Under the pieces are notes generated by a model that saw only the letters and a program-made list of their open reading frames with translations, made no database searches and was not told the DNA's origin. This document shows, one piece after another, positions 1 through 64,000 of a stretch of 64,000 nt of DNA; position 1 is the first letter of the stretch; every line of letters starts with the position of its first letter. The stretch is from a virus. The translations under genes and the position numbers were made by a program. The stretch is taken from positions 1-64,000 of IMG/VR virus record IMGVR_UViG_3300035204_001027; one strand, written 5' to 3'.

Positions 1-35
1 GGTTTGTTTTTTGTGCGAATAATAATTAAAATATC

Positions 36-608
36 ATGAATAGAAGAGAATTTTTAAAAGCGTCAATACCCGCAGCGGCCATACCCGCTATCGCAATCAC
101 TTGCAAATACGAAGACGACGAGAAAGAGCCAGAGAAAGAAAGCAGTAAGGGCGTTAATTGGGATTACAGGGTCTATTGCTATGAGAGACAGCAGGGCGAG
201 TGGACATTCAGCCAAAACATTAAAGGAAGCTTTGCTTACCAAAGAGAGTATATGACTTTCGATGAGGAAAACGACCTCACTTGGAACGGCTATGCTGGGT
301 GGATGGATGGTGGAAAATTACATTTTGCATCTTTTGATGACGCTACTGATTTTGTTGACTGTCATGTTAGAACCAAAGATGATACTAATCTTATAGATTC
401 TATTTATGATGTTTATTATGTTAGTAGAAAGCCCGATATTGCAGAGGGGCCAAATGGCACTGAAGAAGTGCTAAAAGAAACAGAAATAAAAGTGGCCCAC
501 TATTGGTTTAATGGAGACACAGGCAGAACTATCATGTGGGAACAGGATGGATTTAATCGAGAAACGGGAAAAGGGCTTACCGACTGGTCGAAAGTTGACT
601 GCGCTTAA
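36..608 (+). CDS. Exported protein with Tat-type, possibly lipoprotein, signal
   Basis: 190 residues. The N-terminus carries a twin-arginine motif (RREFLK, residues 3-8), a hydrophobic Ala/Ile/Pro stretch and a Cys at residue 23. This looks like a Tat signal ending in a weak lipobox (AITC; Thr at -1 is unusual). The mature part is acidic and rich in Trp, Tyr and Asp, with no family I recognise. Seen: signal architecture. Inferred: export by the host Tat system and perhaps lipidation. No clear Shine-Dalgarno precedes the ATG. The stop overlaps the next start (TAATG), so the two genes are probably co-translated. Confidence 0.75.
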   Translation: MNRREFLKASIPAAAIPAIAITCKYEDDEKEPEKESSKGVNWDYRVYCYERQQGEWTFSQNIKGSFAYQREYMTFDEENDLTWNGYAGWMDGGKLHFASFDDATDFVDCHVRTKDDTNLIDSIYDVYYVSRKPDIAEGPNGTEEVLKETEIKVAHYWFNGDTGRTIMWEQDGFNRETGKGLTDWSKVDCA

Positions 609-835
609 TGAAAACTATAATTCACGTTAACCAGCACAAGATAAAGGCCAACACAAAGAATAAAACCGATGAGCCGGTTTTGACAGTTAAGACCTATAAG
701 TCTAACAACTATGCTCACGAAGCGGAGATTGATGGGCCATGCAAGATTGTATATAGCCCCCACAAGCCCCTCAGTTGCGGCGCTCGTGTATGGGTAGAAA
801 CACAATCGGGAGTAAAAATTAAAATAAGGAATTAG
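608..835 (+). CDS. Hypothetical protein, 75 aa
   Basis: Small basic protein with alternating hydrophobic and polar residues suggesting a beta-rich fold, two Cys and no membrane segment. Its start overlaps the stop of the exported protein by one base, and the next gene follows after 3 bp, so it belongs to the same operon. Function not recognised. Confidence 0.6.
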   Translation: MKTIIHVNQHKIKANTKNKTDEPVLTVKTYKSNNYAHEAEIDGPCKIVYSPHKPLSCGARVWVETQSGVKIKIRN

Positions 836-838
836 TAA

Positions 839-1111
839 ATGAAAGATAGATATTACGAAAACGAACCATGGGCATCAGAGATGGACGAAATATTAGGAGC
901 AATAGGGGGCAAGAAAAAAACAATAACGGACGCTACTACGTTTTATGATTTTTACCTTGAAGATAGTGAATGGCGAGATTTACAAGAGTTGTTTCGTAAC
1001 CTTTACCAACTAGAAATTGATGTAGATGATTATTTGTGGGACGCAGCGGAAAAAGTGCATGACAGAGCTAAGTTTATGCAAGAAATGGAAGCGATTAACG
1101 AGGGCAATTGA
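839..1111 (+). CDS. Hypothetical acidic protein, 90 aa
   Basis: Acidic, Trp/Tyr-rich, predicted mostly helical in the second half (WRDLQELFRNLYQLEIDVDDYL region), no Cys and no membrane segment. It lies 3 bp after the preceding gene and 32 bp before the VOC gene. Role unknown; the operon position is the only context. Confidence 0.6.
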   Translation: MKDRYYENEPWASEMDEILGAIGGKKKTITDATTFYDFYLEDSEWRDLQELFRNLYQLEIDVDDYLWDAAEKVHDRAKFMQEMEAINEGN

Positions 1112-1143
1112 AGAATAGATTATAGATATTCGTCAGATACAAA

Positions 1144-1746
1144 ATGAGACTTGACCATATAGCTTATAGATCAAGGGATAGGCACAAAACCTCTTCCTTT
1201 TTGCAAAAATGCTTTGGATATGACATCGTTGAAGAATTTTTTATAGACTTTGGAGACGGCACAAAAGCAGAATGTATCGCTCACGCACCGAGATCCAGAA
1301 TTCCCACGTCCGCCCCCTTCGTTGTAAACGGTAACGATCTCAGCCCCACCTTCATAAAAAAAACCAAGGTACACGAAAATCCCTATTTATTAGCTAATTG
1401 GATGATGCGTAATGAATACCATAGTCCTCCAGAAATTTTTGTAAGTGATGGCCCCAAGGGGTCAATAGTAGGAGATTGGGTTGCATCAAAAAATGATGGC
1501 AAGGGGGGAGTTCATCATATAGCTTACCAAACACAGAACATTGATAGAGCTATCGAGGAGTGGAGGGGGTGTGGTGTAGAATTTCTTTCCGAGGAACCAT
1601 TGAGTTGCCCCGGTCTTAGGCAAATTTTTACAACAGAACATGAGTTGACAGGCGTTATTTACGAGCTTATAGAAAGAGTGGGTGAGGAAGGTAAAGCGTT
1701 TTGTAAAGAAAATGTAAAAAACCTCATGGAGAGCACTGTGGAATAA
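1144..1746 (+). CDS. VOC-superfamily (glyoxalase/dioxygenase-fold) protein
   Basis: 200 residues with two halves resembling the paired beta-alpha-beta3 modules of the vicinal oxygen chelate fold. Possible metal ligands are His5 (LDHIAY), the His pair in GGVHHIAYQ and the Glu in VIYELIER. The second half resembles the style of methylmalonyl-CoA epimerases and hydroxyphenylpyruvate dioxygenases, but the length fits neither well. It is followed after 4 bp by the aldehyde dehydrogenase, suggesting a shared small-molecule pathway. Substrate unknown. Confidence 0.7.
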   Translation: MRLDHIAYRSRDRHKTSSFLQKCFGYDIVEEFFIDFGDGTKAECIAHAPRSRIPTSAPFVVNGNDLSPTFIKKTKVHENPYLLANWMMRNEYHSPPEIFVSDGPKGSIVGDWVASKNDGKGGVHHIAYQTQNIDRAIEEWRGCGVEFLSEEPLSCPGLRQIFTTEHELTGVIYELIERVGEEGKAFCKENVKNLMESTVE

Positions 1747-1750
1747 ATTT

Positions 1751-3238
1751 ATGCAAAAATGGTATGGACAAAATTATGTGGGTAAAAAGTTTTATGGTCC
1801 ATTTGATAAAACTTTTGAAAACATTAACCCTTCTACAGAGGAATCCTTAGGTAGCTTTCCCCTGACTTCTCCGAGCGAGGTGGGAGAAGTAATTCTTATT
1901 GCTAGAAAATCATTTAAGAAATGGAGAAAACTAAGTAGACTTGCTCGGGCAGAATATTTTTACAAAATTTCTAAAATCATAGAAGAAAGAAGAGATGAGC
2001 TCGCTAGGGTTATTTCTCTAGAGACAGGAAAAAATTTTAACGAAAGCATAGCGGAGGTTAATGAGGCTCTTCACATGGCGCAATTCGCTTTTGGTAGCGG
2101 CAGAACACCAGTAGGGGAGGCGGTTGCTTCAGAAATCGCAGACAAGGATAGCTACATGTTAAGAAAGCCGAAGGGCGTAATTGCTATTGTTTCTCCTTTC
2201 AATTTTCCAGTTGCGATTGGAGCTTTTTGGTGCGCTGCCCCAGCGTTAGTAGAGGGTAATACCGTTATTTTAAAACCTTCTGAGGATGCCCCCATGTCTA
2301 GTCAGATTTGTGCGGAGATATTTCATGAGGCTGGAATTCCCGAGGGGGTATTTAATTTAATCCATGGAGATGGAAAAACGGGAGACGCTTTGGTGCGCGG
2401 AGACGTGGACCATATTTGTTTCACTGGTAGCGCAGAAGTAGGTCAGCACATTCGTAAAGTTGCGGCAGAAAGTTGGCATAAAACGACCTCTTGCGAAATG
2501 GGGAGCAAATCTGCTGTTATAGTCTTTGATGATGCGACCATGTCCTTAGCTTTAGATTCTTGTCTTGCGAGCGCGTTTAAGCTTTCGGGTCAAAGATGCG
2601 TTTCTGCTAGCAGATTAATCATTCAAAGGGAGATCGTAGATGAATTTGCGCAGAGATTTGTAGATAAAGCGAAATGCATTAAGTCTGGGAATCCATTCCT
2701 TGACGAGAATACAATCAATGAAGATATGTATTATGGCCCTATTATCAATGAGCAAGGCTTAGAGAAGGTTGTCCAGAACAACAATGATGTTTTTAATGAT
2801 TCCGAGGCTATTCCCCTTTTGCGAGGTAAGAGGCCCGAGGGTAAGGGGTTCTTCATTTCTCCCACCGTCTACAAAACAGAATGGAGGGATGTTTCGTATT
2901 TAAAAAACGAAGTATTCGGCCCGCACGTTGCCATTATTCCTTTTGATACCTTGGAAGATGCAATACGTATATATAATGATACTGATTATGGGCTAGCGGT
3001 TGGGGTTTTGACGAATGATTTCAGAAAAGCGAGGATCATGCGAGACGAATGCGAGGCGGGAATGATCTACTGGAATGGCGGGTCTATTGCTGCTGAGTCT
3101 CATCTCGCTTTTGGCGGGGTTAAAAAATCTGGAAATGGATTTCCTAGTGCGGCTAGAACCTTCAGAGCAGTAACTCATGAAGTAAGCTGGACGGTTAATC
3201 ACGCAGACGATCTCTCCTTTCCTCAAGGCATGAAATGA
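1751..3238 (+). CDS. NAD(P)-dependent aldehyde dehydrogenase
   Basis: 495 residues, full length for the ALDH superfamily. Seen: FTGSAEVG nucleotide-binding motif (224-231), general-base Glu249 in SCEMGSK, nucleophile Cys283 in SGQRCVSASR, and a C-terminal oligomerisation strand. ALDHs oxidise an aldehyde to an acid. The arrangement is reminiscent of semialdehyde dehydrogenases. A saccharopine-dehydrogenase-like gene 1.5 kb downstream raises the possibility of an aminoadipate-semialdehyde-type substrate, which is inference only. The stop overlaps the next gene's start by 4 bp (ATGA). It appears intact, with both catalytic residues. Confidence 0.92.
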   Translation: MQKWYGQNYVGKKFYGPFDKTFENINPSTEESLGSFPLTSPSEVGEVILIARKSFKKWRKLSRLARAEYFYKISKIIEERRDELARVISLETGKNFNESIAEVNEALHMAQFAFGSGRTPVGEAVASEIADKDSYMLRKPKGVIAIVSPFNFPVAIGAFWCAAPALVEGNTVILKPSEDAPMSSQICAEIFHEAGIPEGVFNLIHGDGKTGDALVRGDVDHICFTGSAEVGQHIRKVAAESWHKTTSCEMGSKSAVIVFDDATMSLALDSCLASAFKLSGQRCVSASRLIIQREIVDEFAQRFVDKAKCIKSGNPFLDENTINEDMYYGPIINEQGLEKVVQNNNDVFNDSEAIPLLRGKRPEGKGFFISPTVYKTEWRDVSYLKNEVFGPHVAIIPFDTLEDAIRIYNDTDYGLAVGVLTNDFRKARIMRDECEAGMIYWNGGSIAAESHLAFGGVKKSGNGFPSAARTFRAVTHEVSWTVNHADDLSFPQGMK

Positions 3239-3810
3239 AGCTTAAAGATCTAGTTAGAAATGGCGATTTTTGTATCGTGGGAAATTCTCCCAAGGAACTA
3301 GGCAAAGGCTCTGGGCCCAAAATAGATTCCTACTCTTGCGTCATAAGGATAAATAATTTTGTAGTTTCCGAAGAGTACAAAGAAGATTATGGAAAAAAAA
3401 CAACTGTTTGGGCACACAGTTTTTGTTATGATATAAATCCCAAAGAAGAGATGGAAACAGTAGTTTGCCCTCTGCCATTAAATACTTGGGGAGTCATTGA
3501 TAGGTATCATTGGACAGATGTTGCGTGGATGAAAAGGGACGAATACAAAACAGAATATGCCCCCAACGACGTGTTCCACGAACTGCTTGATAGCGTTACT
3601 GAACCAAGCACAGGCCTAGCTCTTTTATATTGGATAAGTCAGTACGTGGATATCAAGGAAGATCAAGTTTTTGGTTTCGATTTCTTTGGTCGCGGAGAAA
3701 GAGGCGTAGTTACTTCTCATTACTGGGGAGAAGGGGTTAAAACCGCTCATAGCGGAGAGCAAGAGTACAACCTTTTCAAAAAAATCGTAGTAGACAAAGA
3801 TGCAGGATAG
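3235..3810 (+). CDS. GT29 (sialyltransferase-like) glycosyltransferase
   Basis: 191 residues. An L-like sialylmotif is visible (FCIVGNSPKELGKGSGPKID, then VIRINNF, residues 12-42), followed by an S-like motif (EPSTGLALLYW) and a terminal HYWGEG...H..E pattern. This is the signature layout of family GT29, which transfers CMP-activated acidic sugars. No CMP-sugar synthase was seen in the window, so the donor must come from the host or from elsewhere in the genome. It sits between the ALDH and a GT8-like gene in an overlapping operon. No membrane anchor, so cytoplasmic. Confidence 0.75.
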   Translation: MKLKDLVRNGDFCIVGNSPKELGKGSGPKIDSYSCVIRINNFVVSEEYKEDYGKKTTVWAHSFCYDINPKEEMETVVCPLPLNTWGVIDRYHWTDVAWMKRDEYKTEYAPNDVFHELLDSVTEPSTGLALLYWISQYVDIKEDQVFGFDFFGRGERGVVTSHYWGEGVKTAHSGEQEYNLFKKIVVDKDAG

Positions 3811-3811
3811 A

Positions 3812-4714
3812 ATGAAAATTTTTGTAGGAGCCCAACCTTCGCACGATATATTATTGAAGGTACTAACTCATAGTATTAAAAAGCATTGCTCAGAAAGGGT
3901 CAGCGTCAAGCCCCTTTATGGAGCCAAACGAGCAGGGCATAGAATGCCTAATGATGAGTGGAATTCTCCGGGGACTTCTTTTTCGTTTTTTAGATTTTTA
4001 ATTCCAGAAGAAACTTCTTACAGGGGTAAAGCTTTGTATCTAGATTCAGACATGATTGTTTTTTCAGATATAAAAAAATTATTTGATATCGACATGGAGA
4101 ATCACGACGTAATGGTGGCGGAGCATTTTGGTGAAACGGGTCATTCTAGCGTTATGATGATTAACTGCGCCACATGTAAGTGGGATATTGATAATATTTT
4201 GGATGACTTAGATAGTTGTAAGTATTATTATCCTCAATTAATGAGGCTTTCCCCAGTCGTGAACGATATCTCTTTCTTCTCAAAAGAATGGAATTGTTTA
4301 GATAGCTACGATGAAAATACTAATTTATTACATTATACAAAAATGCCATCGCAGCCTTGGTTAACTTGTAATAATCCCATGGGCAAGTATTGGTTTAGGG
4401 AATTTTCTGACACAATGGATTCTGGTGCTATCTCTGGGTCAGATTTGAAACACGCGGTTGAGAATAGGTATATAAGACCTTCGATAATAGACCAAATTCG
4501 CATTGGAGAAGAGGACTCTACCAAGCTTCCAGAGGGGGTTAGAAAAAAAGATACAGATTTCATGGCTTATTGTGAGCAAAATGGTTGGAATAATATGGAA
4601 GGTGCGTATCGCAATTCATATAATATAGAAGATAATGCGATAGCAGGAGAAATCGAAGCAACGAATCAGCAGTTGCATCAATTAAATGATTTTTTAAAAA
4701 ACTTGCATAAATGA
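3812..4714 (+). CDS. GT8-like glycosyltransferase
   Basis: 300 residues starting MKIFVGAQ; an ATG 12 bp upstream is possible but overlaps the previous stop. The GT-A fold metal-binding DxD is seen as LYLDSDMIVF about 75 residues in, preceded by the FRFLIPE segment typical of family 8 (LPS galactosyl/glucosyltransferases, glycogenin-like). The C-terminal 80 residues are helical and unassigned. Operon position beside the GT29-like gene suggests assembly of a glycan, perhaps on the host surface or on a phage protein. Confidence 0.75.
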   Translation: MKIFVGAQPSHDILLKVLTHSIKKHCSERVSVKPLYGAKRAGHRMPNDEWNSPGTSFSFFRFLIPEETSYRGKALYLDSDMIVFSDIKKLFDIDMENHDVMVAEHFGETGHSSVMMINCATCKWDIDNILDDLDSCKYYYPQLMRLSPVVNDISFFSKEWNCLDSYDENTNLLHYTKMPSQPWLTCNNPMGKYWFREFSDTMDSGAISGSDLKHAVENRYIRPSIIDQIRIGEEDSTKLPEGVRKKDTDFMAYCEQNGWNNMEGAYRNSYNIEDNAIAGEIEATNQQLHQLNDFLKNLHK

Positions 4715-5847
4715 GAGCTTTAGTTTTAGGTGTTGGAAGAATGGGAACCGCTATTGCGTGGGCAATGGATAAGTTCGGTTTTCACGTAACTGGTATGGAT
4801 ACTAATCCAGAAGCAGCGAACAATATACCATTTAAGGTAAATAATAATCCTGATCCAAAAAACGAATTCTTTATCGTTAAGGACGTAGAAGATATTTTCG
4901 CTGGCATTGTCGCTCAGAAAAAGCCCGATATCATCATTAGTAGCTTGCCCTATCACCAGACCGAGGAGGTAGGGACTTGGTGCGTAGATAATGGATTAAG
5001 GTATTGCGATTTAGGAGGGAGAGTAGACGTTTCTGCGGCTATAAATGAATGGGCAGAAAAATCAACCTACGCAAGAAAACCGGTGTTTACTGATCTAGGC
5101 TTGGCTCCCGGCTGGGTAAATATCCTAGCAGAAGAAGGATATAAGGCTGTTGGGTCAAAGGCTACTAAAGTGGGTATGTACGTCGGCGGATTACCCAAGT
5201 GGGTTGATATGTCGAATCCTCTCAAATATGAATCCACATGGTCTGTCGATGGGCTTATCAATGAGTATGCTGATGATTGTGAGGTTTTGGAAAATGGAGT
5301 TCTCAAAACCGTGAAGGGAATGAGTGGCTTAGAGCATCTTGAGGTTTTCGGTGCCCCATTTGAAGCTTTCTTTACCAGCGGTGGTGCGGCCCACACCATT
5401 AAATCTATGAAAGATAGGGGGGTGCTTGATTGCTATTATAAAACTTTACGGTACAAAGGGCATAGAAACGTTGTGAATTTTTTGATTAATAGATGCGGCT
5501 TAGAGAAGGAGGTTCTAGAAAAGATATTCGTGAAAGGATGCCCCCCTTCAGAGGAGGGGGATATAGTTATAATGAAGGCTAGTGTTTGGAGTGGGGAGAA
5601 CCCGTCTTTGGTTTGGACTAGACAGATACAAATAAATAGTGATGATAATTTTAGCGCAATGCAGAAGGCCACTGCTTTCTCTATCTCCAGTGTTGCTAAA
5701 ATAATGGCAGAAGGAAAAATGGAAGGAGATAAAGATCAACATAGAGATTATTGGACTCAGTATCCAATGTCGCTTTCGTATTCTGATGTACCATACGATG
5801 AGTTTGATAAAAATTTAAATCAATTAGGAGTCTACAGCGATGGATGA
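4711..5847 (+). CDS. Saccharopine-dehydrogenase-like oxidoreductase
   Basis: 378 residues. An N-terminal Rossmann motif (VLGVGRMGTAIA, GxGxxG) is followed by DIIISSLPYHQTEEV, CDLGGRVDV and GLAPGWVNILAEEG, the pattern of the saccharopine dehydrogenase family, which also includes homospermidine and carboxynorspermidine synthases. The start overlaps the GT8-like gene (ATGA) and the end overlaps the next gene by 8 bp. With the upstream aldehyde dehydrogenase it could form part of a lysine/aminoadipate-type or polyamine-type route; the exact substrate cannot be read from sequence. Confidence 0.8.
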   Translation: MRALVLGVGRMGTAIAWAMDKFGFHVTGMDTNPEAANNIPFKVNNNPDPKNEFFIVKDVEDIFAGIVAQKKPDIIISSLPYHQTEEVGTWCVDNGLRYCDLGGRVDVSAAINEWAEKSTYARKPVFTDLGLAPGWVNILAEEGYKAVGSKATKVGMYVGGLPKWVDMSNPLKYESTWSVDGLINEYADDCEVLENGVLKTVKGMSGLEHLEVFGAPFEAFFTSGGAAHTIKSMKDRGVLDCYYKTLRYKGHRNVVNFLINRCGLEKEVLEKIFVKGCPPSEEGDIVIMKASVWSGENPSLVWTRQIQINSDDNFSAMQKATAFSISSVAKIMAEGKMEGDKDQHRDYWTQYPMSLSYSDVPYDEFDKNLNQLGVYSDG

Positions 5848-6415
5848 AAATAATTCTTTTTTTAAAAACGTACCACTGAGTTTTGAACAAGTGGCTAACG
5901 ATAATGCTTATTCTGATCGAAAATTCGACCTAGACTTAAGCACGGGCTACGTTCCCTTTTTTGAGCACTTTTTCGAAGAACTCGGTAAAAAAAGAGACGC
6001 TCAAGTATTAGTGATTGGGTGCGAAGAGGCTTCTTTCATAAGGAGCGTAGCTGATTATTTTATCAACGGTTCAGTTAAGTATATATCCTGCAGCACTGAA
6101 ATGAGTAGAACGCTAAAACATCAAGAAGAATTTACAGAAAGCAACATTGTTAAGATAGGCTCCTACACCAATAAGAGCGGTCTTGATTTAGATAAGGCAG
6201 TTCACAAGGGGGAATATAAAAATTTAAATGTAGTAATTGACATGAGCCTTTTCGAATTTCAAAAGAAAAATTTTTCTAAAATATCAAAGCTTCAAAAAAA
6301 GAACTCTCGTTATCTCATGATAACTTCTTCTAGTTCGCCTAGGTACGTTAAAGAAGGTGGTGAAGTTTACGAGATAGAAGGCACAAATGATAGGATTACT
6401 GTATTTAAGAAATGA
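5840..6415 (+). CDS. Hypothetical protein, possible Rossmann/methyltransferase-like fold
   Basis: 191 residues. AQVLVIGCEEASFIRSVADYF (around residues 54-74) resembles the motif I loop of class I SAM-dependent methyltransferases, and VVIDMSLFEF could be a later strand. The canonical GxGxG is replaced by IGCEE, so the call is weak. It overlaps both neighbours in the sugar operon, so a role acting on the same glycan or metabolite is plausible. Confidence 0.55.
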   Translation: MDENNSFFKNVPLSFEQVANDNAYSDRKFDLDLSTGYVPFFEHFFEELGKKRDAQVLVIGCEEASFIRSVADYFINGSVKYISCSTEMSRTLKHQEEFTESNIVKIGSYTNKSGLDLDKAVHKGEYKNLNVVIDMSLFEFQKKNFSKISKLQKKNSRYLMITSSSSPRYVKEGGEVYEIEGTNDRITVFKK

Positions 6416-6939
6416 TGCCATTTTATCCCACGGGGGACAAAATAATTCCCTACCGCGAACTTTCTTCTTGGAGAAAAAGTATTGGAGTAACCGAGCCAGA
6501 GTATAAAAATGGACCTTTTGATACCGAATTAGTTGTTACGAATGGGTGTTTCGATGTACTCCATGTAGGTCATGTTGAATATCTTGAGGAGGCTCGCGCG
6601 CAAGGAGATAAGCTTTTAGTGGGAGTAAATAACGATGACTCTGTGCGCTGGCTAAAAGGAAAGGGAAGGCCAATAAATTGCGCCTTGTATAGAGCTAGAG
6701 TTTTGGCTGCACTGGAATGCGTGGATTATGTTACCATATTTCCTAGTCTTGTTCAAGGAAATGCTGCTGATTTTTTAAAGAAAGCTCGTCCAGTGGTATA
6801 TGTTAAAGGCGGGGATTATTCTCTAGATACGTTAAACGAACAAGAGTCAACCGTTCTTCAAAAGTATAAGTCTAATATTTATTTTTCTAAGTTAATAGAG
6901 GGGGTTTCGACGACAAAGCTTCTTGACAATAACTTATAA
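6412..6939 (+). CDS. Heptose-1-phosphate adenylyltransferase-like nucleotidyltransferase
   Basis: 175 residues matching the stand-alone C-terminal domain of HldE/RfaE. Seen: TNGCFDVLHVGHVEYLEEAR (HxGH nucleotide-binding motif), LLVGVNNDDSVRWLKG, VYVKGGDYSLDTLNEQE and the terminal GVSTTKLLD. The family activates D-glycero-beta-D-manno-heptose 1-phosphate to ADP-heptose. A PfkB kinase at 10471 could supply the HldE kinase half. The start overlaps the previous stop (ATGATG junction). Its last codons contain the -35 element of the sigma-factor promoter. Confidence 0.85.
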   Translation: MMPFYPTGDKIIPYRELSSWRKSIGVTEPEYKNGPFDTELVVTNGCFDVLHVGHVEYLEEARAQGDKLLVGVNNDDSVRWLKGKGRPINCALYRARVLAALECVDYVTIFPSLVQGNAADFLKKARPVVYVKGGDYSLDTLNEQESTVLQKYKSNIYFSKLIEGVSTTKLLDNNL

Positions 6940-6951
6940 TTGTGCTAGTAT
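6923..6951 (+). promoter_or_regulatory. Sigma70-type promoter for ECF sigma gene
   Basis: TTGACA (6923-6928), 17-bp spacer, TAGTAT (6946-6951). The -35 lies inside the end of the adenylyltransferase gene. The predicted transcription start (about 6958) is next to the GTG at 6960. Confidence 0.7.
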
Positions 6952-6959
6952 TAGGTATT

Positions 6960-7556
6960 GTGATAAAATATCATTCACTGGAAGAACCAGAGTTATTGCG
7001 TCTTTCTATGGAGGATGAAGATACTGAATCCTTCGATGAGCTAGTTAAGAGAACGGAAAGAAAATTACACTTATCCATGTTAGCTAAGTCTGGCAATCCG
7101 GAGTTAGCTGGTGAAATTTGCCAACAGGCTTTTATTAAATCTTGGAAAAATATTAAAAAATTTAAATGTAAGTCTTCTTTTTATACTTGGATATACCGTA
7201 TATCTCATAATCTTTTAATAGATCATTACAGAAAAGTTAAAAGAAAAAAAGAGCAATCCTTTGAAGAAAGAATGGAATCAGATCCCTTTTTTGAGACTAA
7301 AACGCCCTTGATAGAGAAAACGGCTTATGATAACCTTAACAATGAAGAGTTAATGAAACAGGTAGATATGGCCCTAGAGAAGCTTTCGGAACCTCACAAA
7401 ACGACTTTTGTTCTCTACGAGATAGAGAGATTAAGCTATAAAGAAATAGCTAAAGAAATGAGATGCTCATTAGGAACGGTAATGTCAAGGCTTTTCTACG
7501 CGAGGAGACAGGCTCGTAAATCTCTTTCTAAAATTTTAGAGCTTGACAAACTTTAA
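6960..7556 (+). CDS. ECF-type RNA polymerase sigma factor
   Basis: 198 residues from the GTG chosen because the promoter's predicted start falls at 6958; an upstream GTG at 6942 lies within the promoter. Region 2 is visible (AGEICQQAFIKSWKNIKKF, then SFYTWIYRISHNLLIDHYRK) and region 4 as a helix-turn-helix (LSEPHKTTFVLYEIERLSYKEIA...MRCSLGTVMSRLFYARRQAR). The family redirects host RNA polymerase to specific promoters. An ECF sigma in a phage is uncommon; no anti-sigma gene is adjacent. It could drive a phage middle or late gene class, or a host envelope-stress-like regulon. Confidence 0.92.
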   Translation: MIKYHSLEEPELLRLSMEDEDTESFDELVKRTERKLHLSMLAKSGNPELAGEICQQAFIKSWKNIKKFKCKSSFYTWIYRISHNLLIDHYRKVKRKKEQSFEERMESDPFFETKTPLIEKTAYDNLNNEELMKQVDMALEKLSEPHKTTFVLYEIERLSYKEIAKEMRCSLGTVMSRLFYARRQARKSLSKILELDKL

Positions 7557-7572
7557 AAAGATATGCTATTAT
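7543..7572 (+). promoter_or_regulatory. Sigma70-type promoter, leaderless
   Basis: TTGACA (7543-7548), 18-bp spacer, TATTAT (7567-7572). The start codon at 7579 is 7 bp after the -10, so transcription should begin on the ATG. Confidence 0.75.
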
Positions 7573-7578
7573 TAGAGT

Positions 7579-8118
7579 ATGGAAAACATCTTAGATAAAA
7601 CAAGAACATACCTAGTTGGACATATGCAGTACGCCAACGGTAGAGATTGGCGAGAGTATGTAGAGGGTGAGTTAGAGCCAATGGGTATAAAGATTTTCAA
7701 CCCATATAAAAAGCCTTTTGTAAAAGATGTCGCTGAAGATGAGAACGTGAGAGGTAAGGTTTCTGCTGATATGGAAAACGGTCACTTTAGTGACGTAGCC
7801 AAAAGAATGAAGGAGATTAGAAGTTACGACCTTAATCTCGTTGATAGATCAGATTTCATTATTGCTCACCTTTTACCGGATGTCGCGAGTTGGGGTAGCG
7901 CGGAAGAGATCGTGACAGCAGTAAGAATGAAGAAGCCGGTCTTTGTTTCTATGGAAGGGGGGAAGAATAAAGCCCCTCTTTGGATGATGGGCATGATGCC
8001 GCACAAATATATATATGATTCTATAGATTGCGTGGTAGATATGATTAAAAGAATTGATAGTGGAGAAAAAGATATTGACAGCGACAGATGGAGATTACTA
8101 AGAAAGGAGTTGCGCTAA
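7579..8118 (+). CDS. Nucleoside 2-deoxyribosyltransferase-like protein
   Basis: 179 residues. TYLVGHMQYANGRDWREYV near the start, IFNPYKK, DRSDFIIAHL and SWGSAEEIVTAVRMKKPVF form the layout of the nucleoside 2-deoxyribosyltransferase/DUF4406 fold, which binds nucleotides and in phages is linked to nucleotide salvage or modified bases. Whether it keeps transferase activity is not certain. It has its own promoter with no leader, and a Shine-Dalgarno (AGGAG) for the next gene lies at its 3' end. Confidence 0.7.
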   Translation: MENILDKTRTYLVGHMQYANGRDWREYVEGELEPMGIKIFNPYKKPFVKDVAEDENVRGKVSADMENGHFSDVAKRMKEIRSYDLNLVDRSDFIIAHLLPDVASWGSAEEIVTAVRMKKPVFVSMEGGKNKAPLWMMGMMPHKYIYDSIDCVVDMIKRIDSGEKDIDSDRWRLLRKELR

Positions 8119-8119
8119 A

Positions 8120-8401
8120 ATGCCTATGTGGTCACAAAATCCCGATAAATGGTTCGATTATAATTTCAAAACTTCGAACTTTGATTTAAACAGCGACACT
8201 CCCCTGAGAGAGCAATGGGACAGCCTGTCGGACAGCGAGAAGTGGGAAGAGATGGAAATGACTTTCGACACCATTAGAGACGCTAATCTAGTAATTCAAG
8301 GCTTGGAAACTAACAACGCGAATCTAAAAAAAGAACTAGAGGGAAAAGGCACCACTTGGTTGGACGCCAAATTTGGTTATGGTAAAAGCGAGAATAATTA
8401 A
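8120..8401 (+). CDS. Hypothetical protein, 93 aa
   Basis: Acidic, Trp-rich N-terminal half followed by a helical segment ([26 protein letters not shown]) that could form a short coiled coil. AGGAG at about 8104 gives a good ribosome-binding site. It is one base after the deoxyribosyltransferase-like stop, in the same operon. Function not recognised. Confidence 0.65.
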
Positions 8402-8406
8402 AAATT

Positions 8407-9123
8407 ATGTCAAAACCAATGTCAAAGAAGGCGACAGTAAGGATTGGATTGCCGTCAAAACCGCACAGCAAACAAACAATAAGAATTATGCTACCATCAC
8501 AAAAAGATAAAGGAGCAGGAACACAAGTCCCCGCCCCGCCACCACAAGCGCAACAGCCACTAGTGGCTTCTGCTCCAGAAACGGCGAGATCGCCCCATCC
8601 TGTTCCGCTTCAAGCTCCACCAGTTGCACCGCCCCAAGGTGCGCCTGTTACTTTACCATCAGCAGTCACCCAACCGGCGGTTCCTGCTCAACCAGCGGCC
8701 CCTGCTCAACCAGCGGCCCCTGTTCAACCAGCGGCCCCTGTTCAACCAGCGGCCCCTGTTCAACCAGCGGCCCCTGCTCAACCAGCGGCCCCTGCTCAAC
8801 CAGCGGCCCCTGCTCTTGTCCCCGAACAGGGAGTTCCTACGGATCAACCCGCTCCATTTCCAGCCACTCCAATATCTCCTAGCCAAGTAGCGCAGACAGT
8901 AAATGCTGCCGCGAACACGATTTCTGGGGCAGTAGAGAGGGTTGAAAAATCTGTTGACTCAATAGATTATGCGCAGTTAGGCAAGCAAGTTGCGGCCAAT
9001 GTTGACTTTAAAACGGAGATAGCTAAAGCAATAGGAAAAAAACAACAAATTTTCGACTTGGTTTTAGCGTCAATAGCATTAGTAGTTTCACTTGGGGTTC
9101 TTGTTTCCCTATGGAGAATTTAA
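8407..9123 (+). CDS. Pro/Ala-rich tail-anchored membrane protein
   Basis: 238 residues in three parts: a basic N-terminal segment with a near-repeat ([11 protein letters not shown] / [11 protein letters not shown]), a low-complexity Pro/Ala/Gln region with eight six-residue QPAAPx repeats (about residues 89-136), and a C-terminal helix followed by one hydrophobic segment (about 214-233) with a short end. The layout suggests a tail-anchored protein with a stiff extended arm. TonB-like spacers and spanins use similar Pro-rich arms, but no catalytic domain is present. Function unknown. Confidence 0.7.
8671..8814 (+). repeat. 18-bp tandem repeat, 8 units
   Basis: Eight consecutive copies of CAACCAGCGGCCCCTGYT, the first diverged, all in frame and encoding [12 protein letters not shown]. 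The near-identity of the units at DNA level suggests recent expansion by slippage. Confidence 0.95.
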
Positions 9124-9130
9124 TTAAATT

Positions 9131-9409
9131 ATGAAAAAAGATAGAAAAGGTCGAGATATCGAAGTTGGTGATATTGTTGCTTTCGACGTTCCTGTTACCT
9201 TTGGTGCCGCAGGGAAGATGAATAGCGAGTTGTGGGATATTTTTTGGGGCAAAGCGGAGGAAGACGGCATTAGAGTCGTGGTTGATCCAGTAACCCAACA
9301 GAAAGATGTTCTATATGACTATTGTGATAGTGACCAAGGCATGCTGATTATTCGTCGTGCAGCAGACCCAGATGTCGAAGCGATGATGCAAGACCAGAAA
9401 GAAGAGTGA
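9131..9409 (+). CDS. Hypothetical protein with DxxGxxIxVGDIV opening
   Basis: 92 residues beginning KKDRKGRDIEVGDIVAF, an opening seen in many small phage proteins that form a beta-barrel. The rest is acidic with no Cys cluster. It lies 7 bp after the Pro/Ala-rich gene. Function unknown. Confidence 0.6.
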   Translation: MKKDRKGRDIEVGDIVAFDVPVTFGAAGKMNSELWDIFWGKAEEDGIRVVVDPVTQQKDVLYDYCDSDQGMLIIRRAADPDVEAMMQDQKEE

Positions 9410-9418
9410 GTAATAAAA

Positions 9419-10039
9419 ATGACTCCCAGAGAATATGTCGAACAAGAAAAACGTAGACATGAAGGGGAAAGAGATGCCAAGTTAGCTTTAGCGGAAGCTT
9501 GGCATATTCCCCTTGGGAGTCAATTAAAATTAAATTTTGCCTTAGCGGGAATGTCCGAATGGAGGCTGGAGGCGAAAGACGTTCCATTTTTTATAAGGCT
9601 CTTCGAAAATCCATCTTCTCCATTTTGTGAATTCGGTATTATGCCGGGATGTGTCAATTTATTCACTCACGATTGTATACACGCCATATTAAGTAGAGGC
9701 ATCCTACCTAAAGACGAAGCGTTCGTTATTGGATACACAATGGGAAGCACAAAAAAATTGGGATGGCTTAGGGAGAAAATATTTTTATTTATCGCTAGGT
9801 GGCTGTATCCAGAAGGTTATAAATTTCATAGAGAAGAGCGAGAAGTTTTTCGGGTAGGTGTTATGGCTGGTCTAAAATGTAAGTATGATTTAACTAGGGT
9901 CGATTTTAAAAAAATGCTAAATCATAAGCTACCTTATGTTCGCAAAAGGCTGGGTATGGATTCAAAACTTTTACAGCTTTGTTATCTTTTAGAAAAAAGA
10001 GCTTATCCAAATAGCGTGGAAAGCCAAAGGCTCGCATGA
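9419..10039 (+). CDS. Coq4-like protein (tentative)
   Basis: 206 residues. The central segment FTHDCIHAILSRGILPKDEA carries an HDxxH motif followed by an acidic position, as in the zinc-binding HDxxHxxxG...E pattern of Coq4 ubiquinone-biosynthesis proteins. The following GYTMGSTKK...VFRVGVMAGLK helices also fit. Overall similarity is modest and the protein may simply be an all-alpha metal-binding relative. It overlaps the next gene by 4 bp (ATGA). Confidence 0.55.
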   Translation: MTPREYVEQEKRRHEGERDAKLALAEAWHIPLGSQLKLNFALAGMSEWRLEAKDVPFFIRLFENPSSPFCEFGIMPGCVNLFTHDCIHAILSRGILPKDEAFVIGYTMGSTKKLGWLREKIFLFIARWLYPEGYKFHREEREVFRVGVMAGLKCKYDLTRVDFKKMLNHKLPYVRKRLGMDSKLLQLCYLLEKRAYPNSVESQRLA

Positions 10040-10425
10040 AAATAGGATTTACTTGTTCATCTTTCGACTTATTGCATACTGGACATGTCATGATGCTGAA
10101 AGAGAGTAGAGATAATTGTGACAAGTTGATAGTCGGCCTTCAAAATGATCCAACGCTGGATAGGCCAGATAAAAATAAGCCCGTTCAAAGTTATTTTGAA
10201 CGCTACATTCAACTAGAGGCGATAAAATATGTGGACGAAATATGCCCATATGAGACAGAAGAAGACTTAATGAAACTTCTTCGTTATATTCGTCCGGATA
10301 TTAGATTTATAGGAGAAGATTGGGAGGGGAAGATGTTTACGGGCATTGGGCTTGGAATAAAAACTTTTTATAATAAAAGATACGGATACTCGACCTCTGA
10401 GTTAAGAAATAGATTAAAACTATAG
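10036..10425 (+). CDS. Glycerol-3-phosphate cytidylyltransferase-like protein
   Basis: 129 residues, the usual size of TagD-type enzymes. Seen: GFTCSSFDLLHTGHVMMLKE with the HxGH motif, LIVGLQNDPT, and a terminal GYSTSELRNRL resembling the RTxGISTT position, with Tyr/Ser substitutions. The family makes CDP-glycerol, but related enzymes activate other sugar or polyol phosphates. Together with the adenylyltransferase at 6412 it gives the phage two HxGH nucleotidyltransferases. Confidence 0.8.
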   Translation: MKIGFTCSSFDLLHTGHVMMLKESRDNCDKLIVGLQNDPTLDRPDKNKPVQSYFERYIQLEAIKYVDEICPYETEEDLMKLLRYIRPDIRFIGEDWEGKMFTGIGLGIKTFYNKRYGYSTSELRNRLKL

Positions 10426-10470
10426 AATATGTGGATTTAACCTTTCTTGATGTGGATAATAATATAAGGA

Positions 10471-11238
10471 ATGAAATTTTTAGCAATAGGAGATAGTTGC
10501 ACTGATGTATTTATCTATGGAAAATGCGAAAGGATTTGTCCAGAGGCTCCCGTGCCTGTTTTTAATCCCATTAAAGAGAAAACTAATGCGGGTATGGCCG
10601 CTAACGTACAGGCGAATGTGAACGCTCTTGGCGTGGAGTGCGACCTAGTCACTCAGTCGAATGAAATATTAAAAACTAGGTATGTAGATATTAAAACGAA
10701 TCAAATGTTGCTACGGGTTGACGAAAATGATGCGGCAGAAGACAAGTTCAATTATAAGGACATTTCTTGGCGTAAGTATGATGCGGTCTTAGTCTCAAAT
10801 TACGGCAAAGGCTTTCTTCGCGCGTGTGCAATTCGTGACGTATGTCAGTATCATGATAATGTTTATCTCGATAGTAATAAAGTTCATATGAATTGTGATC
10901 TGCCTCTTAATTTAAAATTTTTAAAAATAAATGAACACGAATTAGAAATAAATAAACACTGGAAAGGACACTTGCACAGGAGCCAACACGGAGACAGTTC
11001 TTACAATAGGCCAGCGCAAATAATTGTTACCTACGGACACAAGGGGTGCATGTATATGGGGAAGATGTATCCACCTCCGGAAAGGGTGGTTGCTCAGGAT
11101 TTATCTGGAGCAGGAGACACTTTCTTAGCGGCACTTGCAGTGTCTATGACTAGGGTGGGAGATGCGGAGACAGCCATAGAGTATGCAAATGAATGTGCAA
11201 GCAAAGTGGTAGCGAAAAGGGGAGTAGCCACTCCATAG
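10471..11238 (+). CDS. PfkB-family sugar kinase (HldE N-domain-like)
   Basis: 255 residues. Substrate-side motif NAGMAANVQANVNALG near residue 40 and the C-terminal PfkB signature QDLSGAGDTFLAALAV with catalytic Asp are visible, as in the heptose-7-phosphate kinase half of HldE. It is shorter than the usual ~320-residue domain, mainly in the middle. With the gene at 6412 it would reconstitute a split HldE; the intervening phosphatase step (GmhB) could be done by the host or by the HAD protein at 42134. AGGA lies just before the ATG. Confidence 0.8.
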   Translation: MKFLAIGDSCTDVFIYGKCERICPEAPVPVFNPIKEKTNAGMAANVQANVNALGVECDLVTQSNEILKTRYVDIKTNQMLLRVDENDAAEDKFNYKDISWRKYDAVLVSNYGKGFLRACAIRDVCQYHDNVYLDSNKVHMNCDLPLNLKFLKINEHELEINKHWKGHLHRSQHGDSSYNRPAQIIVTYGHKGCMYMGKMYPPPERVVAQDLSGAGDTFLAALAVSMTRVGDAETAIEYANECASKVVAKRGVATP

Positions 11239-11242
11239 AGTT

Positions 11243-11515
11243 ATGCCTTCTGTATGTATCCCTATAAATAAAAATAAAAAAATAAGCATGATTGAGCATT
11301 TGAAAAAAAACTGGATGGGCTGGCTTGGAGCAGCATTAGTTTTATTGGGGTATGTATTTAATGCCCATCACCATACCCTTTGTTGGCCCATATGGATCGT
11401 AGGCAACATTTTAGTAGGCTTTTACTCAATAAATAAAGAAGCTTATTCTACGGCAGTCATGTCTTTCGTCTTAGTTATAATTAACATATATGGCTGGACA
11501 CATTGGATATCATGA
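11243..11515 (+). CDS. Small PnuC-like membrane protein
   Basis: 90 residues from the first ATG, 4 bp after the kinase stop; an internal ATG at 11288 would give 75 residues and begins just before the membrane region. Three hydrophobic segments are visible: WLGAALVLLGYVF, WPIWIVGNILVGFY and TAVMSFVLVIINIYGW. The order and the GNILVGFYSINK and IYGW motifs resemble short NMN-transporter (PnuC)-like proteins, but it is too small to be a complete transporter unless it oligomerises. Confidence 0.65.
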   Translation: MPSVCIPINKNKKISMIEHLKKNWMGWLGAALVLLGYVFNAHHHTLCWPIWIVGNILVGFYSINKEAYSTAVMSFVLVIINIYGWTHWIS

Positions 11516-11703
11516 AAACAAAAAGAAAGAAACATAAAACTAAAGACCCAAATTATAATACTTATACCTATGGGAGCAGTAAGTCTCCATTTGATATAGA
11601 ATGGATAAAATATTACAATCCTGTGGAAGGCCGCGATCAAATATTATTTCTCTATAAAAAAAAGCGGAGCAAGACTATTGTCAAGTATAGAATTATGAGG
11701 TGA
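11512..11703 (+). CDS. Hypothetical basic protein, 63 aa
   Basis: Lys/Arg-rich, with an N-terminal KTKRKKHKTK stretch and a Tyr-rich middle. The ATG at 11512 overlaps the previous stop (ATGA), which decides the start over an upstream TTG. The stop overlaps the next start (TGATG). Possibly nucleic-acid binding by charge; no family recognised. Confidence 0.6.
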   Translation: MKTKRKKHKTKDPNYNTYTYGSSKSPFDIEWIKYYNPVEGRDQILFLYKKKRSKTIVKYRIMR

Positions 11704-12065
11704 TGTATAAATACAAAGCCAAGTTAGTAAGGGTAATAGACGGAGACACCCTAGACGCAATGATTGATCTCGGCTTTAATACTTGGGTTAAGAAGCGTAT
11801 TAGATTATCTAGCATCAACGCTTTCGAAACGCGCACGAGAAATAAAGAAATAAAAAGAAAAGGTTTGGCGGCGAAAGCTAGAGTAGTCGAGATTCTTGAG
11901 CAGAACAATAATGAATTTTTACTTATATCGCATGGGCTTGGTAAATACGGACGATGCCTAGGAGAATTACATATTGAGAAAAATTATATCAAGTCAGAGA
12001 AGTATGAGGGAAAAATAATAAATGAACTCCTTGTGGAAGAGGGGCACGCTGTTAAATACAAATGA
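11703..12065 (+). CDS. Thermonuclease-like (SNase) nuclease
   Basis: 120 residues matching the staphylococcal-nuclease OB-fold: VRVIDGDTLDAMIDLG (Ca-binding Asp), RIRLSSINAFETR (catalytic Arg/Glu region), KYGRCLGEL (second Arg) and INELLVEEGHAVKY at the C-terminus. No signal peptide is seen, so it acts in the cytoplasm, perhaps in host DNA/RNA breakdown or repair. Start by TGATG overlap with the previous gene. Confidence 0.88.
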   Translation: MYKYKAKLVRVIDGDTLDAMIDLGFNTWVKKRIRLSSINAFETRTRNKEIKRKGLAAKARVVEILEQNNNEFLLISHGLGKYGRCLGELHIEKNYIKSEKYEGKIINELLVEEGHAVKYK

Positions 12066-12322
12066 AAAAATATTTTGACCACAGTACGAAGCCAACGACA
12101 TACTGCATCGAACACGAAGGTGACGTTGTTTTTCGAGGCACTTATGAAGATGGTATGTTATTTATTAAGGCTTCAGAAAATGGTGGAAAAATAGACTTTC
12201 TAGATGATTATATCCCTGCGATGCGTAGGCTCCGAAAGTTTTGCCAGAGAGGTTTTAAGTGTGAGAGAGAATTGAGGCGGGAAATAATAAAACTTAAAAA
12301 GGAAATAAAGAATGCCAAATAA
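12062..12322 (+). CDS. Hypothetical protein, 86 aa
   Basis: Beta-rich N-terminal half and a strongly basic helical C-terminus (REIIKLKKEIKNAK). It overlaps the nuclease gene by 4 bp and the glycosyltransferase by 11 bp. Three Cys, no membrane segment. Function unknown. Confidence 0.6.
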   Translation: MKKYFDHSTKPTTYCIEHEGDVVFRGTYEDGMLFIKASENGGKIDFLDDYIPAMRRLRKFCQRGFKCERELRREIIKLKKEIKNAK

Positions 12323-13022
12323 ACAACCGCATTTGCTTGTTGTAACTCCGTGTAGTGGCGGAGTTGCCCATGTCGGATACATGACTTCATGCCTCGCATT
12401 ACAAAGAAGCTTCTTGAGTAAGGGGTGGAATATAAATTTTAGTTTTAAATCTGGAGCTTTGCTTCATCGCCTCAGAAACGAATTTGTTTTAGAATTTATA
12501 AATGATGATAAATATACTCATCTTCTTATGATTGATTCTGATATTCAATTCTCGGCGGATTCTGTAATTGAGATGTTAAACTTAAATAAGGGGGTGGTTG
12601 CTGGGGTTGTCCCACTAAAGAAATATGTAGATGGAGGTTTAAAATACAATTCTTTAGTTAAAGAGGGTGTTACTCGTTTAGAGTCAGACGGCAGCGTTGA
12701 ATTAAGTTCGACTGGGACAGCTTTCGTTTTAGTAGAGAAAAGCATTTTCGACAAAATAAAACCTCTATGTAAAAAAGTCAAATATACTTCTCAAGATGAA
12801 GATGTGAATCACATATGGGGAGACTCAACGCAGGAATTATGGAGTTTTTTTGATTTTCCTCTTGATGAAAATCTTGTAGAGATGGGGGAAGATATTTCTT
12901 TTTGCAGAAAGCTCTCGGAAGCGGGTATCTCAATTTGGGCTATGCCCAGTGAAAGCTTCACACATTGGGGTATTAATAATTATCAAGGAAATACAATGAG
13001 TTTCCTCACGACAGGGAAATAA
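12312..13022 (+). CDS. GT-A fold glycosyltransferase
   Basis: 236 residues of the phage/Anp1-like type: LLVVTPCSGGVAHVGYMTS at the N-terminus, RLRNEFV, then the metal-binding DxD in HLLMIDSDIQF and VVAGVVPLKKY. A later EDISFCRKLSEAG and WAMPSESFTHWG resemble acceptor-side motifs of GT2 enzymes. This is the third glycosyltransferase in the window. Target unknown: host surface glycan, phage protein or modified base are all possible. Confidence 0.8.
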   Translation: MPNKQPHLLVVTPCSGGVAHVGYMTSCLALQRSFLSKGWNINFSFKSGALLHRLRNEFVLEFINDDKYTHLLMIDSDIQFSADSVIEMLNLNKGVVAGVVPLKKYVDGGLKYNSLVKEGVTRLESDGSVELSSTGTAFVLVEKSIFDKIKPLCKKVKYTSQDEDVNHIWGDSTQELWSFFDFPLDENLVEMGEDISFCRKLSEAGISIWAMPSESFTHWGINNYQGNTMSFLTTGK

Positions 13023-13026
13023 ATAC

Positions 13027-13056
13027 TTGACAAAAAGTTTAAAAATATGTTATCAT
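13027..13056 (+). promoter_or_regulatory. Sigma70-type promoter, leaderless
   Basis: TTGACA (13027-13032), 18-bp spacer, TATCAT (13051-13056), with the ATG at 13063 seven bases after the -10. Confidence 0.7.
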
Positions 13057-13062
13057 ATTAAT

Positions 13063-13200
13063 ATGAGAGAATGGTTACAAAAAGTAGAGAGAAAGCTGGA
13101 TAAATGCAATCACCTCATGGAGCTAATGAGAACCTCGCTTGCGCTTTGTACCCTTGCTTTACAGGCTATAATCTTATTAAAACTTTTTAATATAATATGA
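13063..13200 (+). CDS. Single-TM micropeptide, 45 aa
   Basis: MREWLQKVERKL helix, then a hydrophobic C-terminal segment (LALCTLALQAIILLKLF). The start lies at the predicted transcription start of its own promoter, and the stop overlaps the next gene (ATATGA). Likely an inner-membrane micropeptide; role unknown. Confidence 0.65.
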   Translation: MREWLQKVERKLDKCNHLMELMRTSLALCTLALQAIILLKLFNII

Positions 13201-13832
13201 AGAAAGACTATATACCATTACAAAACGGCGACGGAGAACTGGAAGCCTACTTTTTAAAAAATAAATCCAAAGAGCCAAATAAAGAAGCTTTACCAGAGGA
13301 CGCTTATGGCCTTTCTCCTATTATTGAAGACGCCGATGCGAGCGCGGAACACGAATTGCCGCAGTCTTGGATAGAACCCATTCCTCTCTGTGGGCCTTCT
13401 GTTCATGGTGTATCTGGGTGTTGCCCCATAGGAGAGAAGGGGGAAGTGGGAGAAGTAGGTGTTCCAGCACCTCACCCGCTCAATCCCCTCAATGAGGAAC
13501 ACATGGTCGATCAACTGGGGAAACCACCCACCACAGAAGAAAAAGAAGCTTTTTTCAAAAAGGTCATGGGCAAGCTCAAAGGATGGACTACACCAGCGAA
13601 AACAGCGCAGCTTGATGATTCAATAGAGGAAGATGTGGTTAACGACCTTGTTGCGGGTAGGGTTTATAAAATAAAAGGATTAAACATCATAGCGAGGTAT
13701 AAGATGACTCTGGAAACAGGTCACATCGTTATGAGTTTCCACGGGCATAGATTCCTTGTAGTTAAGGAGGATAACATGGTGCTTAAAGCAGGTACAAATG
13801 AGGTGGAAAAATACCTAAATAAGATATTGTGA
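13197..13832 (+). CDS. Hypothetical protein, 211 aa
   Basis: N-terminal half is acidic and Pro-rich with a short collagen-like GEKGEVGEVG stretch, probably disordered. The C-terminal 80 residues (DLVAGRVYKIKGLNIIARYKM...GHRFLVVKEDNMV) look like a compact beta domain. It overlaps both neighbours by 4 bp. No family recognised. Confidence 0.6.
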   Translation: MKKDYIPLQNGDGELEAYFLKNKSKEPNKEALPEDAYGLSPIIEDADASAEHELPQSWIEPIPLCGPSVHGVSGCCPIGEKGEVGEVGVPAPHPLNPLNEEHMVDQLGKPPTTEEKEAFFKKVMGKLKGWTTPAKTAQLDDSIEEDVVNDLVAGRVYKIKGLNIIARYKMTLETGHIVMSFHGHRFLVVKEDNMVLKAGTNEVEKYLNKIL

Positions 13833-14140
13833 AAACATTTTGTGTGAATCTTGACGGCTGGAAGCGAGACGTTGAAATAGATGATTCTATATTCGATAAA
13901 TATTCTGACATGGCTACCGAAGCAGCAACCATTGCACTGGAGTCTCGTTACAAGTCTAATAAACCGCAAGAAATAAGTTGGTTTATCGTCGTATCAGAAA
14001 AGGGATATGAGGATGACCCAAATAAAATAATTATTATACTTACTGAACATATTTTACGCAATGCTGGTTATCATAATGATGCCGAGACATTAAAAACAAA
14101 TATTTCTGACGAAATAAGAAAGATAAATGGGCTAGAATGA
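13829..14140 (+). CDS. Hypothetical protein, 103 aa
   Basis: GTG start overlapping the previous stop (GTGA). Acidic mixed alpha/beta protein with ISWFIVVSEKGYEDDPNKIIII, no membrane segment. It overlaps the oxygenase gene by 4 bp. Function unknown. Confidence 0.6.
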   Translation: MKTFCVNLDGWKRDVEIDDSIFDKYSDMATEAATIALESRYKSNKPQEISWFIVVSEKGYEDDPNKIIIILTEHILRNAGYHNDAETLKTNISDEIRKINGLE

Positions 14141-14748
14141 AATCTCACAACGACTTTTTTTTAACAGACAGAAGTGATAAAAACTTTCTAAATTATTATT
14201 GGTTTGAGAATGGTTTTTCTGAAAACGAAATACAAAAGATTGAGAGCCAAATAAAAGAAGACAACGTAGAATTAGATGACGGAGTTATTTTCGCTGACAA
14301 AGACAATTTAGAAAGCATACATAAAGTTAGAAAGAGCAAAATTACTTGGCTACAAGAAAAGGATGAGTGGCAATGGCTTTATGATAAGTTTATAGAGCTA
14401 ACAGGGATTAGTAATAAGGCCATGTGGCAGTCAGAATTAGTAGGAATGACAGAGAAGATTCAGTATTCTCATTACTACGGAGATGGCGGTCATTATAGTT
14501 GGCATATGGATTTAGGTAATGGTCATGCAGCTAGGAGAAAAATAACCATAGTAGTTCAACTATCTGACCCAGATGATTACGAAGGTGGGGATTTAGAATT
14601 TATGCTACGAGCAGACCCAACGACAGTACCGAAAAATAAGGGTGCAGTAGTTTTGTTTCCCTCATGGATGCTTCATCGGGTAACGCCTGTAACGAAAGGA
14701 TTAAGAAAATCCTTGGTTGCTTGGGTAAGTGGCCCAAGCTGGAAATAG
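14137..14748 (+). CDS. 2OG-Fe(II) dioxygenase, PKHD/prolyl-4-hydroxylase type
   Basis: 203 residues. Iron ligands are seen as His123-x-Asp125 (YSWHMDLGN) and His180 (MLHRVTPV), with the 2-oxoglutarate-binding Arg at about 190 (GLRKSLVAW). GGDLEF precedes the distal His as in PKHD-type hydroxylases. The family hydroxylates protein or small-molecule substrates and is common in large marine phages; the substrate here is unknown. It ends immediately before the convergent minus-strand lipoprotein gene. Confidence 0.85.
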   Translation: MKSHNDFFLTDRSDKNFLNYYWFENGFSENEIQKIESQIKEDNVELDDGVIFADKDNLESIHKVRKSKITWLQEKDEWQWLYDKFIELTGISNKAMWQSELVGMTEKIQYSHYYGDGGHYSWHMDLGNGHAARRKITIVVQLSDPDDYEGGDLEFMLRADPTTVPKNKGAVVLFPSWMLHRVTPVTKGLRKSLVAWVSGPSWK

Positions 14749-15474
14749 CTATTTCTTCTTTTTCGCCGCTTTTTTCTTACCCGTTTTCTTTGCTGCTAAT
14801 ACTGAAGCTCGCTTGCTTTTTGATTCGATAGTTTTTTTGACAGCTTTTTTACTGGTGTTGCGCCTCTTTGGTTTCGGCTCTGGTTTACTCTTTAATTTGC
14901 TATGGATTACCCAGCCTTGGTAAAATACCGTCAGTAATAAAAAAATGATTAAATAAGTCATAATAAGTTTGCCCGTAGTTATTTCTTCTATATTATGTGA
15001 ATTTTCTACCTTTATCTCTACATTTTCTTCACTCTCTGGAAGATTAGGTATTAGATTTATGGGTGTGTGAGGAGGCAAGTTGGTTACTGCTTCACGGACA
15101 GTGGGTTGAAATGTCGATGGTTCCCCTTTTGCCCCTTTAACGTCTACGGGGGGAACTTTACCTATTGCTGATTTAGGGGTAAATTCTGTTGGCTTGACCT
15201 TAACGGGTGGAAATTTTACAGGCTTACTTGGTGGCTGCTTAATTTCTATGGGGTCGATTTTTATGGGGTCGATTTTTATGGGGTCGATTTTTATGGGGTC
15301 GATTTTTATGGGAGGAGTTTTTTTTTCTGGATACTCCGCTCCCTTTAGTCTCCATATTCCGTCTGGGCCTTTTATGAGGTTCCCCGTATTAAGACCAGTG
15401 CCTCGTTTGGTAATGCACCCAGAAATAAATGCGAAACACAAGAGGCCAAATAAGCATATTATTGTTTTTTGCAT
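14749..15474 (-). CDS. Lipoprotein with C-terminal TM segment, candidate u-spanin
   Basis: 241 residues. The N-terminus is a lipoprotein signal with lipobox FISGC (Cys20). A Pro-rich arm with four IKIDP repeats follows (about 56-75), then a region to about 165, a TM segment (about 170-190, LIMTYLIIFLLLTVFYQGW) and a Lys/Arg-rich tail ending AAKKKK. Outer-membrane lipid anchor plus inner-membrane TM is the design of unimolecular spanins such as phage T1 gp11, though this protein is longer and has an unusual basic cytoplasmic tail. A holin-like gene lies just upstream on the same strand. Other membrane-bridging roles are possible. Confidence 0.7.
   Translation of the reverse strand: MQKTIICLFGLLCFAFISGCITKRGTGLNTGNLIKGPDGIWRLKGAEYPEKKTPPIKIDPIKIDPIKIDPIKIDPIEIKQPPSKPVKFPPVKVKPTEFTPKSAIGKVPPVDVKGAKGEPSTFQPTVREAVTNLPPHTPINLIPNLPESEENVEIKVENSHNIEEITTGKLIMTYLIIFLLLTVFYQGWVIHSKLKSKPEPKPKRRNTSKKAVKKTIESKSKRASVLAAKKTGKKKAAKKKK
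15250..15310 (-). repeat. 15-bp tandem repeat in the lipoprotein gene
   Basis: Four near-perfect copies of GGGTCGATTTTTATG (plus-strand reading) encode the IKIDP repeats on the minus strand. Confidence 0.9.
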
Positions 15475-15593
15475 CTTTTTCGCGGCCCTCCTTGGCCCCT
15501 GTACCTTTTCATCCCTTTGCTATTCGTTCCGCATCCTTGCCTCGTCTTTTTGCCTCTGGGCTTTTGGTAGCCCAGTGTATCTTTTTTAGCCAT
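15459..15593 (-). CDS. Small basic protein, 44 aa
   Basis: KKDTLGYQKPRGKKTRQG followed by MKRYRGQGGPRKR; 19 of 44 residues are Lys or Arg, with two Cys. The frame overlaps the lipoprotein start by 16 bp and lies between it and the holin-like gene, consistent with a lysis-operon member. Short and composition-biased, so moderately uncertain. Confidence 0.5.
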   Translation of the reverse strand: MAKKDTLGYQKPRGKKTRQGCGTNSKGMKRYRGQGGPRKRCKKQ

Positions 15594-15610
15594 TTTATTT
15601 TTATTCTTTT

Positions 15611-15676
15611 TTATTCAATCAGGCTCCAAACAGCAGAGCCTATTGCTACCAGTGAGACTGCAAAAAGGGGTTCCAT
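15611..15676 (-). CDS. Single-TM micropeptide, 21 aa
   Basis: MEPLFAVSLVAIGSAVWSLIE, almost entirely one membrane helix, 2 bp after the holin-like stop. It resembles the other micropeptides of the window but is very short. Confidence 0.35.
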   Translation of the reverse strand: MEPLFAVSLVAIGSAVWSLIE

Positions 15677-15678
15677 AT

Positions 15679-16113
15679 TTAAGTTTTTCTTGCTGCCGCT
15701 GCATTACCGAAGTAAAACCCAACGATTGCCGTGAGAGTTTGATATACTTCATCTGCCAAGAGATAGGCTGGAAGCTCAATAAACTCTATTGATGAACCTC
15801 CACCGAATAAACCAAAAAGGTACTCTGCTCCTTCTGTTGGTACTTCTACGATAGTTGTCATACCTAATAAGGAAAGAATGAAGGGGGCCATAATCGCTCC
15901 GAAAAGTATAAATATTACAATTAAACGCCTGACCCATTTGCCTATATCTATTGGTACTCTTTTTGCGGCTGCATCGGCAGCTTTCATTTCGAGTTCTTTC
16001 ATGCCCGCTGCGCGTTTATATATTTCGTGACGTTCTTTTGCGCGTTCAGACATATAACGGAATACGAAACCCGTAAGGCTTCCTCCCAGCATGGTAAGTA
16101 ATTCGATAGGCAC
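15679..16113 (-). CDS. Holin-like membrane protein (3TM type)
   Basis: 144 residues. An N-terminal hydrophobic stretch with GGSLTGFVFRYMSER leads to an amphipathic, charged helix, then TM segments LIVIFILFGAIMAPFILSLLG and a C-terminal YQTLTAIVGFYFGNAAAA. This order resembles the 3TM phage holins (GTA-holin-like family). Its position upstream of the candidate spanin on the minus strand supports a lysis module. The assignment rests on topology and context rather than on a clear motif. Confidence 0.6.
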   Translation of the reverse strand: MPIELLTMLGGSLTGFVFRYMSERAKERHEIYKRAAGMKELEMKAADAAAKRVPIDIGKWVRRLIVIFILFGAIMAPFILSLLGMTTIVEVPTEGAEYLFGLFGGGSSIEFIELPAYLLADEVYQTLTAIVGFYFGNAAAARKT

Positions 16114-16185
16114 GTTATTAATTACACTTAATGCGCTCGAAAGACGAGGTATAGCGAGAAAAACACGACCTTTTAAAAAAAGTGC

Positions 16186-16215
16186 TTGACATTAGTTAAA
16201 AAAGTATGTTAGTAT
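16186..16215 (+). promoter_or_regulatory. Sigma70-type promoter for DNA ligase
   Basis: TTGACA (16186-16191), 18-bp spacer, TAGTAT (16210-16215), preceded by an A-tract. The ATG at 16223 is 8 bp after the -10, so essentially leaderless. It lies in the divergent spacer opposite the lysis genes. Confidence 0.75.
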
Positions 16216-16222
16216 TAGGAAG

Positions 16223-17428
16223 ATGAGCGAAACGAAACTACCTACATTATACAAACGAACCACTGTTGGAAAGGTTCAAGAGTGGACTATCGAAGTGGTC
16301 GATGACAAATTCCGTACAATTTCTGGACAGCAGGACGGCAAGAAGATTACAAACAAGTGGACAATTTGCACCCCAAAGAACGTGGGTAAGGCTAATGCAA
16401 CCACTGGAGCAGAGCAAGCACTTAAAGAGGCAGAGGCGAAACATCAGAAGAAATCTGAAGCGGGTTATCGTCTCTCCGTAAGCAACATAGACAAGAAGAA
16501 ATTTTATGTGCCTATGCTGGCGAAAGATTTCAAAGATAAGAATCGCCAGAAAGAAGTGCTGGGCGAGATTGGTTCAGAAGAAGATAACACAACTGGATTC
16601 GGTGCGCCCGTATTCTCTCAACCCAAGCTAGACGGCATACGTTGTATCGCCATGCGTGAGGGATTGTTTACCCGTACTGGTAAGGAGATTACTGCCGTGC
16701 CTCATATTCACGAAGCACTAAAGCCACTCTTTGAGAAGTATCCTAATGCTACTCTTGACGGTGAATTGTATAATCATGCTTACAAAGATGATTTCAACAA
16801 AATCATTCATCTCGTTCGCAAGCAAAATCTTACAGAAGAACATCTTGTAGAGAGTAAGGAGATGATTCAATACCACATTTATGACGCTCCCGTGATAGGC
16901 AAGGATAATCCATTCCGTAAAGGTGGATGTTATACGGAGAAGGATTTGTTTTCAGATAGGACTTCAGTTTTGGATGCTCAATTTCCAAATTTGGGTTTAG
17001 ATAAAGAAGATTGTCTTGTGATAGTGGAGACTACCGAAGTAGACAGTAGAGAACATCTTGATGAATTGTATGGAGAATATGTTGAGTATGGTTACGAAGG
17101 ACAAATGATTAGGCTCGATGGGCCTTACGAGAATAAACGCTCGGCAAAGTTGCTCAAGCGAAAAGACTTCATCGACGAAGAATATGAGATTCTTGGATAT
17201 GACGAAGGAATCGGCAATCGCAAGGGAACAGTAAAGAGTTTTAAATTTAAGACCAAAGAAGGCAGGAGCTTTAGCTCAAATGTTAAGGGTACATTTGAAT
17301 ACCTAACAGAGTTGTTAGAGAAAGCGGATGATTTAATAGGTAAAGAAGCTACGATTAAGTATTTTAATCTCACGCCTGACGGTGTGCCTCGTTTCCCCTA
17401 TGTAATTGCGATTAGAGATTATGAGTAA
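16223..17428 (+). CDS. ATP-dependent DNA ligase with N-terminal WGR-like domain
   Basis: 401 residues. Residues 1-85 resemble a WGR domain (YKRTTVGKVQEWTIEVVDD, then WTICTPKNVGKAN). The nucleotidyltransferase domain follows with adenylated Lys135 in KLDGIR, motif III TLDGELYN, motif IV YEGQMIRLDG and motif V LLKRKDF. A C-terminal OB domain has GNRKGTVKSFKF. It seals DNA nicks during replication and repair. A polynucleotide-kinase-like gene lies 190 bp downstream. The reading frame is complete with all motifs present. Confidence 0.92.
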   Translation: MSETKLPTLYKRTTVGKVQEWTIEVVDDKFRTISGQQDGKKITNKWTICTPKNVGKANATTGAEQALKEAEAKHQKKSEAGYRLSVSNIDKKKFYVPMLAKDFKDKNRQKEVLGEIGSEEDNTTGFGAPVFSQPKLDGIRCIAMREGLFTRTGKEITAVPHIHEALKPLFEKYPNATLDGELYNHAYKDDFNKIIHLVRKQNLTEEHLVESKEMIQYHIYDAPVIGKDNPFRKGGCYTEKDLFSDRTSVLDAQFPNLGLDKEDCLVIVETTEVDSREHLDELYGEYVEYGYEGQMIRLDGPYENKRSAKLLKRKDFIDEEYEILGYDEGIGNRKGTVKSFKFKTKEGRSFSSNVKGTFEYLTELLEKADDLIGKEATIKYFNLTPDGVPRFPYVIAIRDYE

Positions 17429-17612
17429 ACTAAAGAATAGATATTGTGTTCATTTCCATTGTGGTATCAGTCCATATCATTGGGAGGAGTATGTTAATGC
17501 GCGAGACGAGAGAGGCGCGGAGTATGAAGCCAGAAAGGTTTTTAATTATCACGGTAAACCATTGGGCTGGGTAGATAACATAGAGCTTCTTGAAGAAGGG
17601 ACTAGACATTAA
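17421..17612 (+). CDS. Hypothetical protein, 63 aa
   Basis: ATG overlaps the ligase stop by 8 bp. His/Tyr/Trp-rich (VHFHCGISPYHWEEY) with a beta-rich C-terminal half. Possible metal binding from the HFHC and HW residues; otherwise unknown. Confidence 0.6.
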   Translation: MSKLKNRYCVHFHCGISPYHWEEYVNARDERGAEYEARKVFNYHGKPLGWVDNIELLEEGTRH

Positions 17613-17613
17613 T

Positions 17614-18009
17614 ATGGATAAAAAATTATATTTAATTAGAGGTGCGTCAGGCGCGGGAAAGAGTTCGTTCGTCAAGTCGCTCATGGATAAAAATTCTGTT
17701 GCCTTGTCATCGGACGATTGGATGATAAAGAAGGGCAAGTATGAGTTTAACAAGAATAGGCTCGTTATCGTCCATAAAATTTGTATCGACCAGACCGAGA
17801 AAAAGATGGAGAATAGAGTGCAGAAGGTATTTGTGCATAATACATTTACTACAAATGCCGAGCTAAAGCCTTATTACAAACTAGCAGAGAAGCATGGCTA
17901 CAAAGTGTTTTCCATAGTCATGGAGAACAGGCACGAAGGTGAGTCAGTGCATGGTGTAGAGCCAGAGGCACTGGCGGCACAAAAACAAAGATTCCAAATT
18001 AAATTATGA
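17614..18009 (+). CDS. P-loop kinase, polynucleotide-kinase-like
   Basis: 131 residues from the ATG directly before LYLIRGASGAGKSSF; the Walker A is GASGAGKS (residues 9-16). SSDDW after the second strand resembles the substrate loop of polynucleotide 5'-kinases (AAA_33/zeta-like group), and FVHNTFTT fits the third strand. The phosphatase domain of T4 Pnk is absent. With the nearby ligase it could form an end-healing and sealing pair. Confidence 0.75.
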   Translation: MDKKLYLIRGASGAGKSSFVKSLMDKNSVALSSDDWMIKKGKYEFNKNRLVIVHKICIDQTEKKMENRVQKVFVHNTFTTNAELKPYYKLAEKHGYKVFSIVMENRHEGESVHGVEPEALAAQKQRFQIKL

Positions 18010-18299
18010 GCGCAGTAGTAAATTATTTGAAAGAAAATTATGAGCATGACATCGACAAGATTTTGCTTGCTGATGGATTTGAAGAGGCTTTTATGGGTGT
18101 TGTGGAGAGTTTTGGGCAAAAGCCAAGGGCTTGCTATGACAGTCAAAAATGTTTAGATATTCTCGTTAAGAGAGACGGTATGACTCTTGAAGGGGCGTTA
18201 GAATATATGAACTTTAATGTGACACAAGCATACGTTGGGGAATACACGCCAGCGTTTATGTTTCCCTTTGATAAGGAATGGGACAGTGTAGATTTTTAA
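18006..18299 (+). CDS. Hypothetical protein, 97 aa
   Basis: Acidic helical protein (MSAVVNYLKENYEHDIDKILLADGFEEA...) with two Cys; overlaps the kinase gene by 4 bp. The C-terminal part VTQAYVGEYTPAFMFPFD may be a short beta unit. Function unknown. Confidence 0.65.
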   Translation: MSAVVNYLKENYEHDIDKILLADGFEEAFMGVVESFGQKPRACYDSQKCLDILVKRDGMTLEGALEYMNFNVTQAYVGEYTPAFMFPFDKEWDSVDF

Positions 18300-18301
18300 G
18301 A

Positions 18302-18520
18302 ATGAAATATATTATTACATTATCATTATTGTCGCTTGTAGGCTGCAAATGCTTTCAATGCGAGGAACCATCATATCAAGGGCCACCAGAGTTCAAACCT
18401 CTGCCGCCAGAGAAACTTCACGACTTGCTTCATGTATCGGAGGTTTACGCATATAAAAGTGTGACAATTAAAGATTACATTGGCGAGGAGGAAAATTGTG
18501 GACAAACGGAATCTCTATGA
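18302..18520 (+). CDS. Small lipoprotein, 72 aa
   Basis: The start at 18302 gives a clean signal MKYIITLSLLSLVGC with lipobox LVGC (Cys15). The mature region is short, Pro-rich and has two more Cys. A second phage lipoprotein in the window; could be involved in superinfection exclusion or envelope modification, but nothing in the sequence proves it. Confidence 0.7.
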   Translation: MKYIITLSLLSLVGCKCFQCEEPSYQGPPEFKPLPPEKLHDLLHVSEVYAYKSVTIKDYIGEEENCGQTESL

Positions 18521-18740
18521 GGGTTATTGGGAAGGATTATTAAGGTTTAACAAAATGAATAAATATAGCGAACAAGCCATTGCATATATGCGAGAACGAA
18601 TGGCAGAGAGTGAATGGGAAGGTTTAAATGACCGAGACATAAGACTAATCCTTATGGAGGGTTGTGTGGGCTGGAATAATATCGAAGATGCTGAAGTGAT
18701 TGCTCAATACGAGTCAATCTACGAGGAGGATGAAGAATGA
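18498..18740 (+). CDS. Hypothetical protein, 80 aa
   Basis: The GTG at 18498 is preferred because GGAGG lies about 6 bp upstream; the TTG at 18480 has none. Acidic, helical, no Cys until the C-terminal GCVGW. It overlaps the lipoprotein gene by 23 bp and the next gene by 4 bp. Confidence 0.55.
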   Translation: MDKRNLYEGYWEGLLRFNKMNKYSEQAIAYMRERMAESEWEGLNDRDIRLILMEGCVGWNNIEDAEVIAQYESIYEEDEE

Positions 18741-18931
18741 GTCATTCAACAGATGCCGCAACACCGCAAGGCGATTTAAGATATGTTTCACAGACATTAG
18801 ATATTGCTAATAAGCATGGACTCGCAGCAGAAGTAATGTGGAGTGCGCTCATAATGGCGGCTGAAGCAAATGAACACGACCAAACAATGGAACAAGTGCT
18901 TAAAGCGGCACTAGGAGAGTGGGATATATAA
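18737..18931 (+). CDS. Hypothetical protein, 64 aa
   Basis: Acidic helical protein (YVSQTLDIANKHGLAAEVMWSALIMAAEANEHD). It overlaps the upstream stop by 4 bp and has GGAGG 9 bp upstream. Function unknown. Confidence 0.6.
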   Translation: MSHSTDAATPQGDLRYVSQTLDIANKHGLAAEVMWSALIMAAEANEHDQTMEQVLKAALGEWDI

Positions 18932-18943
18932 GAAAGGAATAAA

Positions 18944-19078
18944 ATGGAGTATATTAATGTAATTATATTTTTAAGTTTTTATATTTTTATCGTGGCAATT
19001 ATGCCATTGGTATTGATGAGTGCGGTATTGTTTTTCATTCTCGACGTAGCATCGAGTCTCGTTAAGAATGAGAATTAA
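18944..19078 (+). CDS. Two-TM micropeptide, 44 aa
   Basis: MEYINVIIFLSFYIFIVAIMPLV... contains one long or two short hydrophobic segments with a charged KNEN end. AAGGA 5 bp before the ATG supports translation. It overlaps the next start by 11 bp. Confidence 0.6.
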   Translation: MEYINVIIFLSFYIFIVAIMPLVLMSAVLFFILDVASSLVKNEN

Positions 19079-19256
19079 ACCGATACAACCAGTGTGGCGC
19101 GTTTGGGAGACGGTTTACAACTGGAAAACTGGCGGGTATCTTATTAAAGAGAAAGACGTACCCAAGGGTAAGAAAAAAGTTAATAAAAAAAGTCTTGACA
19201 TAACCGATAAAAATATGATAGACTTGGAGAATGATGGAAGCAGTAGAACGAAGTAG
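19068..19256 (+). CDS. Hypothetical basic protein, 62 aa
   Basis: Trp-rich N-terminus (PIQPVWRVWETVYNWKTGG) and a Lys-rich middle (KGKKKVNKKS). The 3' end contains the promoter for the next gene, which lies in another frame. Function unknown. Confidence 0.5.
   Translation: MRIKPIQPVWRVWETVYNWKTGGYLIKEKDVPKGKKKVNKKSLDITDKNMIDLENDGSSRTK
19195..19224 (+). promoter_or_regulatory. Sigma70-type promoter, leaderless
   Basis: TTGACA (19195-19200), 18-bp spacer, TAGACT (19219-19224); the ATG at 19231 is 7 bp after the -10. Confidence 0.65.
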
Positions 19257-19362
19257 CGGCTGGTGGCTGGTAGATGATGATGGCCCAATCGAAGGCCCGT
19301 TCATAGAATACCAAGACTTGTGTGATTTTTACATCCGAATGGACTATGAAAGTAATTCTTAA
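19231..19362 (+). CDS. Hypothetical acidic protein, 43 aa
   Basis: MMEAVERSSGWWLVDDDGPIEG... sits exactly at the predicted start of the promoter at 19195. It is compact, acidic and Trp-rich, and overlaps the next gene by 17 bp. The promoter is the main support. Confidence 0.55.
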   Translation: MMEAVERSSGWWLVDDDGPIEGPFIEYQDLCDFYIRMDYESNS

Positions 19363-19576
19363 AAACGAATATCTGCATCCAGATTGGGACGCGATGGGGC
19401 TTCAGCCAGAGGTTTGTGAAAGACCATACGTTGAACATTATGCCGCTAACGATAGTGGTGGCGTAACGCTGGTTCAAGTCGGCCCGTTCGATGGTTGTAG
19501 CGAAGCGCATGAGTGGATTAACTCTAACAGGGAAAAAGATGCTAGGAATCATCCACACTTAAAGGAGGAATTGTAA
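19346..19576 (+). CDS. Hypothetical protein, 76 aa
   Basis: Start ATG at 19346 inside the 3' end of the previous gene. The middle (GGVTLVQVGPFDGCSEAHEWIN) looks like a small alpha/beta fold. The stop overlaps the next start. Function unknown. Confidence 0.6.
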   Translation: MKVILKNEYLHPDWDAMGLQPEVCERPYVEHYAANDSGGVTLVQVGPFDGCSEAHEWINSNREKDARNHPHLKEEL

Positions 19577-19653
19577 TGGGTGAGTCTGTATTAGTTTTTA
19601 TAGCTTGGATTGTTATAGGTAAAATTATTGACAAGAGGTTTCATTTAAGGTAA
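19576..19653 (+). CDS. Single-TM micropeptide, 25 aa
   Basis: MGESVLVFIAWIVIGKIIDKRFHLR: one membrane helix and a basic end. AGGAGG 7 bp upstream is one of the best ribosome-binding sites in this stretch, which supports the call despite the length. Confidence 0.6.
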   Translation: MGESVLVFIAWIVIGKIIDKRFHLR

Positions 19654-19656
19654 ATT

Positions 19657-19896
19657 ATGAAAAGATATTTTGTAACTGATTGTGACGAAAACGGAGAAGC
19701 GATTGCTGGGACAATCTTTGAAATTAATCTTGAAGAATCAGTCGCCGCGACAAGGGAGCAGACCCAAGAAGATATTAGGAGTTATTTCGACGGAGCGGTT
19801 CCTCCTTTTGTCTTTACAGCGCAAGATAAGGTTGATTGGAGCGATGACCTTTGCCAAATCGTTGTTGATAATTTTAAGAATATGGAGTTAAAGTAA
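19657..19896 (+). CDS. Hypothetical protein, 79 aa, paralogue of 21704 gene
   Basis: Beta-rich N-terminal half and a C-terminal half (TREQTQEDIRSYF...LCQIVVDNFKNME) that matches the 44-residue product at 21704 almost residue for residue at both ends. The shared part is probably a helical domain. The N-terminal half is unique. Function unknown. Confidence 0.65.
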   Translation: MKRYFVTDCDENGEAIAGTIFEINLEESVAATREQTQEDIRSYFDGAVPPFVFTAQDKVDWSDDLCQIVVDNFKNMELK

Positions 19897-19899
19897 TTT

Positions 19900-20181
19900 A
19901 TGAATAGAATAGATATGAAATCCTATTTAGCGCATTTTGTTTCAGAAAGCGAGATGTTCACAGTAAAAACAGATGGCATAAGTCACGTTCATGCACACGC
20001 AAGAGCTTGGCTTAAATTTATGCAGAGTGGTAAGTATAAGAATAACAAAGATGGTTGGGAGTTAGATTCGTTGTTAGATTTAACTTCAGATACTCCCGAC
20101 GAAAATGTAGACCCCTTTCAGACAAACCCACAAAATGGCGTTACGCCAGACAAGGTTAAATGGGCTGATGAATCAGTATGA
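19900..20181 (+). CDS. Hypothetical protein, 93 aa
   Basis: His-rich N-terminal part (HVHAHARAWLKFMQSGKYKNN) and acidic Pro-rich C-terminal part. 3 bp after the previous stop; overlaps the next gene by 4 bp. Function unknown. Confidence 0.6.
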   Translation: MNRIDMKSYLAHFVSESEMFTVKTDGISHVHAHARAWLKFMQSGKYKNNKDGWELDSLLDLTSDTPDENVDPFQTNPQNGVTPDKVKWADESV

Positions 20182-20324
20182 GAAAAAAGGAATTGATAAA
20201 AAAGTATGAAGCGATGCTTGCTAATATGATAGTTATGGACGATTATGATGGAGGACAAGCAGAGATGTTAAGAATTGTAATTAAAGATTTGAAAAAGAAA
20301 GATGAGAAATTACGAACTAATTAA
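20178..20324 (+). CDS. Hypothetical helical protein, 48 aa
   Basis: MRKKELIKKYEAMLANMIVMDDYD... then a Lys-rich helix (IVIKDLKKKDEKLRTN). It overlaps the previous stop by 4 bp and the next gene by 23 bp. Likely a short coiled coil. Confidence 0.55.
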   Translation: MRKKELIKKYEAMLANMIVMDDYDGGQAEMLRIVIKDLKKKDEKLRTN

Positions 20325-20553
20325 GGCAGTCTATGATAGATGCCCAGATGCCCGTGACCATAGCTTCACGGTAGACCAATACTTTGACCGTTGCCAAGAC
20401 ATCATAGATTTGATTGAAAGAGAAAGGCCAGAGATTAAGAGTGAGATTAATAGCGTTGACGCAAAAGAAATCGAGCGGCACGTTGGGCTTGAGATTGGGC
20501 CAGATGGTACAGTCAATAGCATTATAGGAAACAATTATTCGGGATTGGATTAG
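20302..20553 (+). CDS. Hypothetical protein, 83 aa
   Basis: Acidic, with a helical first half (YELIKAVYDRCPDARDHSFTVDQYF) and IGPDGTVNSIIGNNY near the end. No family recognised. Confidence 0.6.
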   Translation: MRNYELIKAVYDRCPDARDHSFTVDQYFDRCQDIIDLIERERPEIKSEINSVDAKEIERHVGLEIGPDGTVNSIIGNNYSGLD

Positions 20554-20554
20554 A

Positions 20555-20779
20555 ATGATTAAAGAACCAGAATATATAAAATGGCCCGATGGCTCACAAA
20601 CCACAACCAAGTGGGAGAGCAAAGCAGATGAGCGAACAAAGGTTCTCACAGAGGCTTTATTTGAAATTCAAAGACGGATGCCAGCAGGACAGATGTGGAG
20701 TATGTATTCACATGGAGCTTGCAGACAAATTGCAGACCATCTTAATGATAGATTAAGCGAATGGGAAAGTAATAAGTAA
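20555..20779 (+). CDS. Hypothetical protein, 74 aa
   Basis: Trp-rich N-terminus and a helical C-terminal half (ALFEIQRRMPAGQMWSMYSHGACRQIADHL). One base after the previous stop; overlaps the next start by one base. Confidence 0.6.
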   Translation: MIKEPEYIKWPDGSQTTTKWESKADERTKVLTEALFEIQRRMPAGQMWSMYSHGACRQIADHLNDRLSEWESNK

Positions 20780-20871
20780 TGGAAGTGATGATATACATGG
20801 CGGCAATCGTAGCGGCACTAATTATATTAGCGTGGACTTTAGATTATGACGACGAACAGCGAGAAGATTAA
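20779..20871 (+). CDS. Single-TM micropeptide, 30 aa
   Basis: MEVMIYMAAIVAALIILAWTL forms one membrane helix; the rest (DYDDEQRED) is strongly acidic. It begins in the stop of the previous gene (TAATG). Confidence 0.55.
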   Translation: MEVMIYMAAIVAALIILAWTLDYDDEQRED

Positions 20872-20899
20872 CTTTAGATTAGTATATTAAAAATTAAAA

Positions 20900-21175
20900 A
20901 TGACAACGAATAAAAAATTCCCGAAAGGACAAATCAACATTATCAATCAAAACGGTAGTGACCAGACAGAACCAGAGACGGGTCTTGAAGTAAACCTTCA
21001 TTGGAGAGATGGCGTACCAGTGTGTGCTGAAATTTTTGGAGAACGAGAAGAACACTATGCCGAAATAGGATTAGAGTTTGATGGTAAAGACTTGGTGGAT
21101 TACGATGGCGTATTTGAATTACCAGCCGAAGTAGCTGAAATGCTTAAAGAAGCGGGTTACAGAATAGAATTATGA
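20900..21175 (+). CDS. Hypothetical protein, 91 aa
   Basis: Acidic beta-rich protein (GLEVNLHWRDGVPVCAEIFGEREEHYAEIGLEF) ending in a helix (VAEMLKEAGYRIEL). Overlaps the next gene by 4 bp. Function unknown. Confidence 0.65.
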   Translation: MTTNKKFPKGQINIINQNGSDQTEPETGLEVNLHWRDGVPVCAEIFGEREEHYAEIGLEFDGKDLVDYDGVFELPAEVAEMLKEAGYRIEL

Positions 21176-21300
21176 AAACCGAAATTGAAAATGCAAATTG
21201 GATTGTCGAAGGAATAAGAGATAGCCTTGAAAAGATTAAAGCTGCACACGAAGATTCTGAATGGGATACGGTTGCAGAAGCAGAGGAAACATGGGAATGA
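21172..21300 (+). CDS. Hypothetical acidic protein, 42 aa
   Basis: MKTEIENANWIVEGIRDSLEKIK... is predicted as two short helices. ATGA overlap at both ends supports translation in the operon. Confidence 0.55.
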   Translation: MKTEIENANWIVEGIRDSLEKIKAAHEDSEWDTVAEAEETWE

Positions 21301-21497
21301 TTTACGGAGTACCAAAAGAAAGCGTTCCACACTCAAGGGATTATTGGGGCGATGAACATGAGAGACTATACAAAGCTGAATTAGAAGCATGGGGCAAGAC
21401 CCTCAACAGAGACAGAAGCTACGACAACATGATGACTAAACTCGCTGACGAGAAGCGCAAAAAGTACGGTACTACTTGTAGCTACAACGGATATTAA
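21297..21497 (+). CDS. Hypothetical protein, 66 aa
   Basis: The start at 21297 is chosen for its ATGA overlap with the previous gene; ATG at 21291 is an alternative. Basic, Tyr/Asp-rich (SRDYWGDEHERLYKAELEAWGKTLNRDRSYDN). Function unknown. Confidence 0.6.
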   Translation: MIYGVPKESVPHSRDYWGDEHERLYKAELEAWGKTLNRDRSYDNMMTKLADEKRKKYGTTCSYNGY

Positions 21498-21499
21498 AA

Positions 21500-21700
21500 A
21501 TGAAAGCTATAATTGAAATCGAGTTAGGAAACGATGCGTTTGGCAATACGCCAGCAGAACGCTTGTTTGAAATGCAAAATGTTACAGAACGCCTTGTCGA
21601 TAGAGCAGGGAAAATCATGGCAGTCGATGTCGGTGATTTTGTTACTGCACAAGACTCTAATGGAAACACCGTTGCAAGAATGGACATTGTAGAGGATTAA
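21500..21700 (+). CDS. Hypothetical protein, 66 aa
   Basis: MKAIIEIELGNDAFGNTPAE... followed by a helix and a beta pair (VGDFVTAQDSNGNTVARMDIV). 2 bp after the previous stop. The layout is common for small phage operon proteins; function unknown. Confidence 0.6.
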   Translation: MKAIIEIELGNDAFGNTPAERLFEMQNVTERLVDRAGKIMAVDVGDFVTAQDSNGNTVARMDIVED

Positions 21701-21703
21701 ATT

Positions 21704-21838
21704 ATGACTAAAGAAGAAACCAGAGAACAAATCCAAGAGGACATCATCTGCTATGTAGAAGCTGCTGGAGGTTATGAGGAAAACGCGAATGCCCTCTGTC
21801 AAATCGTAGTAGACAATTTTAAGAAGATGGAGGACTAA
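21704..21838 (+). CDS. Hypothetical protein, 44 aa, paralogue of 19657 gene C-terminus
   Basis: MTKEETREQIQEDIICYVE...LCQIVVDNFKKMED repeats the C-terminal domain of the gene at 19657. The stop abuts the next ATG at 21839. The paralogy supports it as a real coding sequence despite its size. Confidence 0.65.
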   Translation: MTKEETREQIQEDIICYVEAAGGYEENANALCQIVVDNFKKMED

Positions 21839-22258
21839 ATGAAAGGCTACGTTCAAGTATATCGAAACCTAAACAAGAAGTTAGGTGATGGAGGTAATTG
21901 TGTTTATAGTGTGCGTGGTAGCGACGGATTAGTTAAGCGTCATACCTGTCATATCACGCTTCACGATGTTACTTTTCGAGTAGGAGAGAAGGGCAAACAG
22001 AGAGTGCGTGATGAAAAGCGTAAAAATGTTCACGCATACATTCAAGGGAGAGAGTGTTTCAACGAAGAAGAACAACGCTGGGAATACATTGGCCCAGATT
22101 GTAATTACGTTAATGACCCTAATACTGTTACTGTTTACTATAATCCATATAAATGTGATTCTTTTATCCGAACAGACACGGGAGAGAAAGTTACCAAAGC
22201 GAAGGTAGTTATCATTGGCACGGGTAAAATGGGTAAAGAAGTAAAAGCTATTTTATGA
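21839..22258 (+). CDS. Hypothetical protein, 139 aa
   Basis: Basic, beta-rich, with five Cys spread through the chain (GGNCVYSVRG, RHTCHITLHDVTFRVG, GRECF, GPDCNY, YKCDSF). The end VVIIGTGKMGKEVKAIL looks like a Rossmann GxGxMG start cut short; this may be coincidence or a remnant. Function unknown. Confidence 0.6.
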   Translation: MKGYVQVYRNLNKKLGDGGNCVYSVRGSDGLVKRHTCHITLHDVTFRVGEKGKQRVRDEKRKNVHAYIQGRECFNEEEQRWEYIGPDCNYVNDPNTVTVYYNPYKCDSFIRTDTGEKVTKAKVVIIGTGKMGKEVKAIL

Positions 22259-22296
22259 AAACTGAATTAGAAAAACTTTTAGATAAACACAGTTAA
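22255..22296 (+). CDS. Possible micropeptide, 13 aa
   Basis: MKTELEKLLDKHS, in ATGA overlap with the previous stop and 4 bp before the next ATG. Its opening resembles the MKTEIEN start at 21172. It may be a degraded copy or a coupling peptide rather than a functional gene. Confidence 0.25.
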   Translation: MKTELEKLLDKHS

Positions 22297-22300
22297 AATT

Positions 22301-22537
22301 ATGGAAACTATTAAATACTTACATTTAACCAACGATGATGGAGATGACGTTTATATTAATCCATTAAAAATTCTGTTCATTCATGCTGTTGCTGCACCGA
22401 AGATGGGGTCAATCGGATTTAAGGCGACGATGAAGGACAAAAAAGAAAGACAAACGATAATTCATTTCAATAATGGAAGTAAGCTCCTAGTCAAAGAGGG
22501 AGTGAAAGAAGTTTTAGGATATTTAACCGAGGAATAA
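22301..22537 (+). CDS. Hypothetical protein, 78 aa
   Basis: Beta-rich N-terminal region (IKYLHLTNDDGDDVYINPLKI) and HFNNGSKLLVKEGVKEVLGYL at the end. Resembles small LytTR-like or sheet-forming phage proteins only superficially. Function unknown. Confidence 0.6.
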   Translation: METIKYLHLTNDDGDDVYINPLKILFIHAVAAPKMGSIGFKATMKDKKERQTIIHFNNGSKLLVKEGVKEVLGYLTEE

Positions 22538-22540
22538 TTT

Positions 22541-22735
22541 ATGAAGAATCTTAAAAAAGGAAAGGAAATTCAAAGGGTAAGCGAAGCAACTACCCAAGAC
22601 CGTGACAAGCTGAAAGCCTTGCTGGGACTAGGGTGGAACTACTGCTCCAATAATGAATGGAGAGCATATAGAGATGCTAAACTTGAGAAGAAAGTGAGTA
22701 AGAAGAATGAGCGGAAAAGAAAAACAAGAGCGTAA
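22541..22735 (+). CDS. Hypothetical basic protein, 64 aa
   Basis: Strongly basic with a Lys/Arg-rich C-terminus (KKNERKRKTRA). It overlaps the next gene by 29 bp. Possibly nucleic-acid binding by charge. Confidence 0.55.
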   Translation: MKNLKKGKEIQRVSEATTQDRDKLKALLGLGWNYCSNNEWRAYRDAKLEKKVSKKNERKRKTRA

Positions 22736-22883
22736 ACAACGCCTAGATAAGATGTTGAGTGGCAATCTTCAAGAAACCCTTGAGCGTAAAGCTCAATACT
22801 ATAAAAAGTGGGGCTACGAGAAGCAAGCCAAGAAGGTTCGTGCCTTCAAAAAAGAAGTACGGAAAATGGTAGGTAGCCTTTAA
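22707..22883 (+). CDS. Hypothetical basic helical protein, 58 aa
   Basis: MSGKEKQERKQRLDKMLSGN... with a long basic helix (LERKAQYYKKWGYEKQAKKVRAF). The start lies inside the previous gene and the stop is 3 bp before the hydrolase start. Function unknown. Confidence 0.55.
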   Translation: MSGKEKQERKQRLDKMLSGNLQETLERKAQYYKKWGYEKQAKKVRAFKKEVRKMVGSL

Positions 22884-22886
22884 TCT

Positions 22887-23405
22887 ATGAAGAAATATAT
22901 TTTAATTTATTTATTAACCCTTGTTCATGTGAGTGCTGACCAAGTTCTCACGCAGGGAGAGAGAATCGTCGCACTTACAATTTTGGGAGAGGCGCGTGGT
23001 GAGGGTAAAATCGGTATGCTTGCCGTGGGATGTGTAATACAAAAACGAGCGTTAGAACGCAACCTCACGCCAGCACAGGTATGTTTAGAACCCTATCAGT
23101 TTAGTCCTTGGAACGCTGGTAATGGCAAAGTTAAAAAAGAAAGTGAGTTGTATTATTTATGGAAATCCCCAAGCAAGATGTATGCAAGAGAACTGGCTAG
23201 ATTTCTGTATAGAGACGATGTGGTACTGAAGGATGTCACGCTTAATGCTAATCATTTTTGTAATATAAATGTTAAACCTAAATGGGGGCTACCAGTTGGT
23301 CATCCTTATTTGCTACCTACTGTTATTATCGGCAGACATAAGTTTTACAATTTACCTTATTTAAAAAAAGGTCTTGACAAAAGTAAGAAAAATACGATAA
23401 GATAG
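22887..23405 (+). CDS. SleB-type cell wall hydrolase (endolysin candidate)
   Basis: 172 residues. The N-terminal ~17 residues form a signal peptide or signal-anchor (MKKYILIYLLTLVHVSA). The Hydrolase_2/SleB domain follows: LTILGEARGEGKIGMLAVGCVI with the catalytic Glu in GEARGE, QVCLEPYQFSPWN and NANHFCN. The family cleaves peptidoglycan. It is separated from the holin/spanin block by 7 kb, which is unusual, and has an export signal, so it may reach the periplasm without a holin. Its last codons contain the next promoter. Confidence 0.82.
   Translation: MKKYILIYLLTLVHVSADQVLTQGERIVALTILGEARGEGKIGMLAVGCVIQKRALERNLTPAQVCLEPYQFSPWNAGNGKVKKESELYYLWKSPSKMYARELARFLYRDDVVLKDVTLNANHFCNINVKPKWGLPVGHPYLLPTVIIGRHKFYNLPYLKKGLDKSKKNTIR
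23374..23403 (+). promoter_or_regulatory. Sigma70-type promoter
   Basis: TTGACA (23374-23379), 18-bp spacer, TAAGAT (23398-23403), inside the hydrolase gene end; the ATG at 23413 is 9 bp after the -10. Confidence 0.65.
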
Positions 23406-23412
23406 AATCAAC

Positions 23413-23763
23413 ATGAAAGAAACAAACCCACTAAAAAAAACCCTTGAAAAAATGCTAGTGCAAACCGAACAGGGGATGGCATCAGTTAATTATCAATGCA
23501 CCGAAGAAGATTTAACAATCAACGAAAATGGGGAAAAATCTTATACTCAAGAGTATTTAGATAATATGCCCACAGAACTCGCGCTGGGCGTTGGCCGTCA
23601 CTCGGCTTTGTTGGATGTTTTGGATATTATAGACACACAAGAAACTCTTCAAGGTTTTAAGAGTGAAATTCATCAAGTAATGAAAGACCATCAGAATGAT
23701 TGGGAAAGCAATCCAAGATTTCAAATTAAGTTTGATGATGAAGATGAGGCTTCAAACAACTAG
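23413..23763 (+). CDS. Hypothetical acidic protein, 116 aa
   Basis: Helical, acidic, ending in a DDEDEASNN tail. One Cys, no membrane segment. Transcribed from the promoter at 23374 almost without a leader. Function unknown. Confidence 0.65.
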   Translation: MKETNPLKKTLEKMLVQTEQGMASVNYQCTEEDLTINENGEKSYTQEYLDNMPTELALGVGRHSALLDVLDIIDTQETLQGFKSEIHQVMKDHQNDWESNPRFQIKFDDEDEASNN

Positions 23764-23771
23764 GAGACAGT

Positions 23772-24032
23772 ATGCCAAAGAAGAAAAATTATTTAAATGT
23801 AAGGGGTATCAAGATTCCTCGTCCACCGCAAATGGCAACCCATATTAAAATCCATTGCAAGGGCAAGAAATTCGCAGTAGTAGCGATTAAAGATATAGAC
23901 ACTCTTTTGGGTACTGAAGGTAAGCTGCAATATCAAAGATTTAATATGAAATCCAAGAAGTTCGTGGAGGAGTATAAAGATAAGTATAAGTGGGATGGAG
24001 AAGGCGTAACCAATTTTAAGTTTGATGATTAA
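23772..24032 (+). CDS. Hypothetical basic protein, 86 aa
   Basis: AGGAG lies 6 bp before the ATG. Lys-rich N-terminus (PKKKNYLNVRGIKIPRPPQ) and beta-rich centre (HIKIHCKGKKFAVVAIKDID). Function unknown. Confidence 0.65.
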   Translation: MPKKKNYLNVRGIKIPRPPQMATHIKIHCKGKKFAVVAIKDIDTLLGTEGKLQYQRFNMKSKKFVEEYKDKYKWDGEGVTNFKFDD

Positions 24033-24051
24033 TCTTTTCTTAAAAAAGTGC

Positions 24052-24081
24052 TTGACTTAAACAGTAAACCTATGTTAGTAT
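24052..24081 (+). promoter_or_regulatory. Sigma70-type promoter for rIIA-like gene
   Basis: TTGACT (24052-24057), 18-bp spacer, TAGTAT (24076-24081). A short leader of about 6 nt precedes the ATG at 24094. Confidence 0.72.
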
Positions 24082-24093
24082 TAGAACAGTAGT

Positions 24094-26331
24094 ATGAAAC
24101 CTATCGAAAAGAAACAAACCATGCAGAGTAGCGGAGTTACTAAATCCGTTAGCTTTGGAATTAAGGCATCTGGCCTCCACCACATTTTAGGCATCTTACG
24201 GAATCAGTTGTATTCTGACAAGGTGCTTGCAGTATTGCGAGAGTATTCTTGTAATGCAGTTGATGCTCACACAGAAATAGGCGAAGGGGATACTCCCATT
24301 GAAGTTACCTTGCCAAGTAAACTTTCACCAGAGTTCAGAGTGCGCGATTTTGGCCCCGCTTTAAGCGACGAGGAAATTCAAGATGTTTATGCGTTCTATG
24401 GGGAATCTACGAAGCGAAATTCTAACGACCAGATTGGTATGCTTGGAATCGGTTCTAAAGCGGCGTTTGCTTATGGAGACAATTTTGTAATTAACTCTTA
24501 CATTGATGGAGTAAAACATTCATACAATGCTTATATTGACCCATCTCAAATTGGTCAAATTAGCAAACTGGGCGAAGAAAGTACCACAGAAAAAAATGGT
24601 ATTGAAATTGTTGTACCAGTAAATGACTCTGATGTTCAAGAGTTTGCGGATAAGGCGAAAAATTTATTTGAATGGTTCAAAGTAAGACCTAAAGTTCATG
24701 GTCAATCTTGGACATGGGATAAAAGGGAAACTCTTTTCGAGGGAGAAAATTGGAAGTGGCTCAATGCCAATCAAGATAGATGGAGTAGTGATAGAGGTGT
24801 AGCAACCATTGTGATGGGAAACATCGGATACCCTATTGACCAGTATGCTCTCAATTTGCAGGACGATGATGCTGAATTAAATTCCCTTTTGAATAAGAAT
24901 TTGGTTATTGAAGCCGAAATCGGTGATTTAGAAATCTCTGCTTCCCGTGAGTCGTTGCAGTTCACTGATTATACTCGTTCTCAAATCGTAAAGAGGTTAC
25001 GTCAAGTTCAAGGCGAATTGATTGGCGAGTTAACAACTAGATTTAATGCGTCAAAAACTCTGTACGATGCCAAATGTCTGTATGGAAGCATCTTTGACTA
25101 TGGAAGCGGGTTATATTCATTGGCTGAAGTGGTTAGAGGCAAGCTAAAGTATAAAGGCAAGGTCGTAGACTCTGATTCTTTTAGCATTTACAACACATCG
25201 GGTATTGTTTTGCACAAGTTTAAGAAGTCGCATAGGGGATATAGGCGTTTCAAGCCAGAGGAAATGTCCTCATTGACCTGCGATATGAATACTGTTGTGG
25301 TTCACAATGATTTGGGGCATAGGCGCGGTATCCTTGGTAGAATTTTGCCTCTTGCCGAAACGGATGGCAAGGAAGTTTATTTGATTCAAGCTGAAGATAA
25401 GAAGTCTTGGGATAAATTCGTCAAAGATGAGAAGTTTGATGCGCCCATGACAGAACTTTCCAGTTTACCCAAGCACTCATTGTCAGAGTTCAATGGCTAT
25501 ACAAATGCGACAGGAGGCTCTACGGGAGACAAAAATCCGAAGCATACAGCAAAGGTATTTTCCTTGGATTGGGATGGCATAAAAAGTCACAGGTACGGTT
25601 ATGGGAATAACAAGTCGAAGTTTTGGAAAACTGCTGACGTTGATATTGCCAATGAGTCTGGAATTTATGTAATCATTGATAAATTTGAGATTCTAGCTAA
25701 CAATCCTGACGCAGAATCATATCAGTGGCGAGAAGGGAGTGTGCATCCAACTTCAATGAGCCAAGTAAAAGAACTCTTGGAGCAAGCGGGAATTGCAGTT
25801 CCAAAAGTGATAGCCGTTAAGGTCGCTAAACGAAAATCTATTGAAGGTAAGGATGGTTGGACTCCTCTGTTTGATTGGTTGAAGAATACAATCATAGCCA
25901 AGATGGAAGAAGAGGATATTACTCAAAAGTTTACTGACCGTAATGCTGCTTCTCTTGCCACTTCTGGTTCTAGTTGGCATTCATCGCCATCGAATGAACA
26001 AACAGCAGATGTATTGTCGCATATTCAATTACCAGAAATTAGTCTATACGCTCAATATCACGCCAAGGTATTGGAGATGCTGAATGATGCAGAGAAGAAA
26101 AAGATTGACGCTTTCATCCAGATGACTAGAGAGTTTGGGGTTAAAATTGGAGAGGACTATAAACCCAAATACGACCTACCGAAGCTCAAGGCCAAGGTAG
26201 AAGCCCGATACACCGTGCTAGACATGATGAGTTGTTGGGGAGGATGGAGATGGGACAAAGCCAATGGCGAAAAAATTGCGAACTATATCAATGTGATAGA
26301 TGTTTGCACGGCTACAAAGGATTCTGCGTAG
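24094..26331 (+). CDS. rIIA: rIIA-like GHKL ATPase
   Basis: 745 residues, close to T4 rIIA length. The GHKL ATP-binding fold is clear: N-box REYSCNAVDAH (about 49-59), DxGxG-like RDFGPALS (84-91) and the G2 box IGMLGIGSKAAFAY (114-127). T4 rIIA acts at the host membrane with rIIB, protects against Rex-type exclusion and affects lysis inhibition; the biochemical reaction is not settled. An rIIB-like gene follows directly, as in T4. C-terminal half is not recognised. Confidence 0.88.
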   Translation: MKPIEKKQTMQSSGVTKSVSFGIKASGLHHILGILRNQLYSDKVLAVLREYSCNAVDAHTEIGEGDTPIEVTLPSKLSPEFRVRDFGPALSDEEIQDVYAFYGESTKRNSNDQIGMLGIGSKAAFAYGDNFVINSYIDGVKHSYNAYIDPSQIGQISKLGEESTTEKNGIEIVVPVNDSDVQEFADKAKNLFEWFKVRPKVHGQSWTWDKRETLFEGENWKWLNANQDRWSSDRGVATIVMGNIGYPIDQYALNLQDDDAELNSLLNKNLVIEAEIGDLEISASRESLQFTDYTRSQIVKRLRQVQGELIGELTTRFNASKTLYDAKCLYGSIFDYGSGLYSLAEVVRGKLKYKGKVVDSDSFSIYNTSGIVLHKFKKSHRGYRRFKPEEMSSLTCDMNTVVVHNDLGHRRGILGRILPLAETDGKEVYLIQAEDKKSWDKFVKDEKFDAPMTELSSLPKHSLSEFNGYTNATGGSTGDKNPKHTAKVFSLDWDGIKSHRYGYGNNKSKFWKTADVDIANESGIYVIIDKFEILANNPDAESYQWREGSVHPTSMSQVKELLEQAGIAVPKVIAVKVAKRKSIEGKDGWTPLFDWLKNTIIAKMEEEDITQKFTDRNAASLATSGSSWHSSPSNEQTADVLSHIQLPEISLYAQYHAKVLEMLNDAEKKKIDAFIQMTREFGVKIGEDYKPKYDLPKLKAKVEARYTVLDMMSCWGGWRWDKANGEKIANYINVIDVCTATKDSA

Positions 26332-26337
26332 AACAAA

Positions 26338-26376
26338 GGGAGGGTGAGGTTTTAGTAGGTTTCACCTCGCTCTCCC
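26338..26376 (+). terminator. 13-bp stem-loop after rIIA-like gene
   Basis: GGGAGGGTGAGGT (26338-26350) pairs along its whole length, with two G-U pairs, to 26364-26376 around a 13-nt loop. No U-tract follows, so it may be a 3'-end stabiliser or a weak terminator. The rest of the gap to 26466 is A-rich with no convincing gene. Confidence 0.6.
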
Positions 26377-26466
26377 TCTCAATTTAAGATGAAACAAAAA
26401 AGTTTATTTATATTAAGTTTTAGAGGTTTCTTCTCTGCGAGAAGAAAAAATTAAAAAAGAAAAGTA

Positions 26467-26496
26467 TTGACAAACAGTGCAAAATCATGCTAGAAT
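26467..26496 (+). promoter_or_regulatory. Sigma70-type promoter for rIIB-like gene
   Basis: TTGACA (26467-26472), 18-bp spacer, TAGAAT (26491-26496). Gives a leader of about 22 nt containing GTGGAG, one of the few early promoters with room for a ribosome-binding site. Confidence 0.72.
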
Positions 26497-26524
26497 AAGA
26501 ATATAGAAAGTGGAGAAAACAAAA

Positions 26525-27385
26525 ATGGATAACATTCCTTACATACTAACCGAACATAGCTTAACCGTTGTAATTGACGGCAAAGCTCAAACGATGCGAA
26601 ATGACCATCCTTCATGGGAAATGGCTAAAGCCGCTCTCAAGGATGAGGCATGGGACACATTGGGTGAAATGTTTGATGTACCAAAAGCGGTGCAAAGATA
26701 TTTTGACAATGAAGTTGGCATCGACATTAAGAATGGTGTTGTTTATTACGAAGGCGAGCCTGTTCACAACATGGTTGTGGATAAGATTCTCGACTTCATG
26801 CGTAATGGACTACCATACAAGCCACTCGTAAAGTTTGCGGGTAAGCTAATGGAGAATCCGTCACGGCGAGCCGTTGATGAATTGTATTCCTTTCTGGAAC
26901 ACAAAAATATGCCCATCACACCAGAAGGAAACTTCCTTGCGTACAAAGGAGTGACTTCTGATTTCAAAGATTGTTATTCTAACAAGTTTGACAATTCTGT
27001 TGGGCAAACATTGTCAATGACGCGCAACACGGTTTGCGATGATGCAAATGTTGGTTGCTCTCAAGGTTTCCATGCTGGAAGCTATGAGTATGCCAAGGGG
27101 TATGCGTCACATGGAGGCAATTTGATGATTGTCGAAATTAATCCTGCCGATGTTGTGAGCGTACCGCATGATTGTGAGTGTCAGAAACTCCGTACCGCAT
27201 CATACAAGGTAGTGGGTCATTACGAGACTATTGACGCGCCACCTTTGAAAGAGGGTCTGAATGATGATTATTATGATTATGAGGATGATTATGATGGCGT
27301 TGTTGAGGCGGAAGAGGCCGATGTCTACGACGAAGGTTATCAAGCTGGATATGATGCAGCGATTGATAAATTGAAAAACGGATAA
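26525..27385 (+). CDS. rIIB: rIIB-like protein
   Basis: 286 residues from the ATG with GGAG about 10 bp upstream; an in-frame GTG at 26510 overlaps that site. The protein has the recognisable rIIB layout: MDNIPYILTEHSLTVVIDG opening, VGIDIKNGVVYYEGEPVHN, FLAYKGVTSDFKDCYSN, and GCSQGFHAGSYEYAKGYA. In T4 it partners rIIA at the inner membrane. The C-terminal 50 residues are very acidic (YYDYEDDYDG). Strong context: directly downstream of the rIIA-like gene but with its own promoter. Confidence 0.88.
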   Translation: MDNIPYILTEHSLTVVIDGKAQTMRNDHPSWEMAKAALKDEAWDTLGEMFDVPKAVQRYFDNEVGIDIKNGVVYYEGEPVHNMVVDKILDFMRNGLPYKPLVKFAGKLMENPSRRAVDELYSFLEHKNMPITPEGNFLAYKGVTSDFKDCYSNKFDNSVGQTLSMTRNTVCDDANVGCSQGFHAGSYEYAKGYASHGGNLMIVEINPADVVSVPHDCECQKLRTASYKVVGHYETIDAPPLKEGLNDDYYDYEDDYDGVVEAEEADVYDEGYQAGYDAAIDKLKNG

Positions 27386-27400
27386 GTAGGTAGGAATGAA

Positions 27401-27439
27401 GGGGGGTTAGGCCCATGTTATGCCTAGCCTCCCTTTTTT
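27401..27439 (+). terminator. Rho-independent terminator after rIIB-like gene
   Basis: Twelve-base-pair stem (27401-27412 with 27422-27433), 9-nt loop and a run of six T at 27434-27439. Confidence 0.9.
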
Positions 27440-27466
27440 AGAATTTAAAAAAATTAATTAATTATT

Positions 27467-27754
27467 ATGAAAATCGAATTTAAGAACTTATGCTTCAAAG
27501 AAGAAGAACTGGTAGATTCCACAGGCACTCACATTGCCAAACAGGCTCTAATCAAATTAGACAACGGGCTTGAAGTATCAGTAGTTAACAACAAATTTTC
27601 ACTAGGAGGGCAAAAAGGACTCTATGAAATGGGAGCCTTGAATCCAAGCGGAGGGATGGTATATATCGAAGAATGGCAAGATGAAGTCAAAGGATGGCTT
27701 ACTCAAGACGGCGTAGAAAAAGAATTAGAACATCTTCAACAATTAAAGATTTAA
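27467..27754 (+). CDS. Hypothetical protein, 95 aa
   Basis: Beta-rich protein (ALIKLDNGLEVSVVNNKFSLGG) ending in an acidic helix. The layout resembles small phage proteins of unknown function; two genes of similar size follow with 2-bp spacers. Confidence 0.65.
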   Translation: MKIEFKNLCFKEEELVDSTGTHIAKQALIKLDNGLEVSVVNNKFSLGGQKGLYEMGALNPSGGMVYIEEWQDEVKGWLTQDGVEKELEHLQQLKI

Positions 27755-27756
27755 TT

Positions 27757-27993
27757 ATGGTTATTAAAAAAGAAAATGCGAAGTGGATTCCACCATTACC
27801 GCCAGAATGTCAGAATGGTACAAACTGGCACGGATGGATGAGTTATGATGGTGAAATATGGGAGATTACAAACATTCATAGTTATGATGATTATGGTGTT
27901 AGCTTGGAGACTTTTACTCTCGAAAGAGATGGTCAAAAAATAGAACTCTACTCTTATGATGAGGGAGAAACATTCATATCAGATATAGATTAA
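27757..27993 (+). CDS. Hypothetical protein, 78 aa
   Basis: Start at 27757, 2 bp after the previous stop. Trp- and Tyr-rich acidic protein (WHGWMSYDGEIWEITNIHSYDDYG). No family recognised. Confidence 0.6.
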   Translation: MVIKKENAKWIPPLPPECQNGTNWHGWMSYDGEIWEITNIHSYDDYGVSLETFTLERDGQKIELYSYDEGETFISDID

Positions 27994-27995
27994 TT

Positions 27996-28358
27996 ATGAA
28001 AATTAAATGGGAAAGAAATAGCAGGTCGATGGCATTGGCTCGTTCGGGTAAAATTGACATGAAAGATGTTGTTGATAAAACTCAAACGCACAACTTTGAA
28101 GCAGACGCTTGTACGGTAAGAATGTCGAAGCCAACAGCACCGATTCCATTCGTCACTTTGCACATCAGAGGTAAGTCAGTGATAAGAACATATACATATG
28201 CTGGAGGCCAAACTTATGAATGTGCAGAAACTTGTCGCGTAAATTTTGGAGGAGACTACGATAATAATATGTGTTCCAACGGCAATCTCGACGCTCAATA
28301 TAGTTGGAAAGATGTGCATAATGCAGTTGAAGAAGTAAAGAAAGTAATGGGTATTTAA
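27996..28358 (+). CDS. Hypothetical protein, 120 aa
   Basis: Four Cys (ADACTVRM, YECAETCRV, NNMCSNG) and a beta-rich centre; the end VHNAVEEVKKVMGI is helical. Function unknown. Confidence 0.62.
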   Translation: MKIKWERNSRSMALARSGKIDMKDVVDKTQTHNFEADACTVRMSKPTAPIPFVTLHIRGKSVIRTYTYAGGQTYECAETCRVNFGGDYDNNMCSNGNLDAQYSWKDVHNAVEEVKKVMGI

Positions 28359-28434
28359 TTAAAAAGTACCACAAAGAAACCTGTTTATTAACATATGAAC
28401 CAAAACCTACTACATATAAGAAAGGTAACTTGTT

Positions 28435-28512
28435 ATGATAGTAATGGTTATATTATTTGCGATAGGAATATGGTGGCTTACAGATGCTGCAAATGGATTA
28501 AAGGACTTATAG
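28435..28512 (+). CDS. Single-TM micropeptide, 25 aa
   Basis: MIVMVILFAIGIWWLTDAANGLKDL, one membrane helix with a short polar end, preceded by AGAAAGG. Preferred over a 64-residue frame starting at 28395, which has no plausible fold. The following 120 bp contain G/C-rich short repeats but no gene. Confidence 0.5.
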   Translation: MIVMVILFAIGIWWLTDAANGLKDL

Positions 28513-28633
28513 CGCGGTGTGGCAAAGTGTCGAATAGTGGGGAAAAGTGTGGAATCTCCCCCTATTTGGCCTTGCCCCCTTTAACATAGGAGTCTAAATA
28601 AGGACGTACATAATTAAATTAAAATATATCACT

Positions 28634-28738
28634 ATGAACTGGGCAAAAGATATTTATACAAAAGTCAAGAACAAAATTTTCTATTATATATACAGAACGT
28701 ATGAGAAAGCGTTTAAGTGGATACATATTAACACATAA
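28634..28738 (+). CDS. Possible small basic protein, 34 aa
   Basis: MNWAKDIYTKVKNKIFYYIYRTYEKAFKWIHINT is an amphipathic, aromatic, basic helix. No strong ribosome-binding site. Could be a membrane-active peptide or a chance frame. Confidence 0.35.
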   Translation: MNWAKDIYTKVKNKIFYYIYRTYEKAFKWIHINT

Positions 28739-28805
28739 GATAGTGTAATTAAATATAAGTAATTATGTAATTTGTTTTGGCCCCCTTCCGAGGATTGGCC
28801 GAAAT

Positions 28806-29006
28806 ATGGTTGTTAGTAGTATGGAGTATTTATTTATAGTTTTTATTGTAGCCGCGATAAGTATGAGATTTATCGCCGCTATGAATCATGCAAACTATCT
28901 TAAAATTATTAAAAAGGATTTCGAGAAGAATTTCGCCCCCTTCCGCACAAAAACCGAAATAAGGAAGAACAAACACACTAATACAAAACGAGATTTAAAT
29001 GAATAA
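28806..29006 (+). CDS. Small membrane protein, 66 aa
   Basis: N-terminal TM segment (MEYLFIVFIVAAISMRFIAAM) and a basic cytoplasmic tail (IIKKDFEKNFAPFRTKTEIRKNKHTNTKR). An internal ATG at residue 6 is an alternative start. Function unknown. Confidence 0.5.
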   Translation: MVVSSMEYLFIVFIVAAISMRFIAAMNHANYLKIIKKDFEKNFAPFRTKTEIRKNKHTNTKRDLNE

Positions 29007-29118
29007 TTTATTAAATATTAAGGTTATTTCCAGATTATTAGAGTGTTTAGTTGTTATATATAAGTTATTAGGGCGCGGAATATTAAAATTTTGTTATATC
29101 GGGCGGCAATATGCTTGA
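28999..29118 (+). CDS. Possible small hydrophobic protein, 39 aa
   Basis: MNNLLNIKVISRLLECLVVIYKLLGRG... overlaps the previous stop by 8 bp and runs into the next promoter. Supported only by overlap and hydrophobic composition. Confidence 0.3.
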   Translation: MNNLLNIKVISRLLECLVVIYKLLGRGILKFCYIGRQYA

Positions 29119-29144
29119 CAAGATCCATAAAAGTATGATATTAT
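29115..29144 (+). promoter_or_regulatory. Sigma70-type promoter, leaderless
   Basis: TTGACA (29115-29120), 18-bp spacer, TATTAT (29139-29144); the ATG at 29151 is 7 bp after the -10. Confidence 0.75.
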
Positions 29145-29150
29145 TACATA

Positions 29151-29432
29151 ATGAGCAAAGAATTTTCAAAGAAACCACAAAATAATGTATTGCCTACAGG
29201 CATGGCATATAAATACGAAGTTGCGTATACGCAGTTGTTCGACATGGAAAAGGATTGGCGCAGGGCAATCATCATCGACGAACCAACGAGTCGTCACGGC
29301 GCGCTGTTAGCTCACATGGCCGCAATCTTGGCTGAAAAGGGTGAAATTACTGCGCGTGAGTGCCACCTAGGCGACGTTAAATATGACCCTTATCATCTGC
29401 AACAGAAGGTGGAAGTTTCGGGGCAAAAATAA
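29151..29432 (+). CDS. Hypothetical protein, 93 aa
   Basis: Begins at the predicted transcription start. Mixed alpha/beta, with DWRRAIIIDEPTSRHGALLAHMAAILAEKGEI, resembling part of a nucleotide-binding or helical bundle protein without a P-loop. Function unknown. Confidence 0.65.
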   Translation: MSKEFSKKPQNNVLPTGMAYKYEVAYTQLFDMEKDWRRAIIIDEPTSRHGALLAHMAAILAEKGEITARECHLGDVKYDPYHLQQKVEVSGQK

Positions 29433-29443
29433 ATATTACAATT

Positions 29444-29632
29444 ATGAATAAAAAAGATCGTAAAAAAGATCGTAAGTATTGGCAGACTCACAAAGAAGTG
29501 ATGACACAAGAATTAGAAAAATTAGACAGAAAGAATATTACTCTTATTTTCGATGATCCTCATAGCAAAGTAGCCAAACAGTTCGCCGCAAGGGTAGGGA
29601 CAATAACAAGAAAAGAGTTAGAATTAAGTTAA
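29444..29632 (+). CDS. Hypothetical basic protein, 62 aa
   Basis: Starts NKKDRKKDRKYWQTHK, very Lys/Arg-rich, followed by ITLIFDDPHSKVAKQFAARVG. The DNA for KKDR is a direct repeat (AAAAAAGATCGT twice). Function unknown. Confidence 0.55.
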   Translation: MNKKDRKKDRKYWQTHKEVMTQELEKLDRKNITLIFDDPHSKVAKQFAARVGTITRKELELS

Positions 29633-29641
29633 TTAATTTTC

Positions 29642-29671
29642 TTGACAGGTATATCAAAGTTATGTTATACT
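29642..29671 (+). promoter_or_regulatory. Sigma70-type promoter, leaderless
   Basis: TTGACA (29642-29647), 18-bp spacer, TATACT (29666-29671); the ATG at 29678 is 7 bp after the -10. Confidence 0.75.
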
Positions 29672-29677
29672 TGTATC

Positions 29678-29944
29678 ATGGCTAGGAAAAAAGGTTCAGG
29701 ACGTACAAAAGGCGCAGGGTCGTTTGTTAAAGTTTCATTACAAGAACTTAACAGACTTTTGCGCCCAGAAGCCGTTGTTATTATTAATCGTCGTTATGCC
29801 GAGCTTATCGGTTTAGCTAATGAGGATTTTATTGCGACCACGGAAAACATCAAAGCGGCTGGTGAGCAGGTCGATTTTCAAGTGACCAAATTAGACTCTG
29901 AAGAAGAGGCTGCACCAATGGCATTTAAGTCTGAAGATTGGTAA
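29678..29944 (+). CDS. Hypothetical basic-to-acidic protein, 88 aa
   Basis: The ATG at 29678 lies on the predicted transcription start; upstream in-frame codons fall in the promoter. MARKKGSGRTKGAGSF is basic and Gly-rich, like a DNA-binding arm, then VSLQELNRLLRPEAVVIINRRYAELIGL forms helices and the end is acidic. Could be a small DNA-binding protein. Confidence 0.62.
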   Translation: MARKKGSGRTKGAGSFVKVSLQELNRLLRPEAVVIINRRYAELIGLANEDFIATTENIKAAGEQVDFQVTKLDSEEEAAPMAFKSEDW

Positions 29945-29953
29945 ACTTTAGGC

Positions 29954-29983
29954 TTGACTTAATTAAGAAAACCGTGCTATTAT
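29954..29983 (+). promoter_or_regulatory. Sigma70-type promoter for RuvB-like gene
   Basis: TTGACT (29954-29959), 18-bp spacer, TATTAT (29978-29983); the ATG at 29990 is 7 bp after the -10. Confidence 0.75.
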
Positions 29984-29989
29984 TAAAAC

Positions 29990-30958
29990 ATGATTACGAC
30001 AGATATATTCGATGGTCTTATCGGCCAAGACGTTGCCAAGCGTAAACTTGGTTTCTATCACAACGGTTACTTGGCTAATCGTATTGTGCCTCATTTAATG
30101 TTTGTCGCGCCGAAAGGTTGCGGTAAAACTACTCTTGCAAAAGCAATGGGTAAGTTGTTAGTGGATAGTGAAGGAGTAAAACCTAAAAAGTTTTATGAAA
30201 TTAATTGTGCTTCTATAAAAAATCTTAATCAATTATGTAATCAATTTCTTATTCCTCATGTGTGTCACAATGAATGTACCGTTTTGTTTGATGAGTGCAG
30301 CGAGCTTCCAAAGGATGTGACTATGGCATTATTGACCATTCTTAATCCTAACCCAGAGAATCGCAACACTTTTGCTTATGAAGATTATGTGATGGATTTC
30401 AATTTTCGCGAACAGTCGTTTATGTTTGCCACAACTGAAGCTCAAAGCATCTTTCATGCTCTTATGGATAGGTGCGAGCGTGTTGACCTTGAGGAATATA
30501 CATTCAATGAACTTGGTAAGATTGTTTCTCTTGGCGCAGCGGATATTAGCTTTGAAGATGGATTGTTGGATAAGATTGCTGAAGTGTTGCGCGGCAATGC
30601 GCGAGCAGCGCAGAAAATGGCAATGAATATCATGTCGTATTTGGGCGGCAAGGGTAGCTCATCTTTCGATTTCAAAGATTGGGATGAGTTGCAGCATCAG
30701 CTTGGCATACTTCCTCTTGGCTTGAGTCGTATTGAGTTGCAAGTGCTGAACATTTTAACCGAGAAGAAAGAGTGCAGCCTAACTAATCTGGCTGCCAAAA
30801 CTGGCTTGACTCCAGAGTGTCTGCGGCGTGACTTTGAGATGTATCTTCAGAAGATGAACCTCATGGACATCACCACAGCAGGACGGTCGATTACTCCAGA
30901 TGGACAGCAGTACCTTCGCACCTTGGAGAAGAGGCGCAAGAAGAAAGCTAAAAAATAA
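29990..30958 (+). CDS. RuvB-like AAA+ ATPase
   Basis: 322 residues, near RuvB length. Seen: FDGLIGQDVAKRKL opening, Walker A PKGCGKTT (41-48), Walker B VLFDECSEL (98-106), sensor 1 FATTEA, arginine finger region MDRCERV, sensor 2 GNARAAQKMA, and a C-terminal winged helix (LSRIELQVLNILTEKKECSLTNLAAKTGLTPECL). RuvB drives branch migration of Holliday junctions; no RuvA or RuvC was seen. It might instead act as a loader or remodeller in phage replication. Basic C-terminal tail. Confidence 0.85.
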   Translation: MITTDIFDGLIGQDVAKRKLGFYHNGYLANRIVPHLMFVAPKGCGKTTLAKAMGKLLVDSEGVKPKKFYEINCASIKNLNQLCNQFLIPHVCHNECTVLFDECSELPKDVTMALLTILNPNPENRNTFAYEDYVMDFNFREQSFMFATTEAQSIFHALMDRCERVDLEEYTFNELGKIVSLGAADISFEDGLLDKIAEVLRGNARAAQKMAMNIMSYLGGKGSSSFDFKDWDELQHQLGILPLGLSRIELQVLNILTEKKECSLTNLAAKTGLTPECLRRDFEMYLQKMNLMDITTAGRSITPDGQQYLRTLEKRRKKKAKK

Positions 30959-30968
30959 TTTATAAATT

Positions 30969-31042
30969 GGTGAGGAATGGAGTCGGAAGAGAGTTCCGAA
31001 CAGCCCACGTGTCGTGGCTCATGCGAACACCTCACCTTTTTT
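30969..31042 (+). terminator. Branched terminator-like RNA element
   Basis: A 7-bp closing stem GGTGAGG/CCTCACC (30969-30975, 31030-31036) followed by six T encloses two hairpins: CGGAA/TTCCG (30984-30998) and CCACG/CGTGG (31005-31017). It ends the RuvB-like transcript. A plain terminator would not need the internal hairpins. The remaining bases to 31130 are A/T-rich with no gene. Confidence 0.75.
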
Positions 31043-31161
31043 AAATAACTTCAAATAATTCTCACCCTAAATAAGAATAAATACAAATAGGAACAAATAG
31101 AAATGTAAATAAATAATAAATATTTTTGTAAGTTTGTGCTTGACATTTTGCGCAAGGTCTG

Positions 31162-31175
31162 GCGGCCCGGGCCGC
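31162..31175. repeat. Perfect 14-bp GC palindrome
   Basis: GCGGCCCGGGCCGC, just after an orphan TTGACA (31139) without a matching -10 and before CGAAACTTTTTT. First copy of the GC-palindrome family listed under 31162-39690. Confidence 0.85.
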
Positions 31176-31207
31176 GAAACTTTTTTCACTTTTTTTAAGA
31201 ATAATGC

Positions 31208-31237
31208 TTGACTTAACAGTTAAACCTATGCTATACT
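31208..31237 (+). promoter_or_regulatory. Sigma70-type promoter with long leader
   Basis: TTGACT (31208-31213), 18-bp spacer, TATACT (31232-31237); leader of about 40 nt to the ATG at 31284. Confidence 0.72.
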
Positions 31238-31283
31238 TTATAAAGAGTTAAGGATAACAACTAAAGAGAAAGATAAACATAAA

Positions 31284-32153
31284 ATGGCACGTTCCGCTAA
31301 TCAAACTGATAACTATAACTACACCGTCGAATCCGTTAAACTATTCACTCCAGATGGCCAAGAGTCTGGCTGGTATGGCAATCGTCGAACTGATGATGGC
31401 TCTATTTTGGGCATCTGCACCGAGCAGTATAACATTGTTCAAAACAAGGACATATTCGGCAAGGCCGATGAAGCTATTGCTGACAGAGGTTTAGAACCCA
31501 CCTCAAAGCGCGTCGTAGTAAGCGATGGTGGAGCCAAAGTCCGTGGCATCTATGACTTTACTAATGAAGTCAAAAAGGTGAAGGGCGTTGGTGATGAGAT
31601 GGGCTTCCGTCTAATCGTTAACAATTCTTTTGACCGTAGCTTACGCATTAGCTTCCAACTTGGATTGCTGCGCCTAGTCTGCACCAATGGAATGACCACT
31701 CTTGAGAAAGAGTTCGACCTAACCAAAAAGCATTCTGCTCAATGCAAACTTGATGACCTATTGACAGATGACAATCTGGACAAGGCTTTTAACAAGTTCG
31801 AGGCTTCTCTCGGAGTGTACAGTCGTCTTGCTGATGTAAAGCTCAAGCAAGAAGAGGGGCTGAATGTTTTACAGCGTTTGGCAAAGGCTAACACCATTAG
31901 TGAAAAGCTGCGCGAAGGTATCGCTCACATTTGGAATAATCCAACCTACTCGGAGGATAAGGCTCGCAACCTTTACAACCTCAACAATGCCGTGACCCAG
32001 TACGTCACTGAAAACGTGTCAGAGGACAGGTTTGAGTACGCGAACCGTATCACCAGCCAAGTGCTGCGTTCCTTCAACCGTGCTACGAAGAGCAAGTCAT
32101 CGCTGACCAAGCTGACCTCTGCTCTCCCTGCACCAGTGGTTGCAAATAACTAA
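31284..32153 (+). CDS. DUF932-family protein
   Basis: 289 residues with the DUF932 phage/plasmid layout: GWYGNRRTDDGSILGICTEQYNIVQNKDIF, a central RLIVNNSFDRSLRISFQLGLLRLVCTNGM, and a helical C-terminal half. The family is widespread on phages and plasmids, function unproven, often suspected in DNA metabolism. It has its own promoter with a leader and a terminator after it, so it is a single-gene unit. Confidence 0.85.
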   Translation: MARSANQTDNYNYTVESVKLFTPDGQESGWYGNRRTDDGSILGICTEQYNIVQNKDIFGKADEAIADRGLEPTSKRVVVSDGGAKVRGIYDFTNEVKKVKGVGDEMGFRLIVNNSFDRSLRISFQLGLLRLVCTNGMTTLEKEFDLTKKHSAQCKLDDLLTDDNLDKAFNKFEASLGVYSRLADVKLKQEEGLNVLQRLAKANTISEKLREGIAHIWNNPTYSEDKARNLYNLNNAVTQYVTENVSEDRFEYANRITSQVLRSFNRATKSKSSLTKLTSALPAPVVANN

Positions 32154-32177
32154 ATAATAAAATACAAATAACAAATC

Positions 32178-32206
32178 GCTCACCCTTACGGGTGGGCATT
32201 TTTTTT
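32178..32206 (+). terminator. Rho-independent terminator after DUF932 gene
   Basis: GCTCACCC/GGGTGGGC stem (32178-32185, 32190-32197) with a TTAC loop, followed by A and eight T. Confidence 0.92.
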
Positions 32207-32240
32207 GCTTGACTTCGGGGCCCGGGTTGTCAAGCTTTTT
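32207..32240 (+). terminator. GCTTGAC...GTCAAGC stem with GC core and T-run
   Basis: GCTTGAC (32207-32213) and its inverse GTCAAGC (32229-32235) flank CGGGGCCCGGG and are followed by five T. The stem arm contains the same TTGAC used as a -35, so the element looks like a hybrid of terminator and promoter. It directly follows the previous terminator. Confidence 0.7.
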
Positions 32241-32259
32241 CGGTGTGACATATTGTCTC

Positions 32260-32288
32260 TTGACTTTCGGTGTTTTGTGTGGTACATT
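32260..32288 (+). promoter_or_regulatory. Sigma70-type promoter, leaderless
   Basis: TTGACT (32260-32265), 17-bp spacer, TACATT (32283-32288); ATG at 32294. Confidence 0.65.
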
Positions 32289-32293
32289 GTAGT

Positions 32294-32407
32294 ATGAAAT
32301 CCGATCACAGAGAATTGTTGTTTGTTATTGGCCTTGGAATGGCCTCGTTTATAGTTATCATACTTACGGGAGTTTACATGGAAACAAAAGGATTTGGCAC
32401 TTGGTGA
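32294..32407 (+). CDS. Single-TM micropeptide, 37 aa, paralogue of 39549 gene
   Basis: MKSDHRELLFVIGLGMASFIVIILTGVYMET: charged start, one TM helix, polar end. The product at 39549 (MKDDYRDIYFVICIGIFSF...ATGIYIETL) is clearly related, which supports both as real genes. Its promoter places transcription within a few bases of the ATG. Confidence 0.7.
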   Translation: MKSDHRELLFVIGLGMASFIVIILTGVYMETKGFGTW

Positions 32408-32420
32408 GTAAAAAAAGTGC

Positions 32421-32449
32421 TTGACAAACTGACGGAAACCTGCTATACT
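32421..32449 (+). promoter_or_regulatory. Sigma70-type promoter, leaderless
   Basis: TTGACA (32421-32426), 17-bp spacer, TATACT (32444-32449); ATG at 32457. Confidence 0.75.
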
Positions 32450-32456
32450 ATTATTT

Positions 32457-32618
32457 ATGACAGTTAAAGAAAAGAAGAAGTTGGACTTTGTGTTGTTCAT
32501 GCAAGTGGTTGCTGGCACACGCAACGTGAAACCTATTGACCGTTTGATGGCTCTCGCAAAAGATGTTGTCGCTATCCGTGACGGTGAAGAACCTAAAGAA
32601 TCGAAGGAGCTTATTTAA
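32457..32618 (+). CDS. Hypothetical basic protein, 53 aa
   Basis: MTVKEKKKLDFVLFMQVVAGTRNVK..., helical and charged. It starts at the promoter's predicted first base. Its 3' end contains GAAGGAG, the ribosome-binding site of the next gene, so the two are a bicistronic unit. Confidence 0.65.
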   Translation: MTVKEKKKLDFVLFMQVVAGTRNVKPIDRLMALAKDVVAIRDGEEPKESKELI

Positions 32619-32619
32619 C

Positions 32620-33084
32620 ATGGAAAATCATTGGAACAAAAAAGTAGAATTACTCTATCGTAACTGTGGCACAAACTGGGCTGTGTTTATTCGTGGCGCA
32701 GCCGATGACGTAGAACAGGAGTTTTATGGTATGTATAACCACGGAGCGACTGACGGAGAGATTCAATGGCAAACACCAGAGAACGCTTATTTTTGGACTA
32801 CTAGAGAAAAGCTCGAAAAGTGTCTCACGAACCGAGCATTGTTCTGGCTATTGAATCAAGACGGACACGAAGAATCTGACGAGGAAGAATTGCTACCCGT
32901 AGCGAAACAGATGGCTGAAACTCTTATGGGTGAGATGGTTCAACAGTCGAACTTGATGACCTTTGGGAATACTTATGACACTTATGAACTTGGTGAAGTG
33001 TCAGCGGAATCGAGCGAGGAGCATATCAACAACGGCCCATCTACCGTGCAAGTTAACATCAGCAGATTAATGGGATCTCTATAA
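32620..33084 (+). CDS. Hypothetical acidic protein, 154 aa
   Basis: The ATG at 32620 is chosen because GAAGGAG lies 9-10 bp upstream and the previous stop one base before. Trp-rich N-terminal part (WNKKVELLYRNCGTNWAVFIRG), an acidic middle (HEESDEEELLPVAKQM) and a Ser-rich end. Function unknown. Confidence 0.7.
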   Translation: MENHWNKKVELLYRNCGTNWAVFIRGAADDVEQEFYGMYNHGATDGEIQWQTPENAYFWTTREKLEKCLTNRALFWLLNQDGHEESDEEELLPVAKQMAETLMGEMVQQSNLMTFGNTYDTYELGEVSAESSEEHINNGPSTVQVNISRLMGSL

Positions 33085-33092
33085 AAAAGGGC

Positions 33093-33121
33093 TTGACAAT
33101 CAAGCTGAAACGTGCTATATT
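33093..33121 (+). promoter_or_regulatory. Sigma70-type promoter, leaderless
   Basis: TTGACA (33093-33098), 17-bp spacer, TATATT (33116-33121); the ATG at 33128 is 7 bp after the -10. Confidence 0.78.
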
Positions 33122-33127
33122 ATACTC

Positions 33128-33856
33128 ATGAAACTACTTGGAATCGACACAAACGCAAAAACCCGTAAAGGCCAGAAAAAAGGTTATATGACGGGAATCT
33201 CTTACCTCGCACCCAGCAATGCCAGCGGTGTGATGAACACTTGCCCATCAGCGAGCAAAGGCTGTCGTGCAGCTTGCCTGTTTACGTCAGGGAGAGGCCG
33301 TATGAATCCTGTTATGGAAGCTAGAATCAACAAGACAAAACTTCTTGCCAGTGATTCGCTGTCATACTTAAAACAGCTTAAACGTGAGATTGAAGCTCTA
33401 ATGAAACGCGCAGCGAAGAATGATAAAACCGCCTGTGTTCGTCTCAATGGCACTAGCGATATTGCTTGGGAGGAATACTTGTTAGACGGAAAGAATATCT
33501 TTGAGCATTTCCCGAATTGTCAATTTTACGACTACACAAAGCGTCTGGCTCGTGTTGCTGATTATGCAAACGGAAAGTTGCCGAGCAACTATCACTTGAC
33601 CTTTTCTCATAGTGAAAACACTAGCGAAGAAACTGTGAAAGATGTTTTGAATCGTGGCGTGAATGTCGCTGTGGTTTACAAAGACGTTTTGCCGGTAGAA
33701 GATTTCGGTGGTGTAGAGGTCGTCAATGGTGATGAAGATGATTTGCGTTTTTTAGATGCTATCGGAAAAATCGTTGGCCTAATCTATAAGAAAACTAAAG
33801 CAACAGAAGATGAATGGAATGGATTTGTGCGCCTCACGAAAGTAGAGGTGGCATAG
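33128..33856 (+). CDS. GP88-family phage protein
   Basis: 242 residues. GISYLAPSNASGVMNTCPSASKGC followed by RAACLFTSGRG is the hallmark of the phage family named after mycobacteriophage gene product 88; three Cys in this block suggest metal or Fe-S binding. CVRLNGTSDIAWE and FYDYTKRL resemble strands of a TIM-barrel-like fold. Function is not established. It has its own leaderless promoter. Confidence 0.75.
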   Translation: MKLLGIDTNAKTRKGQKKGYMTGISYLAPSNASGVMNTCPSASKGCRAACLFTSGRGRMNPVMEARINKTKLLASDSLSYLKQLKREIEALMKRAAKNDKTACVRLNGTSDIAWEEYLLDGKNIFEHFPNCQFYDYTKRLARVADYANGKLPSNYHLTFSHSENTSEETVKDVLNRGVNVAVVYKDVLPVEDFGGVEVVNGDEDDLRFLDAIGKIVGLIYKKTKATEDEWNGFVRLTKVEVA

Positions 33857-33916
33857 ATGATAGCTATAACAATTTTCATGTGTTGGTGTGCGTGGTCTAT
33901 GCTCAAAAGAATGTAA
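33857..33916 (+). CDS. Single-TM micropeptide, 19 aa
   Basis: MIAITIFMCWCAWSMLKRM: one membrane helix with a basic end, starting at the base after the previous stop. One of several 19-residue frames of this kind at cassette ends. Confidence 0.45.
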   Translation: MIAITIFMCWCAWSMLKRM

Positions 33917-33965
33917 CTCTTAAATAGATAATATTAAATAGGTTAGTAAAGTATTACAATTAAAT

Positions 33966-34039
33966 AGTGGTGTGGCCAAGTGGTAAGGCGTTGCTCTGCA
34001 AAAGCGAGATCGTGGGTTCGACTCCCACCACCACTTCCA
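33966..34039 (+). tRNA. tRNA-Cys (GCA)
   Basis: Full cloverleaf: acceptor AGTGGTG/CACCACT, D-arm GCC...GGC, anticodon stem TTGCT/AGCGA with loop CTGCAAA (anticodon GCA), T-arm GTGGG-TTCGACT-CCCAC, discriminator T and encoded CCA. U73 agrees with Cys identity. The only tRNA gene found in the window. Confidence 0.95.
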
Positions 34040-34045
34040 CTTTGG

Positions 34046-34057
34046 CGGCCCGGGCCG
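34046..34057. repeat. Perfect 12-bp GC palindrome after tRNA
   Basis: CGGCCCGGGCCG, overlapping GTCAAGC (34057-34063), the inverse of the GCTTGAC found at the next promoter. Confidence 0.85.
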
Positions 34058-34086
34058 TCAAGCATAAAAAAACTTTAAAAAATCGC

Positions 34087-34115
34087 TTGACAAATGGGCG
34101 TTTATGTGTTATATT
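34087..34115 (+). promoter_or_regulatory. Cassette promoter
   Basis: TTGACA (34087-34092), 17-bp spacer, TATATT (34110-34115); the ATG at 34123 is 8 bp after the -10. Confidence 0.8.
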
Positions 34116-34122
34116 ATACCTA

Positions 34123-34407
34123 ATGAAAAACATAAAACCTATCGACGGCGGCGAATCTTTTGCAGTACATCAACACATCATCCTAAAGAACTTCTGGGAG
34201 TATTACCTCGGAGAGACTGATGAAGATGGCGTGGCTTTTGGCTATGTGATGGGGTTTGAGAATGAGTGGGGCAGCGTCTATATGCCAGAGATTGAGCCTC
34301 ACATTATAAGCATTGCACGGGGCAGAGAGCTTGAAGATGTTATGCCTCCATTTAACTATAAGTGGGAAGAGTCTGCCCTTCAAGATTTTCTCGAAGAAAG
34401 TGCTTGA
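34123..34407 (+). CDS. Hypothetical protein, 94 aa
   Basis: MKNIKPIDGGESFAVHQHIIL... acidic and aromatic, mixed alpha/beta. The start is fixed by the promoter; the open frame further upstream runs through the tRNA and cannot be coding. Its end overlaps the next -35. Function unknown. Confidence 0.68.
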   Translation: MKNIKPIDGGESFAVHQHIILKNFWEYYLGETDEDGVAFGYVMGFENEWGSVYMPEIEPHIISIARGRELEDVMPPFNYKWEESALQDFLEESA

Positions 34408-34432
34408 CAAACAGGAGAAAGTGTGGTATATT
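34404..34432 (+). promoter_or_regulatory. Cassette promoter
   Basis: TTGACA (34404-34409), 17-bp spacer, TATATT (34427-34432); the ATG at 34440 is 8 bp after the -10. Confidence 0.8.
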
Positions 34433-34439
34433 ATAGCAT

Positions 34440-34691
34440 ATGAAGTTACAAGAAGGAAGAGAAAGAGCAAGTAATCTGAAACTGGGCGCAGTCTATTTTC
34501 ATGATAATGAGGCAAAACGGCTAGACCAAATCATAAGCTGTCAAGGTGTGTGGCTTGTTGATGCCGTTGGTGATGGGTATGGTGAAACTATCCCCTTTGA
34601 TGAGGTCGGGTACGCTGACCTTGATGAGGTGCAAGATTTCGTTGATGATTGCGAAGTGGCACTAGGAGAGAAAGCTCCTTTAGATTATTAA
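34440..34691 (+). CDS. Hypothetical acidic protein, 83 aa
   Basis: Basic first 15 residues, then beta-rich and acidic (GVWLVDAVGDGYGETIPFDEVG...). Leaderless under its own promoter. Function unknown. Confidence 0.65.
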   Translation: MKLQEGRERASNLKLGAVYFHDNEAKRLDQIISCQGVWLVDAVGDGYGETIPFDEVGYADLDEVQDFVDDCEVALGEKAPLDY

Positions 34692-34700
34692 AATTAATCC

Positions 34701-34730
34701 TTGACAAAGTGGTCAAGTTTGTGGTATTAT
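34701..34730 (+). promoter_or_regulatory. Promoter of candidate structured RNA
   Basis: TTGACA (34701-34706), 18-bp spacer, TATTAT (34725-34730). Start predicted near 34737. Unlike its neighbours it is not followed by a start codon. Confidence 0.75.
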
Positions 34731-34736
34731 TATATA

Positions 34737-35227
34737 CAGTTGAGCGAGAAATCGTTCTTTGAAAATTTAAGGGTGAAATTGGTGTTGCTGGACTGGATAA
34801 CAAGGTTCGAAGGTCAAACAAGGCGACAGCCTGACGCAGGAAAGCCCCTAGTGGAAGCGCGACGAAGCTAGACGGTGATACGATACTGGTCGGGTCAGGT
34901 TCGAATCCTGACACCCTGAACAATTTAAGCTGACGACGGTTGGCTTAAGGGAATGGCTGAATATCCCTCCAACATAAGGGGAAAGGCATGGGGCCACCTG
35001 AGAGAGTGTTATCGCATGACTCTTGTGGTTTTAGTAGACTGGTTAACTTGAACTGTATTGTGTGCTGGTCTTGATGGTAATGCAGCAATCCATCTTCCCA
35101 TTAATTTATAGGGTGAAGTAACAAACGTCCGCAAAGAGGAAACGGCCCAATAAACAAAGTGCAAGGAGTTGTGGCGTAACGGTGCATCGTGCCACGTAAA
35201 GCACTTAAAAAATTCTCCCTTTTTTTT
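34737..35227 (+). ncRNA. Candidate large structured non-coding RNA
   Basis: About 490 nt with a promoter, no sustained reading frame on the sense strand and many strong hairpins: GAGCGA-GAAA-TCGTTC (34742-34757); a tRNA-like T-arm GTCAGG-TTCGAAT-CCTGAC (34894-34912) next to CACCC, which can pair to GGGTG near 34771; a 10-bp hairpin with GACG loop (34924-34948); CCAC...GTGG with inner AGAGT/ACTCT (34994-35028); GATGG/CCATC (35073-35094); and a terminal GTGGC/GCCAC hairpin enclosed by AAGTGC/GCACTT (35157-35206), ending in eight T. Large phage RNAs of the GOLLD and ROOL classes also lie near tRNA genes, but no class match can be proven by eye. Not a tmRNA: no tag frame and a different 5' end. 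Confidence 0.7.
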
Positions 35228-35275
35228 GTCGATCATAAATACCTTTTTTTGATCGGCAATTTTTTTTGTCGATCA
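35228..35275 (+). terminator. Tandem terminator hairpins
   Basis: GTCGATC (35228-35234), GATCGGC (35251-35257) and GTCGATC (35268-35274) can pair as two alternative 7-bp stems, with T-runs of 7-8 after each. This gives back-up termination for the structured RNA. Confidence 0.75.
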
Positions 35276-35302
35276 TTCGTGAGCGGCTAATTCTTTTGCC
35301 AA

Positions 35303-35455
35303 TCAATTATGGCAATTAATGAGCGACAAAGAGGGTAATTGTTTTGCAAGATAATACTGTTTTCGTGGGATATCTCCTCCAATAATTTCGTAAATAGCAC
35401 GAATTTCACATCGGAGAAATACCCCCTTTTTACGAAACTTAAACGTGATACTCAT
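35303..35455 (-). CDS. Possible minus-strand protein, 50 aa
   Basis: MSITFKFRKKGVFLRCEIRAIYEIIGG... has protein-like composition and a GGAGGAGA-containing frame, but no promoter or ribosome-binding site was identified and it opposes all neighbours. The remaining bases 35276-35302 hold nothing recognisable. Confidence 0.3.
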   Translation of the reverse strand: MSITFKFRKKGVFLRCEIRAIYEIIGGDIPRKQYYLAKQLPSLSLINCHN

Positions 35456-35493
35456 CCGGCGGCCCGGGGCCTGAAAAAAAATGAAAAAACCGC

Positions 35494-35522
35494 TTGACAA
35501 ACCCTGATTTGTGTGGTATATT
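35494..35522 (+). promoter_or_regulatory. Cassette promoter
   Basis: GC palindrome (35461-35471), A-tract, TTGACA (35494-35499), 17-bp spacer, TATATT (35517-35522); ATG at 35532. Confidence 0.8.
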
Positions 35523-35531
35523 ATATCCATA

Positions 35532-35837
35532 ATGAACGACAAAATAGAAAACCTAATAAACAACCACATCACTCGACTTCAGCAGAACATCCTTGATCGT
35601 GACCACTCGGTCATGGCGTGTGGTGCTCGCAGCAATCCATTCCACGCTCAACTCGATGAGATTGACCTCAAGAATATAGCCTCTCTCAGAGAGGGTCGCA
35701 TCCCACAGTACAGCGACCACATGGCTTGCCTCGTTGGTGATGGCCCACATGATATGAGCGAGTTTCGTGACCTGACTTACGAGAAGGAGCATGAGGCTGC
35801 TGGCCTCTATGAGGGGGTTGAGCCGAGCCTAACTTAA
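35532..35837 (+). CDS. Hypothetical protein, 101 aa
   Basis: MNDKIENLINNHITRLQQNILDRDHSVMACG... a helical N-terminal half and an acidic C-terminal half. The start is fixed by the promoter. The gene is noticeably richer in G and C than those before 33 kb. Function unknown. Confidence 0.68.
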   Translation: MNDKIENLINNHITRLQQNILDRDHSVMACGARSNPFHAQLDEIDLKNIASLREGRIPQYSDHMACLVGDGPHDMSEFRDLTYEKEHEAAGLYEGVEPSLT

Positions 35838-35847
35838 TAGGCTACCC

Positions 35848-35899
35848 AGCCTAGCCGCCAAAGCTGCGCTTGAGACACAGCGCGACGAGGGGCTAGGCT
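35848..35899 (+). terminator. Long stem-loop before GC palindrome
   Basis: AGCCTAGCC (35848-35856) pairs perfectly with GGCTAGGCT (35891-35899), with an inner GCGCT/AGCGC hairpin. It runs directly into the 18-bp palindrome. No T-run follows. Confidence 0.65.
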
Positions 35900-35916
35900 C
35901 AGGGCCCGGGCCCTGA
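35899..35916. repeat. Perfect 18-bp GC palindrome
   Basis: TCAGGGCCCGGGCCCTGA reads the same on both strands; the longest perfect member of the family. The stretch CTAGGCTCAGGGCCCGGG recurs at 38866. Confidence 0.92.
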
Positions 35917-35925
35917 AGAAAGTGC

Positions 35926-35954
35926 TTGACAAACACCTGTTTATGTGTTACATT
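35926..35954 (+). promoter_or_regulatory. Cassette promoter
   Basis: TTGACA (35926-35931), 17-bp spacer, TACATT (35949-35954); the ATG at 35961 is 7 bp after the -10. Confidence 0.75.
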
Positions 35955-35960
35955 ATAACA

Positions 35961-36089
35961 ATGAAACGACGAATCAAAGCACGGGTCAACAGAGATGGCC
36001 TGATGGGCAGCGCGTCTCGTGTCCATCGTGTGAGGAAGGGCAAGGGCTCTTATTGTCGTAAGTCTAAACACAAGAAAAATGAGTGGTAA
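35961..36089 (+). CDS. Small basic protein, 42 aa
   Basis: MKRRIKARVNRDGLMGSASRVHRVRKGKG... about 17 Lys/Arg residues, like a small ribosomal or nucleic-acid-binding protein. It starts at the promoter's first base and overlaps the next gene by 11 bp. Confidence 0.62.
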   Translation: MKRRIKARVNRDGLMGSASRVHRVRKGKGSYCRKSKHKKNEW

Positions 36090-36255
36090 CTATTATGATG
36101 ATGAAGGTTACTTGGGCGATCACTATGTCGGTCAAAGTAAGTATGACTATGTGCTCAAGGAGTGCAAGCGGTGTGGTCAGAAGGTAGACATGAGTTCTGA
36201 TCATGCTATCTGTAATTCATGTGCCGATGCAATGGAGCGAGGGTGGGAGTATTGA
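36079..36255 (+). CDS. Zinc-finger-like protein, 58 aa
   Basis: MSGNYYDDEGYLG..., then two CxxC pairs (CKRCG and CNSCA, 16 residues apart), as in a small zinc ribbon. Probably a DNA/RNA or protein binding module. Translated by overlap with the upstream basic protein. Confidence 0.65.
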   Translation: MSGNYYDDEGYLGDHYVGQSKYDYVLKECKRCGQKVDMSSDHAICNSCADAMERGWEY

Positions 36256-36311
36256 TACTCTTAACCCTATTAATAGTAATAACTATTTGGTTGATGGTTA
36301 AAAGATACTGA
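36252..36311 (+). CDS. Possible single-TM micropeptide, 19 aa, TTG start
   Basis: MILLTLLIVITIWLMVKRY from a TTG overlapping the previous stop (TTGA). It resembles the 19-residue frames at 33857, 39121 and 40111, each at a cassette end. The non-ATG start keeps confidence low. Confidence 0.35.
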   Translation: MILLTLLIVITIWLMVKRY

Positions 36312-36345
36312 GGGCCCCGGCCCTGAAAAAAGTTAAAAAAACTGC

Positions 36346-36374
36346 TTGACAAACAGCCATTTGTGTGTTATATT
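36346..36374 (+). promoter_or_regulatory. Cassette promoter
   Basis: GC block (36311-36324), A-tract, TTGACA (36346-36351), 17-bp spacer, TATATT (36369-36374); ATG at 36381. Confidence 0.8.
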
Positions 36375-36380
36375 ATACCA

Positions 36381-36587
36381 ATGATAAGCGAGATGGATAA
36401 GTTTAAAGAAGATGCAGCTTTCAAGCTGTTTGGTCGCAGCCGCATACTTGCCATCGCTGGCAACGGGTGCGTGAAGTGTGGCGAGAGCGCGGTTGATTTC
36501 CGTGACGAACTCTCCCGCAAGGAGTACGGCATCTCTGGCTTGTGCCAGTGCTGCCAAGACAGCGTCTTTGGTGTGGAGGAGGACTAA
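36381..36587 (+). CDS. Zinc-binding phage protein, 68 aa
   Basis: Two CxxC pairs (CVKCG and CQCCQ) separated by a segment VDFRDELSRKEYGISGL. The FRDELSRKEYxISGLCQxCQD pattern is one I associate with small conserved phage proteins of unknown role. Likely a zinc ribbon binding nucleic acid or polymerase. Leaderless. Confidence 0.72.
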   Translation: MISEMDKFKEDAAFKLFGRSRILAIAGNGCVKCGESAVDFRDELSRKEYGISGLCQCCQDSVFGVEED

Positions 36588-36766
36588 TGAGATTAAACGA
36601 GATTAGCCCAGAGAGCATGGGCATGAGGCCCACGGACAAGCCTAAATTGATAGACGCTACGCCTACGCCTATGCATGACCAAAAGGATTGGATTCAGGAC
36701 AGTGATGGGACATGGGTATGTGATTGGTACATGGAGGACGGGTATGATGTCAGATGCAGAGATTAG
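36587..36766 (+). CDS. Hypothetical protein, 59 aa
   Basis: Starts in the previous stop (TAATG). Pro- and Met-rich N-terminal part and a WIQDSDGTWVCDWYMEDGYD end. Overlaps the next gene by 20 bp. Function unknown. Confidence 0.55.
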   Translation: MRLNEISPESMGMRPTDKPKLIDATPTPMHDQKDWIQDSDGTWVCDWYMEDGYDVRCRD

Positions 36767-36893
36767 ATTAAGTGAGTTATTAGATAGCTTTAATAGTGAA
36801 GAAGAATGGCTAGCATATAGGGAATCTTATCCCTTAATACCAATAAGCTCAAATGATGATGTCCCTTGGAATTATGATATGAAAATCTTCTGA
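36747..36893 (+). CDS. Hypothetical acidic protein, 48 aa
   Basis: MSDAEIRLSELLDSFNSEEEWLAYRESYP... acidic helix then a Pro-rich end. GGAGG lies about 12 bp upstream of 36747. Function unknown. Confidence 0.5.
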   Translation: MSDAEIRLSELLDSFNSEEEWLAYRESYPLIPISSNDDVPWNYDMKIF

Positions 36894-36926
36894 GGCCCCG
36901 GGCCTGAAAAAAAGTAAAAAAACCCC

Positions 36927-36955
36927 TTGACAAGAGGCTGTTTCTGTGGTATATT
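36927..36955 (+). promoter_or_regulatory. Cassette promoter
   Basis: GC block (36893-36905), A-tract, TTGACA (36927-36932), 17-bp spacer, TATATT (36950-36955); ATG at 36963. Confidence 0.8.
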
Positions 36956-36962
36956 ATGTCAT

Positions 36963-37208
36963 ATGAAAAACGATACAGTAACTCAAACCATCACCGAAGC
37001 CCAAGTCACCCAGCGCAAGCTGAATGAGATCAACAACAATTTCAACCTCACCGATGAGTACGTCGAGCATTTGGATCAAGCCGTGACTCAACTACTAGCT
37101 AACAAGGAACGCCTGAATAAGGCTCTAGGCATCCTCAACAAGCTGCCTTCTTCCTTGGAGGATAAGTTCGTCAAGGTCAATCCTAACCAGCAAGAACGCC
37201 GCTGGTAG
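36963..37208 (+). CDS. Hypothetical coiled-coil protein, 81 aa
   Basis: MKNDTVTQTITEAQVTQRKLNE... then a long helix with Leu heptads (EHLDQAVTQLLANKERLNKALGILNKL). Its first 14 bases match those of the gene at 37303. Function unknown. Confidence 0.65.
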   Translation: MKNDTVTQTITEAQVTQRKLNEINNNFNLTDEYVEHLDQAVTQLLANKERLNKALGILNKLPSSLEDKFVKVNPNQQERRW

Positions 37209-37222
37209 GCCTTGGCCCTTCG

Positions 37223-37234
37223 GGGCCCGGGCCC
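37223..37234. repeat. Perfect 12-bp GC palindrome
   Basis: GGGCCCGGGCCC followed by TGAAAAAAAA; preceded by GGCCTTGGCC-like sequence, so the whole block 37209-37236 is G/C-rich. Confidence 0.85.
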
Positions 37235-37267
37235 TGAAAAAAAAGTAAAAAAAGTGCCCTCCAGCCC

Positions 37268-37296
37268 TTGACAAGGGGTCATTTGTGTGCTATATT
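37268..37296 (+). promoter_or_regulatory. Cassette promoter
   Basis: TTGACA (37268-37273), 17-bp spacer, TATATT (37291-37296); ATG at 37303. Confidence 0.8.
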
Positions 37297-37302
37297 ATGG
37301 TA

Positions 37303-37584
37303 ATGAAAAACGATACTCCAACTTACACCCTCTGGAACGGCCCTACTCTAATCGACACTTTTGAGCATAACCGTGAGGGCTATGACTCTGCTCTAGAGCG
37401 GGCTTTCGACCTTGGCCCTAGTGCCTCCATCTACTCCACTCGTGATGACCTTGTGTGGTCTGCCGAGGCAGATGAGCCAAATGAGCCTAGCGATGCGTGG
37501 CACGATGCCGACGCGCTTGCCTCTGCTGGATGGGGTACTGATGAGGACTACGGCTGCTATGGCCCAGAGGATTGCTGGGAATAG
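37303..37584 (+). CDS. Hypothetical acidic protein, 93 aa
   Basis: MKNDTPTYTLWNGPTLIDTFEHN... beta-rich start, then a very acidic Asp/Ala-rich end with three Trp and two Cys. The low pI would fit a DNA-mimic inhibitor, but this is speculation. Leaderless. Confidence 0.65.
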   Translation: MKNDTPTYTLWNGPTLIDTFEHNREGYDSALERAFDLGPSASIYSTRDDLVWSAEADEPNEPSDAWHDADALASAGWGTDEDYGCYGPEDCWE

Positions 37585-37642
37585 CAATCTCAGGCCCCGG
37601 GCTGTCAAGCAAAAAAAGTTATTCACAATCGAAGAAAGTGCC

Positions 37643-37671
37643 TTGACAAACGGGCGATTCTGTGGTATATT
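37643..37671 (+). promoter_or_regulatory. Cassette promoter
   Basis: GC block (37591-37604) with GTCAAGC (37604-37610), then TTGACA (37643-37648), 17-bp spacer, TATATT (37666-37671); leader of about 9 nt. Confidence 0.78.
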
Positions 37672-37686
37672 ATAAGTATAACAACG

Positions 37687-37890
37687 ATGAAAAACTACAC
37701 ACCGACAATCGCCCAGAGAACTAGGATGATGACCGCTATTGAAAGCGAGCTAGAACGAGAGAATCCGAATTATGCACATTTGACTATTACCTTTGGTATG
37801 ATGCAGCACGCTGCTGATGAAGGTACAGGAGGAGACCATTACGACTATTTAGAGAGATTGTGGAATATGTTCAATCTCGAAAAAAGATGA
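37687..37890 (+). CDS. Hypothetical helical protein, 67 aa
   Basis: MKNYTPTIAQRTRMMTAIESELERENPNYAH... helical, with HYDYLERLWNMFNLEKR at the end. Function unknown. Confidence 0.62.
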   Translation: MKNYTPTIAQRTRMMTAIESELERENPNYAHLTITFGMMQHAADEGTGGDHYDYLERLWNMFNLEKR

Positions 37891-37899
37891 AAAAAGTGC

Positions 37900-37928
37900 T
37901 TGACAAACGGTCGATTATGTGGTATATT
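37900..37928 (+). promoter_or_regulatory. Cassette promoter without GC block
   Basis: A-tract, TTGACA (37900-37905), 17-bp spacer, TATATT (37923-37928); about 8-nt leader to the ATG at 37943. Confidence 0.75.
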
Positions 37929-37942
37929 TAGGTATTAAGATT

Positions 37943-38197
37943 ATGATAAACGAGACAGAACTATTACTGAATCAAGAGGTAGAAGTGACATTCCAACGAA
38001 GCCAACTTTGGGGCAAGCGTGGTCACGTTCTAGGCATTATGGCTGATGGTCGTACATTAGATATTGAGCTACATGGTGGCAAACGGGTATTCCTAGATGT
38101 CACTTTTGTGGATGAGATTCGTGAACGTACACAGTTCGCCAAGACCGAGCAAAGCCTCGGCCCAATCGCTAACCATCTCATTAAGGATACGCTTTAA
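37943..38197 (+). CDS. Hypothetical beta-rich protein, 84 aa
   Basis: LNQEVEVTFQRSQLWGKRGHVLGIMADGRTLDIELHGGKRVFLDVTFVDEI looks like a small SH3/KOW-type barrel; similar in style to the gene at 39239. The C-terminus is helical. Function unknown. Confidence 0.65.
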   Translation: MINETELLLNQEVEVTFQRSQLWGKRGHVLGIMADGRTLDIELHGGKRVFLDVTFVDEIRERTQFAKTEQSLGPIANHLIKDTL

Positions 38198-38199
38198 TT

Positions 38200-38430
38200 A
38201 TGAAACTCATTGTAAAGGAAATGCCCGCAAGGCAAAAGTTCTATCAGTTAGTAGATGCTGCGTGTTACGCTAGAATGGGATGCTCCATGCATGACCTACC
38301 TGATTTCCCATATAGTGATTACTATGATGATGAGATTATGTCTCATGAGGAAATGGTTAATGCAGCAGATATGTGCATTGAGGATCTAGTGCTTGAGCTT
38401 AAGAATGATAACGAAGGATATTGGTTATGA
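38200..38430 (+). CDS. Hypothetical acidic protein, 76 aa
   Basis: MKLIVKEMPARQKFYQLVDAACYARMGCSM... three to four Cys and an acidic helical end. 2 bp after the previous stop, overlaps the next micropeptide by 4 bp. Confidence 0.6.
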   Translation: MKLIVKEMPARQKFYQLVDAACYARMGCSMHDLPDFPYSDYYDDEIMSHEEMVNAADMCIEDLVLELKNDNEGYWL

Positions 38431-38510
38431 GGAATTGGCTTGATATGTATGGTGGGTGGCTTGCGATAGTTCTCTATTTCATTCTAACAACTATTATTTG
38501 GAAATGGTAA
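38427..38510 (+). CDS. Single-TM micropeptide, 27 aa
   Basis: MRNWLDMYGGWLAIVLYFILTTIIWKW, one membrane helix framed by Trp residues. ATGA overlap with the previous gene. Confidence 0.5.
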   Translation: MRNWLDMYGGWLAIVLYFILTTIIWKW

Positions 38511-38659
38511 AAAAACAAAAAGAACAAAAGCCTGTAATGGCTGAATTAGTACGCGTGTTAAAAGATAAGCCTAAAGGTCTTACTCTTAACGAAGTCAAAG
38601 GCAAGGGCTTGCAACTACCTTCTGGCCCTGCTCTAATCAATGGACAATGGACTTGGTAA
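38504..38659 (+). CDS. Hypothetical basic protein, 51 aa
   Basis: MVKKQKEQKPVMAELVRVLKDKPKGLTLNEVKGKG... looks like a small winged-helix-like segment. The start overlaps the previous stop by 7 bp. Possibly DNA binding. Confidence 0.55.
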   Translation: MVKKQKEQKPVMAELVRVLKDKPKGLTLNEVKGKGLQLPSGPALINGQWTW

Positions 38660-38661
38660 TT

Positions 38662-38808
38662 ATGAATGAAGAATATGCAAAACATCTAATGAAAGAATAT
38701 AAAGAAGAAAGCCCATTTGAATTATGGGTGTGGTTCGTTGCTGCTCAATTGCTTTTCGGTATTATACTTATAGGCGTAATAGGTCTTTGTATGTGGATGG
38801 CTTCTTAA
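38662..38808 (+). CDS. Single-TM micropeptide, 48 aa
   Basis: Charged N-terminal half (NEEYAKHLMKEYKEESPFELW) and a C-terminal TM helix (WFVAAQLLFGIILIGVIGLCMWM). 2 bp after the previous stop. Confidence 0.6.
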   Translation: MNEEYAKHLMKEYKEESPFELWVWFVAAQLLFGIILIGVIGLCMWMAS

Positions 38809-38846
38809 TCAGGGGCGTCTAATAGAGGGCCGTAATAGTAGTTGTA

Positions 38847-38867
38847 AGGCGCTTTCTCATAGCGCCT
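38847..38867 (+). terminator. Stem-loop before GC palindrome
   Basis: AGGCGCT-TTCTCAT-AGCGCCT, a perfect 7-bp stem with a 7-nt loop. No T-run follows; the GC block begins 7 bp on. Comparable to the stem-loop at 35848. Confidence 0.65.
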
Positions 38868-38908
38868 AGGCTCAGGGCCCGGGGCTCAAAAAAAAGTAAA
38901 AAAACCGC

Positions 38909-38937
38909 TTGACAGCACCCCATATCTGTGGTATATT
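38909..38937 (+). promoter_or_regulatory. Cassette promoter
   Basis: GC block (38874-38886), A-tract, TTGACA (38909-38914), 17-bp spacer, TATATT (38932-38937); ATG at 38943. Confidence 0.8.
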
Positions 38938-38942
38938 ATAGC

Positions 38943-39116
38943 ATGATTAAACGACAAGATTGGACTATCACCTTCGACGATGGCAGCACTGCATCCTACT
39001 TTAACATGACCTCTCTGGAGGCTGTGAGGTGCGCTGTGAGTGACTGGTATCCAGCCAAGCGTGTGGTGGCATGGGTGCCCCGTCAGGTGGACGTGTACAG
39101 CATAGCACTGGACTAG
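38943..39116 (+). CDS. Hypothetical beta-rich protein, 57 aa
   Basis: MIKRQDWTITFDDGSTASYFNMTSLEAVRCAVSDWYP... predicted beta-beta-alpha-beta. The start is fixed by the promoter. Function unknown. Confidence 0.62.
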   Translation: MIKRQDWTITFDDGSTASYFNMTSLEAVRCAVSDWYPAKRVVAWVPRQVDVYSIALD

Positions 39117-39120
39117 GGTC

Positions 39121-39180
39121 ATGCTGCTACTGGCTCTAATAGTGGTGTGGTGGGTATGGCTAGCAGTAGACCAGTATTGA
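39121..39180 (+). CDS. Single-TM micropeptide, 19 aa
   Basis: MLLLALIVVWWVWLAVDQY, one membrane helix, 4 bp after the previous stop and ending at the next GC palindrome. Confidence 0.45.
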   Translation: MLLLALIVVWWVWLAVDQY

Positions 39181-39204
39181 GGGCCCGGGCCTTGAAAAAA
39201 GTCC

Positions 39205-39233
39205 TTGACAAGGGGTCATTTGTGTGGTATATT
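39205..39233 (+). promoter_or_regulatory. Cassette promoter
   Basis: Palindrome GGCCCGGGCC (39182-39191), A-tract, TTGACA (39205-39210), 17-bp spacer, TATATT (39228-39233); the ATG at 39239 is 6 bp after the -10. Confidence 0.8.
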
Positions 39234-39238
39234 ATAGT

Positions 39239-39412
39239 ATGACATTTAACAAAGGTGACAAAGTAGCACACAGGGATAACCCGATCCATTGGAGAGGTGA
39301 GGTGACAGAGGTAAAATTAAATGGGCGAATAAAGGTGATGCTCATTAACGGTAATGAGGTAGAGGTCGGGCCATATGTGCCATTGAAGCTAGATGTCTTT
39401 GCTGACGAATAA
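39239..39412 (+). CDS. Hypothetical KOW/SH3-like protein, 57 aa
   Basis: NKGDKVAHRDNPIHWRGEVTEVKLNGRIKVMLINGNEVEVGPYVPLKLDV reads as a five-strand barrel of the KOW/YorP-like type. Function unknown. Confidence 0.65.
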   Translation: MTFNKGDKVAHRDNPIHWRGEVTEVKLNGRIKVMLINGNEVEVGPYVPLKLDVFADE

Positions 39413-39437
39413 GCAATGACCCACCCCCACGGGGGGA

Positions 39438-39449
39438 GGGGGTACCCCC
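39438..39449. repeat. GGGGGTACCCCC palindrome
   Basis: Perfect 12-bp palindrome within a 30-bp run of almost only G and C after the 39239 gene. It may form a hairpin at the transcript end; a further GC block follows at 39461. Confidence 0.75.
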
Positions 39450-39514
39450 ACCCCTATTCGAGGCCCGGGGTTTGAGACATGACCCGGATGGGGTGCCTCT
39501 CTAGAAAAAAGCCC

Positions 39515-39543
39515 TTGACAGATCGACACTTTCGTGGTATATT
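39515..39543 (+). promoter_or_regulatory. Cassette promoter
   Basis: TTGACA (39515-39520), 17-bp spacer, TATATT (39538-39543); the ATG at 39549 is 6 bp after the -10. Confidence 0.8.
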
Positions 39544-39548
39544 ATGGT

Positions 39549-39647
39549 ATGAAAGATGATTATAGAGACATTTATTTCGTGATTTGCATCGGTATATTTT
39601 CCTTCCTCGCTATTCTAGCAACAGGAATTTACATCGAGACGCTTTAG
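39549..39647 (+). CDS. Single-TM micropeptide, 32 aa, paralogue of 32294 gene
   Basis: MKDDYRDIYFVICIGIFSFLAILATGIYIETL, aligning end to end with the 37-residue product at 32294. One TM helix with an acidic start. The only gene of its transcription unit, so it is probably made as such. Confidence 0.7.
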   Translation: MKDDYRDIYFVICIGIFSFLAILATGIYIETL

Positions 39648-39722
39648 CCGTTCTTTTTGACTCGGCTCGACCCCTGATTCGGCCCCCGGGGTGCCTGTGA
39701 ATAACTTTTTTTAAAAAACCCC

Positions 39723-39751
39723 TTGACAAAGGGTCATTTCTGTGGTATATT
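39723..39751 (+). promoter_or_regulatory. Cassette promoter
   Basis: GC block (39681-39690), A-tract, TTGACA (39723-39728), 17-bp spacer, TATATT (39746-39751); ATG at 39758. Confidence 0.8.
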
Positions 39752-39757
39752 ATACTA

Positions 39758-39922
39758 ATGAAAACGATAAAAAGGTTCAACGACGAATTCAATCGCATGT
39801 TTAACGATGAGATCTTCATGCCGATGATAAAAATTTCAGGTTTACTGATTTTCCTCGCCATTATTTTGGATTTTGGCTTTCAGATGATCGAAGCAATCGA
39901 TATTTTAACGGTGGGACCGTAG
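39758..39922 (+). CDS. Single-TM small protein, 54 aa
   Basis: Amphipathic start (MKTIKRFNDEFNRMFNDEIF) and a TM helix (ISGLLIFLAIILDFGF). Leaderless under the last cassette promoter. Function unknown. Confidence 0.65.
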   Translation: MKTIKRFNDEFNRMFNDEIFMPMIKISGLLIFLAIILDFGFQMIEAIDILTVGP

Positions 39923-39951
39923 ATGTCTCACCCTATATGATAAACTATACT

Positions 39952-40077
39952 ATGTTTGAAGATCAATTAGACGAAAACGAAATTTTAATGCGGAATTTGC
40001 TTGACAAAGTCTGCGAAGGCGTAGAAGTTCCCTCGGATTCAGAAAGTGAAGAGGCGAACGAACTACAAAACGGATAA
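39952..40077 (+). CDS. Hypothetical acidic protein, 41 aa
   Basis: MFEDQLDENEILMRNLLDKVCEGVEVPSDSESEEANELQNG, very acidic. It contains an internal TTGACA with no suitable -10, which I do not count as a promoter. Function unknown. Confidence 0.5.
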   Translation: MFEDQLDENEILMRNLLDKVCEGVEVPSDSESEEANELQNG

Positions 40078-40110
40078 ATCAAAAGATGAAAGAGGGAGAT
40101 TTAAAAAAAA

Positions 40111-40170
40111 ATGTTATTAGCAGTAATTATTCTGGTTTATGTATTCGGCTCGATGACTCAACGACTTTAA
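40111..40170 (+). CDS. Single-TM micropeptide, 19 aa
   Basis: MLLAVIILVYVFGSMTQRL preceded by AGGGAG about 14 bp upstream. One membrane helix; the fourth 19-residue frame of this kind. Confidence 0.45.
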   Translation: MLLAVIILVYVFGSMTQRL

Positions 40171-40211
40171 ATGATAAAAACGACATGACTAAATGAGTTA
40201 AAGTATTCAAG

Positions 40212-40237
40212 TGGGGGCGTAACCCCCCCCTATTTTT
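40212..40237 (+). terminator. Terminator at end of early region
   Basis: GGGGG-CGTAA-CCCCC stem followed by CCCTATTTTTG. It closes the accessory strip before the late genes. The bases 40238-40340 have a second G-run but no gene. Confidence 0.7.
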
Positions 40238-40344
40238 GAAAAAAAACGCTTAAGTTTTACGCTTTTGCGAAGGTGGGGGGGCTATTTATATCTGCCCGAG
40301 ACTTGTCGAAATACCTGTTTTTCATATATCTCTTGTAATATACT

Positions 40345-40360
40345 GATATAACTGTGTAAT
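40345..40360 (+). promoter_or_regulatory. Candidate late promoter motif
   Basis: GATATAACTGTGTAAT, related to the ATAAT...TAGTGTAA motif at 44047, 49013 and 62565. It lies 8 bp before the first late-region gene. Confidence 0.4.
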
Positions 40361-40367
40361 CACTTAT

Positions 40368-40598
40368 ATGGAACTTCTATTAGAAGGCTATCCAGTGATC
40401 GTCCATACAGACAAAATGGGTAAGTGGCAAAATGATTTAGTCGAAATTGTAGACGCTGCTGAAGATCTATCCTCCTCGCACTATAAGTACATTATCAATT
40501 ACCTTTACTCCGAGGGGTTCGTACTAGATAGAAGAGTAAATACTCATATCTTAGATAAAAACAACAACATCATTAAAACATATACAGGATTGGAATAA
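40368..40598 (+). CDS. Hypothetical protein, 76 aa
   Basis: Mixed alpha/beta with ELLLEGYPVIVHTDKMGKWQNDLVEIVDAAEDLSSSHYKYIINYL. The first gene of the late region, 2 bp before phoH. Function unknown. Confidence 0.65.
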   Translation: MELLLEGYPVIVHTDKMGKWQNDLVEIVDAAEDLSSSHYKYIINYLYSEGFVLDRRVNTHILDKNNNIIKTYTGLE

Positions 40599-40600
40599 AT

Positions 40601-41368
40601 ATGCCGAGAAGAAAGAAAAAAGATGAATTAGCGAAGGAAGAAGCGATAAAGGAAATAGAAGAAGCTTTAACACCTGAATGGTCGAATCCAAACCCGATCA
40701 AGAGTTTAATAAAACTTAAAAATTTTACTTGGACTAAAAAACAAAAAGACTTTTTTAGAATAGCTCTTCACCCAGATACTAAAATAATGTTTGTCAATGG
40801 GCCAGCTGGAACTAGTAAAACTTTTCTATCCACATATTGCGGTTTACAATTACTCAATATGAAAGCGGTTTCAGATATAATGTACCTTAGATCTGCTGTG
40901 GAATCTTCCGATAGGAGCTTGGGTTTTCTACCGGGATCGGCTGACGACAAATTAAAATTCTACAATTTGCCCTTCTTAGACAAATTAGATGAATTACTAG
41001 TAAATACGCGGCCAGAAAAACTTGAAGAACAAAAAAGAGTAAGTATGTTTCCTGTGAATTTCGCAAGAGGGATGAATTGGATATCAAAATGCATAATTCT
41101 CGATGAATCTCAAAACTGCACGGAGAAAGAAATCACAACCGTCTTAACTAGAATGGGTAAAGGTAGTAGAGCGTTCGTTTTAGCAGACCCCATGCAAACA
41201 GATATAAGAACAGAAAGCAAGCAGGGGTCTTTTGAGAAAATGGTATCTACATTTAATGACCAAGAAAGTAGAGACAAGGGGATATATACCTTCACATTTG
41301 ATGAAGATGACATTATGAGGTCAGAATTAATAAAATTTTTAATAAAAAGACTAAATTCTGTAAGATAA
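40601..41368 (+). CDS. phoH: PhoH-like ATPase
   Basis: 255 residues. FTWTKKQKDFFRIAL is followed by Walker A GPAGTSKT (67-74), the PhoH block YLRSAVESSDRSLGFLPG, and Walker B CIILDESQNCT with the following FVLADPMQTDIR. PhoH proteins are ATPases with a helicase-like core, common in phages, role uncertain (RNA metabolism or phosphate stress). Basic N-terminus. It sits in an operon with the ClpP-like and HAD genes. Confidence 0.9.
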   Translation: MPRRKKKDELAKEEAIKEIEEALTPEWSNPNPIKSLIKLKNFTWTKKQKDFFRIALHPDTKIMFVNGPAGTSKTFLSTYCGLQLLNMKAVSDIMYLRSAVESSDRSLGFLPGSADDKLKFYNLPFLDKLDELLVNTRPEKLEEQKRVSMFPVNFARGMNWISKCIILDESQNCTEKEITTVLTRMGKGSRAFVLADPMQTDIRTESKQGSFEKMVSTFNDQESRDKGIYTFTFDEDDIMRSELIKFLIKRLNSVR

Positions 41369-41387
41369 TAAGGAGAAGTAATACAAA

Positions 41388-42134
41388 ATGAGTGAAGAAA
41401 AAAAATCGAAAGCAGAGCTAGCCGCTGAAATTGCCGCAAAAGAAGCCGAAACTCGGAAATCTTTAGCAGAAGCAGCAAAAATCGAAGCGGAGACCGAAAA
41501 AGTAAAAGCAGAAGCTGGGAAAGCGCAACTTGAGTATCACGCCGAGCACCGAAAAAGAGAAAAAGAAATGGCAACGGACGAAGAAAATCATTTATACAGG
41601 TTTTCTAAAGATGTAAATCATAATTCCGTTACAGCTTGCATGAGCAAATTGACACAATGGCATAGGCAAGATCCTAAATGCGAAATAGAAATCGTTTTCT
41701 CTTCTCCCGGGGGGAGTATTATCGATGGATTTGAATTATTTGACTTCATTCAAGAGCTTAGGGTCTCTCATAGAGTAACGACGGGCTCTTTAGGCATGGC
41801 TGCTTCTATGGCGGGTATTTTGCTCCAAGCTGGAACCCATAGGTGGATTGGTCACCAAGCATGGTTAATGATCCACAGAGCGGCATTTGGGGCCATTGGG
41901 AAGACGTTTGAAGTAGAAGACGAAGTTAAATTAGTAAAAAGAATTGAACAAAGAATTGTAGATATCTTCACATCGAGATCAAAATTAACAAATCAAAAAA
42001 TTAAAAGAAATTGGGATCGTAAAGATTGGTGGATTGATGCAGATGAATGTTTGGATCTTGGACTCGTCGACGAAGTAAGGGCTATGATGCCAGAACACCA
42101 CTTAAGCAGTAAAAAGAAAAAAAGAAAAAAATAA
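41388..42134 (+). CDS. ClpP-like serine protease
   Basis: 248 residues. The N-terminal 65 residues are an Ala/Glu/Lys coiled coil. The ClpP fold follows: SSPGGSIIDGFELFDFI, catalytic Ser in GSLGMAASMAGILL, catalytic His in AWLMIHRAAFGAIG, and a basic KKKKRKK end. Related S14-type proteins serve as head-maturation proteases in some phages; others degrade proteins. AGGAG about 14 bp upstream. The candidate head protease at the right edge is unrelated, so this role is open. Confidence 0.85.
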   Translation: MSEEKKSKAELAAEIAAKEAETRKSLAEAAKIEAETEKVKAEAGKAQLEYHAEHRKREKEMATDEENHLYRFSKDVNHNSVTACMSKLTQWHRQDPKCEIEIVFSSPGGSIIDGFELFDFIQELRVSHRVTTGSLGMAASMAGILLQAGTHRWIGHQAWLMIHRAAFGAIGKTFEVEDEVKLVKRIEQRIVDIFTSRSKLTNQKIKRNWDRKDWWIDADECLDLGLVDEVRAMMPEHHLSSKKKKRKK

Positions 42135-42547
42135 TGAGTGAGACACATCCGGAAGCATCCCAATATCAAGAATATATGAAAACTTTTCATGAATCAGACA
42201 GACTTGCTCCCGAAGGGGAGCAAAAAATAGCATTAGTAGATATAGATGAGACTATTTGTTTCTATTCTGGCAAGCGTAGATATGATCTAGCTGAACCTCA
42301 TGAAGGTAACGTGGCTAAAATTAACAAAATGTACGATGAAGGCTGGAAAATAATTTATTGGACTGCAAGAGGCGGCTCTAAAAGTTCAAAAGAAGCGGGT
42401 AGATGTTATTATGATTTTACTTGGAAGCAATTAGAATCTTGGGGATGCAAATTCCATGAATTATCTACAGGTACTAAGGGGGATTATATTAAGCCTCCTT
42501 ATGATTTAGTAATAGATGATAAATCTAAAAGAATAGAAGAACTTTAA
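42134..42547 (+). CDS. HAD-superfamily phosphatase
   Basis: 137 residues. Motif I is VDIDETIC (DxDxT nucleophile), then YWTARGG (motif II Thr) and YDLVIDDKSKRIEEL (motif III/IV Asp pair); Lys in the DYIKPPYD segment fits the remaining role. Small phage HADs of this type act on nucleotides or sugar phosphates; a GmhB-like heptose-bisphosphatase function would complete the heptose pathway but is only a guess. TAATG overlap with the protease gene. Confidence 0.82.
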   Translation: MSETHPEASQYQEYMKTFHESDRLAPEGEQKIALVDIDETICFYSGKRRYDLAEPHEGNVAKINKMYDEGWKIIYWTARGGSKSSKEAGRCYYDFTWKQLESWGCKFHELSTGTKGDYIKPPYDLVIDDKSKRIEEL

Positions 42548-42576
42548 AAAGTGTAACATACAGAGGAAAGGAAATT

Positions 42577-42726
42577 ATGAAAAAAATTATTGCATTATTT
42601 TCGTGCATTTTTGTAATCGGCTGCAACTGGGGAAATTCCGGATGTTCGGACTGTTCCTGCGATGCAGGCTGCTGTTCATCCGACAGTTGCTCAGTTGCCG
42701 ATTGCAATTGTGTATGTAAAAAGTAA
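42577..42726 (+). CDS. Cysteine-rich lipoprotein, 49 aa
   Basis: A clean lipoprotein signal (MKKIIALFSCIFVIGC, lipobox VIGC, Cys16) followed by 33 residues with ten more Cys in CxxC, CxC and CC patterns, ending CNCVCKK. This resembles a lipid-anchored metallothionein-like or disulfide-knotted peptide. GAGGAAAGG precedes the ATG. Probably periplasmic face of a membrane; metal binding or redox role is inferred. Confidence 0.72.
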   Translation: MKKIIALFSCIFVIGCNWGNSGCSDCSCDAGCCSSDSCSVADCNCVCKK

Positions 42727-42741
42727 CAGAAGCTCGAAGCC

Positions 42742-43050
42742 GTGTGTGAACTTTGCGAGCTAAAAACTATAGAAGAAGAATTCTATAGGGATGACGACTT
42801 TGTGATTATAAGTTGTATGAATTGTCATGTTCCTATGGTGGTACCTTTTGAGCATATTGATCCAAAAGAGGGAGGATCTCCATATTTACGTGAAAAAATG
42901 GAAAATATGTTAATAAAAATTGCTGTAAGATTCTTTAAAGAGAAGGAATTCTTCATAGACAAAGAAGAAAAAACTATATTCGATCATATGCATTGGCACG
43001 CTAGAGAGAAAGGGAAAGATTATGGGAACTTGGAGCTCGGGAATAGGTAA
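42742..43050 (+). CDS. Zinc-binding protein, 102 aa
   Basis: GTG start. Two Cys pairs (CELC near the start and CMNC) and a DHMHWHAR motif towards the end suggest a metal site of the HIT/GalT-like or zinc-ribbon kind. HIT-like histidine triad is not complete, so the fold is uncertain. It overlaps the next gene by 29 bp. Confidence 0.6.
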   Translation: MCELCELKTIEEEFYRDDDFVIISCMNCHVPMVVPFEHIDPKEGGSPYLREKMENMLIKIAVRFFKEKEFFIDKEEKTIFDHMHWHAREKGKDYGNLELGNR

Positions 43051-43264
43051 ATTCGTCAAAAAAGATCCAAATCATGGATGTTTATGGAAAAAGATCAAAA
43101 ATTGGTGGTGTTCGGCGGGATTATGTAATTTAAATAAGTGCAAAAGAAAGATACATAAGAAAGCAAACATACCTAATAATTGTAAGAATCCTAAATGTGT
43201 TTGTAAGGGGGATGATGATGATGCTATAAGACAATTTGAAAAAAGATTTTTAGATAAGTCTTAA
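43022..43264 (+). CDS. Cysteine-rich basic protein, 80 aa
   Basis: Eight or so Cys (HGCLWKK, WWCSAGLCNLNKCKRK, NNCKNPKCVCKG) with many Lys, then an acidic DDDD and a helical end. With its two neighbours it forms a run of three Cys-rich products. Convergent 4-bp overlap with the minus-strand gene at 43261. Confidence 0.6.
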   Translation: MGTWSSGIGKFVKKDPNHGCLWKKIKNWWCSAGLCNLNKCKRKIHKKANIPNNCKNPKCVCKGDDDDAIRQFEKRFLDKS

Positions 43265-43455
43265 TTTTTAATTTTTTGTATATCGTTGTACGCTTTATGC
43301 GCGGTTTGGTTAATAGCTACAGCCAATTCCCATTCGTGGTCTTTTCCGTAATCCATCTGACGGTGTGCTATAAATTTTAAAGATAGATCTCCTATATTCT
43401 TAAGCTTTTTTTCTAGTTCTTCTAGCTGATTTTTTAGCTCTTGTTTTGCTTTCAT
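43261..43455 (-). CDS. Hypothetical helical protein, 64 aa
   Basis: MKAKQELKNQLEELEKKLKNIGDLS... coiled-coil start. It overlaps the upstream minus-strand peptidase gene by 56 bp in another frame. Function unknown. Confidence 0.6.
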   Translation of the reverse strand: MKAKQELKNQLEELEKKLKNIGDLSLKFIAHRQMDYGKDHEWELAVAINQTAHKAYNDIQKIKN

Positions 43456-43828
43456 TTTTATCTCCTTTAGGTTTCTCTAATAGCCCCGACTTGTGAGCAT
43501 CTCCTTGTTTGTACTTTCTTCTTTCTAGTTTGCGCCATTTACAATAGCTATATAAAAATCTACTGAGAGTATCTCCAAATTTTTTAATTTGGGCCTCTGA
43601 GGCGTTCCAGAAAAAAGCGTGAGCAACTTCGTGTATTGACGTATTTAATTCTGATTGCTTCGTGAGATATGGGTTTATATATATTTTGGGGCTTTCTGAT
43701 TCTGGATCTTGACATGTACCATCCGCTTCTCCATAATGATGGGAATTGGGTTTCTTAAAGATAATTTCGTATTCTCGGCCTTCAAAATTTTTAAAGGTGA
43801 ACTTACGTCTTTTCTTTCGTCTCGCCAT
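43400..43828 (-). CDS. HExxH metallopeptidase-like protein
   Basis: 142 residues with HEVAH (66-70) in SIHEVAHAFFWNASE, the zinc-binding helix of gluzincin/SprT-like peptidases, and basic ends (MARRKKRRK, KKSARRTRKKA). The third ligand is unclear. Might be a small protease or a SprT-like DNA-protein crosslink repair factor. One of few minus-strand genes; transcribed divergently from the 44059 operon. Confidence 0.7.
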   Translation of the reverse strand: MARRKKRRKFTFKNFEGREYEIIFKKPNSHHYGEADGTCQDPESESPKIYINPYLTKQSELNTSIHEVAHAFFWNASEAQIKKFGDTLSRFLYSYCKWRKLERRKYKQGDAHKSGLLEKPKGDKNESKTRAKKSARRTRKKA

Positions 43829-44046
43829 TTTTTAAAAAAGTATCATTGTTAATGCATATAGTGAGTGGGTCCGTTCCCAACCCCTAAAGTCAGATAGGCC
43901 CATCCTTTGCCACTAATTGACTATTATATAATCCTTTCGTAACCCTTTCAGCTTTGGCCTCCGGGACGCGATCTGTCTATTCTATTTTACACTGTTGTCT
44001 TTAAATATAAGTATAATTTTATTTTTATTTTGACAAGAATAAGCAG
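43829..44046. other. Divergent intergenic region
   Basis: About 220 bp between divergent units, no gene seen. It contains TTGACA at 44030 with only an 11-bp gap to TATAAT, and on the minus strand CAATTAGTGGC near 43905-43915, similar to the late motif. Confidence 0.6.
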
Positions 44047-44058
44047 TATAATTAGTGT
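44047..44058 (+). promoter_or_regulatory. Candidate late promoter motif
   Basis: TATAATTAGTGT directly before the ATG at 44059. Nearly identical to 49013-49027 (GATAATTAGTGTAAT). Confidence 0.55.
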
Positions 44059-44487
44059 ATGAGAGTTTATTGCCAAAAATGCGGCCAGCCAACCGAGTAT
44101 TCTATACAAGGTGGAAAACCGAAGTTTTGTTCTCACTGCGGGCAATCATATGGAGTCTCAGAATATCATCTAGATGCCACTAAAGGGAGCAAATCTGCTT
44201 CTAAGAGTGCCCCTGAAGAACATAAGCCTATTATACAGCTGGAGGAGGAATTTCCTGATGATGCTGTGTATGTTCCTGATATTTCTAAATTACAAATAGA
44301 TATCGACACCACTCACGAACGACCCCCTCAAATGACGATAGGTGATTTGGCTGGTTCGAAGATTGATGGCGTTAAAGATGAACCCAGACTAGGGACCCCA
44401 GAAAGCAATATGAGCAGCGAAGAATTTTTGCAAAGCTTCCAAAAAGAAGCTGGTTCATTGAGGCCGAAGGGATCTGATAATGGCTAA
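44059..44487 (+). CDS. Zinc-ribbon protein, 142 aa
   Basis: N-terminal zinc ribbon with CQKC and CSHC pairs (residues 5-27, MRVYCQKCGQPTEYS...FCSHCGQ), then an acidic, Pro-rich, probably disordered tail with LQIDIDTTHERPPQMTIGDL. Overlaps the sigma-like gene by 8 bp, so the two may act together in late transcription; zinc-ribbon co-activators exist in other phages, but this is inference. Confidence 0.7.
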   Translation: MRVYCQKCGQPTEYSIQGGKPKFCSHCGQSYGVSEYHLDATKGSKSASKSAPEEHKPIIQLEEEFPDDAVYVPDISKLQIDIDTTHERPPQMTIGDLAGSKIDGVKDEPRLGTPESNMSSEEFLQSFQKEAGSLRPKGSDNG

Positions 44488-45169
44488 AAAGAAAGCGCCG
44501 AAATACGAAGAGTACAGCGCTGTTATCGATACTGAGATAGCGAAGCGTCGAAGTAAGTGGAATCTCACTGCGTTAGCGTGGATGGACTTTGATGATGTTT
44601 CTCAGATCATTCGAATACATATCCATAAGAAATGGACGTTATACGATTCTTCCAAGCCTATTCTCCCGTGGATCAATCGTATAATCTCCAATCAATTAAA
44701 AAATTTAATTAGAAATCATTACGGTAACTTTTCTAGGCCATGCTTAAAATGTGCAGCGGCCGAGGCAGAAGATTTATGTAATATATACGTTAAACAATGT
44801 TCTACATGTCCACTTTACGCCCATTGGGAAAAATTTAAGAAACGTGCGCACGACACCAAACTAGCTTTACCTTTAGAAAATCACGTGAAAGAAGTATCGA
44901 GCCAATTCGAAGATTCAATAGATATTGAGATGACTGCGGAATACATGCATAAACAGATGGAGAAAATTTTGAAGCCTACAGAATGGAAAATATATGAGGC
45001 CTTGTACATTAAGGGTATAGATGAAAAAAAATTATCAGAGACAATGGGATATTCTAGTTCTGAAAAAAATAGGGGTCCCGGATATAAGCATATAAAAAAT
45101 ATTAAAAAAACTATCATTACAAAAGTCAAAAAGATGTTGGCTAGTGGCGAGATAGACATTTATGGTTAA
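44480..45169 (+). CDS. Sigma-factor-like protein with Cys4 insert
   Basis: 229 residues. ALAWMDFDDVSQIIRIHIHKKWTLYDSSKPILPWINRIISNQLKNLIRNHYG matches the sigma region 2 pattern, and the C-terminal helices (LKPTEWKIYEALYIKGIDEKKLSETMGYSS) match region 4. In between are two CxxC pairs (CLKC, CSTC), a zinc-binding insert not usual in bacterial sigmas. Likely a phage late-transcription factor. Sequence diverged, so fold-level evidence only. Confidence 0.75.
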   Translation: MAKKKAPKYEEYSAVIDTEIAKRRSKWNLTALAWMDFDDVSQIIRIHIHKKWTLYDSSKPILPWINRIISNQLKNLIRNHYGNFSRPCLKCAAAEAEDLCNIYVKQCSTCPLYAHWEKFKKRAHDTKLALPLENHVKEVSSQFEDSIDIEMTAEYMHKQMEKILKPTEWKIYEALYIKGIDEKKLSETMGYSSSEKNRGPGYKHIKNIKKTIITKVKKMLASGEIDIYG

Positions 45170-46244
45170 TCATATGAAATTATCAGACGAACAATGTGAA
45201 AAAATTCTGAATGCGTGGAATAAAAACCCACAGGACCCACCAGCTTTATTAAAGTTGATTAGGCTTGCTTTTCCTGATAAAGATGTTGACGGAAGAAGTA
45301 AGGAGGGGAGAGCAGTTAAGGAATTCTTAGCTTTAAACGACCTTAAGGCGCGTGCCGCGCACGAATATAAGCCTAAAGAAAAAATTGAGTTAACCGAGGA
45401 ACAAAAAGAATTTGTAAAAAACAATGTCTCAATGATGAATTGCGTAGAAATGGCTAGAGTGGTTTTTAAAAATGAAGAACTCGGTAATCTACATCAAGAA
45501 ACCAGAACAGTTAATGAATACGCTGATACATTAGGTGGTGTGGAAATTCGATCTTCTCGAGAAGAGAGTGGCGTAGAAGAGTTCAAGCCGATTAGAACTT
45601 TTTACGCTATGTTGAATAAAATTAATAAATATGTCTATGAGGGTATAGATAAAGAGAAAATTACCAATCAACAGAAACGAGAAATAGAAGCTACTATAAA
45701 ATATGTAAATACTTATAGGTTTGGTCACCAGATGAATAGATACAATAATGTTACTGATAGAGATTTATTTGAAAGTAGTTTTGTTAGATATACGTATAAT
45801 AAAGCTGATTTAACACAAGAGGAAGTTGACCAATTTATTGTTCTCTCTGCGGAGGTAGTTATAGCCTCAAACATTCAGGCTAGAGTAGCTCATCTTTCTA
45901 GACTATTAGACGATGTTGCTGAAGATACGGAGGGCCGAAGAATTTCCATGGCTCTAGTAGATGCTATAAATACTGCTCAAACAGAATATAATCAATCAGT
46001 TGCTCGTCAACAAAAATTACTGAGTGATTTAAAAGAAAAACGCAGCGATAGGCTCAAAAACCAAATAAGAGATAATGCCAGTATCTTAAATTTAGTTGAA
46101 ATGTGGAAAAATGAAGAATCTAGGCAGAAGATGATAAAACTCGCCCAACTGCGAAAAAAATCATTAAAAGAAGAAAAAGATAATCTAGAAAATATGGACG
46201 AAATGAAAGCTCGGATCATGGGATTATCGGAGGACGAAATATGA
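45162..46244 (+). CDS. Putative small terminase subunit or DNA-binding protein
   Basis: 360 residues. Two related N-terminal helical units are seen (LSDEQCEKILNAW...DGRSKEGRAVKEFLA and LTEEQKEFVKNNV...HQETRTVNEYADTL), resembling tandem HTH modules, followed by long helices and a basic coiled coil (SDRLKNQIRDNASIL). Overlaps the upstream gene by 8 bp and the ERCC4 gene by 4 bp, in the operon ending with TerL. The position supports a terminase small subunit; no diagnostic motif proves it. Confidence 0.55.
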   Translation: MVNHMKLSDEQCEKILNAWNKNPQDPPALLKLIRLAFPDKDVDGRSKEGRAVKEFLALNDLKARAAHEYKPKEKIELTEEQKEFVKNNVSMMNCVEMARVVFKNEELGNLHQETRTVNEYADTLGGVEIRSSREESGVEEFKPIRTFYAMLNKINKYVYEGIDKEKITNQQKREIEATIKYVNTYRFGHQMNRYNNVTDRDLFESSFVRYTYNKADLTQEEVDQFIVLSAEVVIASNIQARVAHLSRLLDDVAEDTEGRRISMALVDAINTAQTEYNQSVARQQKLLSDLKEKRSDRLKNQIRDNASILNLVEMWKNEESRQKMIKLAQLRKKSLKEEKDNLENMDEMKARIMGLSEDEI

Positions 46245-47185
46245 GTAAGCCAGCAAAATGCAAAGCGTGCGAAAAAGAGTTTGAATCGGAGGGCTCTTTA
46301 CATAAACATCTTAAAGTCCACAAGCTAAGAATGGCTGCGTATTATCAGGAATATTACCCACGTCATGATAAGTATGATGGTAAAATAATTAAATTCAAGT
46401 CTAAACGTTATTATTTTGAAACAGATTTTAACTCTAGACGAAATTTAAAACTATGGCTAACCAAGCAACCAGAAGATATAGCTAAGGCTTATTGTAAGGA
46501 CAAACTGTTAGAACGTATCGAGTTAAAGAATATTGAGTATACCCCTACAGAAGTAGAGTTAAGGAGCCTAATGTCTCCCCCTATTACTTACCTGCATAAA
46601 TTGTTTGGTAATTACTATAATTTTTGTGAAAAGGAACTAGGGCTTAAAAATAAGTATAAAATTTTCCCCAAACATATATATTCGGAAGAGCCCTTAGGTA
46701 AAGGAGAGAAGATATTTGTAGATACCAGAGAGCAAAAACCATTAAGGTTCGATTTACCCATAGAAGTTAAAACTTTAAATTTTGGAGATTATGCATTTAG
46801 CAATGAGGAGAACTCTTGTAATACTTATATAGAGAGAAAATCTATAGGCGACTTCGTAGGAACGTTGAGTGGGGGATACGAAAGATTTGAAAAAGAAATT
46901 ATAAGATCTGTAGAAAATAAGGCTTATTTAATAATTCTAGTAGAAGATGGTTTAGATAATTGTAAATCTTTCAATTACTTACCTCACGTATCTAAAAAAA
47001 TCCGTGCCACTCCTGAATTTGTATTTCATAACGTTAGATCCCTCATTCAAAAATATCCAACTATACAGTTTCTATTCGTTAACGGTAGGAAAGAGGCTAC
47101 TAGAGTAGTACAGCGTATTTTTACATGTAAATGTTTTCATCAAAAAATAGACCTTCAATTAGCATATGATGCTAAAATATTATAA
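46241..47185 (+). CDS. ERCC4-domain nuclease with C2H2 zinc finger
   Basis: 314 residues. An N-terminal C2H2 finger (Cys7, Cys10, His23, His27) precedes a middle domain and the ERCC4 nuclease fold: VDTREQKPLRFD, NFGDYAF, IERKSIGDFVGTLSGGYERFEKEI (ERKxxxD). This family (XPF/Mus81-type) cuts branched DNA. Here it overlaps the terminase gene by one base, so it may resolve branches in concatemers before packaging. A catalytic site appears intact. Confidence 0.87.
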   Translation: MSKPAKCKACEKEFESEGSLHKHLKVHKLRMAAYYQEYYPRHDKYDGKIIKFKSKRYYFETDFNSRRNLKLWLTKQPEDIAKAYCKDKLLERIELKNIEYTPTEVELRSLMSPPITYLHKLFGNYYNFCEKELGLKNKYKIFPKHIYSEEPLGKGEKIFVDTREQKPLRFDLPIEVKTLNFGDYAFSNEENSCNTYIERKSIGDFVGTLSGGYERFEKEIIRSVENKAYLIILVEDGLDNCKSFNYLPHVSKKIRATPEFVFHNVRSLIQKYPTIQFLFVNGRKEATRVVQRIFTCKCFHQKIDLQLAYDAKIL

Positions 47186-49014
47186 TGTGGTACGCCGAAG
47201 AAACAGAAAAATCAAAAAATGCTATTGATTTTAACGAAGAGCTTCTAAAAATCGAAGGCGAGCTAAGCACTAAGGAGGCCAAAATATCGCTCGCTAAATT
47301 TCTTCATCATAATTTAGGATTTACTACTGAATTAATTTCTGGTATAAAATTAGCGCCTTTCCAAGAAATAACCTTGAGGGGCATGATGGAAAATAACTTC
47401 GCTATGTGCGTATGGGGACGCGGCTGCGGAAAAACTTTCATAGCAAGTGTTTTTTGTTTCTTGTATTGTATATTTAATCCCGGAGCTAAAATAATGTTAG
47501 CTGGACCAACTTTCCGTACTGCTAGATTTATATTTAATAATTTAGAAAAACTGGTCGAATCAAAGGGCGCAGAACTTTTAATGCAATGTTTTGGTGCGAA
47601 ATCAAAACGAAACGATCAATATGAGTGGAAAATCAACGACGGGACTATAACAGCTATACCCCTTAGTGGTGAAAAAATTCGTGGTTTTCGCGCTAACGTT
47701 TTACTACTTGATGAGTATCTATTATTACCAGAAGAAACTATTAAAACCGTTCTTATGCCATTCTTGGTTGCTCCGCAAAACATGAAAGAACGCATAGAAA
47801 TTAGAGAAATAGAAGATAAGCTTATTGCTAATGGAGAAATGAAAGAGAAAGATCGGATGGTCTTTGAAAATGATAGTAAAATGATAGCGCTTTCTTCGGC
47901 TTCTTACACTTTTGAGAATTTATACAAAACATATTGTGATTGGAAGGAGAAAATATACAACCCATCTGAAAATGATTCTGGTTCATATTTTATATCTCAA
48001 TTAGGATACGAAGCTTTACCGGAGCACATGATAGATACCACCATTATTGACGAAGCTCAAAGCGGCGGTCAAAGTCACTCTAGTTTTCAACGAGAATATT
48101 GTGCTCAATTTACAGACGGTTCTGATTCTTATTTTAGCGCAAAAAAAATGCACGAGTGCACTATTCCCGATGGACAAGATCCCACGACCTTAATAAAAGG
48201 AAAACAAGGAGAAAAATACATTTTAGCTATTGACCCCAGCTTCTCAAATAGTCCAACTTCAGATTATTTCGCAATGACGGTTTTGTCTATAGACGAAGAG
48301 AGTAAAGAAGGCACCCTCGTCCACTCTTATGCTGTTGCTGGTGGTAATTTAAAAGACCACATGAAATATATGCATTATGTAATAACTAATTTTAATATTG
48401 AGTTAATATGCATTGATAATGCGGGTTATCAGTTTATTGATAGTTGTAATGAAACGAAATGGTTTCAGAATGACAGAATTAATTTACAATATATAGATTT
48501 TAATAGTGCGAAAGAAGGGGATGAATATGAAAAAGAAATTAGAAAATTTAAGAGATATTATGACAAACAAAAAGGAGCGATAGTCTTCAAACAAACTTTT
48601 ACCTCTGATTTTATAAGAAAAGCTAACGAACATTTACAAGCATGTGTGGATCATAAGAGGATTTGGTTCGCTTCTAGGTGCTCCGCTAATGGTGCATCCT
48701 TTGATAAAACAGTTACTCAAAAAATACCGTTGTCCTATACTGGGCAAGAGACTCTTTTAGATTTAATCGAAGAGCAGGATAGCTTAGTATATCAGACCAA
48801 GAAGCAATGCGCTCTGGTTGAGGTTACAACGACCGCAAGAGGCACGCAGACGTTTGACCTTCCTTTGCACTTAAGACGCTCCACAAGCGCAAATAGGGCC
48901 CGTAAAGACAACTATACGACCCTTATGTTATGCAACTGGGCCTTGAAGTGCTACTTCGATGCCAAATCAATTAAAGACGAAGGAAATCTTACATTTACGC
49001 CAAGAATGATTTGA
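47185..49014 (+). CDS. terL: Terminase large subunit
   Basis: 609 residues. ATPase domain with Walker A GRGCGKT (78-84), Walker B LLLDE (173-177) and coupling region SSASYTFENLY (238-248). The RNase-H-like nuclease starts with YILAIDPSF (Asp350), LICIDNAG and a late acidic position near DLIEEQD. TerL powers DNA packaging and cuts concatemers. The portal gene is 10 kb downstream rather than adjacent. Starts at the last base of the ERCC4 gene stop. Confidence 0.95.
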   Translation: MWYAEETEKSKNAIDFNEELLKIEGELSTKEAKISLAKFLHHNLGFTTELISGIKLAPFQEITLRGMMENNFAMCVWGRGCGKTFIASVFCFLYCIFNPGAKIMLAGPTFRTARFIFNNLEKLVESKGAELLMQCFGAKSKRNDQYEWKINDGTITAIPLSGEKIRGFRANVLLLDEYLLLPEETIKTVLMPFLVAPQNMKERIEIREIEDKLIANGEMKEKDRMVFENDSKMIALSSASYTFENLYKTYCDWKEKIYNPSENDSGSYFISQLGYEALPEHMIDTTIIDEAQSGGQSHSSFQREYCAQFTDGSDSYFSAKKMHECTIPDGQDPTTLIKGKQGEKYILAIDPSFSNSPTSDYFAMTVLSIDEESKEGTLVHSYAVAGGNLKDHMKYMHYVITNFNIELICIDNAGYQFIDSCNETKWFQNDRINLQYIDFNSAKEGDEYEKEIRKFKRYYDKQKGAIVFKQTFTSDFIRKANEHLQACVDHKRIWFASRCSANGASFDKTVTQKIPLSYTGQETLLDLIEEQDSLVYQTKKQCALVEVTTTARGTQTFDLPLHLRRSTSANRARKDNYTTLMLCNWALKCYFDAKSIKDEGNLTFTPRMI

Positions 49015-49027
49015 TAATTAGTGTAAT
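49013..49027 (+). promoter_or_regulatory. Candidate late promoter motif
   Basis: GATAATTAGTGTAAT, overlapping the terminase stop, 33 bp before the adhesin start, which has AGGAG 5-6 bp upstream. Confidence 0.55.
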
Positions 49028-49059
49028 AATCGTTAACGATCATCGTTTAGGAGTAAGGA

Positions 49060-50310
49060 ATGTCTCAGAATTTAATAAGAATAAAACAGTTAGATCAAGA
49101 CGAGCTAACTAATTTTGTTTTAGAAACAGCACCTCAGGGACCCACTGGTGCTACAGGAGGCATAGGCTCTACTGGTTCTACTGGTGACGTTGGCGCTCAA
49201 GGCACGCAAGGTGTCACTGGACCAGCTGGTCCTACTGGCGTTGGTGGTCCAACTGGACCTACTGGGGTAAAGGGCGATACTCAATATGGAGGACCTACTG
49301 GACCCGTTGGTATACAAGGACCCACTGGGCCAGCAGGACAATTTGGAGGCCCCACTGGACCCCAAGGAATCACTGGCCCCCAAGGATTGACGGGACCTAC
49401 TGGGGCAGAAATTCCCGGACCTACTGGAGAAGTCGGTGCACAAGGCATACAAGGTATACAGGGGCCCACAGGAAATTTAGGGCCTACTGGTTTTACTGGA
49501 GCAGTAGGGCAACCCGGAGACAGGTACAGAACAACCTCCTATACTACTTTAACAATTCCTTATAACCCTACTCAAGTTCAAATAACTATAGAAGAAAATC
49601 TAGCTTTCACCGCTGGGCAAGAAATAATCATTGCTTTTGATAGCTCAAGGAACTTTACAGCAACTGTTGATTCCTACAATAAAGGCACAGGCATCATGCT
49701 TGCTACCTCTATATTTTCTAATGGATCAGGGCAATTTTCGTACTGGACAGTAAATTTATCCAAAGCTCAAGGAAGGCAGGGAGAAATAGGACCCACCGGA
49801 AATCAGGGAGATGTAGGAGGTATAACATATAATATAGGTATAGATAATGCTTTGGGTTATACTTTTGAAGGCTTCGTTGGTACTGATCCCGAACTAACAG
49901 TTGTTAAGGGGATGACGTATATTTTTAATTTTATTGACCCCACAAATGCAATAACGCACCCGATGTTCATAAAAGACTTAAGCGGAAATTCTTTACAATC
50001 TACTGATGGTGTTTTAAATAATGGATCTTCAAATATAACTTTTAAAGTTCCTTTTAATGCTTCTGATAATTTGCAGTACGTTTGTAGCTCGTTTCCAGAA
50101 TTTGTGGGATCAATTAGAGTATCTGACGTAGCCGGACCGCAAGGGCCGACGGGCGCAACAGGAGCAGTTGGAGCAACTGGGCCAGCTTGGGGGGCAACGG
50201 GAGCAACAGGCTCAACAGGATTACAAGGAATCACGGGCCCCACGGGTCCATCGCGTGTAATTAATACAGGAAAATTATTAGAATTAACTATGGTTTTCGG
50301 CTCAGAATAA
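49060..50310 (+). CDS. Collagen-like tail/adhesin protein
   Basis: 416 residues. Residues 27-147 are mostly Gly-X-Y triplets rich in GPTG; a beta domain (about 150-235, [13 protein letters not shown]...[14 protein letters not shown]...W.VNLSKAQG) follows, then more triplets, a cupredoxin-like domain (about 250-350: [17 protein letters not shown]...HPMFIKDL...[13 protein letters not shown]) and a last triplet run. Trimeric collagen-like stalks are common in phage fibres and decoration proteins. Good ribosome-binding site AGGAG. Confidence 0.85.
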
Positions 50311-50322
50311 GGGAAAAGAAAA

Positions 50323-50658
50323 ATGGTAACAGGAACATATATAGGAACAGGGGATTACACAACGCTTGTCCAAGCATTGGGAGTAAAACATATAGTTATG
50401 GGAATTACTTTCTGCAATTCTAACGAGAGTTCGGGAGAATTTGTGGATCTTCATGCGGTAACCAGTGGCGATTCGGCTGGTGGGCACAATCTTTTATTTA
50501 AAAACTTATTTCTACCTCCCGAAGAAACTTATAACATGCATCAACGTATTGTGCTAGGAAATGAAGAGAAAATTGTAGCTAAGACATTGGGTACGGTTCA
50601 TAGCAACAATATTATAAATGCAGTAACAACTTATACAAAATTAGATGGATTAGGATAA
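50323..50658 (+). CDS. Virion-associated protein candidate, 111 aa
   Basis: Beta-rich protein (TGTYIGTGDYTTLVQALGVKHIVMGITFCNSNE...GHNLLFKNLFLPPEETYNMHQRIVL). The spacing between the two collagen-like genes and a similar-sized protein at 52155 suggest paired small structural subunits. Function otherwise unknown. Confidence 0.6.
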   Translation: MVTGTYIGTGDYTTLVQALGVKHIVMGITFCNSNESSGEFVDLHAVTSGDSAGGHNLLFKNLFLPPEETYNMHQRIVLGNEEKIVAKTLGTVHSNNIINAVTTYTKLDGLG

Positions 50659-50661
50659 ATT

Positions 50662-52143
50662 ATGTCACATTTTATAAAACAAGGATATATCGGACCAACT
50701 GGAGCAACAGGAGCTATCGGGCCCACAGGCCCCGGGGCAGGGCCCACCGGACCACAAGGTATTCAAGGCATAACAGGAGAAGTGGGCCCACAGGGTACGG
50801 GCCCAACAGGGCCAGCTGGACCAATGGGACCAACAGGCGTCGGGGGTCCTACCGGGCCGCAGTCTACCGTAGCGGGACCAACAGGAATTCAAGGCATAAT
50901 CGGGCCTACTGGAGATAGGTGGACAACCGCATATTCTAGTTCAATCACGGTCCCAGTTCCTAACCAAGTAATGCCATCTCTTAATATTGGGGGCGGGTTT
51001 GCTTATTCTAAAGAGCAAAAAATAATTATAGCAAATACAAATACTTCGACTTTAAATCTTGTTAATTTTATTAAAGGGTATGTAAATGCTTATGTAGGAG
51101 GTAATCTTACTGTAAGGGCTAGCGATGTGGCTGCGGAAATAGATGGAGTAACAGGAGCTACGGGATCAGACTGGTCTATTACATTAGACGGAGCAATAGC
51201 GAAGCAGGGAGAAACAGGACCGATTGGCGTAACGGGAGCGGCAGGACCCACTGGCCCACAAGGAGTAGCGGGAGCAACTGGCTCAATTGGTGCAACAGGA
51301 GCAGCTTCGACAGTTATTGGTCCGACGGGTGCAGCAGGAGACAAATATAAAGGTACCTCAACCACTTCTTCTTATATTCCTCAAGTGAATAGCTCTGTAA
51401 CAATTACCCTTGTAGAGGGAGACTTGGCGTATACATTGGGTCAAAAGGTGATTGTAGAAGCTGATTCTAGTAATCGTCTCACCGGGGAAATAACTACCAT
51501 AGCAAATAGTAATAAAGATTTAACTATTAAATGTTTAACTCGTCGTATAAATGGGGTAGATGGATCTACTCAAGCTGGCTCTTCACATTCTAGTTGGAAT
51601 ATTAATCTTGATGGCGCAGTAGGAAAAGAGGGTCCCGTTGGCGCTGTGGGAGCAACTGGAGCAACTGGAACGCCGGGAGATTTATACGCCACACAAATAA
51701 ACGCTGCTTCGACCACCGCATTTCCCATCCCTTTGCCGGGAGCAACGGGATCAGCAGTAAATCAACAATTTACAATATCAACTAATTTAGCTTACACAAT
51801 CGGTCAAAAGGTAATTGTAGCTCATGACGCAACCAATTGGTTCAAGGGGCCAGTGCTTGCATACAATTCTTCTACAGGAACAATGGCTGTTGAGGTTAAA
51901 GAATCAGCGAGAACTTATCCTTACGATTCTTGGAATGATCATAAAGTCAACCTCGATGGAGCGGTTGGTCAGCAAGGCATTCAGGGGGTTACTGGGCCAA
52001 CTGGCTTAATAGGAGCAACCGGCGATATTGGACCCACTGGAGCAGCATCTATTGTTCCCGGACCGACAGGAAGCGTGGGTGCTACCGGGAATACTGGGGC
52101 TCAAGGAATTGCTGATGTAATATACGTTCAATTATTTAGTTAA
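50662..52143 (+). CDS. Collagen-like protein with three repeated beta domains
   Basis: 493 residues. Gly-X-Y runs alternate with three copies of a beta domain (starts GDRWTTAY, GDKYKGTS, GDLYATQI; each has a FAYS/LAYT followed by .GQKVIVA and ends in W.INLDGA). The same domain occurs once in the 49060 protein. Probably an elongated trimeric fibre. Confidence 0.85.
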   Translation: MSHFIKQGYIGPTGATGAIGPTGPGAGPTGPQGIQGITGEVGPQGTGPTGPAGPMGPTGVGGPTGPQSTVAGPTGIQGIIGPTGDRWTTAYSSSITVPVPNQVMPSLNIGGGFAYSKEQKIIIANTNTSTLNLVNFIKGYVNAYVGGNLTVRASDVAAEIDGVTGATGSDWSITLDGAIAKQGETGPIGVTGAAGPTGPQGVAGATGSIGATGAASTVIGPTGAAGDKYKGTSTTSSYIPQVNSSVTITLVEGDLAYTLGQKVIVEADSSNRLTGEITTIANSNKDLTIKCLTRRINGVDGSTQAGSSHSSWNINLDGAVGKEGPVGAVGATGATGTPGDLYATQINAASTTAFPIPLPGATGSAVNQQFTISTNLAYTIGQKVIVAHDATNWFKGPVLAYNSSTGTMAVEVKESARTYPYDSWNDHKVNLDGAVGQQGIQGVTGPTGLIGATGDIGPTGAASIVPGPTGSVGATGNTGAQGIADVIYVQLFS

Positions 52144-52154
52144 AAAGGAAAAAA

Positions 52155-52511
52155 ATGGCAGCATATACAAAACATAAATTAACAGGATCTACATACGGAA
52201 AGGGAATCAATGTATCTAGCATTTCCTCCGCTAGCCCCAACTTAATCCATACAGCTATATCTGGTACTACGGATTTTGATGAACTATGGCTATGGGGGTA
52301 TAATGACCACACAGATACGCAGCCCGTAAATTTGACTTTGGAATTTGGAAGTACAAATCCCACCAAAATTGCAATGGCTATTACTAAGAGGTCTGGATTA
52401 TATCTAGTGTGTCCGGGTTTACCGGTTCAATTTGGGTTGAATGTAAATGCGTACGCTGATCTAGCTAACAAGGTCACTCTTTATGGTTACGTAAACCGCA
52501 TTTCTCATTAA
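52155..52511 (+). CDS. Virion-associated protein candidate, 118 aa
   Basis: Beta-rich (SGTTDFDELWLWGYNDHTDTQPVNLTLEFGSTNP...ITKRSGLYLVCPGLPVQF). AAAGGA precedes the ATG. Similar size and style to the protein at 50323. Function unknown. Confidence 0.6.
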   Translation: MAAYTKHKLTGSTYGKGINVSSISSASPNLIHTAISGTTDFDELWLWGYNDHTDTQPVNLTLEFGSTNPTKIAMAITKRSGLYLVCPGLPVQFGLNVNAYADLANKVTLYGYVNRISH

Positions 52512-52534
52512 CTAAAAAATAAGACAACTAGTTT

Positions 52535-55500
52535 ATGAGTAGAAATACAAATACAGGTAGATCAGGTAAAACTAGAGTAACGGGGCCGGTAAATAATGAA
52601 ACGAAAAAATCGGATGTTACTACTGGTAGATCTATCTCTAATACTCACAAACGAACTGGCCCAACAGATAAAGAGATAAATAAATTCAATAAGGTATTAG
52701 TTCCTACGGTTTCACCGGGCGAAGGTAAAGTAACTAAAAATTTCAATTTAACCTTAACTAACCCTCAATCTTCAGTCACCTATAAGTACACTATAGATGG
52801 ATCTTCTCCCACTGGTGCTGGAGCGCAAACTATAGTTAATAACCAAATCTCTTTAGCATTAACTGGTTCCCCGGGATATTTAAACGTAAAAATATATGGA
52901 TATAGAAATGATTATTCCCCTTCTGAAATAACTGATTTAGAATATAATATAAAACCTACTCAAGATGTGGTGGTTGTTCCTCAGGCTGGTTCTATTCCCG
53001 ACAATCAGTTAGTGAAATTAAATGTAGAATCTGAGGCGACAGGTTATTACACTTTAGATGGCTCTACCCCATCCGGAGACGCTAATACAACATCCACAAA
53101 ATATACAGGACCATTCGTAATGAACTTTACGAACTCCTCTTCTGTTGTACTTAAGACAATTGCAGAAAAGCACGATCACGCAAGCAGTTCTATCACCACT
53201 GGCACTTTCACTTTAGATTCTGCGGTTACATATGGCGGACCTTATGACGGGGTTAGAGATCTTAACGGGAAATTAGTAACTTATTCTCCGACGGGAGATA
53301 GAATTCCGTTCCCATCTAAGATTTTTATGTCCACCACGGAAGGGTTACCAATAGAAAGAAAGGTCTCTTTTTGGGGTACGGATTATTATGTTGAAAATAA
53401 TCGCCCTTCAACAGTTAATAATTATACATCTTTAAAAGCTGGCCAAAATCACGCAATAGCCTTAACTAAGAGCGGTACTGTCGTGGCGTGGGGAGACAAC
53501 TCGTTAAATCAAACTACCCTATCCGATGCAAATTTGACTACGAGTGGGAAAATTACTTATATAGACGCTGGAGATTCTCACAATTTAAGTCTAACCTCTG
53601 ATAATGATGTGATAGCTTGGGGAAGCAACGCGCAAGGACAAATCACTATCCCAACTAGTTTAAAAGCTATAAGGATTGCGGCAGGAGGAGAACACAGCAT
53701 AGCGCTAAAAGCGGATAGAACTCTAGTGGGTTGGGGAGAGAATTCTGATGGACAAATAAATTTTCCTTTAAATTTAAATGATGTCATAGAAATTTCCGCT
53801 GGACAGAATCATAGTGCAGCTTTAGTGGGGTACGGATCAAAGACTTGTCAATCTTTAGATTATGATTCCGAGAGCGATACATGGATAGTCTCAAATAAGT
53901 CAAAATCTATTGGTAAAGCGGTTGCTTGGGGTATAAACGACATGAACCAAAAGGATGTTCCTAACAACTTAGCGAATGGAGCTCCTGATTTAATAGCCAT
54001 TTCTTGTGGGGGTAATCACACCCTAACGCTGGACGCTAATGGAAATGTTTCGGGATGGGGGGATAATGGACACGGGCAAATAACTATACCTACATTAAAT
54101 GAAATTGACGGAACGAAAGCTCACATAGTTTCTATAGATGCTGGATTTAGTCATAGCTTGGCCCTTTCTAAAAATGGGACCATTTTTGCTTGGGGCAGTA
54201 ATCAACATAATCAAACTAATATTACAAATTTATTAAGCAAATCAGCCTTGATAGCTGGAGGTGATAATTACAGTTTAGCATTTGGTCTTGAGCCGAGCGA
54301 GTATATATATTACAACGTCGGCAATCTTGATCCAAGTATTTTGTATACTGGTTCTATTGATGTGTCTGCGGATACCACATTTAAGGCTATATCAATAAAT
54401 AAAACTAGCCAAGCTGCTAGTAATATTGCTCAAAAATCTTACGCTCAACAAAAATTAAATGCGATCCAATCTGCTGGGGCAATTTCTAGTAGAGGAACAA
54501 GTCAGCCACTAGAAACCAGCGTTTTAAATCCTGCCACTTTTCATTCTAAAAGGTTATTCGCGGTTAAATTAGATAGCGAAGATGTAGACAAGAAGCCGAG
54601 CGTTACGTATAAATTGACTCACCCCGGTCATCATACCGCCTACGCAACAGAAGATCTAACAAATGATGACGCAACCGAAAAAAGATTTTCAAGCACTCTA
54701 ATAACGGGAGACGTCAACAAGCCCTATGATGGTGACAAAACAATAGATAATTATGCAGCTTTTTACCCCGGGGGGTATGTCGGTTATAAATTTGACGAAG
54801 CGAAAAGAATTACTCAATTAAATTTTGCAACTAATGCGGATGATTTTCATAAATTAGGAGCGGGATTAATTCAGGGTTCTAATGATAATGTAACTTGGCA
54901 TGATATAGACTTTTTCTCAAATAAATTTCCAGATAATTATCCAGCATTTCTTTCTTTAGATGGGCAAGCTTTAGATAGAATAGCGACTTTAGAAATGACT
55001 TCTAAAGGTACGGGCTATACAGAAGATCCAATTATAAGATTTGTAAATGATACGGATGAAGAAGGGCAAGACGCAAAGGCTAAAGCTCTATTTTCTCCAT
55101 TTAGCTTAGCAGGCTTTTCGATGATAAATAATGGTTCTGGTTACACATCAGTTCCCACAGTTAACATAGCTTCAGTACACGGTGGAGCGGGAGCAGCAGG
55201 AACAGCGGTGTTATCGAGCACGTCTGTCGTTCATGGAATTTCTCTAGATTGCGGATCTTGCTCTAAAGGAAATGGGTATACAACTGCGCCGACGGTTACA
55301 GTTCAAGGAGGACACACTGACGCTAATACTCCCACGACCAATCCTGAGCGGGTGGCTAGCGGCATAGCGCATCTAACCCCAACAAAATTAACAGGTATAG
55401 AAATTATAGAAAATAAAGTCCCCTATAGAACTTCTCCTACGGTAAATTTCGCAGGAGGTGGAGGCATAAACGCTGCGGCTGTTGCTCATTTATCGTCTTT

Positions 55501-58500
55501 TGTGGTAGGGCAAATAAATCCAAGTGGAATACTTATAGGGAATGCTGATGAAAAACCCCCATTTGGTTATCACGTATATGATGGAGTAATCGTCCCCGGA
55601 ATCGGTGCACCTACAATAGGAAACTTTGGGGGCGGTTATTATGGGAATAGCGATGATGATCCAACTGGTTTGTATAAATTAGACCATTTTGATTTAACAA
55701 ATTTAGGTACTGGTTACACAAGTGCGCCAAGCGTTTCACTTGACGGCGGTTTATTAACTAAAACTGGACAACCATATGCTATTGAATTTGAAGTAGTCAG
55801 AAGAGGGCCGGTTAGCGGAGCACCAGAGACAGAGGTGGCGGATTGGGAAATTACTAATAAAGATTATCTTTCTGGATACTTTGTTAACCCTAAACACGCG
55901 GGGGCCGACGGCACGCAACAAGTTACAAGTGGGCATCATTATTGGGATAGTAATTTCGCTACAGAAATGGCGGCAGCGTGGAATAACTTAAGCAATGTGT
56001 CACAGGCTGGCAGCCCGGTTCTTGGTCCCCTTAGATATTTCTTTAATCATTACAATGATCATGAATTTGATAGATATCACACAATTGATACTAGACCATA
56101 TCATTTAAAATTTCATAAAGATTCAGCGCGCACCCAAAAAATAATGGTTACTGGAGGGGGTGGCGCAGGCATGTCGGGATACGTGGAGTTAAGAAATCAT
56201 AATGAACTTTTAGGATTTGATGACAGTGATACTCTATTAGATAAATTAATTGCTCTTAATACTCACTCTGATTATAGAAATAGCAGGCTAGATTACGACG
56301 CCTTAGATAATAATAATATATCATATGAAGAATTATTATGGAGTACCCCGACGAGCAAAGGGGGCGTTCTACCCGATGAAGATGCGACTTTAATTCCTTA
56401 CAAATTACATATAACCGAAGCGGGTCAAGGATATACTGGTGCGCCTATAATTACTGAAGAATTTGATAGATCATTCCCGGGGATGATGTTTATGCTTGAA
56501 TCAGGTGGACTAAAACTACATGAAGATAGACCCTCGCCACTGCCCTTAACCGGGGGCCACAACGAGAATGGGCTTTACACGAATGGTCAGCCGGAAGGAT
56601 ACACACTACTTTGGGGAAGCGGCGAATGCAATGGTAATGATGCGGCATTGGCAACTGGACCGTTTGGTACTTGTAGTGAATCGTTAACGGGGCAATATGA
56701 TACAGTATATAGCAACAACTCCTACCTAACTGGTCACTATTTAAAGAATAAATATTTAAGTACTAATAATAAATTCTACAGATATTGGCCTCAATATTTT
56801 GATTCTAATTGTTACGATACTCATTTTCCATTACAATTTGAAGTTTACGCCCCTACGATAACTGGTACGGCTGGAGTTCATACAAACGATATGAATAACG
56901 CTAACTCAGCTGCTAGATTAAACTTCGAAAATAAATTAGCAGATAATATTAAATTTGCAGCTATTATGCCAGAGCATTCAGAAGTTGATTCTTTTCTAGC
57001 TAGTGGTTCTTTGGATAGGGTTGAGATAACTAATATGGGCTCCCATTATTCGAGTACACCCACAATAGTCTTCGCGGGGGGGACTACGGCTACCGCTGCA
57101 ACAGGTGAAGCGCTGACATCGAAGACAGTGGACTCAGTTTCAATGACGAATGCAGGTTCAGCTTATAGAGCTTTTCCAGACATTACTTTGGTGGGTGGGG
57201 GCGGAGCAGATGCAGCCGTAGTCGGAACTAAATCTGCTAGCGAAATAACGGGAATGTTATTAGTGTCAGGAGGTAAAAACTTTACAAATTCACCTACGAT
57301 AGATGTTTCTGGAGGCGGAGCAGGGGTTACTTCAAAAGCTACAGCGAAATGTAGGTTACCAGTCGCTTTAAGTTCTGCGAATTTCACAAATAATAATTTT
57401 TACGACCATTACAGAATACTAGGCCAAGGAGACAACGCGTTAATTACTAGTCAAATTAATGAATTAGAATTTTATTCTGGAGACAATAGAGTTTCAAAAT
57501 ATTCTAATAGAAAAGATCACGCCTTAGCTATTAAAAGCAATGGGGAGTTAATGAGTTGGGGAGACAACTCTAATTCTCAATTAATGTCGTCAGGAGTAAC
57601 TAATGCTTTAGAAGTTTCTGCTGGTGATAAACATAGCTTAGTTTTAAAGAATAATGGTACGGTTATTGCTTTCGGGAATAATGATTATGGTCAATGTAAT
57701 ATACCTAGTGATCTGAATAATGTGATAACTGTTTCCGCTGGAGAAAATCATAGCTTAGGGCTGTTAGCTGGAGGAATTGTTAGGGCATGGGGAAGAAATC
57801 ATTCAGGACAAGCAAATGTGCCATCTAGCCTGTCTAGCTACCAAAGTGGAAACAATGGCGCTATATCAATAAAAGCAGGCAACAATCACAGCTTAGCTCT
57901 TAGGGGGGACGGCTCAGTTTTAGCTTGGGGAGCTACAGAGGCTTCTACAGTGCCTGCAGATTTGACTAGGGTAAGAGAAATTGCAGCGGGTAATAGATTT
58001 AGTTTGGCCTTGAGAGAAAATGGAGATGTCATAAGTTGGGGCAATGGATACGGGGCTGATGTACCCACGGGTTTAAAGGATGTTGTTTCTATTGCAGCGA
58101 ACAATGATCACGTAATAGCATTGCAGGTTGATGGCGCTGTTACTGGGTGGGGTAAAGTTTACGATGGCTCGAATTATGTAAATTTATCAGATACTATACC
58201 TCATAATTTAAATAGCGGCATCGGCGTTTTCGCTGGCAAAGATCATGGGGCTATTCTAAAAAGCGACGGATCATTGCTAGTTTTCGGTTCTATTTGCGCC
58301 AGCGGCACAGAGCAATATTATGATGGGGTTGTGCCTAGTTCATTTGGAAATTCTCATTGCTGCGGAACAACTGGATTTGTCACTTTCGATTTGGGAAGCT
58401 TACATAGTGGAAAATTAGATACTAATGAAAATTTATCTTATCGTAGTATAAATGTGGGAACCAAAACTAGTGCGGATGCAGCTTTCCCACCAGACAACGC

Positions 58501-59131
58501 ATCCTTACAAAATAAAGTAAGAATAGTCACTCAAGTAACTGGTTTGGGCTATTTGAGCTCTGATCCTACCACTGGTGATTATCCATTAGTTAAATTGGCC
58601 CCAGTCGTTTCTCCAGAAACAAATGTAAATTATGGTCCATCTATTACAGTTTCTAATTGGGATCAAGACTCGATAGATAATTTAGTAGTTAGATATACTA
58701 CCGACGGAACTGACCCTAAAGCTGGGAATAGCTACAGTTATATATCTCTACCTCCCAATAGTGGAGATTTCTTACATACAATACCTGCTGCCAACTTTAA
58801 TAATAGCACTACTTTGAAGGTTTACGCTTTCTCAGACGTCTATTTAGACTCAGATATAGTATCATATCAGAGACAGCAACTTGCTGCTCCGACTGCAAAT
58901 ATTACAGCAACTGGTACAAATGTGCTTTATATAACAATGAATGGATCAGCGCCTTCTCCAGAAACAAGAGATGTAAATATTTATTATACATTAGATGGAT
59001 CTGCGCCGACGTCTAGCTCATATTTATACACAAACCCAATCACTTTACAAGGCAACTCTGCAACCGTCAAAGCTTTCTCTTCCTTGGTTGGATATATAGA
59101 TAGCAGTGTAACTACCGAAACACATCCGTAA
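52535..59131 (+). CDS. Giant RCC1-repeat adhesin, 2198 aa
   Basis: Domains in order: Ser/Thr-rich N-terminus; two chitobiase C-terminal-like repeats (about 55-225, YTIDGSSPTG, YTLDGSTPSG); RCC1 propeller block 1 (about 295-585, repeats of the type SGTVVAWGDNSLNQ); a middle with many GxGYTsAPTV..GGGGA repeats (about 825-1590); RCC1 block 2 (about 1655-1915); two more chitobiase-C-like repeats (about 2050-2198, YTTDGTDPK, YTLDGSAPT). The near mirror-symmetric order is striking. Such proteins bind surfaces or carbohydrates; here probably a tail fibre or adhesin. No catalytic domain seen. Confidence 0.85.
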   Translation: MSRNTNTGRSGKTRVTGPVNNETKKSDVTTGRSISNTHKRTGPTDKEINKFNKVLVPTVSPGEGKVTKNFNLTLTNPQSSVTYKYTIDGSSPTGAGAQTIVNNQISLALTGSPGYLNVKIYGYRNDYSPSEITDLEYNIKPTQDVVVVPQAGSIPDNQLVKLNVESEATGYYTLDGSTPSGDANTTSTKYTGPFVMNFTNSSSVVLKTIAEKHDHASSSITTGTFTLDSAVTYGGPYDGVRDLNGKLVTYSPTGDRIPFPSKIFMSTTEGLPIERKVSFWGTDYYVENNRPSTVNNYTSLKAGQNHAIALTKSGTVVAWGDNSLNQTTLSDANLTTSGKITYIDAGDSHNLSLTSDNDVIAWGSNAQGQITIPTSLKAIRIAAGGEHSIALKADRTLVGWGENSDGQINFPLNLNDVIEISAGQNHSAALVGYGSKTCQSLDYDSESDTWIVSNKSKSIGKAVAWGINDMNQKDVPNNLANGAPDLIAISCGGNHTLTLDANGNVSGWGDNGHGQITIPTLNEIDGTKAHIVSIDAGFSHSLALSKNGTIFAWGSNQHNQTNITNLLSKSALIAGGDNYSLAFGLEPSEYIYYNVGNLDPSILYTGSIDVSADTTFKAISINKTSQAASNIAQKSYAQQKLNAIQSAGAISSRGTSQPLETSVLNPATFHSKRLFAVKLDSEDVDKKPSVTYKLTHPGHHTAYATEDLTNDDATEKRFSSTLITGDVNKPYDGDKTIDNYAAFYPGGYVGYKFDEAKRITQLNFATNADDFHKLGAGLIQGSNDNVTWHDIDFFSNKFPDNYPAFLSLDGQALDRIATLEMTSKGTGYTEDPIIRFVNDTDEEGQDAKAKALFSPFSLAGFSMINNGSGYTSVPTVNIASVHGGAGAAGTAVLSSTSVVHGISLDCGSCSKGNGYTTAPTVTVQGGHTDANTPTTNPERVASGIAHLTPTKLTGIEIIENKVPYRTSPTVNFAGGGGINAAAVAHLSSFVVGQINPSGILIGNADEKPPFGYHVYDGVIVPGIGAPTIGNFGGGYYGNSDDDPTGLYKLDHFDLTNLGTGYTSAPSVSLDGGLLTKTGQPYAIEFEVVRRGPVSGAPETEVADWEITNKDYLSGYFVNPKHAGADGTQQVTSGHHYWDSNFATEMAAAWNNLSNVSQAGSPVLGPLRYFFNHYNDHEFDRYHTIDTRPYHLKFHKDSARTQKIMVTGGGGAGMSGYVELRNHNELLGFDDSDTLLDKLIALNTHSDYRNSRLDYDALDNNNISYEELLWSTPTSKGGVLPDEDATLIPYKLHITEAGQGYTGAPIITEEFDRSFPGMMFMLESGGLKLHEDRPSPLPLTGGHNENGLYTNGQPEGYTLLWGSGECNGNDAALATGPFGTCSESLTGQYDTVYSNNSYLTGHYLKNKYLSTNNKFYRYWPQYFDSNCYDTHFPLQFEVYAPTITGTAGVHTNDMNNANSAARLNFENKLADNIKFAAIMPEHSEVDSFLASGSLDRVEITNMGSHYSSTPTIVFAGGTTATAATGEALTSKTVDSVSMTNAGSAYRAFPDITLVGGGGADAAVVGTKSASEITGMLLVSGGKNFTNSPTIDVSGGGAGVTSKATAKCRLPVALSSANFTNNNFYDHYRILGQGDNALITSQINELEFYSGDNRVSKYSNRKDHALAIKSNGELMSWGDNSNSQLMSSGVTNALEVSAGDKHSLVLKNNGTVIAFGNNDYGQCNIPSDLNNVITVSAGENHSLGLLAGGIVRAWGRNHSGQANVPSSLSSYQSGNNGAISIKAGNNHSLALRGDGSVLAWGATEASTVPADLTRVREIAAGNRFSLALRENGDVISWGNGYGADVPTGLKDVVSIAANNDHVIALQVDGAVTGWGKVYDGSNYVNLSDTIPHNLNSGIGVFAGKDHGAILKSDGSLLVFGSICASGTEQYYDGVVPSSFGNSHCCGTTGFVTFDLGSLHSGKLDTNENLSYRSINVGTKTSADAAFPPDNASLQNKVRIVTQVTGLGYLSSDPTTGDYPLVKLAPVVSPETNVNYGPSITVSNWDQDSIDNLVVRYTTDGTDPKAGNSYSYISLPPNSGDFLHTIPAANFNNSTTLKVYAFSDVYLDSDIVSYQRQQLAAPTANITATGTNVLYITMNGSAPSPETRDVNIYYTLDGSAPTSSSYLYTNPITLQGNSATVKAFSSLVGYIDSSVTTETHP

Positions 59132-59150
59132 TAATGGAGGATAAATAAAG

Positions 59151-61292
59151 ATGCCAGAAGAAAAACCAAAACAAAAAAGAGCGCCAAGACCCAAACAGAT
59201 AACCCCTTTGATGGCTGAAGGTGCCGCGTCTGGAACTACAGAATCCACGCGCGTAAGAAGAAATATAACTTCACAAATCGAGAGTGTAAATCGATTTGCT
59301 AATATTAATGATGGATTAATTCCTTTCAAGAATTCTTCCTCAATGTCTAGTTCTAGTAGCGTTTCTGTAAGAGATGCTGTTGTTTTGTGTCAAAAAGCTT
59401 ATTATAATTTTTCAACATTTAGAAACATTATAGATTTAATGACGGAGTTTTCTACTGGAGAATTGCATTTTAAAGGCGGAACTAAAAAAACTAGACAATT
59501 TTTTGAAGCATTTTTTAAGAAGATAGGTTTGAGACAATTTCAAGATAAGTGGTTTAGAGAATATTATAGAAGCGGCAATGTGTTTATATACAGGTTCGAA
59601 TCAAAACTCAGAAAACAAGACGTAAGAAAAATTACGCAAGTATTTGGTGGCGGATCTGATCCAGATACAGGTTATACAGATCTAGTCTTAACAAACCCGC
59701 CTAGATCTTCTAAGAAGCTTTCTGGTCCACCGGGGGTTAAGAATTTAGTTGTTCCAGCTAGGTATCTTGTTCTAAATCCAGCAGACATACAGATGGAAGG
59801 CTCTGCGTCTTTCGCAAAAGGGAAATACTCGAAAGCCATGACGGATTATGAGCTAGAGAGGCTAAGAAAACCTTATACTGAAGAAGATGAAGAAATTTTA
59901 AGAAATCTGGATTCAGACACTAAACAAAAGATAAAAGATGCTAGAGTTAGTTCTTTACTACTTCCTTTAGATCCAGAAAAAATGATAGTAGTTTTTTACA
60001 AAAAGCAAGATTATGAGCCATTTGCTGTTCCCATGGGATTTCCGGTGTTAGATGATATTAATTTAAAAGCCGAAATGAAAAAGATGGACGCAGCTATCTT
60101 AAGAACCATGCAGCAAGCTATTCTTTTAGTAACTATGGGTGCAGAGCCAGATAAAGGAGGTATTAACCAAAAGAATTTATTAGCAATGCAAAAGCTATTT
60201 GAAAATGAATCCGTTGGAAGAGTTTTAATTTCTGATTATACAACTAAAGCAGAATTCGTAGTTCCGAAAATTGCTGATCTACTTGATCCTAGAAAATATG
60301 AAGTTGTTGAAAGGGACATTAATGTAGGACTAAATAATATATTATTTTCTGGAGAAACTTTTTCTAATCAATCAGGCAAAGTAGATGTGTTTATCGCGAG
60401 GCTAAATCATGGAAGACAATCCTTCATTGAGGAGTTTCTCTTGCCAGAAATTAAAAGAATCGCTAAAGCCCTAGGGTTCAGAAGTTATCCAACTCCTCAT
60501 TTTAATAAAGTTCTATTAAAAGAAGCTTCTCAAATGGGCAGATTATGGAATCAGTTAGCTCAGTATGGATTGTTAACTCCCGAAGAAGTTGTTCAAGCGC
60601 ACGAAACAGGAAGATTACCATCTCCAGAGGAATCAGAAGAATCTCAGAAAAAGTATAAAAGTGCGAAAGATGCTGGTCTTTATGAGCCAGTCACGGGTGG
60701 ACCTCATACCCAGCTAGAAATGGCAGATCGCCAGATAGAGGGACAAATAGAGGTTACAGATAAAACTGGTGAAAACCAATTAAAACTAGCAGACAAAACA
60801 GCCAAGACGCAAGAAAAGATAGCGGACAAAAAGCAAGATCAACCCGGTAATGGCGCTCCTCCCCCTCCCGGCATAAGGGAGCCAGTGGGTAGACCTCCGG
60901 GCACAAGCACTCCTCAATCTACCAAGAATGTATCACCAAGGGGACAAGGAGAGCAATCAAAGATGGCTGCAAAATATTTTAGCATCGACAAGATAAAAGA
61001 TAATTTGATTTTAGCTGGCAAATTATACAAAGAAATAGAGAAGATTTTACGAAAAAAACATAGCATTAAACGACTTAATAAGCTGCAAAAAGAATCTGCA
61101 GAAGCACTAACCGAGTTAATTGTTTCTAATGAATCCTCTGAAGCTTGGCTGGAAAAAGCAGAACTTTATTGTGATAAGCCGAATATTAGTGTAAACAAAG
61201 ATGTATTTAATGAAGTGTTAGAGATTTCAGGAGAGCACCAAGTAGATAATTACTTGGCCAGCATTTTGAGAGCTAGTAGGACCAAAGGATAA
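59151..61292 (+). CDS. Portal protein
   Basis: 713 residues. N-terminal VRDAVVLCQKAYYNFSTFRNIIDLMTEF and a stem region GLRQFQDKWFREYYRSGNVFIYRFE are typical of dodecameric portals; the long C-terminal part has repeated helical DKT segments and a Pro-rich linker (GAPPPPGIREPVGRPPG), then an extra helical domain. GGAGG 14 bp upstream. The portal forms the DNA entry ring at one head vertex and binds TerL during packaging. Confidence 0.8.
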   Translation: MPEEKPKQKRAPRPKQITPLMAEGAASGTTESTRVRRNITSQIESVNRFANINDGLIPFKNSSSMSSSSSVSVRDAVVLCQKAYYNFSTFRNIIDLMTEFSTGELHFKGGTKKTRQFFEAFFKKIGLRQFQDKWFREYYRSGNVFIYRFESKLRKQDVRKITQVFGGGSDPDTGYTDLVLTNPPRSSKKLSGPPGVKNLVVPARYLVLNPADIQMEGSASFAKGKYSKAMTDYELERLRKPYTEEDEEILRNLDSDTKQKIKDARVSSLLLPLDPEKMIVVFYKKQDYEPFAVPMGFPVLDDINLKAEMKKMDAAILRTMQQAILLVTMGAEPDKGGINQKNLLAMQKLFENESVGRVLISDYTTKAEFVVPKIADLLDPRKYEVVERDINVGLNNILFSGETFSNQSGKVDVFIARLNHGRQSFIEEFLLPEIKRIAKALGFRSYPTPHFNKVLLKEASQMGRLWNQLAQYGLLTPEEVVQAHETGRLPSPEESEESQKKYKSAKDAGLYEPVTGGPHTQLEMADRQIEGQIEVTDKTGENQLKLADKTAKTQEKIADKKQDQPGNGAPPPPGIREPVGRPPGTSTPQSTKNVSPRGQGEQSKMAAKYFSIDKIKDNLILAGKLYKEIEKILRKKHSIKRLNKLQKESAEALTELIVSNESSEAWLEKAELYCDKPNISVNKDVFNEVLEISGEHQVDNYLASILRASRTKG

Positions 61293-61296
61293 TAAT

Positions 61297-62454
61297 ATGG
61301 AAGAAAATCAAAATTCAGAAGATAAAGTAAAAGCCATGTACGGCGAGACCTCTGCTGTAGATGTTTCGTTACCAGATATGCTTGTTCCTCCTCCGCCAGA
61401 GAAAGAAGAGAAAAAAGAAATTAAAGATGAGGTAGATGTTTCATTTAATTTTGCATTCATTGGTGCTGGACAAGGAGGATCTAGAATAGCAGAGACTTTT
61501 CACAAATTAGGCTATAGAAGAGTTGCGGCTTTGAATACTGCAGAGCAAGATTTAAATACAGTAAATTTAGAAAATAAGCTTTTAATAGGAGATGGCGGAG
61601 CAGGGAAAGATAGATCTATCGCCAACAAAGCGTTCTCCAAGAGAAAAGAAGATGTGTTAGATTTTATGAGGTACTCCTTTGGCGAAGAATTAGATAGAAT
61701 CTTCGTTTGCGCTGGCGCGGGAGGCGGAACTGGTGCAGGGGTTGTTTCTTCATTAGCTCGTTCTGCTCAAGAATTGCAAGAAACATTAAATTGTAAATCG
61801 AAGCAGGTAGGTGTTATTTTGGCCTTGCCCAAGGTTTCCGAGGGAAAAAGAGCAGCAGCTAACGCTTACCAAACATTAAATGAAGCTTATGACCTAATAG
61901 AAGAAGGAGTAGTTTCTCCGTTGATTCTTCTAGATAACGAAAAAATTAGTAGATTGTATCCTAATTTGGTTGTGTCTAATTTTTGGCAAACTGCTAATAT
62001 GAGCATGGCTGGTTTATTCCATTTATTTAATTTAACCACTGCTAGAGATAGTAGTTATACTTCTTTTGATTCTAATGATTATAAAACTATTTTAGACTCT
62101 GGGCTAATGAGTTTCGGAGCATCTCCCGTAGAAAGCTGGGAAGATCCAGTTAGTATATCTCGCGCTGTGAGAGAAAATTTACAAAACAATTTACTTTCGG
62201 GTGGCATAGATCTTAGTACGGGAAAATCCGCCGCTGCTATTGTTATAGGGGGCAAAGAGCAACTCGATAATATTCCGCAGTCAAGTATCGATCAGGCATT
62301 CGGTCAATTAAATAGAATGCTTAGTGATAATAGCGTGGTACATGGTGGTATTTACGTGGGTGATAAGCCCACGCTAACAGTATTTACTTCAGTGGGTGGT
62401 CTTGATAGGCCACAAGAAAAACTGAGTGAACTTAAAAGACTAGGTGGTCTTTAA
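61297..62454 (+). CDS. Tubulin/FtsZ-superfamily GTPase
   Basis: 385 residues. After a 48-residue disordered acidic N-terminus comes FAFIGAGQGGSRIAETF (GxGxGG, 56-61), and the tubulin signature GAGGGTGAG (140-148) with NTAEQDLNTV before it. Phage members (PhuZ, TubZ) form filaments that position or segregate DNA, but those genes are usually not within the head cassette as here, between portal and head genes. A role in head assembly or capsid transport is possible. C-terminal tail is short. Confidence 0.85.
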   Translation: MEENQNSEDKVKAMYGETSAVDVSLPDMLVPPPPEKEEKKEIKDEVDVSFNFAFIGAGQGGSRIAETFHKLGYRRVAALNTAEQDLNTVNLENKLLIGDGGAGKDRSIANKAFSKRKEDVLDFMRYSFGEELDRIFVCAGAGGGTGAGVVSSLARSAQELQETLNCKSKQVGVILALPKVSEGKRAAANAYQTLNEAYDLIEEGVVSPLILLDNEKISRLYPNLVVSNFWQTANMSMAGLFHLFNLTTARDSSYTSFDSNDYKTILDSGLMSFGASPVESWEDPVSISRAVRENLQNNLLSGGIDLSTGKSAAAIVIGGKEQLDNIPQSSIDQAFGQLNRMLSDNSVVHGGIYVGDKPTLTVFTSVGGLDRPQEKLSELKRLGGL

Positions 62455-62481
62455 GAAAGATAGAGATAAAAAGGACAAAGT

Positions 62482-62523
62482 AAGGCACTTTAGATTTATG
62501 AAAATCTAGAGAATGTCTTTTTT
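62482..62523 (+). terminator. Terminator after tubulin-like gene
   Basis: Long imperfect stem (AAGGCACTTTAGATTT against AAATCTAGAGAATGTCTT) followed by six T at 62518-62523. Confidence 0.75.
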
Positions 62524-62564
62524 GTGTCTTTTATTTGTGTTTTTAACAAAATATACAAAATATA

Positions 62565-62580
62565 CATAATATTAGTGTAA
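62565..62580 (+). promoter_or_regulatory. Candidate late promoter motif
   Basis: CATAATATTAGTGTAA, following the terminator and 14 bp before the next start codon; same core as 44047 and 49013. Confidence 0.5.
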
Positions 62581-62594
62581 CTATTAATTAGAAA

Positions 62595-63131
62595 ATGGAA
62601 ATAGACTTTACATCAAAAATTAGGGCCGCTGACGAATGTAGTTGCGGAGTATGCGACGAAGAAGATTGCCAGTGTCCTTGCCATTGTGAAAAAAACGAAC
62701 TCCCCTCTCAAGAAGAGTTGATTGCTTTTTCCATTGATATCGTAAAGATATTTGAAAACAAGGTAAAAGCTCATAACGAAGCTTTTCCAAAGAATCAGGT
62801 ATCTGTGGATGATCTAAAGAAGATGTTTATGCAAGGAGCGTCTTCTGAAAATCGTGGCGGTTTTTCCCTCGTTGAACTTGGTTTGGCGGGGGTTAATGCT
62901 TTTCTGAATTTGAAAGCTGGAAACTGCGGTTCTTACGAAGCCAAGTTTTCTTTAACTCTACCAAAGGAATCTTTAAACGTCTCTGCTCATCTATCGCCAA
63001 ACGAAGAAGATTTCAATAAAGCAAAAGAAGATATAACAAAATATAACTTAGATATTTCAAAAGCTAAGAGTTCAGAAGATTTTTATATTGAAACTCAAGA
63101 TCAAGTTAGAAGAAGGTGGATAGAATACTAA
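62595..63131 (+). CDS. Hypothetical protein in head cassette, 178 aa
   Basis: Cys-rich N-terminus (ECSCGVCDEEDCQCPCHCE, eight Cys in about 19 residues; probable metal cluster), then a helical part and a beta part (GSYEAKFSLTLPKESLNVSAHLSPNEEDF). One base before the next gene. Could be a scaffold or accessory head protein; not recognised. Confidence 0.62.
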   Translation: MEIDFTSKIRAADECSCGVCDEEDCQCPCHCEKNELPSQEELIAFSIDIVKIFENKVKAHNEAFPKNQVSVDDLKKMFMQGASSENRGGFSLVELGLAGVNAFLNLKAGNCGSYEAKFSLTLPKESLNVSAHLSPNEEDFNKAKEDITKYNLDISKAKSSEDFYIETQDQVRRRWIEY

Positions 63132-63132
63132 A

Positions 63133-64000
63133 ATGAAACACAAGTATACTACGATTTTCAGTTCTACAATCAAGCCATTGGTTTCGGAAGAGAAAGATAA
63201 ATATTTAGCCATGGCTAGTTTATTAGATGTAGGAAGTTTTCTGCCTGAGATTGATACCGAGACAAATATAGATCTTTTACCGGTCGCTTTTAACGCTTGC
63301 GTAATAAATCGTGTTAACAAAAATGGAGATGTTATTGACACGGAAACAGCGGCGCGGATATGTGAGTCTTTTATAAATAAACCCATTAATATAGAACATA
63401 ATAGACAAAGAGTAATGGGAACGATTTTAACTGCTGGATTCAGCGAGTTCGGTACAGATCAAGTTTTATCTGCCGAACAAATAAGGGAATTAAAAGGGCC
63501 ATTCAATATTACGCTGGGAGGCGTGCTTTGGAAGGTCGTAAATAATGAACTAACTGATATTGTTGAAGAATCAGCAGATCCAACTAGCGACAAATACTTA
63601 AGCGTATCTGCTAGTTGGGAATTAGGATTTACTGACTATAACCTTGTGGCTATAGAAGGTGACAATAAAAACCTAGAAGGTGCGGACATTATCAATGATA
63701 AAGACCGTGTTGAATCTCTCAAAGATAACTTGAAGTGCTTTGGGGGAGACGGCAAACTTGAGGATGACCGGTATGTCTATCGTCAAGTTATAAATGAAGT
63801 TGTTCCTTTGGGTATTGGACTAACTAATAATCCTGCAGCGGAAGTTGAAGGTGTAGCAGTTAAGAAAAAATCTGAAGAAAACAACGACAAACAAACAGAT
63901 GAGAATGAATCAGACGATTCAACTAAAACCAAAACCAATAAAAAACCAGACAAAAAACGGTGGGAAAATAAAAGTTCCCAATATAATAAACAACAAATGA
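63133..64000 (+). CDS. Putative prohead protease/scaffold protein (partial at right edge)
   Basis: 289 codons read without a stop to the window end, starting one base after the previous gene. The segment INKPINIEHNRQRVMGTILTAGFSEFG resembles the conserved ..P..xEH....GxI block of phage prohead core/maturation proteins, and the C-terminal part is Lys/Asp/Asn-rich and disordered (KKKSEENNDKQTDENESDD), like scaffold-protease fusions. Position after portal fits. The assignment needs the rest of the gene. Confidence 0.55.
   Translation, partial: MKHKYTTIFSSTIKPLVSEEKDKYLAMASLLDVGSFLPEIDTETNIDLLPVAFNACVINRVNKNGDVIDTETAARICESFINKPINIEHNRQRVMGTILTAGFSEFGTDQVLSAEQIRELKGPFNITLGGVLWKVVNNELTDIVEESADPTSDKYLSVSASWELGFTDYNLVAIEGDNKNLEGADIINDKDRVESLKDNLKCFGGDGKLEDDRYVYRQVINEVVPLGIGLTNNPAAEVEGVAVKKKSEENNDKQTDENESDDSTKTKTNKKPDKKRWENKSSQYNKQQM

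Follow-up and report, generated by a model that had tools for sequence, protein, structure and literature searches.

A complete ECF sigma factor with an early-type promoter in a phage from an uncultured marine family that has a conserved second sigma-like gene

Sigma factor homologs occur in a minority of phages. Of 4,350 phage genomes surveyed, 13.4% had at least one, with a single homolog in 11.7%, two in 1.1% and three in 0.7% (PMC9429907), and precedents exist for non-essential phage sigmas which alter host expression (PMC9429907). Two sigmas of the extracytoplasmic function (ECF) type, gp36 of phiEco32 and gp47 of Salmonella phage 7-11, drive middle and late promoters of the phages that encode them, and are thought to represent separate acquisitions (PMC8948821, PMC4281155). 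The former, reported to lack region 4 homology (PMC8948821), acts on single-element middle/late promoters with the element tAATGTAtA, placed 6-8 nt before the transcription start; the latter acts on bipartite late promoters (PMC8948821, PMC4281155) of the form GTAAtg-16-aCTA (PMC8948821). The initial annotation of the DNA considered here regarded an ECF sigma factor as unusual in a phage, which, given the frequency of sigma homologs and the proven ECF types of phiEco32 and 7-11, is only partly right (PMC9429907, PMC8948821, PMC4281155). Less ordinary is the setting, in which an optional ECF gene stands beside a fixed, family-wide sigma-like gene.

The window, by which we mean the whole stretch analysed, covers positions 1-64000 of a virus record that is 95,511 bases long. 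This record is genuine phage DNA, as it holds genes for terminase, portal, RIIA, RIIB, PhoH, ClpP and DNA ligase, together with an endolysin-like gene; these sit in the same record as the ECF gene, and the description of the latter as phage-carried therefore stands. Neither a DNA polymerase nor a replicative helicase was seen among the record's ORFs searched, and the records of relatives extend up to 162 and 209 kb, so that the record is most likely a fragment. Membership of the phage family was defined by one gene:

47185-49014, + strand: terminase large subunit, defining the family (75 loci)

The terminase has 75 relatives in IMG/VR, and among the matches listed it is at most 25% identical, over 61% of its length, to those of cultured phages. 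The family is abundant, uncultured and marine, with no cultured close relative. The sequence of G001, the member closest to this phage with 89% terminase identity, leaves out the ECF region, and near relatives may thus share the ECF gene. Large tail-like proteins encoded at 49060-52143 and at record positions 67462-82487 contain collagen-like Gly-X-Y (GPTGPTG) stretches.

The ECF gene and the promoters at its two ends are as follows:

6923-6951, + strand: early promoter of sigma70 type (TTGACA-N17-TAGTAT) serving the ECF gene and matching the phage's early promoter set
6960-7556, + strand: ECF sigma gene, an open frame from GTG to TAA, 198 aa
7543-7578, + strand: next early promoter, TTGACA-N18-TATTAT, 6 nt before ATG 7579

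The gene, present in one copy in the record, encodes a complete group 4 (ECF) sigma factor, with region 2 at about residues 29-95 and region 4 at about residues 134-186; Pfam, NCBIfam and PDB matches alike confirm the claim that both DNA-binding regions are present. The protein passes the cut-offs of Pfam Sigma70_r2 (PF04542; 47.7 bits against 24), Sigma70_r4_2 (PF08281; 47.5 bits against 25.7) and Sigma70_ECF (35.6 bits, over the cut-off), as well as that of the NCBIfam sigma70-ECF model TIGR02937 (96 bits against 42.9). Its nearest PDB entries are Pseudomonas aeruginosa AlgU (E 3e-22) and Escherichia coli RpoE (E 2e-20), both matched over nearly the full length and both about one third identical to it. 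Regions 1.1 and 3 are absent, there is no further Pfam domain, and the size fits the group 4 sigmas of about 200 aa. The RpoE equivalog model TIGR02939 scores the protein at 102 bits, below its cut-off of 236. In alignment N84 corresponds to RpoE N80, a residue invariant among eight aligned ECFs; M175 and Y180, both in the recognition helix, occupy the positions of RpoE Arg171 and Arg176. In RpoE these two arginines contact the -35 element; because methionine and tyrosine replace them here, the -35 preference may differ from that of RpoE. A structure predicted from one sequence had a mean pLDDT of 40 and was left out of the evidence.

As had also been claimed, the gene has its own promoter directly before its GTG: TTGACA at 6923-6928 is followed after 17 nt by TAGTAT at 6946-6951, and after a further 8 nt by the GTG at 6960. 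With only 8 nt between the -10 hexamer and the start codon, the ECF mRNA probably has no leader, or almost none. A second in-frame GTG, at 6942, precedes the predicted transcription start, which makes 6960 the likely start of the protein. To judge from the promoter consensus, the gene would be early and read by the main sigma of the host. The 3' part of the ECF gene runs into the promoter at 7543-7578, which gives the downstream gene a start of its own. Among the neighbours of the ECF gene none matched an anti-sigma Pfam family, and no nearby ORF contains the HxxxCxxC zinc anti-sigma motif, in agreement with the statement that no anti-sigma lies adjacent. Three genes past the ECF gene, at 8407-9123, lies a gene for a proline/alanine-repeat protein that carries a single membrane-like segment at its C terminus and no anti-sigma signature. 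The ECF gene adjoins a block of metabolic and glycan genes (1144-14748), in which we observed a glyoxalase, an aldehyde dehydrogenase, a saccharopine dehydrogenase-like protein, two nucleotidyltransferases, a PfkB kinase, partial matches to GT29 and GT8, an NMN transporter-like protein and a 2OG-Fe(II) oxygenase.

The promoter of the ECF gene belongs to a large class, of which a further example is:

33093-33130, + strand: early promoter TTGACA-N17-TATATT, with ATG 33128 placed 6 nt after the -10

Some 25-31 near-perfect TTGACA-N17/18-TAtatT promoters lie in 6923-39760, all on the + strand. Early-type sites number 31 on the + strand left of 40.1 kb, against 5 for the record's entire - strand and 9-19 per strand in shuffled sequence, and such a promoter precedes 20 of the 43 early but one of the 20 late starts in this record. 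In most cases an ATG follows the -10 hexamer by 5-7 nt, that is, at the expected transcription start, and early mRNAs therefore look leaderless. There are two sub-classes, N18 with TATTAT or TAGTAT, mostly left of 32 kb, and N17 with tgtgkTATATTata, from 32 to 40 kb; the same early class, similarly spaced, is also found in relatives G001, G019 and G034. We rejected the TTGACA/TATATT promoters as ECF targets, as they are consensus sigma70 sites and also occur in records of relatives that gave no ECF match. The early region also contains a manA RNA motif (Rfam RF01745, 59.7 bits) at 34926-35104, with a tRNA-Cys at 33966-34039, about 1 kb upstream of it.

These promoters bear on the question of whether the ECF gene is a mere passenger, a piece of cellular DNA brought in by an assembly join or a recent transfer and without a role in infection. 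The GC content of the gene (0.34) is below that of the window (0.40), and genes left of 6.4 kb lack counterparts in the stretches of relatives that were compared. However, the frame is intact, the gene is preceded by the phage's own early promoter type, as found also at 7543, 13027 and 16186, and homologs of the genes at 6412, 11512, 13063 and 16223 occur in the records of relatives. We regard a passenger origin as the least credible of the explanations considered, and improbable.

The analysis brought to light no target promoter for the ECF sigma. The proposal that it drives a class of phage promoters predicts a -35/-10 pair absent from the early promoters, which was looked for in the 95.5-kb record without any ECF-type class standing out. 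Known ECF promoter types (ECF02, SigW-type, phiEco32 and 7-11) were all at chance level in the record, and the RpoE-type pair GAACTT/TCTGA occurred zero times on the forward and once on the reverse strand of the 95.5-kb fragment, where 1.0 was expected per strand. Among 45 upstream regions devoid of an early or late element, neither gapped nor plain k-mers revealed a third promoter class above shuffles. Within this fragment the proposal is therefore not supported, the more so because the sole new class detected, GTGTAA/T, occurs throughout the family in company with another sigma-like gene, sig2. As the replication genes sought were not seen and relatives reach 209 kb, a phage promoter class belonging to the ECF sigma may lie on missing sequence.

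The sites of this new element and the sig2 gene are:

40354-40359, + strand: GTGTAA late element, 8 nt before ATG 40368, where the late half begins with the PhoH operon
42551-42556, + strand: GTGTAA late element before ORF 42577
44480-45169, + strand: sigma-like gene sig2, 229 aa, region 2 conserved and region 4 weak, upstream of terminase
49021-49026, + strand: GTGTAA late element between terminase and the tail-like gene at 49060, with an orthologous site in relative L005
62575-62580, + strand: GTGTAA late element, 14 nt before ATG 62595
Record positions 66636, 67041, 78702 and 91903, right of the window: GTGTAA/T before late genes

An unbiased k-mer count over 321 late intergenic regions of the family, which, being taken from related loci, are only partly independent, placed GTGTAA as the top hexamer (118 regions against 10.5 expected), with the Shine-Dalgarno AGGAGA ranking behind it. 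In the de-duplicated set of 49 distinct contexts, the element lies most often 9-13 nt before the ATG, and no -35 element is visible before it. Within this record, 8 of 20 late starts but none of 43 early ones have GTGTAW upstream (p = 3e-5); in the terminase-centred loci it stands before 176 of 460 starts, compared with a frequency of 0.8% in coding 60-mers. The signal resides in placement, as the record-wide count of GTGTAA is not enriched (19 against 23.8 expected). We take GTGTAA/T to be a likely late promoter consisting of a -10 element only.

The product of sig2 is the best candidate for a late sigma, and putatively the reader of GTGTAA/T, because the element co-occurs with the gene throughout the family. 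Sigma region 2 is matched by sig2 in all 15 aligned family members, mostly above the Pfam cut-off in the relatives; TIGR02937 matches it weakly, over regions 2 to 4, and the linker contains conserved cysteines at positions 88, 91, 100 and 110. The gene is found upstream of terminase in the family, and at least 557 of its relatives are present in IMG/VR. Its predicted structure (pLDDT 68, pTM 0.38) is too uncertain to serve as proof, and a Foldseek search with this model returned mostly sigma factors and polymerase-related models, none of them significant (best E 0.03).

Alternatively, the ECF protein could itself serve middle or late genes, like its counterparts in phiEco32 and 7-11, and read either GTGTAA/T or promoters located on sequence that the record lacks. 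Its gene does sit in the early region, and the tAATGTAtA of phiEco32 offers a precedent which resembles GTGTAA/T with its position 8-13 nt before the ATG. Yet GTGTAA/T is distributed across the family, including members without a detected ECF such as G034 and G009, in the latter of which the 45 kb upstream of sig2 contain no second sigma; on this distribution we disfavour the element as an ECF target. Moreover, sig2 is common to nearly all members, a canonical ECF region 4 predicts a -35 element where GTGTAA/T sites show none, and this fragment has no ECF-type promoter class. Hence we consider a middle or late role for the ECF sigma unlikely, and favour sig2 as the late sigma.

The distribution of the ECF gene suggests an accessory. 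Searched over their full length, the records of 36 family members yielded no relative of the ECF protein; most of these records are fragments, such that each single absence is weak evidence. A search with the region-2 model found sig2 in nearly all of 31 relatives and additional sigmas, one or two each and none of them ECF, in three:

L101:4930-5820, L220:1317-2135, L218:758-1351 and L219:1039-1641: extra sigmas of relatives G019, G052 and G063

That of G019 is RpoD-like, G052 has an RpoD-like and a small divergent sigma, and G063 a small divergent one; additional sigmas thus appear patchy and of differing kinds. Queried with the protein, IMG/VR contained no close relatives of the ECF sigma, while a four-row alignment query retrieved 14 ECF-bearing viral contigs with 24-37% identity, all of which lack sig2. 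A search of bacterial genomes produced one match (34%), in a Sphingobacteriia MAG, which is not enough to identify the donor or the host.

This patchy occurrence, together with the bacterial-like sequence, the metabolic gene neighbourhood and the failure to find a phage promoter class, would also be expected of a sigma factor that acts purely on host genes, possibly an envelope regulon or, as the initial annotation suggested, a stress regulon, whose expression helps the phage, in the manner of the sporulation-like sigmas of Bacillus phages; phage sigmas of this non-essential kind are known to alter host expression (PMC9429907). The M175 and Y180 substitutions mean, however, that RpoE specificity cannot be assumed. 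An exclusively host-directed role strikes us as a serious contender, albeit with the balance somewhat against it.

On the available evidence we think it probable, with some reservation, that this is a working early accessory ECF sigma, likely acquired recently, which guides the core RNA polymerase of the host to few promoters, and is not a late-gene switch. The gene would have been taken from a bacterium, probably fairly recently, and transcribed early from its host sigma70-type promoter into what is probably a leaderless mRNA. Its product would be active once made, because no anti-sigma lies beside it, and would bind host core RNA polymerase and redirect it to a limited number of ECF-type promoters, most likely those of host genes or a few phage promoters outside the 95.5-kb fragment. 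Late structural genes would more likely be served by sig2 via the -10-only GTGTAA/T.

For the family as a whole, we are evenly poised over a broader model in which the divergent core protein sig2 conducts late transcription from -10-only GTGTAA/T promoters, yielding near-leaderless late mRNAs, early genes rely on leaderless host sigma70 promoters, and individual members add exchangeable sigmas (ECF here, and the RpoD-like and small divergent types of G019, G052 and G063) which may tune host takeover. Two near-leaderless promoter classes and a core late-sigma candidate render the transcription programme of a large uncultured family readable, and the timing of expression predictable, from sequence. 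The family also lends itself to experiments on how sigmas of host origin are gained and lost while the phage's own sigma-like protein stays in place.

Among cellular proteins, RpoE and AlgU share the domain layout of the ECF sigma described here and about one third of its residues over the full length, but differ in that no anti-sigma of the RseA/MucA type was found beside the phage gene, no RpoE-type promoter was found in the fragment, and two arginines of the -35 helix are replaced by Met and Tyr. SaPh711_gp47 of phage 7-11 is likewise phage-encoded, sigma24-like and in possession of region 4, and its independent acquisition from bacteria has been proposed (PMC8948821). It differs in being the late sigma of 7-11 and in its sequence, as the ECF sigma here is closer to bacterial ECFs (34%) than to gp47 (15-19%); a single-comparison BLASTP (E 0.010, 19% identity) did not establish a sequence relation, and the GTAAtg-16-aCTA pattern is at chance level in this record. 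The lytic phage phiEco32 (Kuravirus) also combines a small ECF-type sigma, gp36, with early genes on host sigma70 promoters, but single-comparison BLASTP of gp36 gave E 0.029 over a short stretch, without meaningful similarity, and the pairing of gp36 with tAATGTAtA is resembled more by sig2 and GTGTAA than by the ECF sigma. The sigE of Microcystis phage MaAM05, also annotated as an ECF sigma in a phage record, is 27% identical and has unrelated neighbours. T4 gp55 is a late sigma, a divergent region-2 protein acting on -10-only late promoters; sig2, if its pairing with GTGTAA/T is correct, is like gp55 in outline, a comparison that involves no demonstrated sequence relation and bears on sig2, not on the ECF sigma. 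The latter adds to the known phage-borne ECF sigmas one that is optional in a lineage already equipped with a core sigma-like protein.

Follow-up and report, generated by a model that had tools for sequence, protein, structure and literature searches.

What does a phage gain from a promoter-led stretch of 491 nt (34737-35227) that holds no gene on its sense strand? The stretch belongs to the IMG/VR virus record IMGVR_UViG_3300035204_001027 (95.5 kb), of which positions 1 to 64,000 are referred to here as the window; the record encodes T4-type terminase, PhoH, RIIA, DNA ligase, DUF932 and GP88 proteins, and metabolic genes are found in the window at 1751-5847 and 10471-11238 (aldehyde dehydrogenase, family 8 glycosyltransferase, saccharopine dehydrogenase and PfkB kinase). 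A sequence-only reading had proposed one novel large structured RNA next to tRNA-Cys, with a strong promoter and tandem terminators. The strong promoter was correctly recognised, as was the missing sense-strand gene (the longest plus-strand ORF has 56 aa and starts inside the promoter), and of the terminators one is clear. Instead of a single large RNA, however, we found the known RNA manA, a separate tRNA-like RNA, which we call TLR, and two small modules, which recur in other phages in changed order. The tRNA-Cys gene lies about 700 nt upstream behind two small promoter-led ORFs, and in sister phages the distance between tRNAs and TLR exceeds 40 kb, or the record has no tRNA at all; the tRNA neighbourhood therefore carries no weight.

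The Rfam scan assigned manA (RF01745), which makes up over a third of the stretch and displays the GACG loop, CUGAAUA and CUUG..GGUA..CAG.AAUCC elements of that family, and returned no other credible family at E <= 10: neither tmRNA, group I intron and tRNA (RF00005) nor GOLLD and ROOL, which had not been matched by eye either, gave a hit in the region. The suspicion of a new RNA class thus applies to TLR, which lies outside Rfam, and fails for 34926-35104, which is manA. As a family TLR is new, Rfam 15 having no entry for it, and its structure is clearly supported by comparison; as a kind, it belongs among the tRNA-like noncoding RNAs. Blastn against 50,697 phages and 72,556 plasmids yielded no match at E 0.01 (the best weak match, in a Pseudomonas phage, was set aside, as it lies inside a CDS), and a pattern scan of 84,980 genomes gave 18 matches, judged by eye to be chance. 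A description of TLR was not found in the open-access literature, which is weak evidence, subscription journals and preprints being mostly outside this search.

Table 1. Positions in the window of the features of the RNA array
Feature	Position	Strand	Evidence or remark
Sigma-70-type promoter TTGACA-18-TATTAT, TG-extended, 18-nt spacer	34701..34730	+	1 change in 78 nt (34692-34769) relative to L015
5' leader hairpin GAGCGA-GAAA-UCGUUC, overlapping boxA	34742..34757	+	Folding z -2.05
boxA-like antitermination motif GTTCTTTGAAAA	34754..34765	+	Resembles Legionella Lens boxA
TLR, new tRNA-like RNA, 150 nt, acceptor to discriminator A	34770..34919	+	Comparative alignment and covariation
TLR acceptor, 5' strand AGGGTG	34770..34775	+	Pairs with 34912-34917; compensatory changes at 3 positions
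TLR D-loop equivalent AAATTGGTG, GG as tRNA G18G19	34776..34784	+	No D-stem in this subtype
TLR anticodon-arm equivalent, 5-bp stem GTTGC/GCGAC, 34-nt loop	34784..34827	+	50/50 cells pair in 10 sequences
TLR variable-arm domain, about 60 nt, conserved	34831..34893	+	8 double-change pairs over the model
TLR helix P2, closing RGGAAAGCC	34831-34835/34889-34893	+	Covariation
TLR hairpin P3	34848-34852/34867-34871	+	Covariation
TLR hairpin P4	34873-34876/34885-34888	+	Model alignment
TLR T-arm TCAGG-TTCGAAT-CCTGA	34895..34911	+	Stem covaries
TLR acceptor, 3' strand CACCCT, G, discriminator A	34912..34919	+	Direct reading; CCA not encoded
AU-rich linker ACAATTT, candidate processing site	34920..34926	+	Same or similar after TLR in most members; putative processing
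manA RNA (RF01745)	34926..35104	+	Rfam 59.7 bits, gathering 55.2, E 1e-14
Module D, small structured RNA	35105..35155	+	In 6/10 records; 3 compensatory pairs in outer stem
Module E, hairpin AAGUGC...GCACUU, inner GUGGC/GCCAC	35157..35206	+	Folding z -1.78
Intrinsic terminator, 10-bp stem, U8	35226..35272	+	Folding z -4.5

Scanning viral contigs for manA led to L015, which repeats the whole region at 95% identity, and scans with the conserved core upstream of manA to L144, L147, L148, L149, L151, L152, L153 and L154. An anchor taken from the 3' part of TLR recovers the same nine contigs, and four different sequence anchors the same TLR set, so that the search pattern does not account for the strong conservation of the core; L197 and L198, which match a pattern and lack a TLR model match, were set aside. 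The covariance model covers the 3' part of TLR, leaving the acceptor and anticodon-like stems outside, and finds exactly one strong copy per record. Applied to 47 of 75 terminase-bearing contigs, it identified two divergent members, L274 and L275 (49 and 41 bits), the other 45, mostly fragments, giving no TLR match. TLR is present in 12 phage records. Ten of them contain the terminase of the window: in nine of these, identity over its length is 68-100%, and in G004 there is only a 38-residue fragment (49% identity, at the contig end); the remaining two, L274 and L275, were reached via their terminase (identity 68-67% and 76%). With the DUF932 protein of the window occurring in nine TLR records as well, the shared genes indicate that the TLR members are one phage clade, in which L153 and L154 are identical over the compared stretch.

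In the model alignment of 11 sequences, 97.4% of the helix cells pair (33-49% in slid controls), eight pairs located in P2, P3 and the T-stem show double changes, and the covariation score reaches 0.463, as against 0.042-0.125 in slid controls and 0.233 in shuffles. Among the hand-aligned stems, 53 of 54 acceptor cells and 50 of 50 anticodon-like cells are paired, a level seen in none of 5000 shuffles; because the sequences are related, such counts are not probabilities, and the slid control and the independent stems weigh more. L274 forms the acceptor TAACGGTG/CACCGTTA and the anticodon-like stem GCTTC/GAAGC, L275 the acceptor GTCGGTG/CACCGAT and the stem CTGAC/GTCAG, and since these stems lie outside the model that found both records, they check the fold independently. 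Compensatory changes are present in the homologues and the helices covary; the noncoding structured RNA gene that had been suspected is thus confirmed by comparative evidence. The about six stable hairpins of the sequence-only reading are, in terms of folding energy, no better than chance (z -0.47 for the 491 nt, +0.16 for TLR), the structure being supported by covariation; with z near 0, folding energy was dropped as evidence, and the minimum-energy fold of the window's TLR differs from the covarying one. Conservation is also evident from the comparison with L015, in which TLR differs at 1 of 151 nt, the adjacent ORF at 15 of 252 and manA at 21 of 179. Fold and conservation of TLR are established by these alignments.

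Part by part, TLR can be compared with a tRNA. The acceptor-like pairing and the T-arm mimic with its TTCGAAT loop, both noted earlier, are real, and together with the G18G19-like D-loop they provide the acceptor, elbow and TTCRANY T-arm of a tRNA. The D-loop equivalent AAATTGGTG is unchanged in L144, L149 and L274 and reads AAGTTGGTG in L152; over the members it is AAATTGGTG or AATGGTA, with GG retained. The T-loop is TTCRANY in all members except L275 (TTCGAGC), and the anticodon-like stem is built from many pair types among 10 sequences. What TLR does not show is the tRNA-type anticodon loop of 7 nt with U33 and an unvarying anticodon. Decoding is unlikely, because nearly every phage has a loop of its own here, in sequence as in length (4, 7, 7, 11, 18 nt or more). 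In most members ACA instead of CCA is encoded 3' of the discriminator; in L274 the acceptor is followed by an encoded A-CCA, a possible trace of origin from a true tRNA.

Upstream of TLR, a boxA stands between the promoter and the first structured module, as in a boxA-led antiterminated RNA. The functional boxA of Legionella Lens, GTTCTTTAAAA (PMC7862264), is close to GTTCTTTGAAAA of the window leader, and reporter tests have demonstrated that Nus factors on boxA counter Rho on untranslated RNA (PMC4807359). The pattern RWTCTTTRANA was found in five of nine cluster leaders (the window, L144, L152, L153 and the manA leader of G003), its background being only 10 occurrences in 218,700 strand-bases, and close variants were seen by eye in the G034 and G018 leaders. 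Three of the nine (L147, L151 and L149) lack any boxA motif and that of L189 is weak only. Most wholly noncoding clusters carry the motif in their leader, and it is absent in L147 and L151, where TLR directly precedes an ORF or lies two modules ahead of one; the distribution is as expected if boxA serves untranslated transcripts, except for L149, whose leader has no boxA though its TLR does not precede an ORF. None of 69 cyanophage manA copies has a boxA upstream. A second match in the window (29161, minus strand) was set aside, as it is antisense to an ORF start. TG-extended TTGACA-17/18-TATATT promoters are found for nearly each small gene of this part of the window (34087, 34404, 34701, 35494, 35926 and 36346), many of them directly 3' of a GGCCCGGGCC-type inverted repeat.

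The order of the modules varies between phages: TLR-manA-D in the window and L015, TLR-D-manA in L153, D-TLR in L149 and L152, A-TLR-B in L144, TLR-A-B in L151, and TLR alone before an ORF in L147. Module D always remains within the same cluster, whether before TLR (L149, L152), between TLR and manA (L153) or after manA (window). In G003 and G005 manA is found elsewhere in the genome, in G003 43 kb from the lone TLR; in G034 TLR is directly followed by a sub-threshold manA (E 2e-6), and G018 has manA with boxA and no TLR. Judging from these shifts in order and content, TLR is the common member and the other modules come and go. The outer stems of module B read CCTCGCC/GGCGAGG, CCGCGCC/GGCGCGG and CCTGACC/GGTCAGG in L144, L151 and L148; some differences between the window and L015 in manA (34995/35027) and module E (35174/35192, a G-C to U-A double change) are by eye matched pairs, and an element similar to module E occurs in L152. 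Like the fold, the shuffling of modules and the motifs are shown by comparison of the sequences.

Several noncoding elements accompany these clusters. In L276 (G018), positions 830-935 hold a boxA-like motif and an unmatched module (GAGTTGGCGG...CAGCAACTC) before the sub-threshold manA without TLR, and L149 and L152 share a conserved block of about 300 nt (GAGAGAAACATACTCGTTGAAATGAAGGCG...) 3' of TLR, which matches no Rfam family. A noncoding stretch of the window (35225-35470) contains TGATCGACAAA / GATCGGCAA repeats together with a CATCGGAGAAATACCCCC-TTTTTACGAAA block that is conserved; the stretch recurs near the RNA clusters of L144, L147, L148, L152 and L153, on either side, and is possibly an origin or a regulatory region.

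We consider it probable, on this sequence evidence, that the locus is polycistronic, a boxA-led array from which separate stable RNAs arise, and that TLR is a tRNA mimic. The parts of this statement differ in strength: the anatomy of the array is very likely, the release of separate processed RNAs is rather likely, and the mimic mode of TLR is tentative; the statement as a whole stands where it does because the array anatomy is its core. The modules could instead be domains of one large RNA which folds, and perhaps self-assembles, like GOLLD or ROOL, with TLR and manA as exchangeable domains. A single promoter and a single terminator do bracket all modules, manA directly neighbours TLR in the window, L015 and G034 and lies in its vicinity in L153/L154, and GOLLD and ROOL likewise are large noncoding RNA genes of phages (PMC12286853). 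Yet order and content change freely, up to the solitary TLR of G003, covariation between modules was neither found nor needed, and the modular array differs from the one fixed fold of GOLLD and ROOL, which also have no Rfam match here at E <= 10 and no counterpart to their tRNA-island linkage; we regard a single large RNA as unlikely.

In the preferred reading, four structured modules (TLR, manA, D and E) would form a noncoding operon read from the sigma-70 promoter. The leader boxA would probably recruit host NusB/NusE and so let RNA polymerase pass through untranslated RNA, without being stopped by Rho, up to the intrinsic terminator. The precursor would then probably be cut in AU-rich linkers (ACAAUUU, UUAAUUUA) into separate stable RNAs, and TLR by host tRNA-processing enzymes, much like a phage tRNA array; the linker motif AAUUU is common in AT-rich DNA, which counts against it as a processing signal. 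Other points against the preferred reading are the leaders without boxA, the ACA that most members encode in place of CCA, and the restriction of TLR to a single clade. It is somewhat less likely still than the single large RNA that TLR is itself mainly such a signal, at whose ends host RNase P and RNase Z cut to free the neighbouring RNAs, as mascRNA does for MALAT1. The tRNA-like acceptor and T-arm and the conserved linker 3' of TLR agree with this, as does a weak, sub-threshold likeness of the L274 T-arm to mascRNA-menRNA (E 0.37, chance level), but the conserved variable-arm domain, less changed than the flanking genes, is left unexplained.

The position of manA deserves attention in its own right. 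It was described as a candidate riboswitch, a 5'-UTR element of marine sequences and cyanophages (PMC2864571), whereas in the window it lies beside TLR within a predicted noncoding transcript that ends at a terminator. A terminator intervenes and the next ORF, with its own promoter, is more than 400 nt away; manA here is not a 5' UTR element. That it would nevertheless serve the next gene as a cis-acting leader, perhaps as a riboswitch, TLR forming part of the sensor, is very improbable: Rfam classes manA as cis-regulatory, and in cyanophage contigs it often ends 20-60 nt before an ORF (see also PMC2864571), but the strong terminator and the separate promoter speak against it, and in other phages what follows manA after 10-25 nt is a tRNA gene, not an ORF. 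Apart from the window and L015, none of 98 loci has TLR beside a cyanophage manA, and module D was not found in cyanophage manA loci. In cyanophage-like contigs manA often directly follows a tRNA-like T-arm (22 contigs including L015) or precedes a tRNA gene by 10-25 nt (such settings occur in L122-L140, L099, L104, L004, L005, L053, L064 and L118), which fits poorly with a purely 5'-UTR role.

Several known systems come close to TLR. In common with tmRNA (SsrA), it has a tRNA-like domain, made up of acceptor, reduced D-arm and T-arm, into which a large insertion is set, but neither a tag ORF nor a string of pseudoknots was found between D-loop and T-arm, and TLR has a separate anticodon-like hairpin, which tmRNA lacks. 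Class II tRNAs show the same order of acceptor, D, anticodon-like arm, long variable arm and T-arm; unlike them, TLR holds a conserved domain of about 60 nt in the variable arm, has an anticodon loop of 4 to about 50 nt without conserved sequence and mostly does not encode CCA. With tRNA-Other of Bacillus cereus, a tRNA-like element in a longer noncoding transcript with a role outside translation (PMC3399842), and with mascRNA it shares this setting, and differs in its extra conserved domain and its phage context, the sequence relation having been compared via Rfam only. That TLR is a damaged or intron-bearing tRNA, or else a reduced tmRNA, can practically be dismissed, for although tRNA parts are present and tmRNA likewise has its insertion between D-loop and T-arm, every helix is kept by compensatory changes, so that TLR is not decaying, the anticodon loop is constant in neither sequence nor length, and ARAGORN at default cut-offs reports no tRNA cloverleaf, intron-bearing tRNA or tmRNA for TLR, in line with the Rfam result for these families. 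Loosened thresholds gave tRNA-with-intron and tmRNA candidates, of which the tmRNA was a permuted one only; they were rejected since they do not use the covarying helices of the TLR fold. Reading the TLR core as a tmRNA tag (AGKPLVEARRS) was likewise abandoned, as third codon positions are invariant except one and the divergent members break it. An antisense ORF of 111 aa stays open in L015 as well; its frame, however, is broken by a 2-nt insertion in the L151 T-stem; antisense ORFs are common opposite tRNA T-arms.

How might TLR act? Transcription, antitermination and processing, as well as partner and effect, are what we infer. TLR is a tRNA scaffold with acceptor stem, D-loop/T-loop elbow and T-arm, in which a conserved domain occupies the variable-arm position. 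That acceptor and elbow are retained suggests recognition as a tRNA, be it by proteins or by the ribosome, and the conservation of the variable-arm domain points to a specific partner. TLR would most likely act in trans as a tRNA mimic, elbow and acceptor docking on a tRNA-recognising host factor (the ribosome, an enzyme that processes or modifies tRNA, or a defence nuclease directed against tRNA) and the variable-arm domain doing the specific work. More speculative than the mimicry itself, and rather doubtful as a whole, is the further proposal of a natural tRNA-scaffold RNA that has lost decoding and acts through its variable-arm domain on host tRNA-handling or defence machinery, in a boxA-led array exchanged module by module, with manA as a trans-acting RNA instead of a riboswitch in this clade.

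TLR would be one of few RNAs in which the tRNA body persists and the anticodon is given up, a scaffold put to use outside translation. The shuffled boxA-led arrays suggest that a single phage operon can combine several untranslated RNAs. That manA, a candidate riboswitch, here occurs in such an array and not ahead of a gene is relevant to the question of its true nature.
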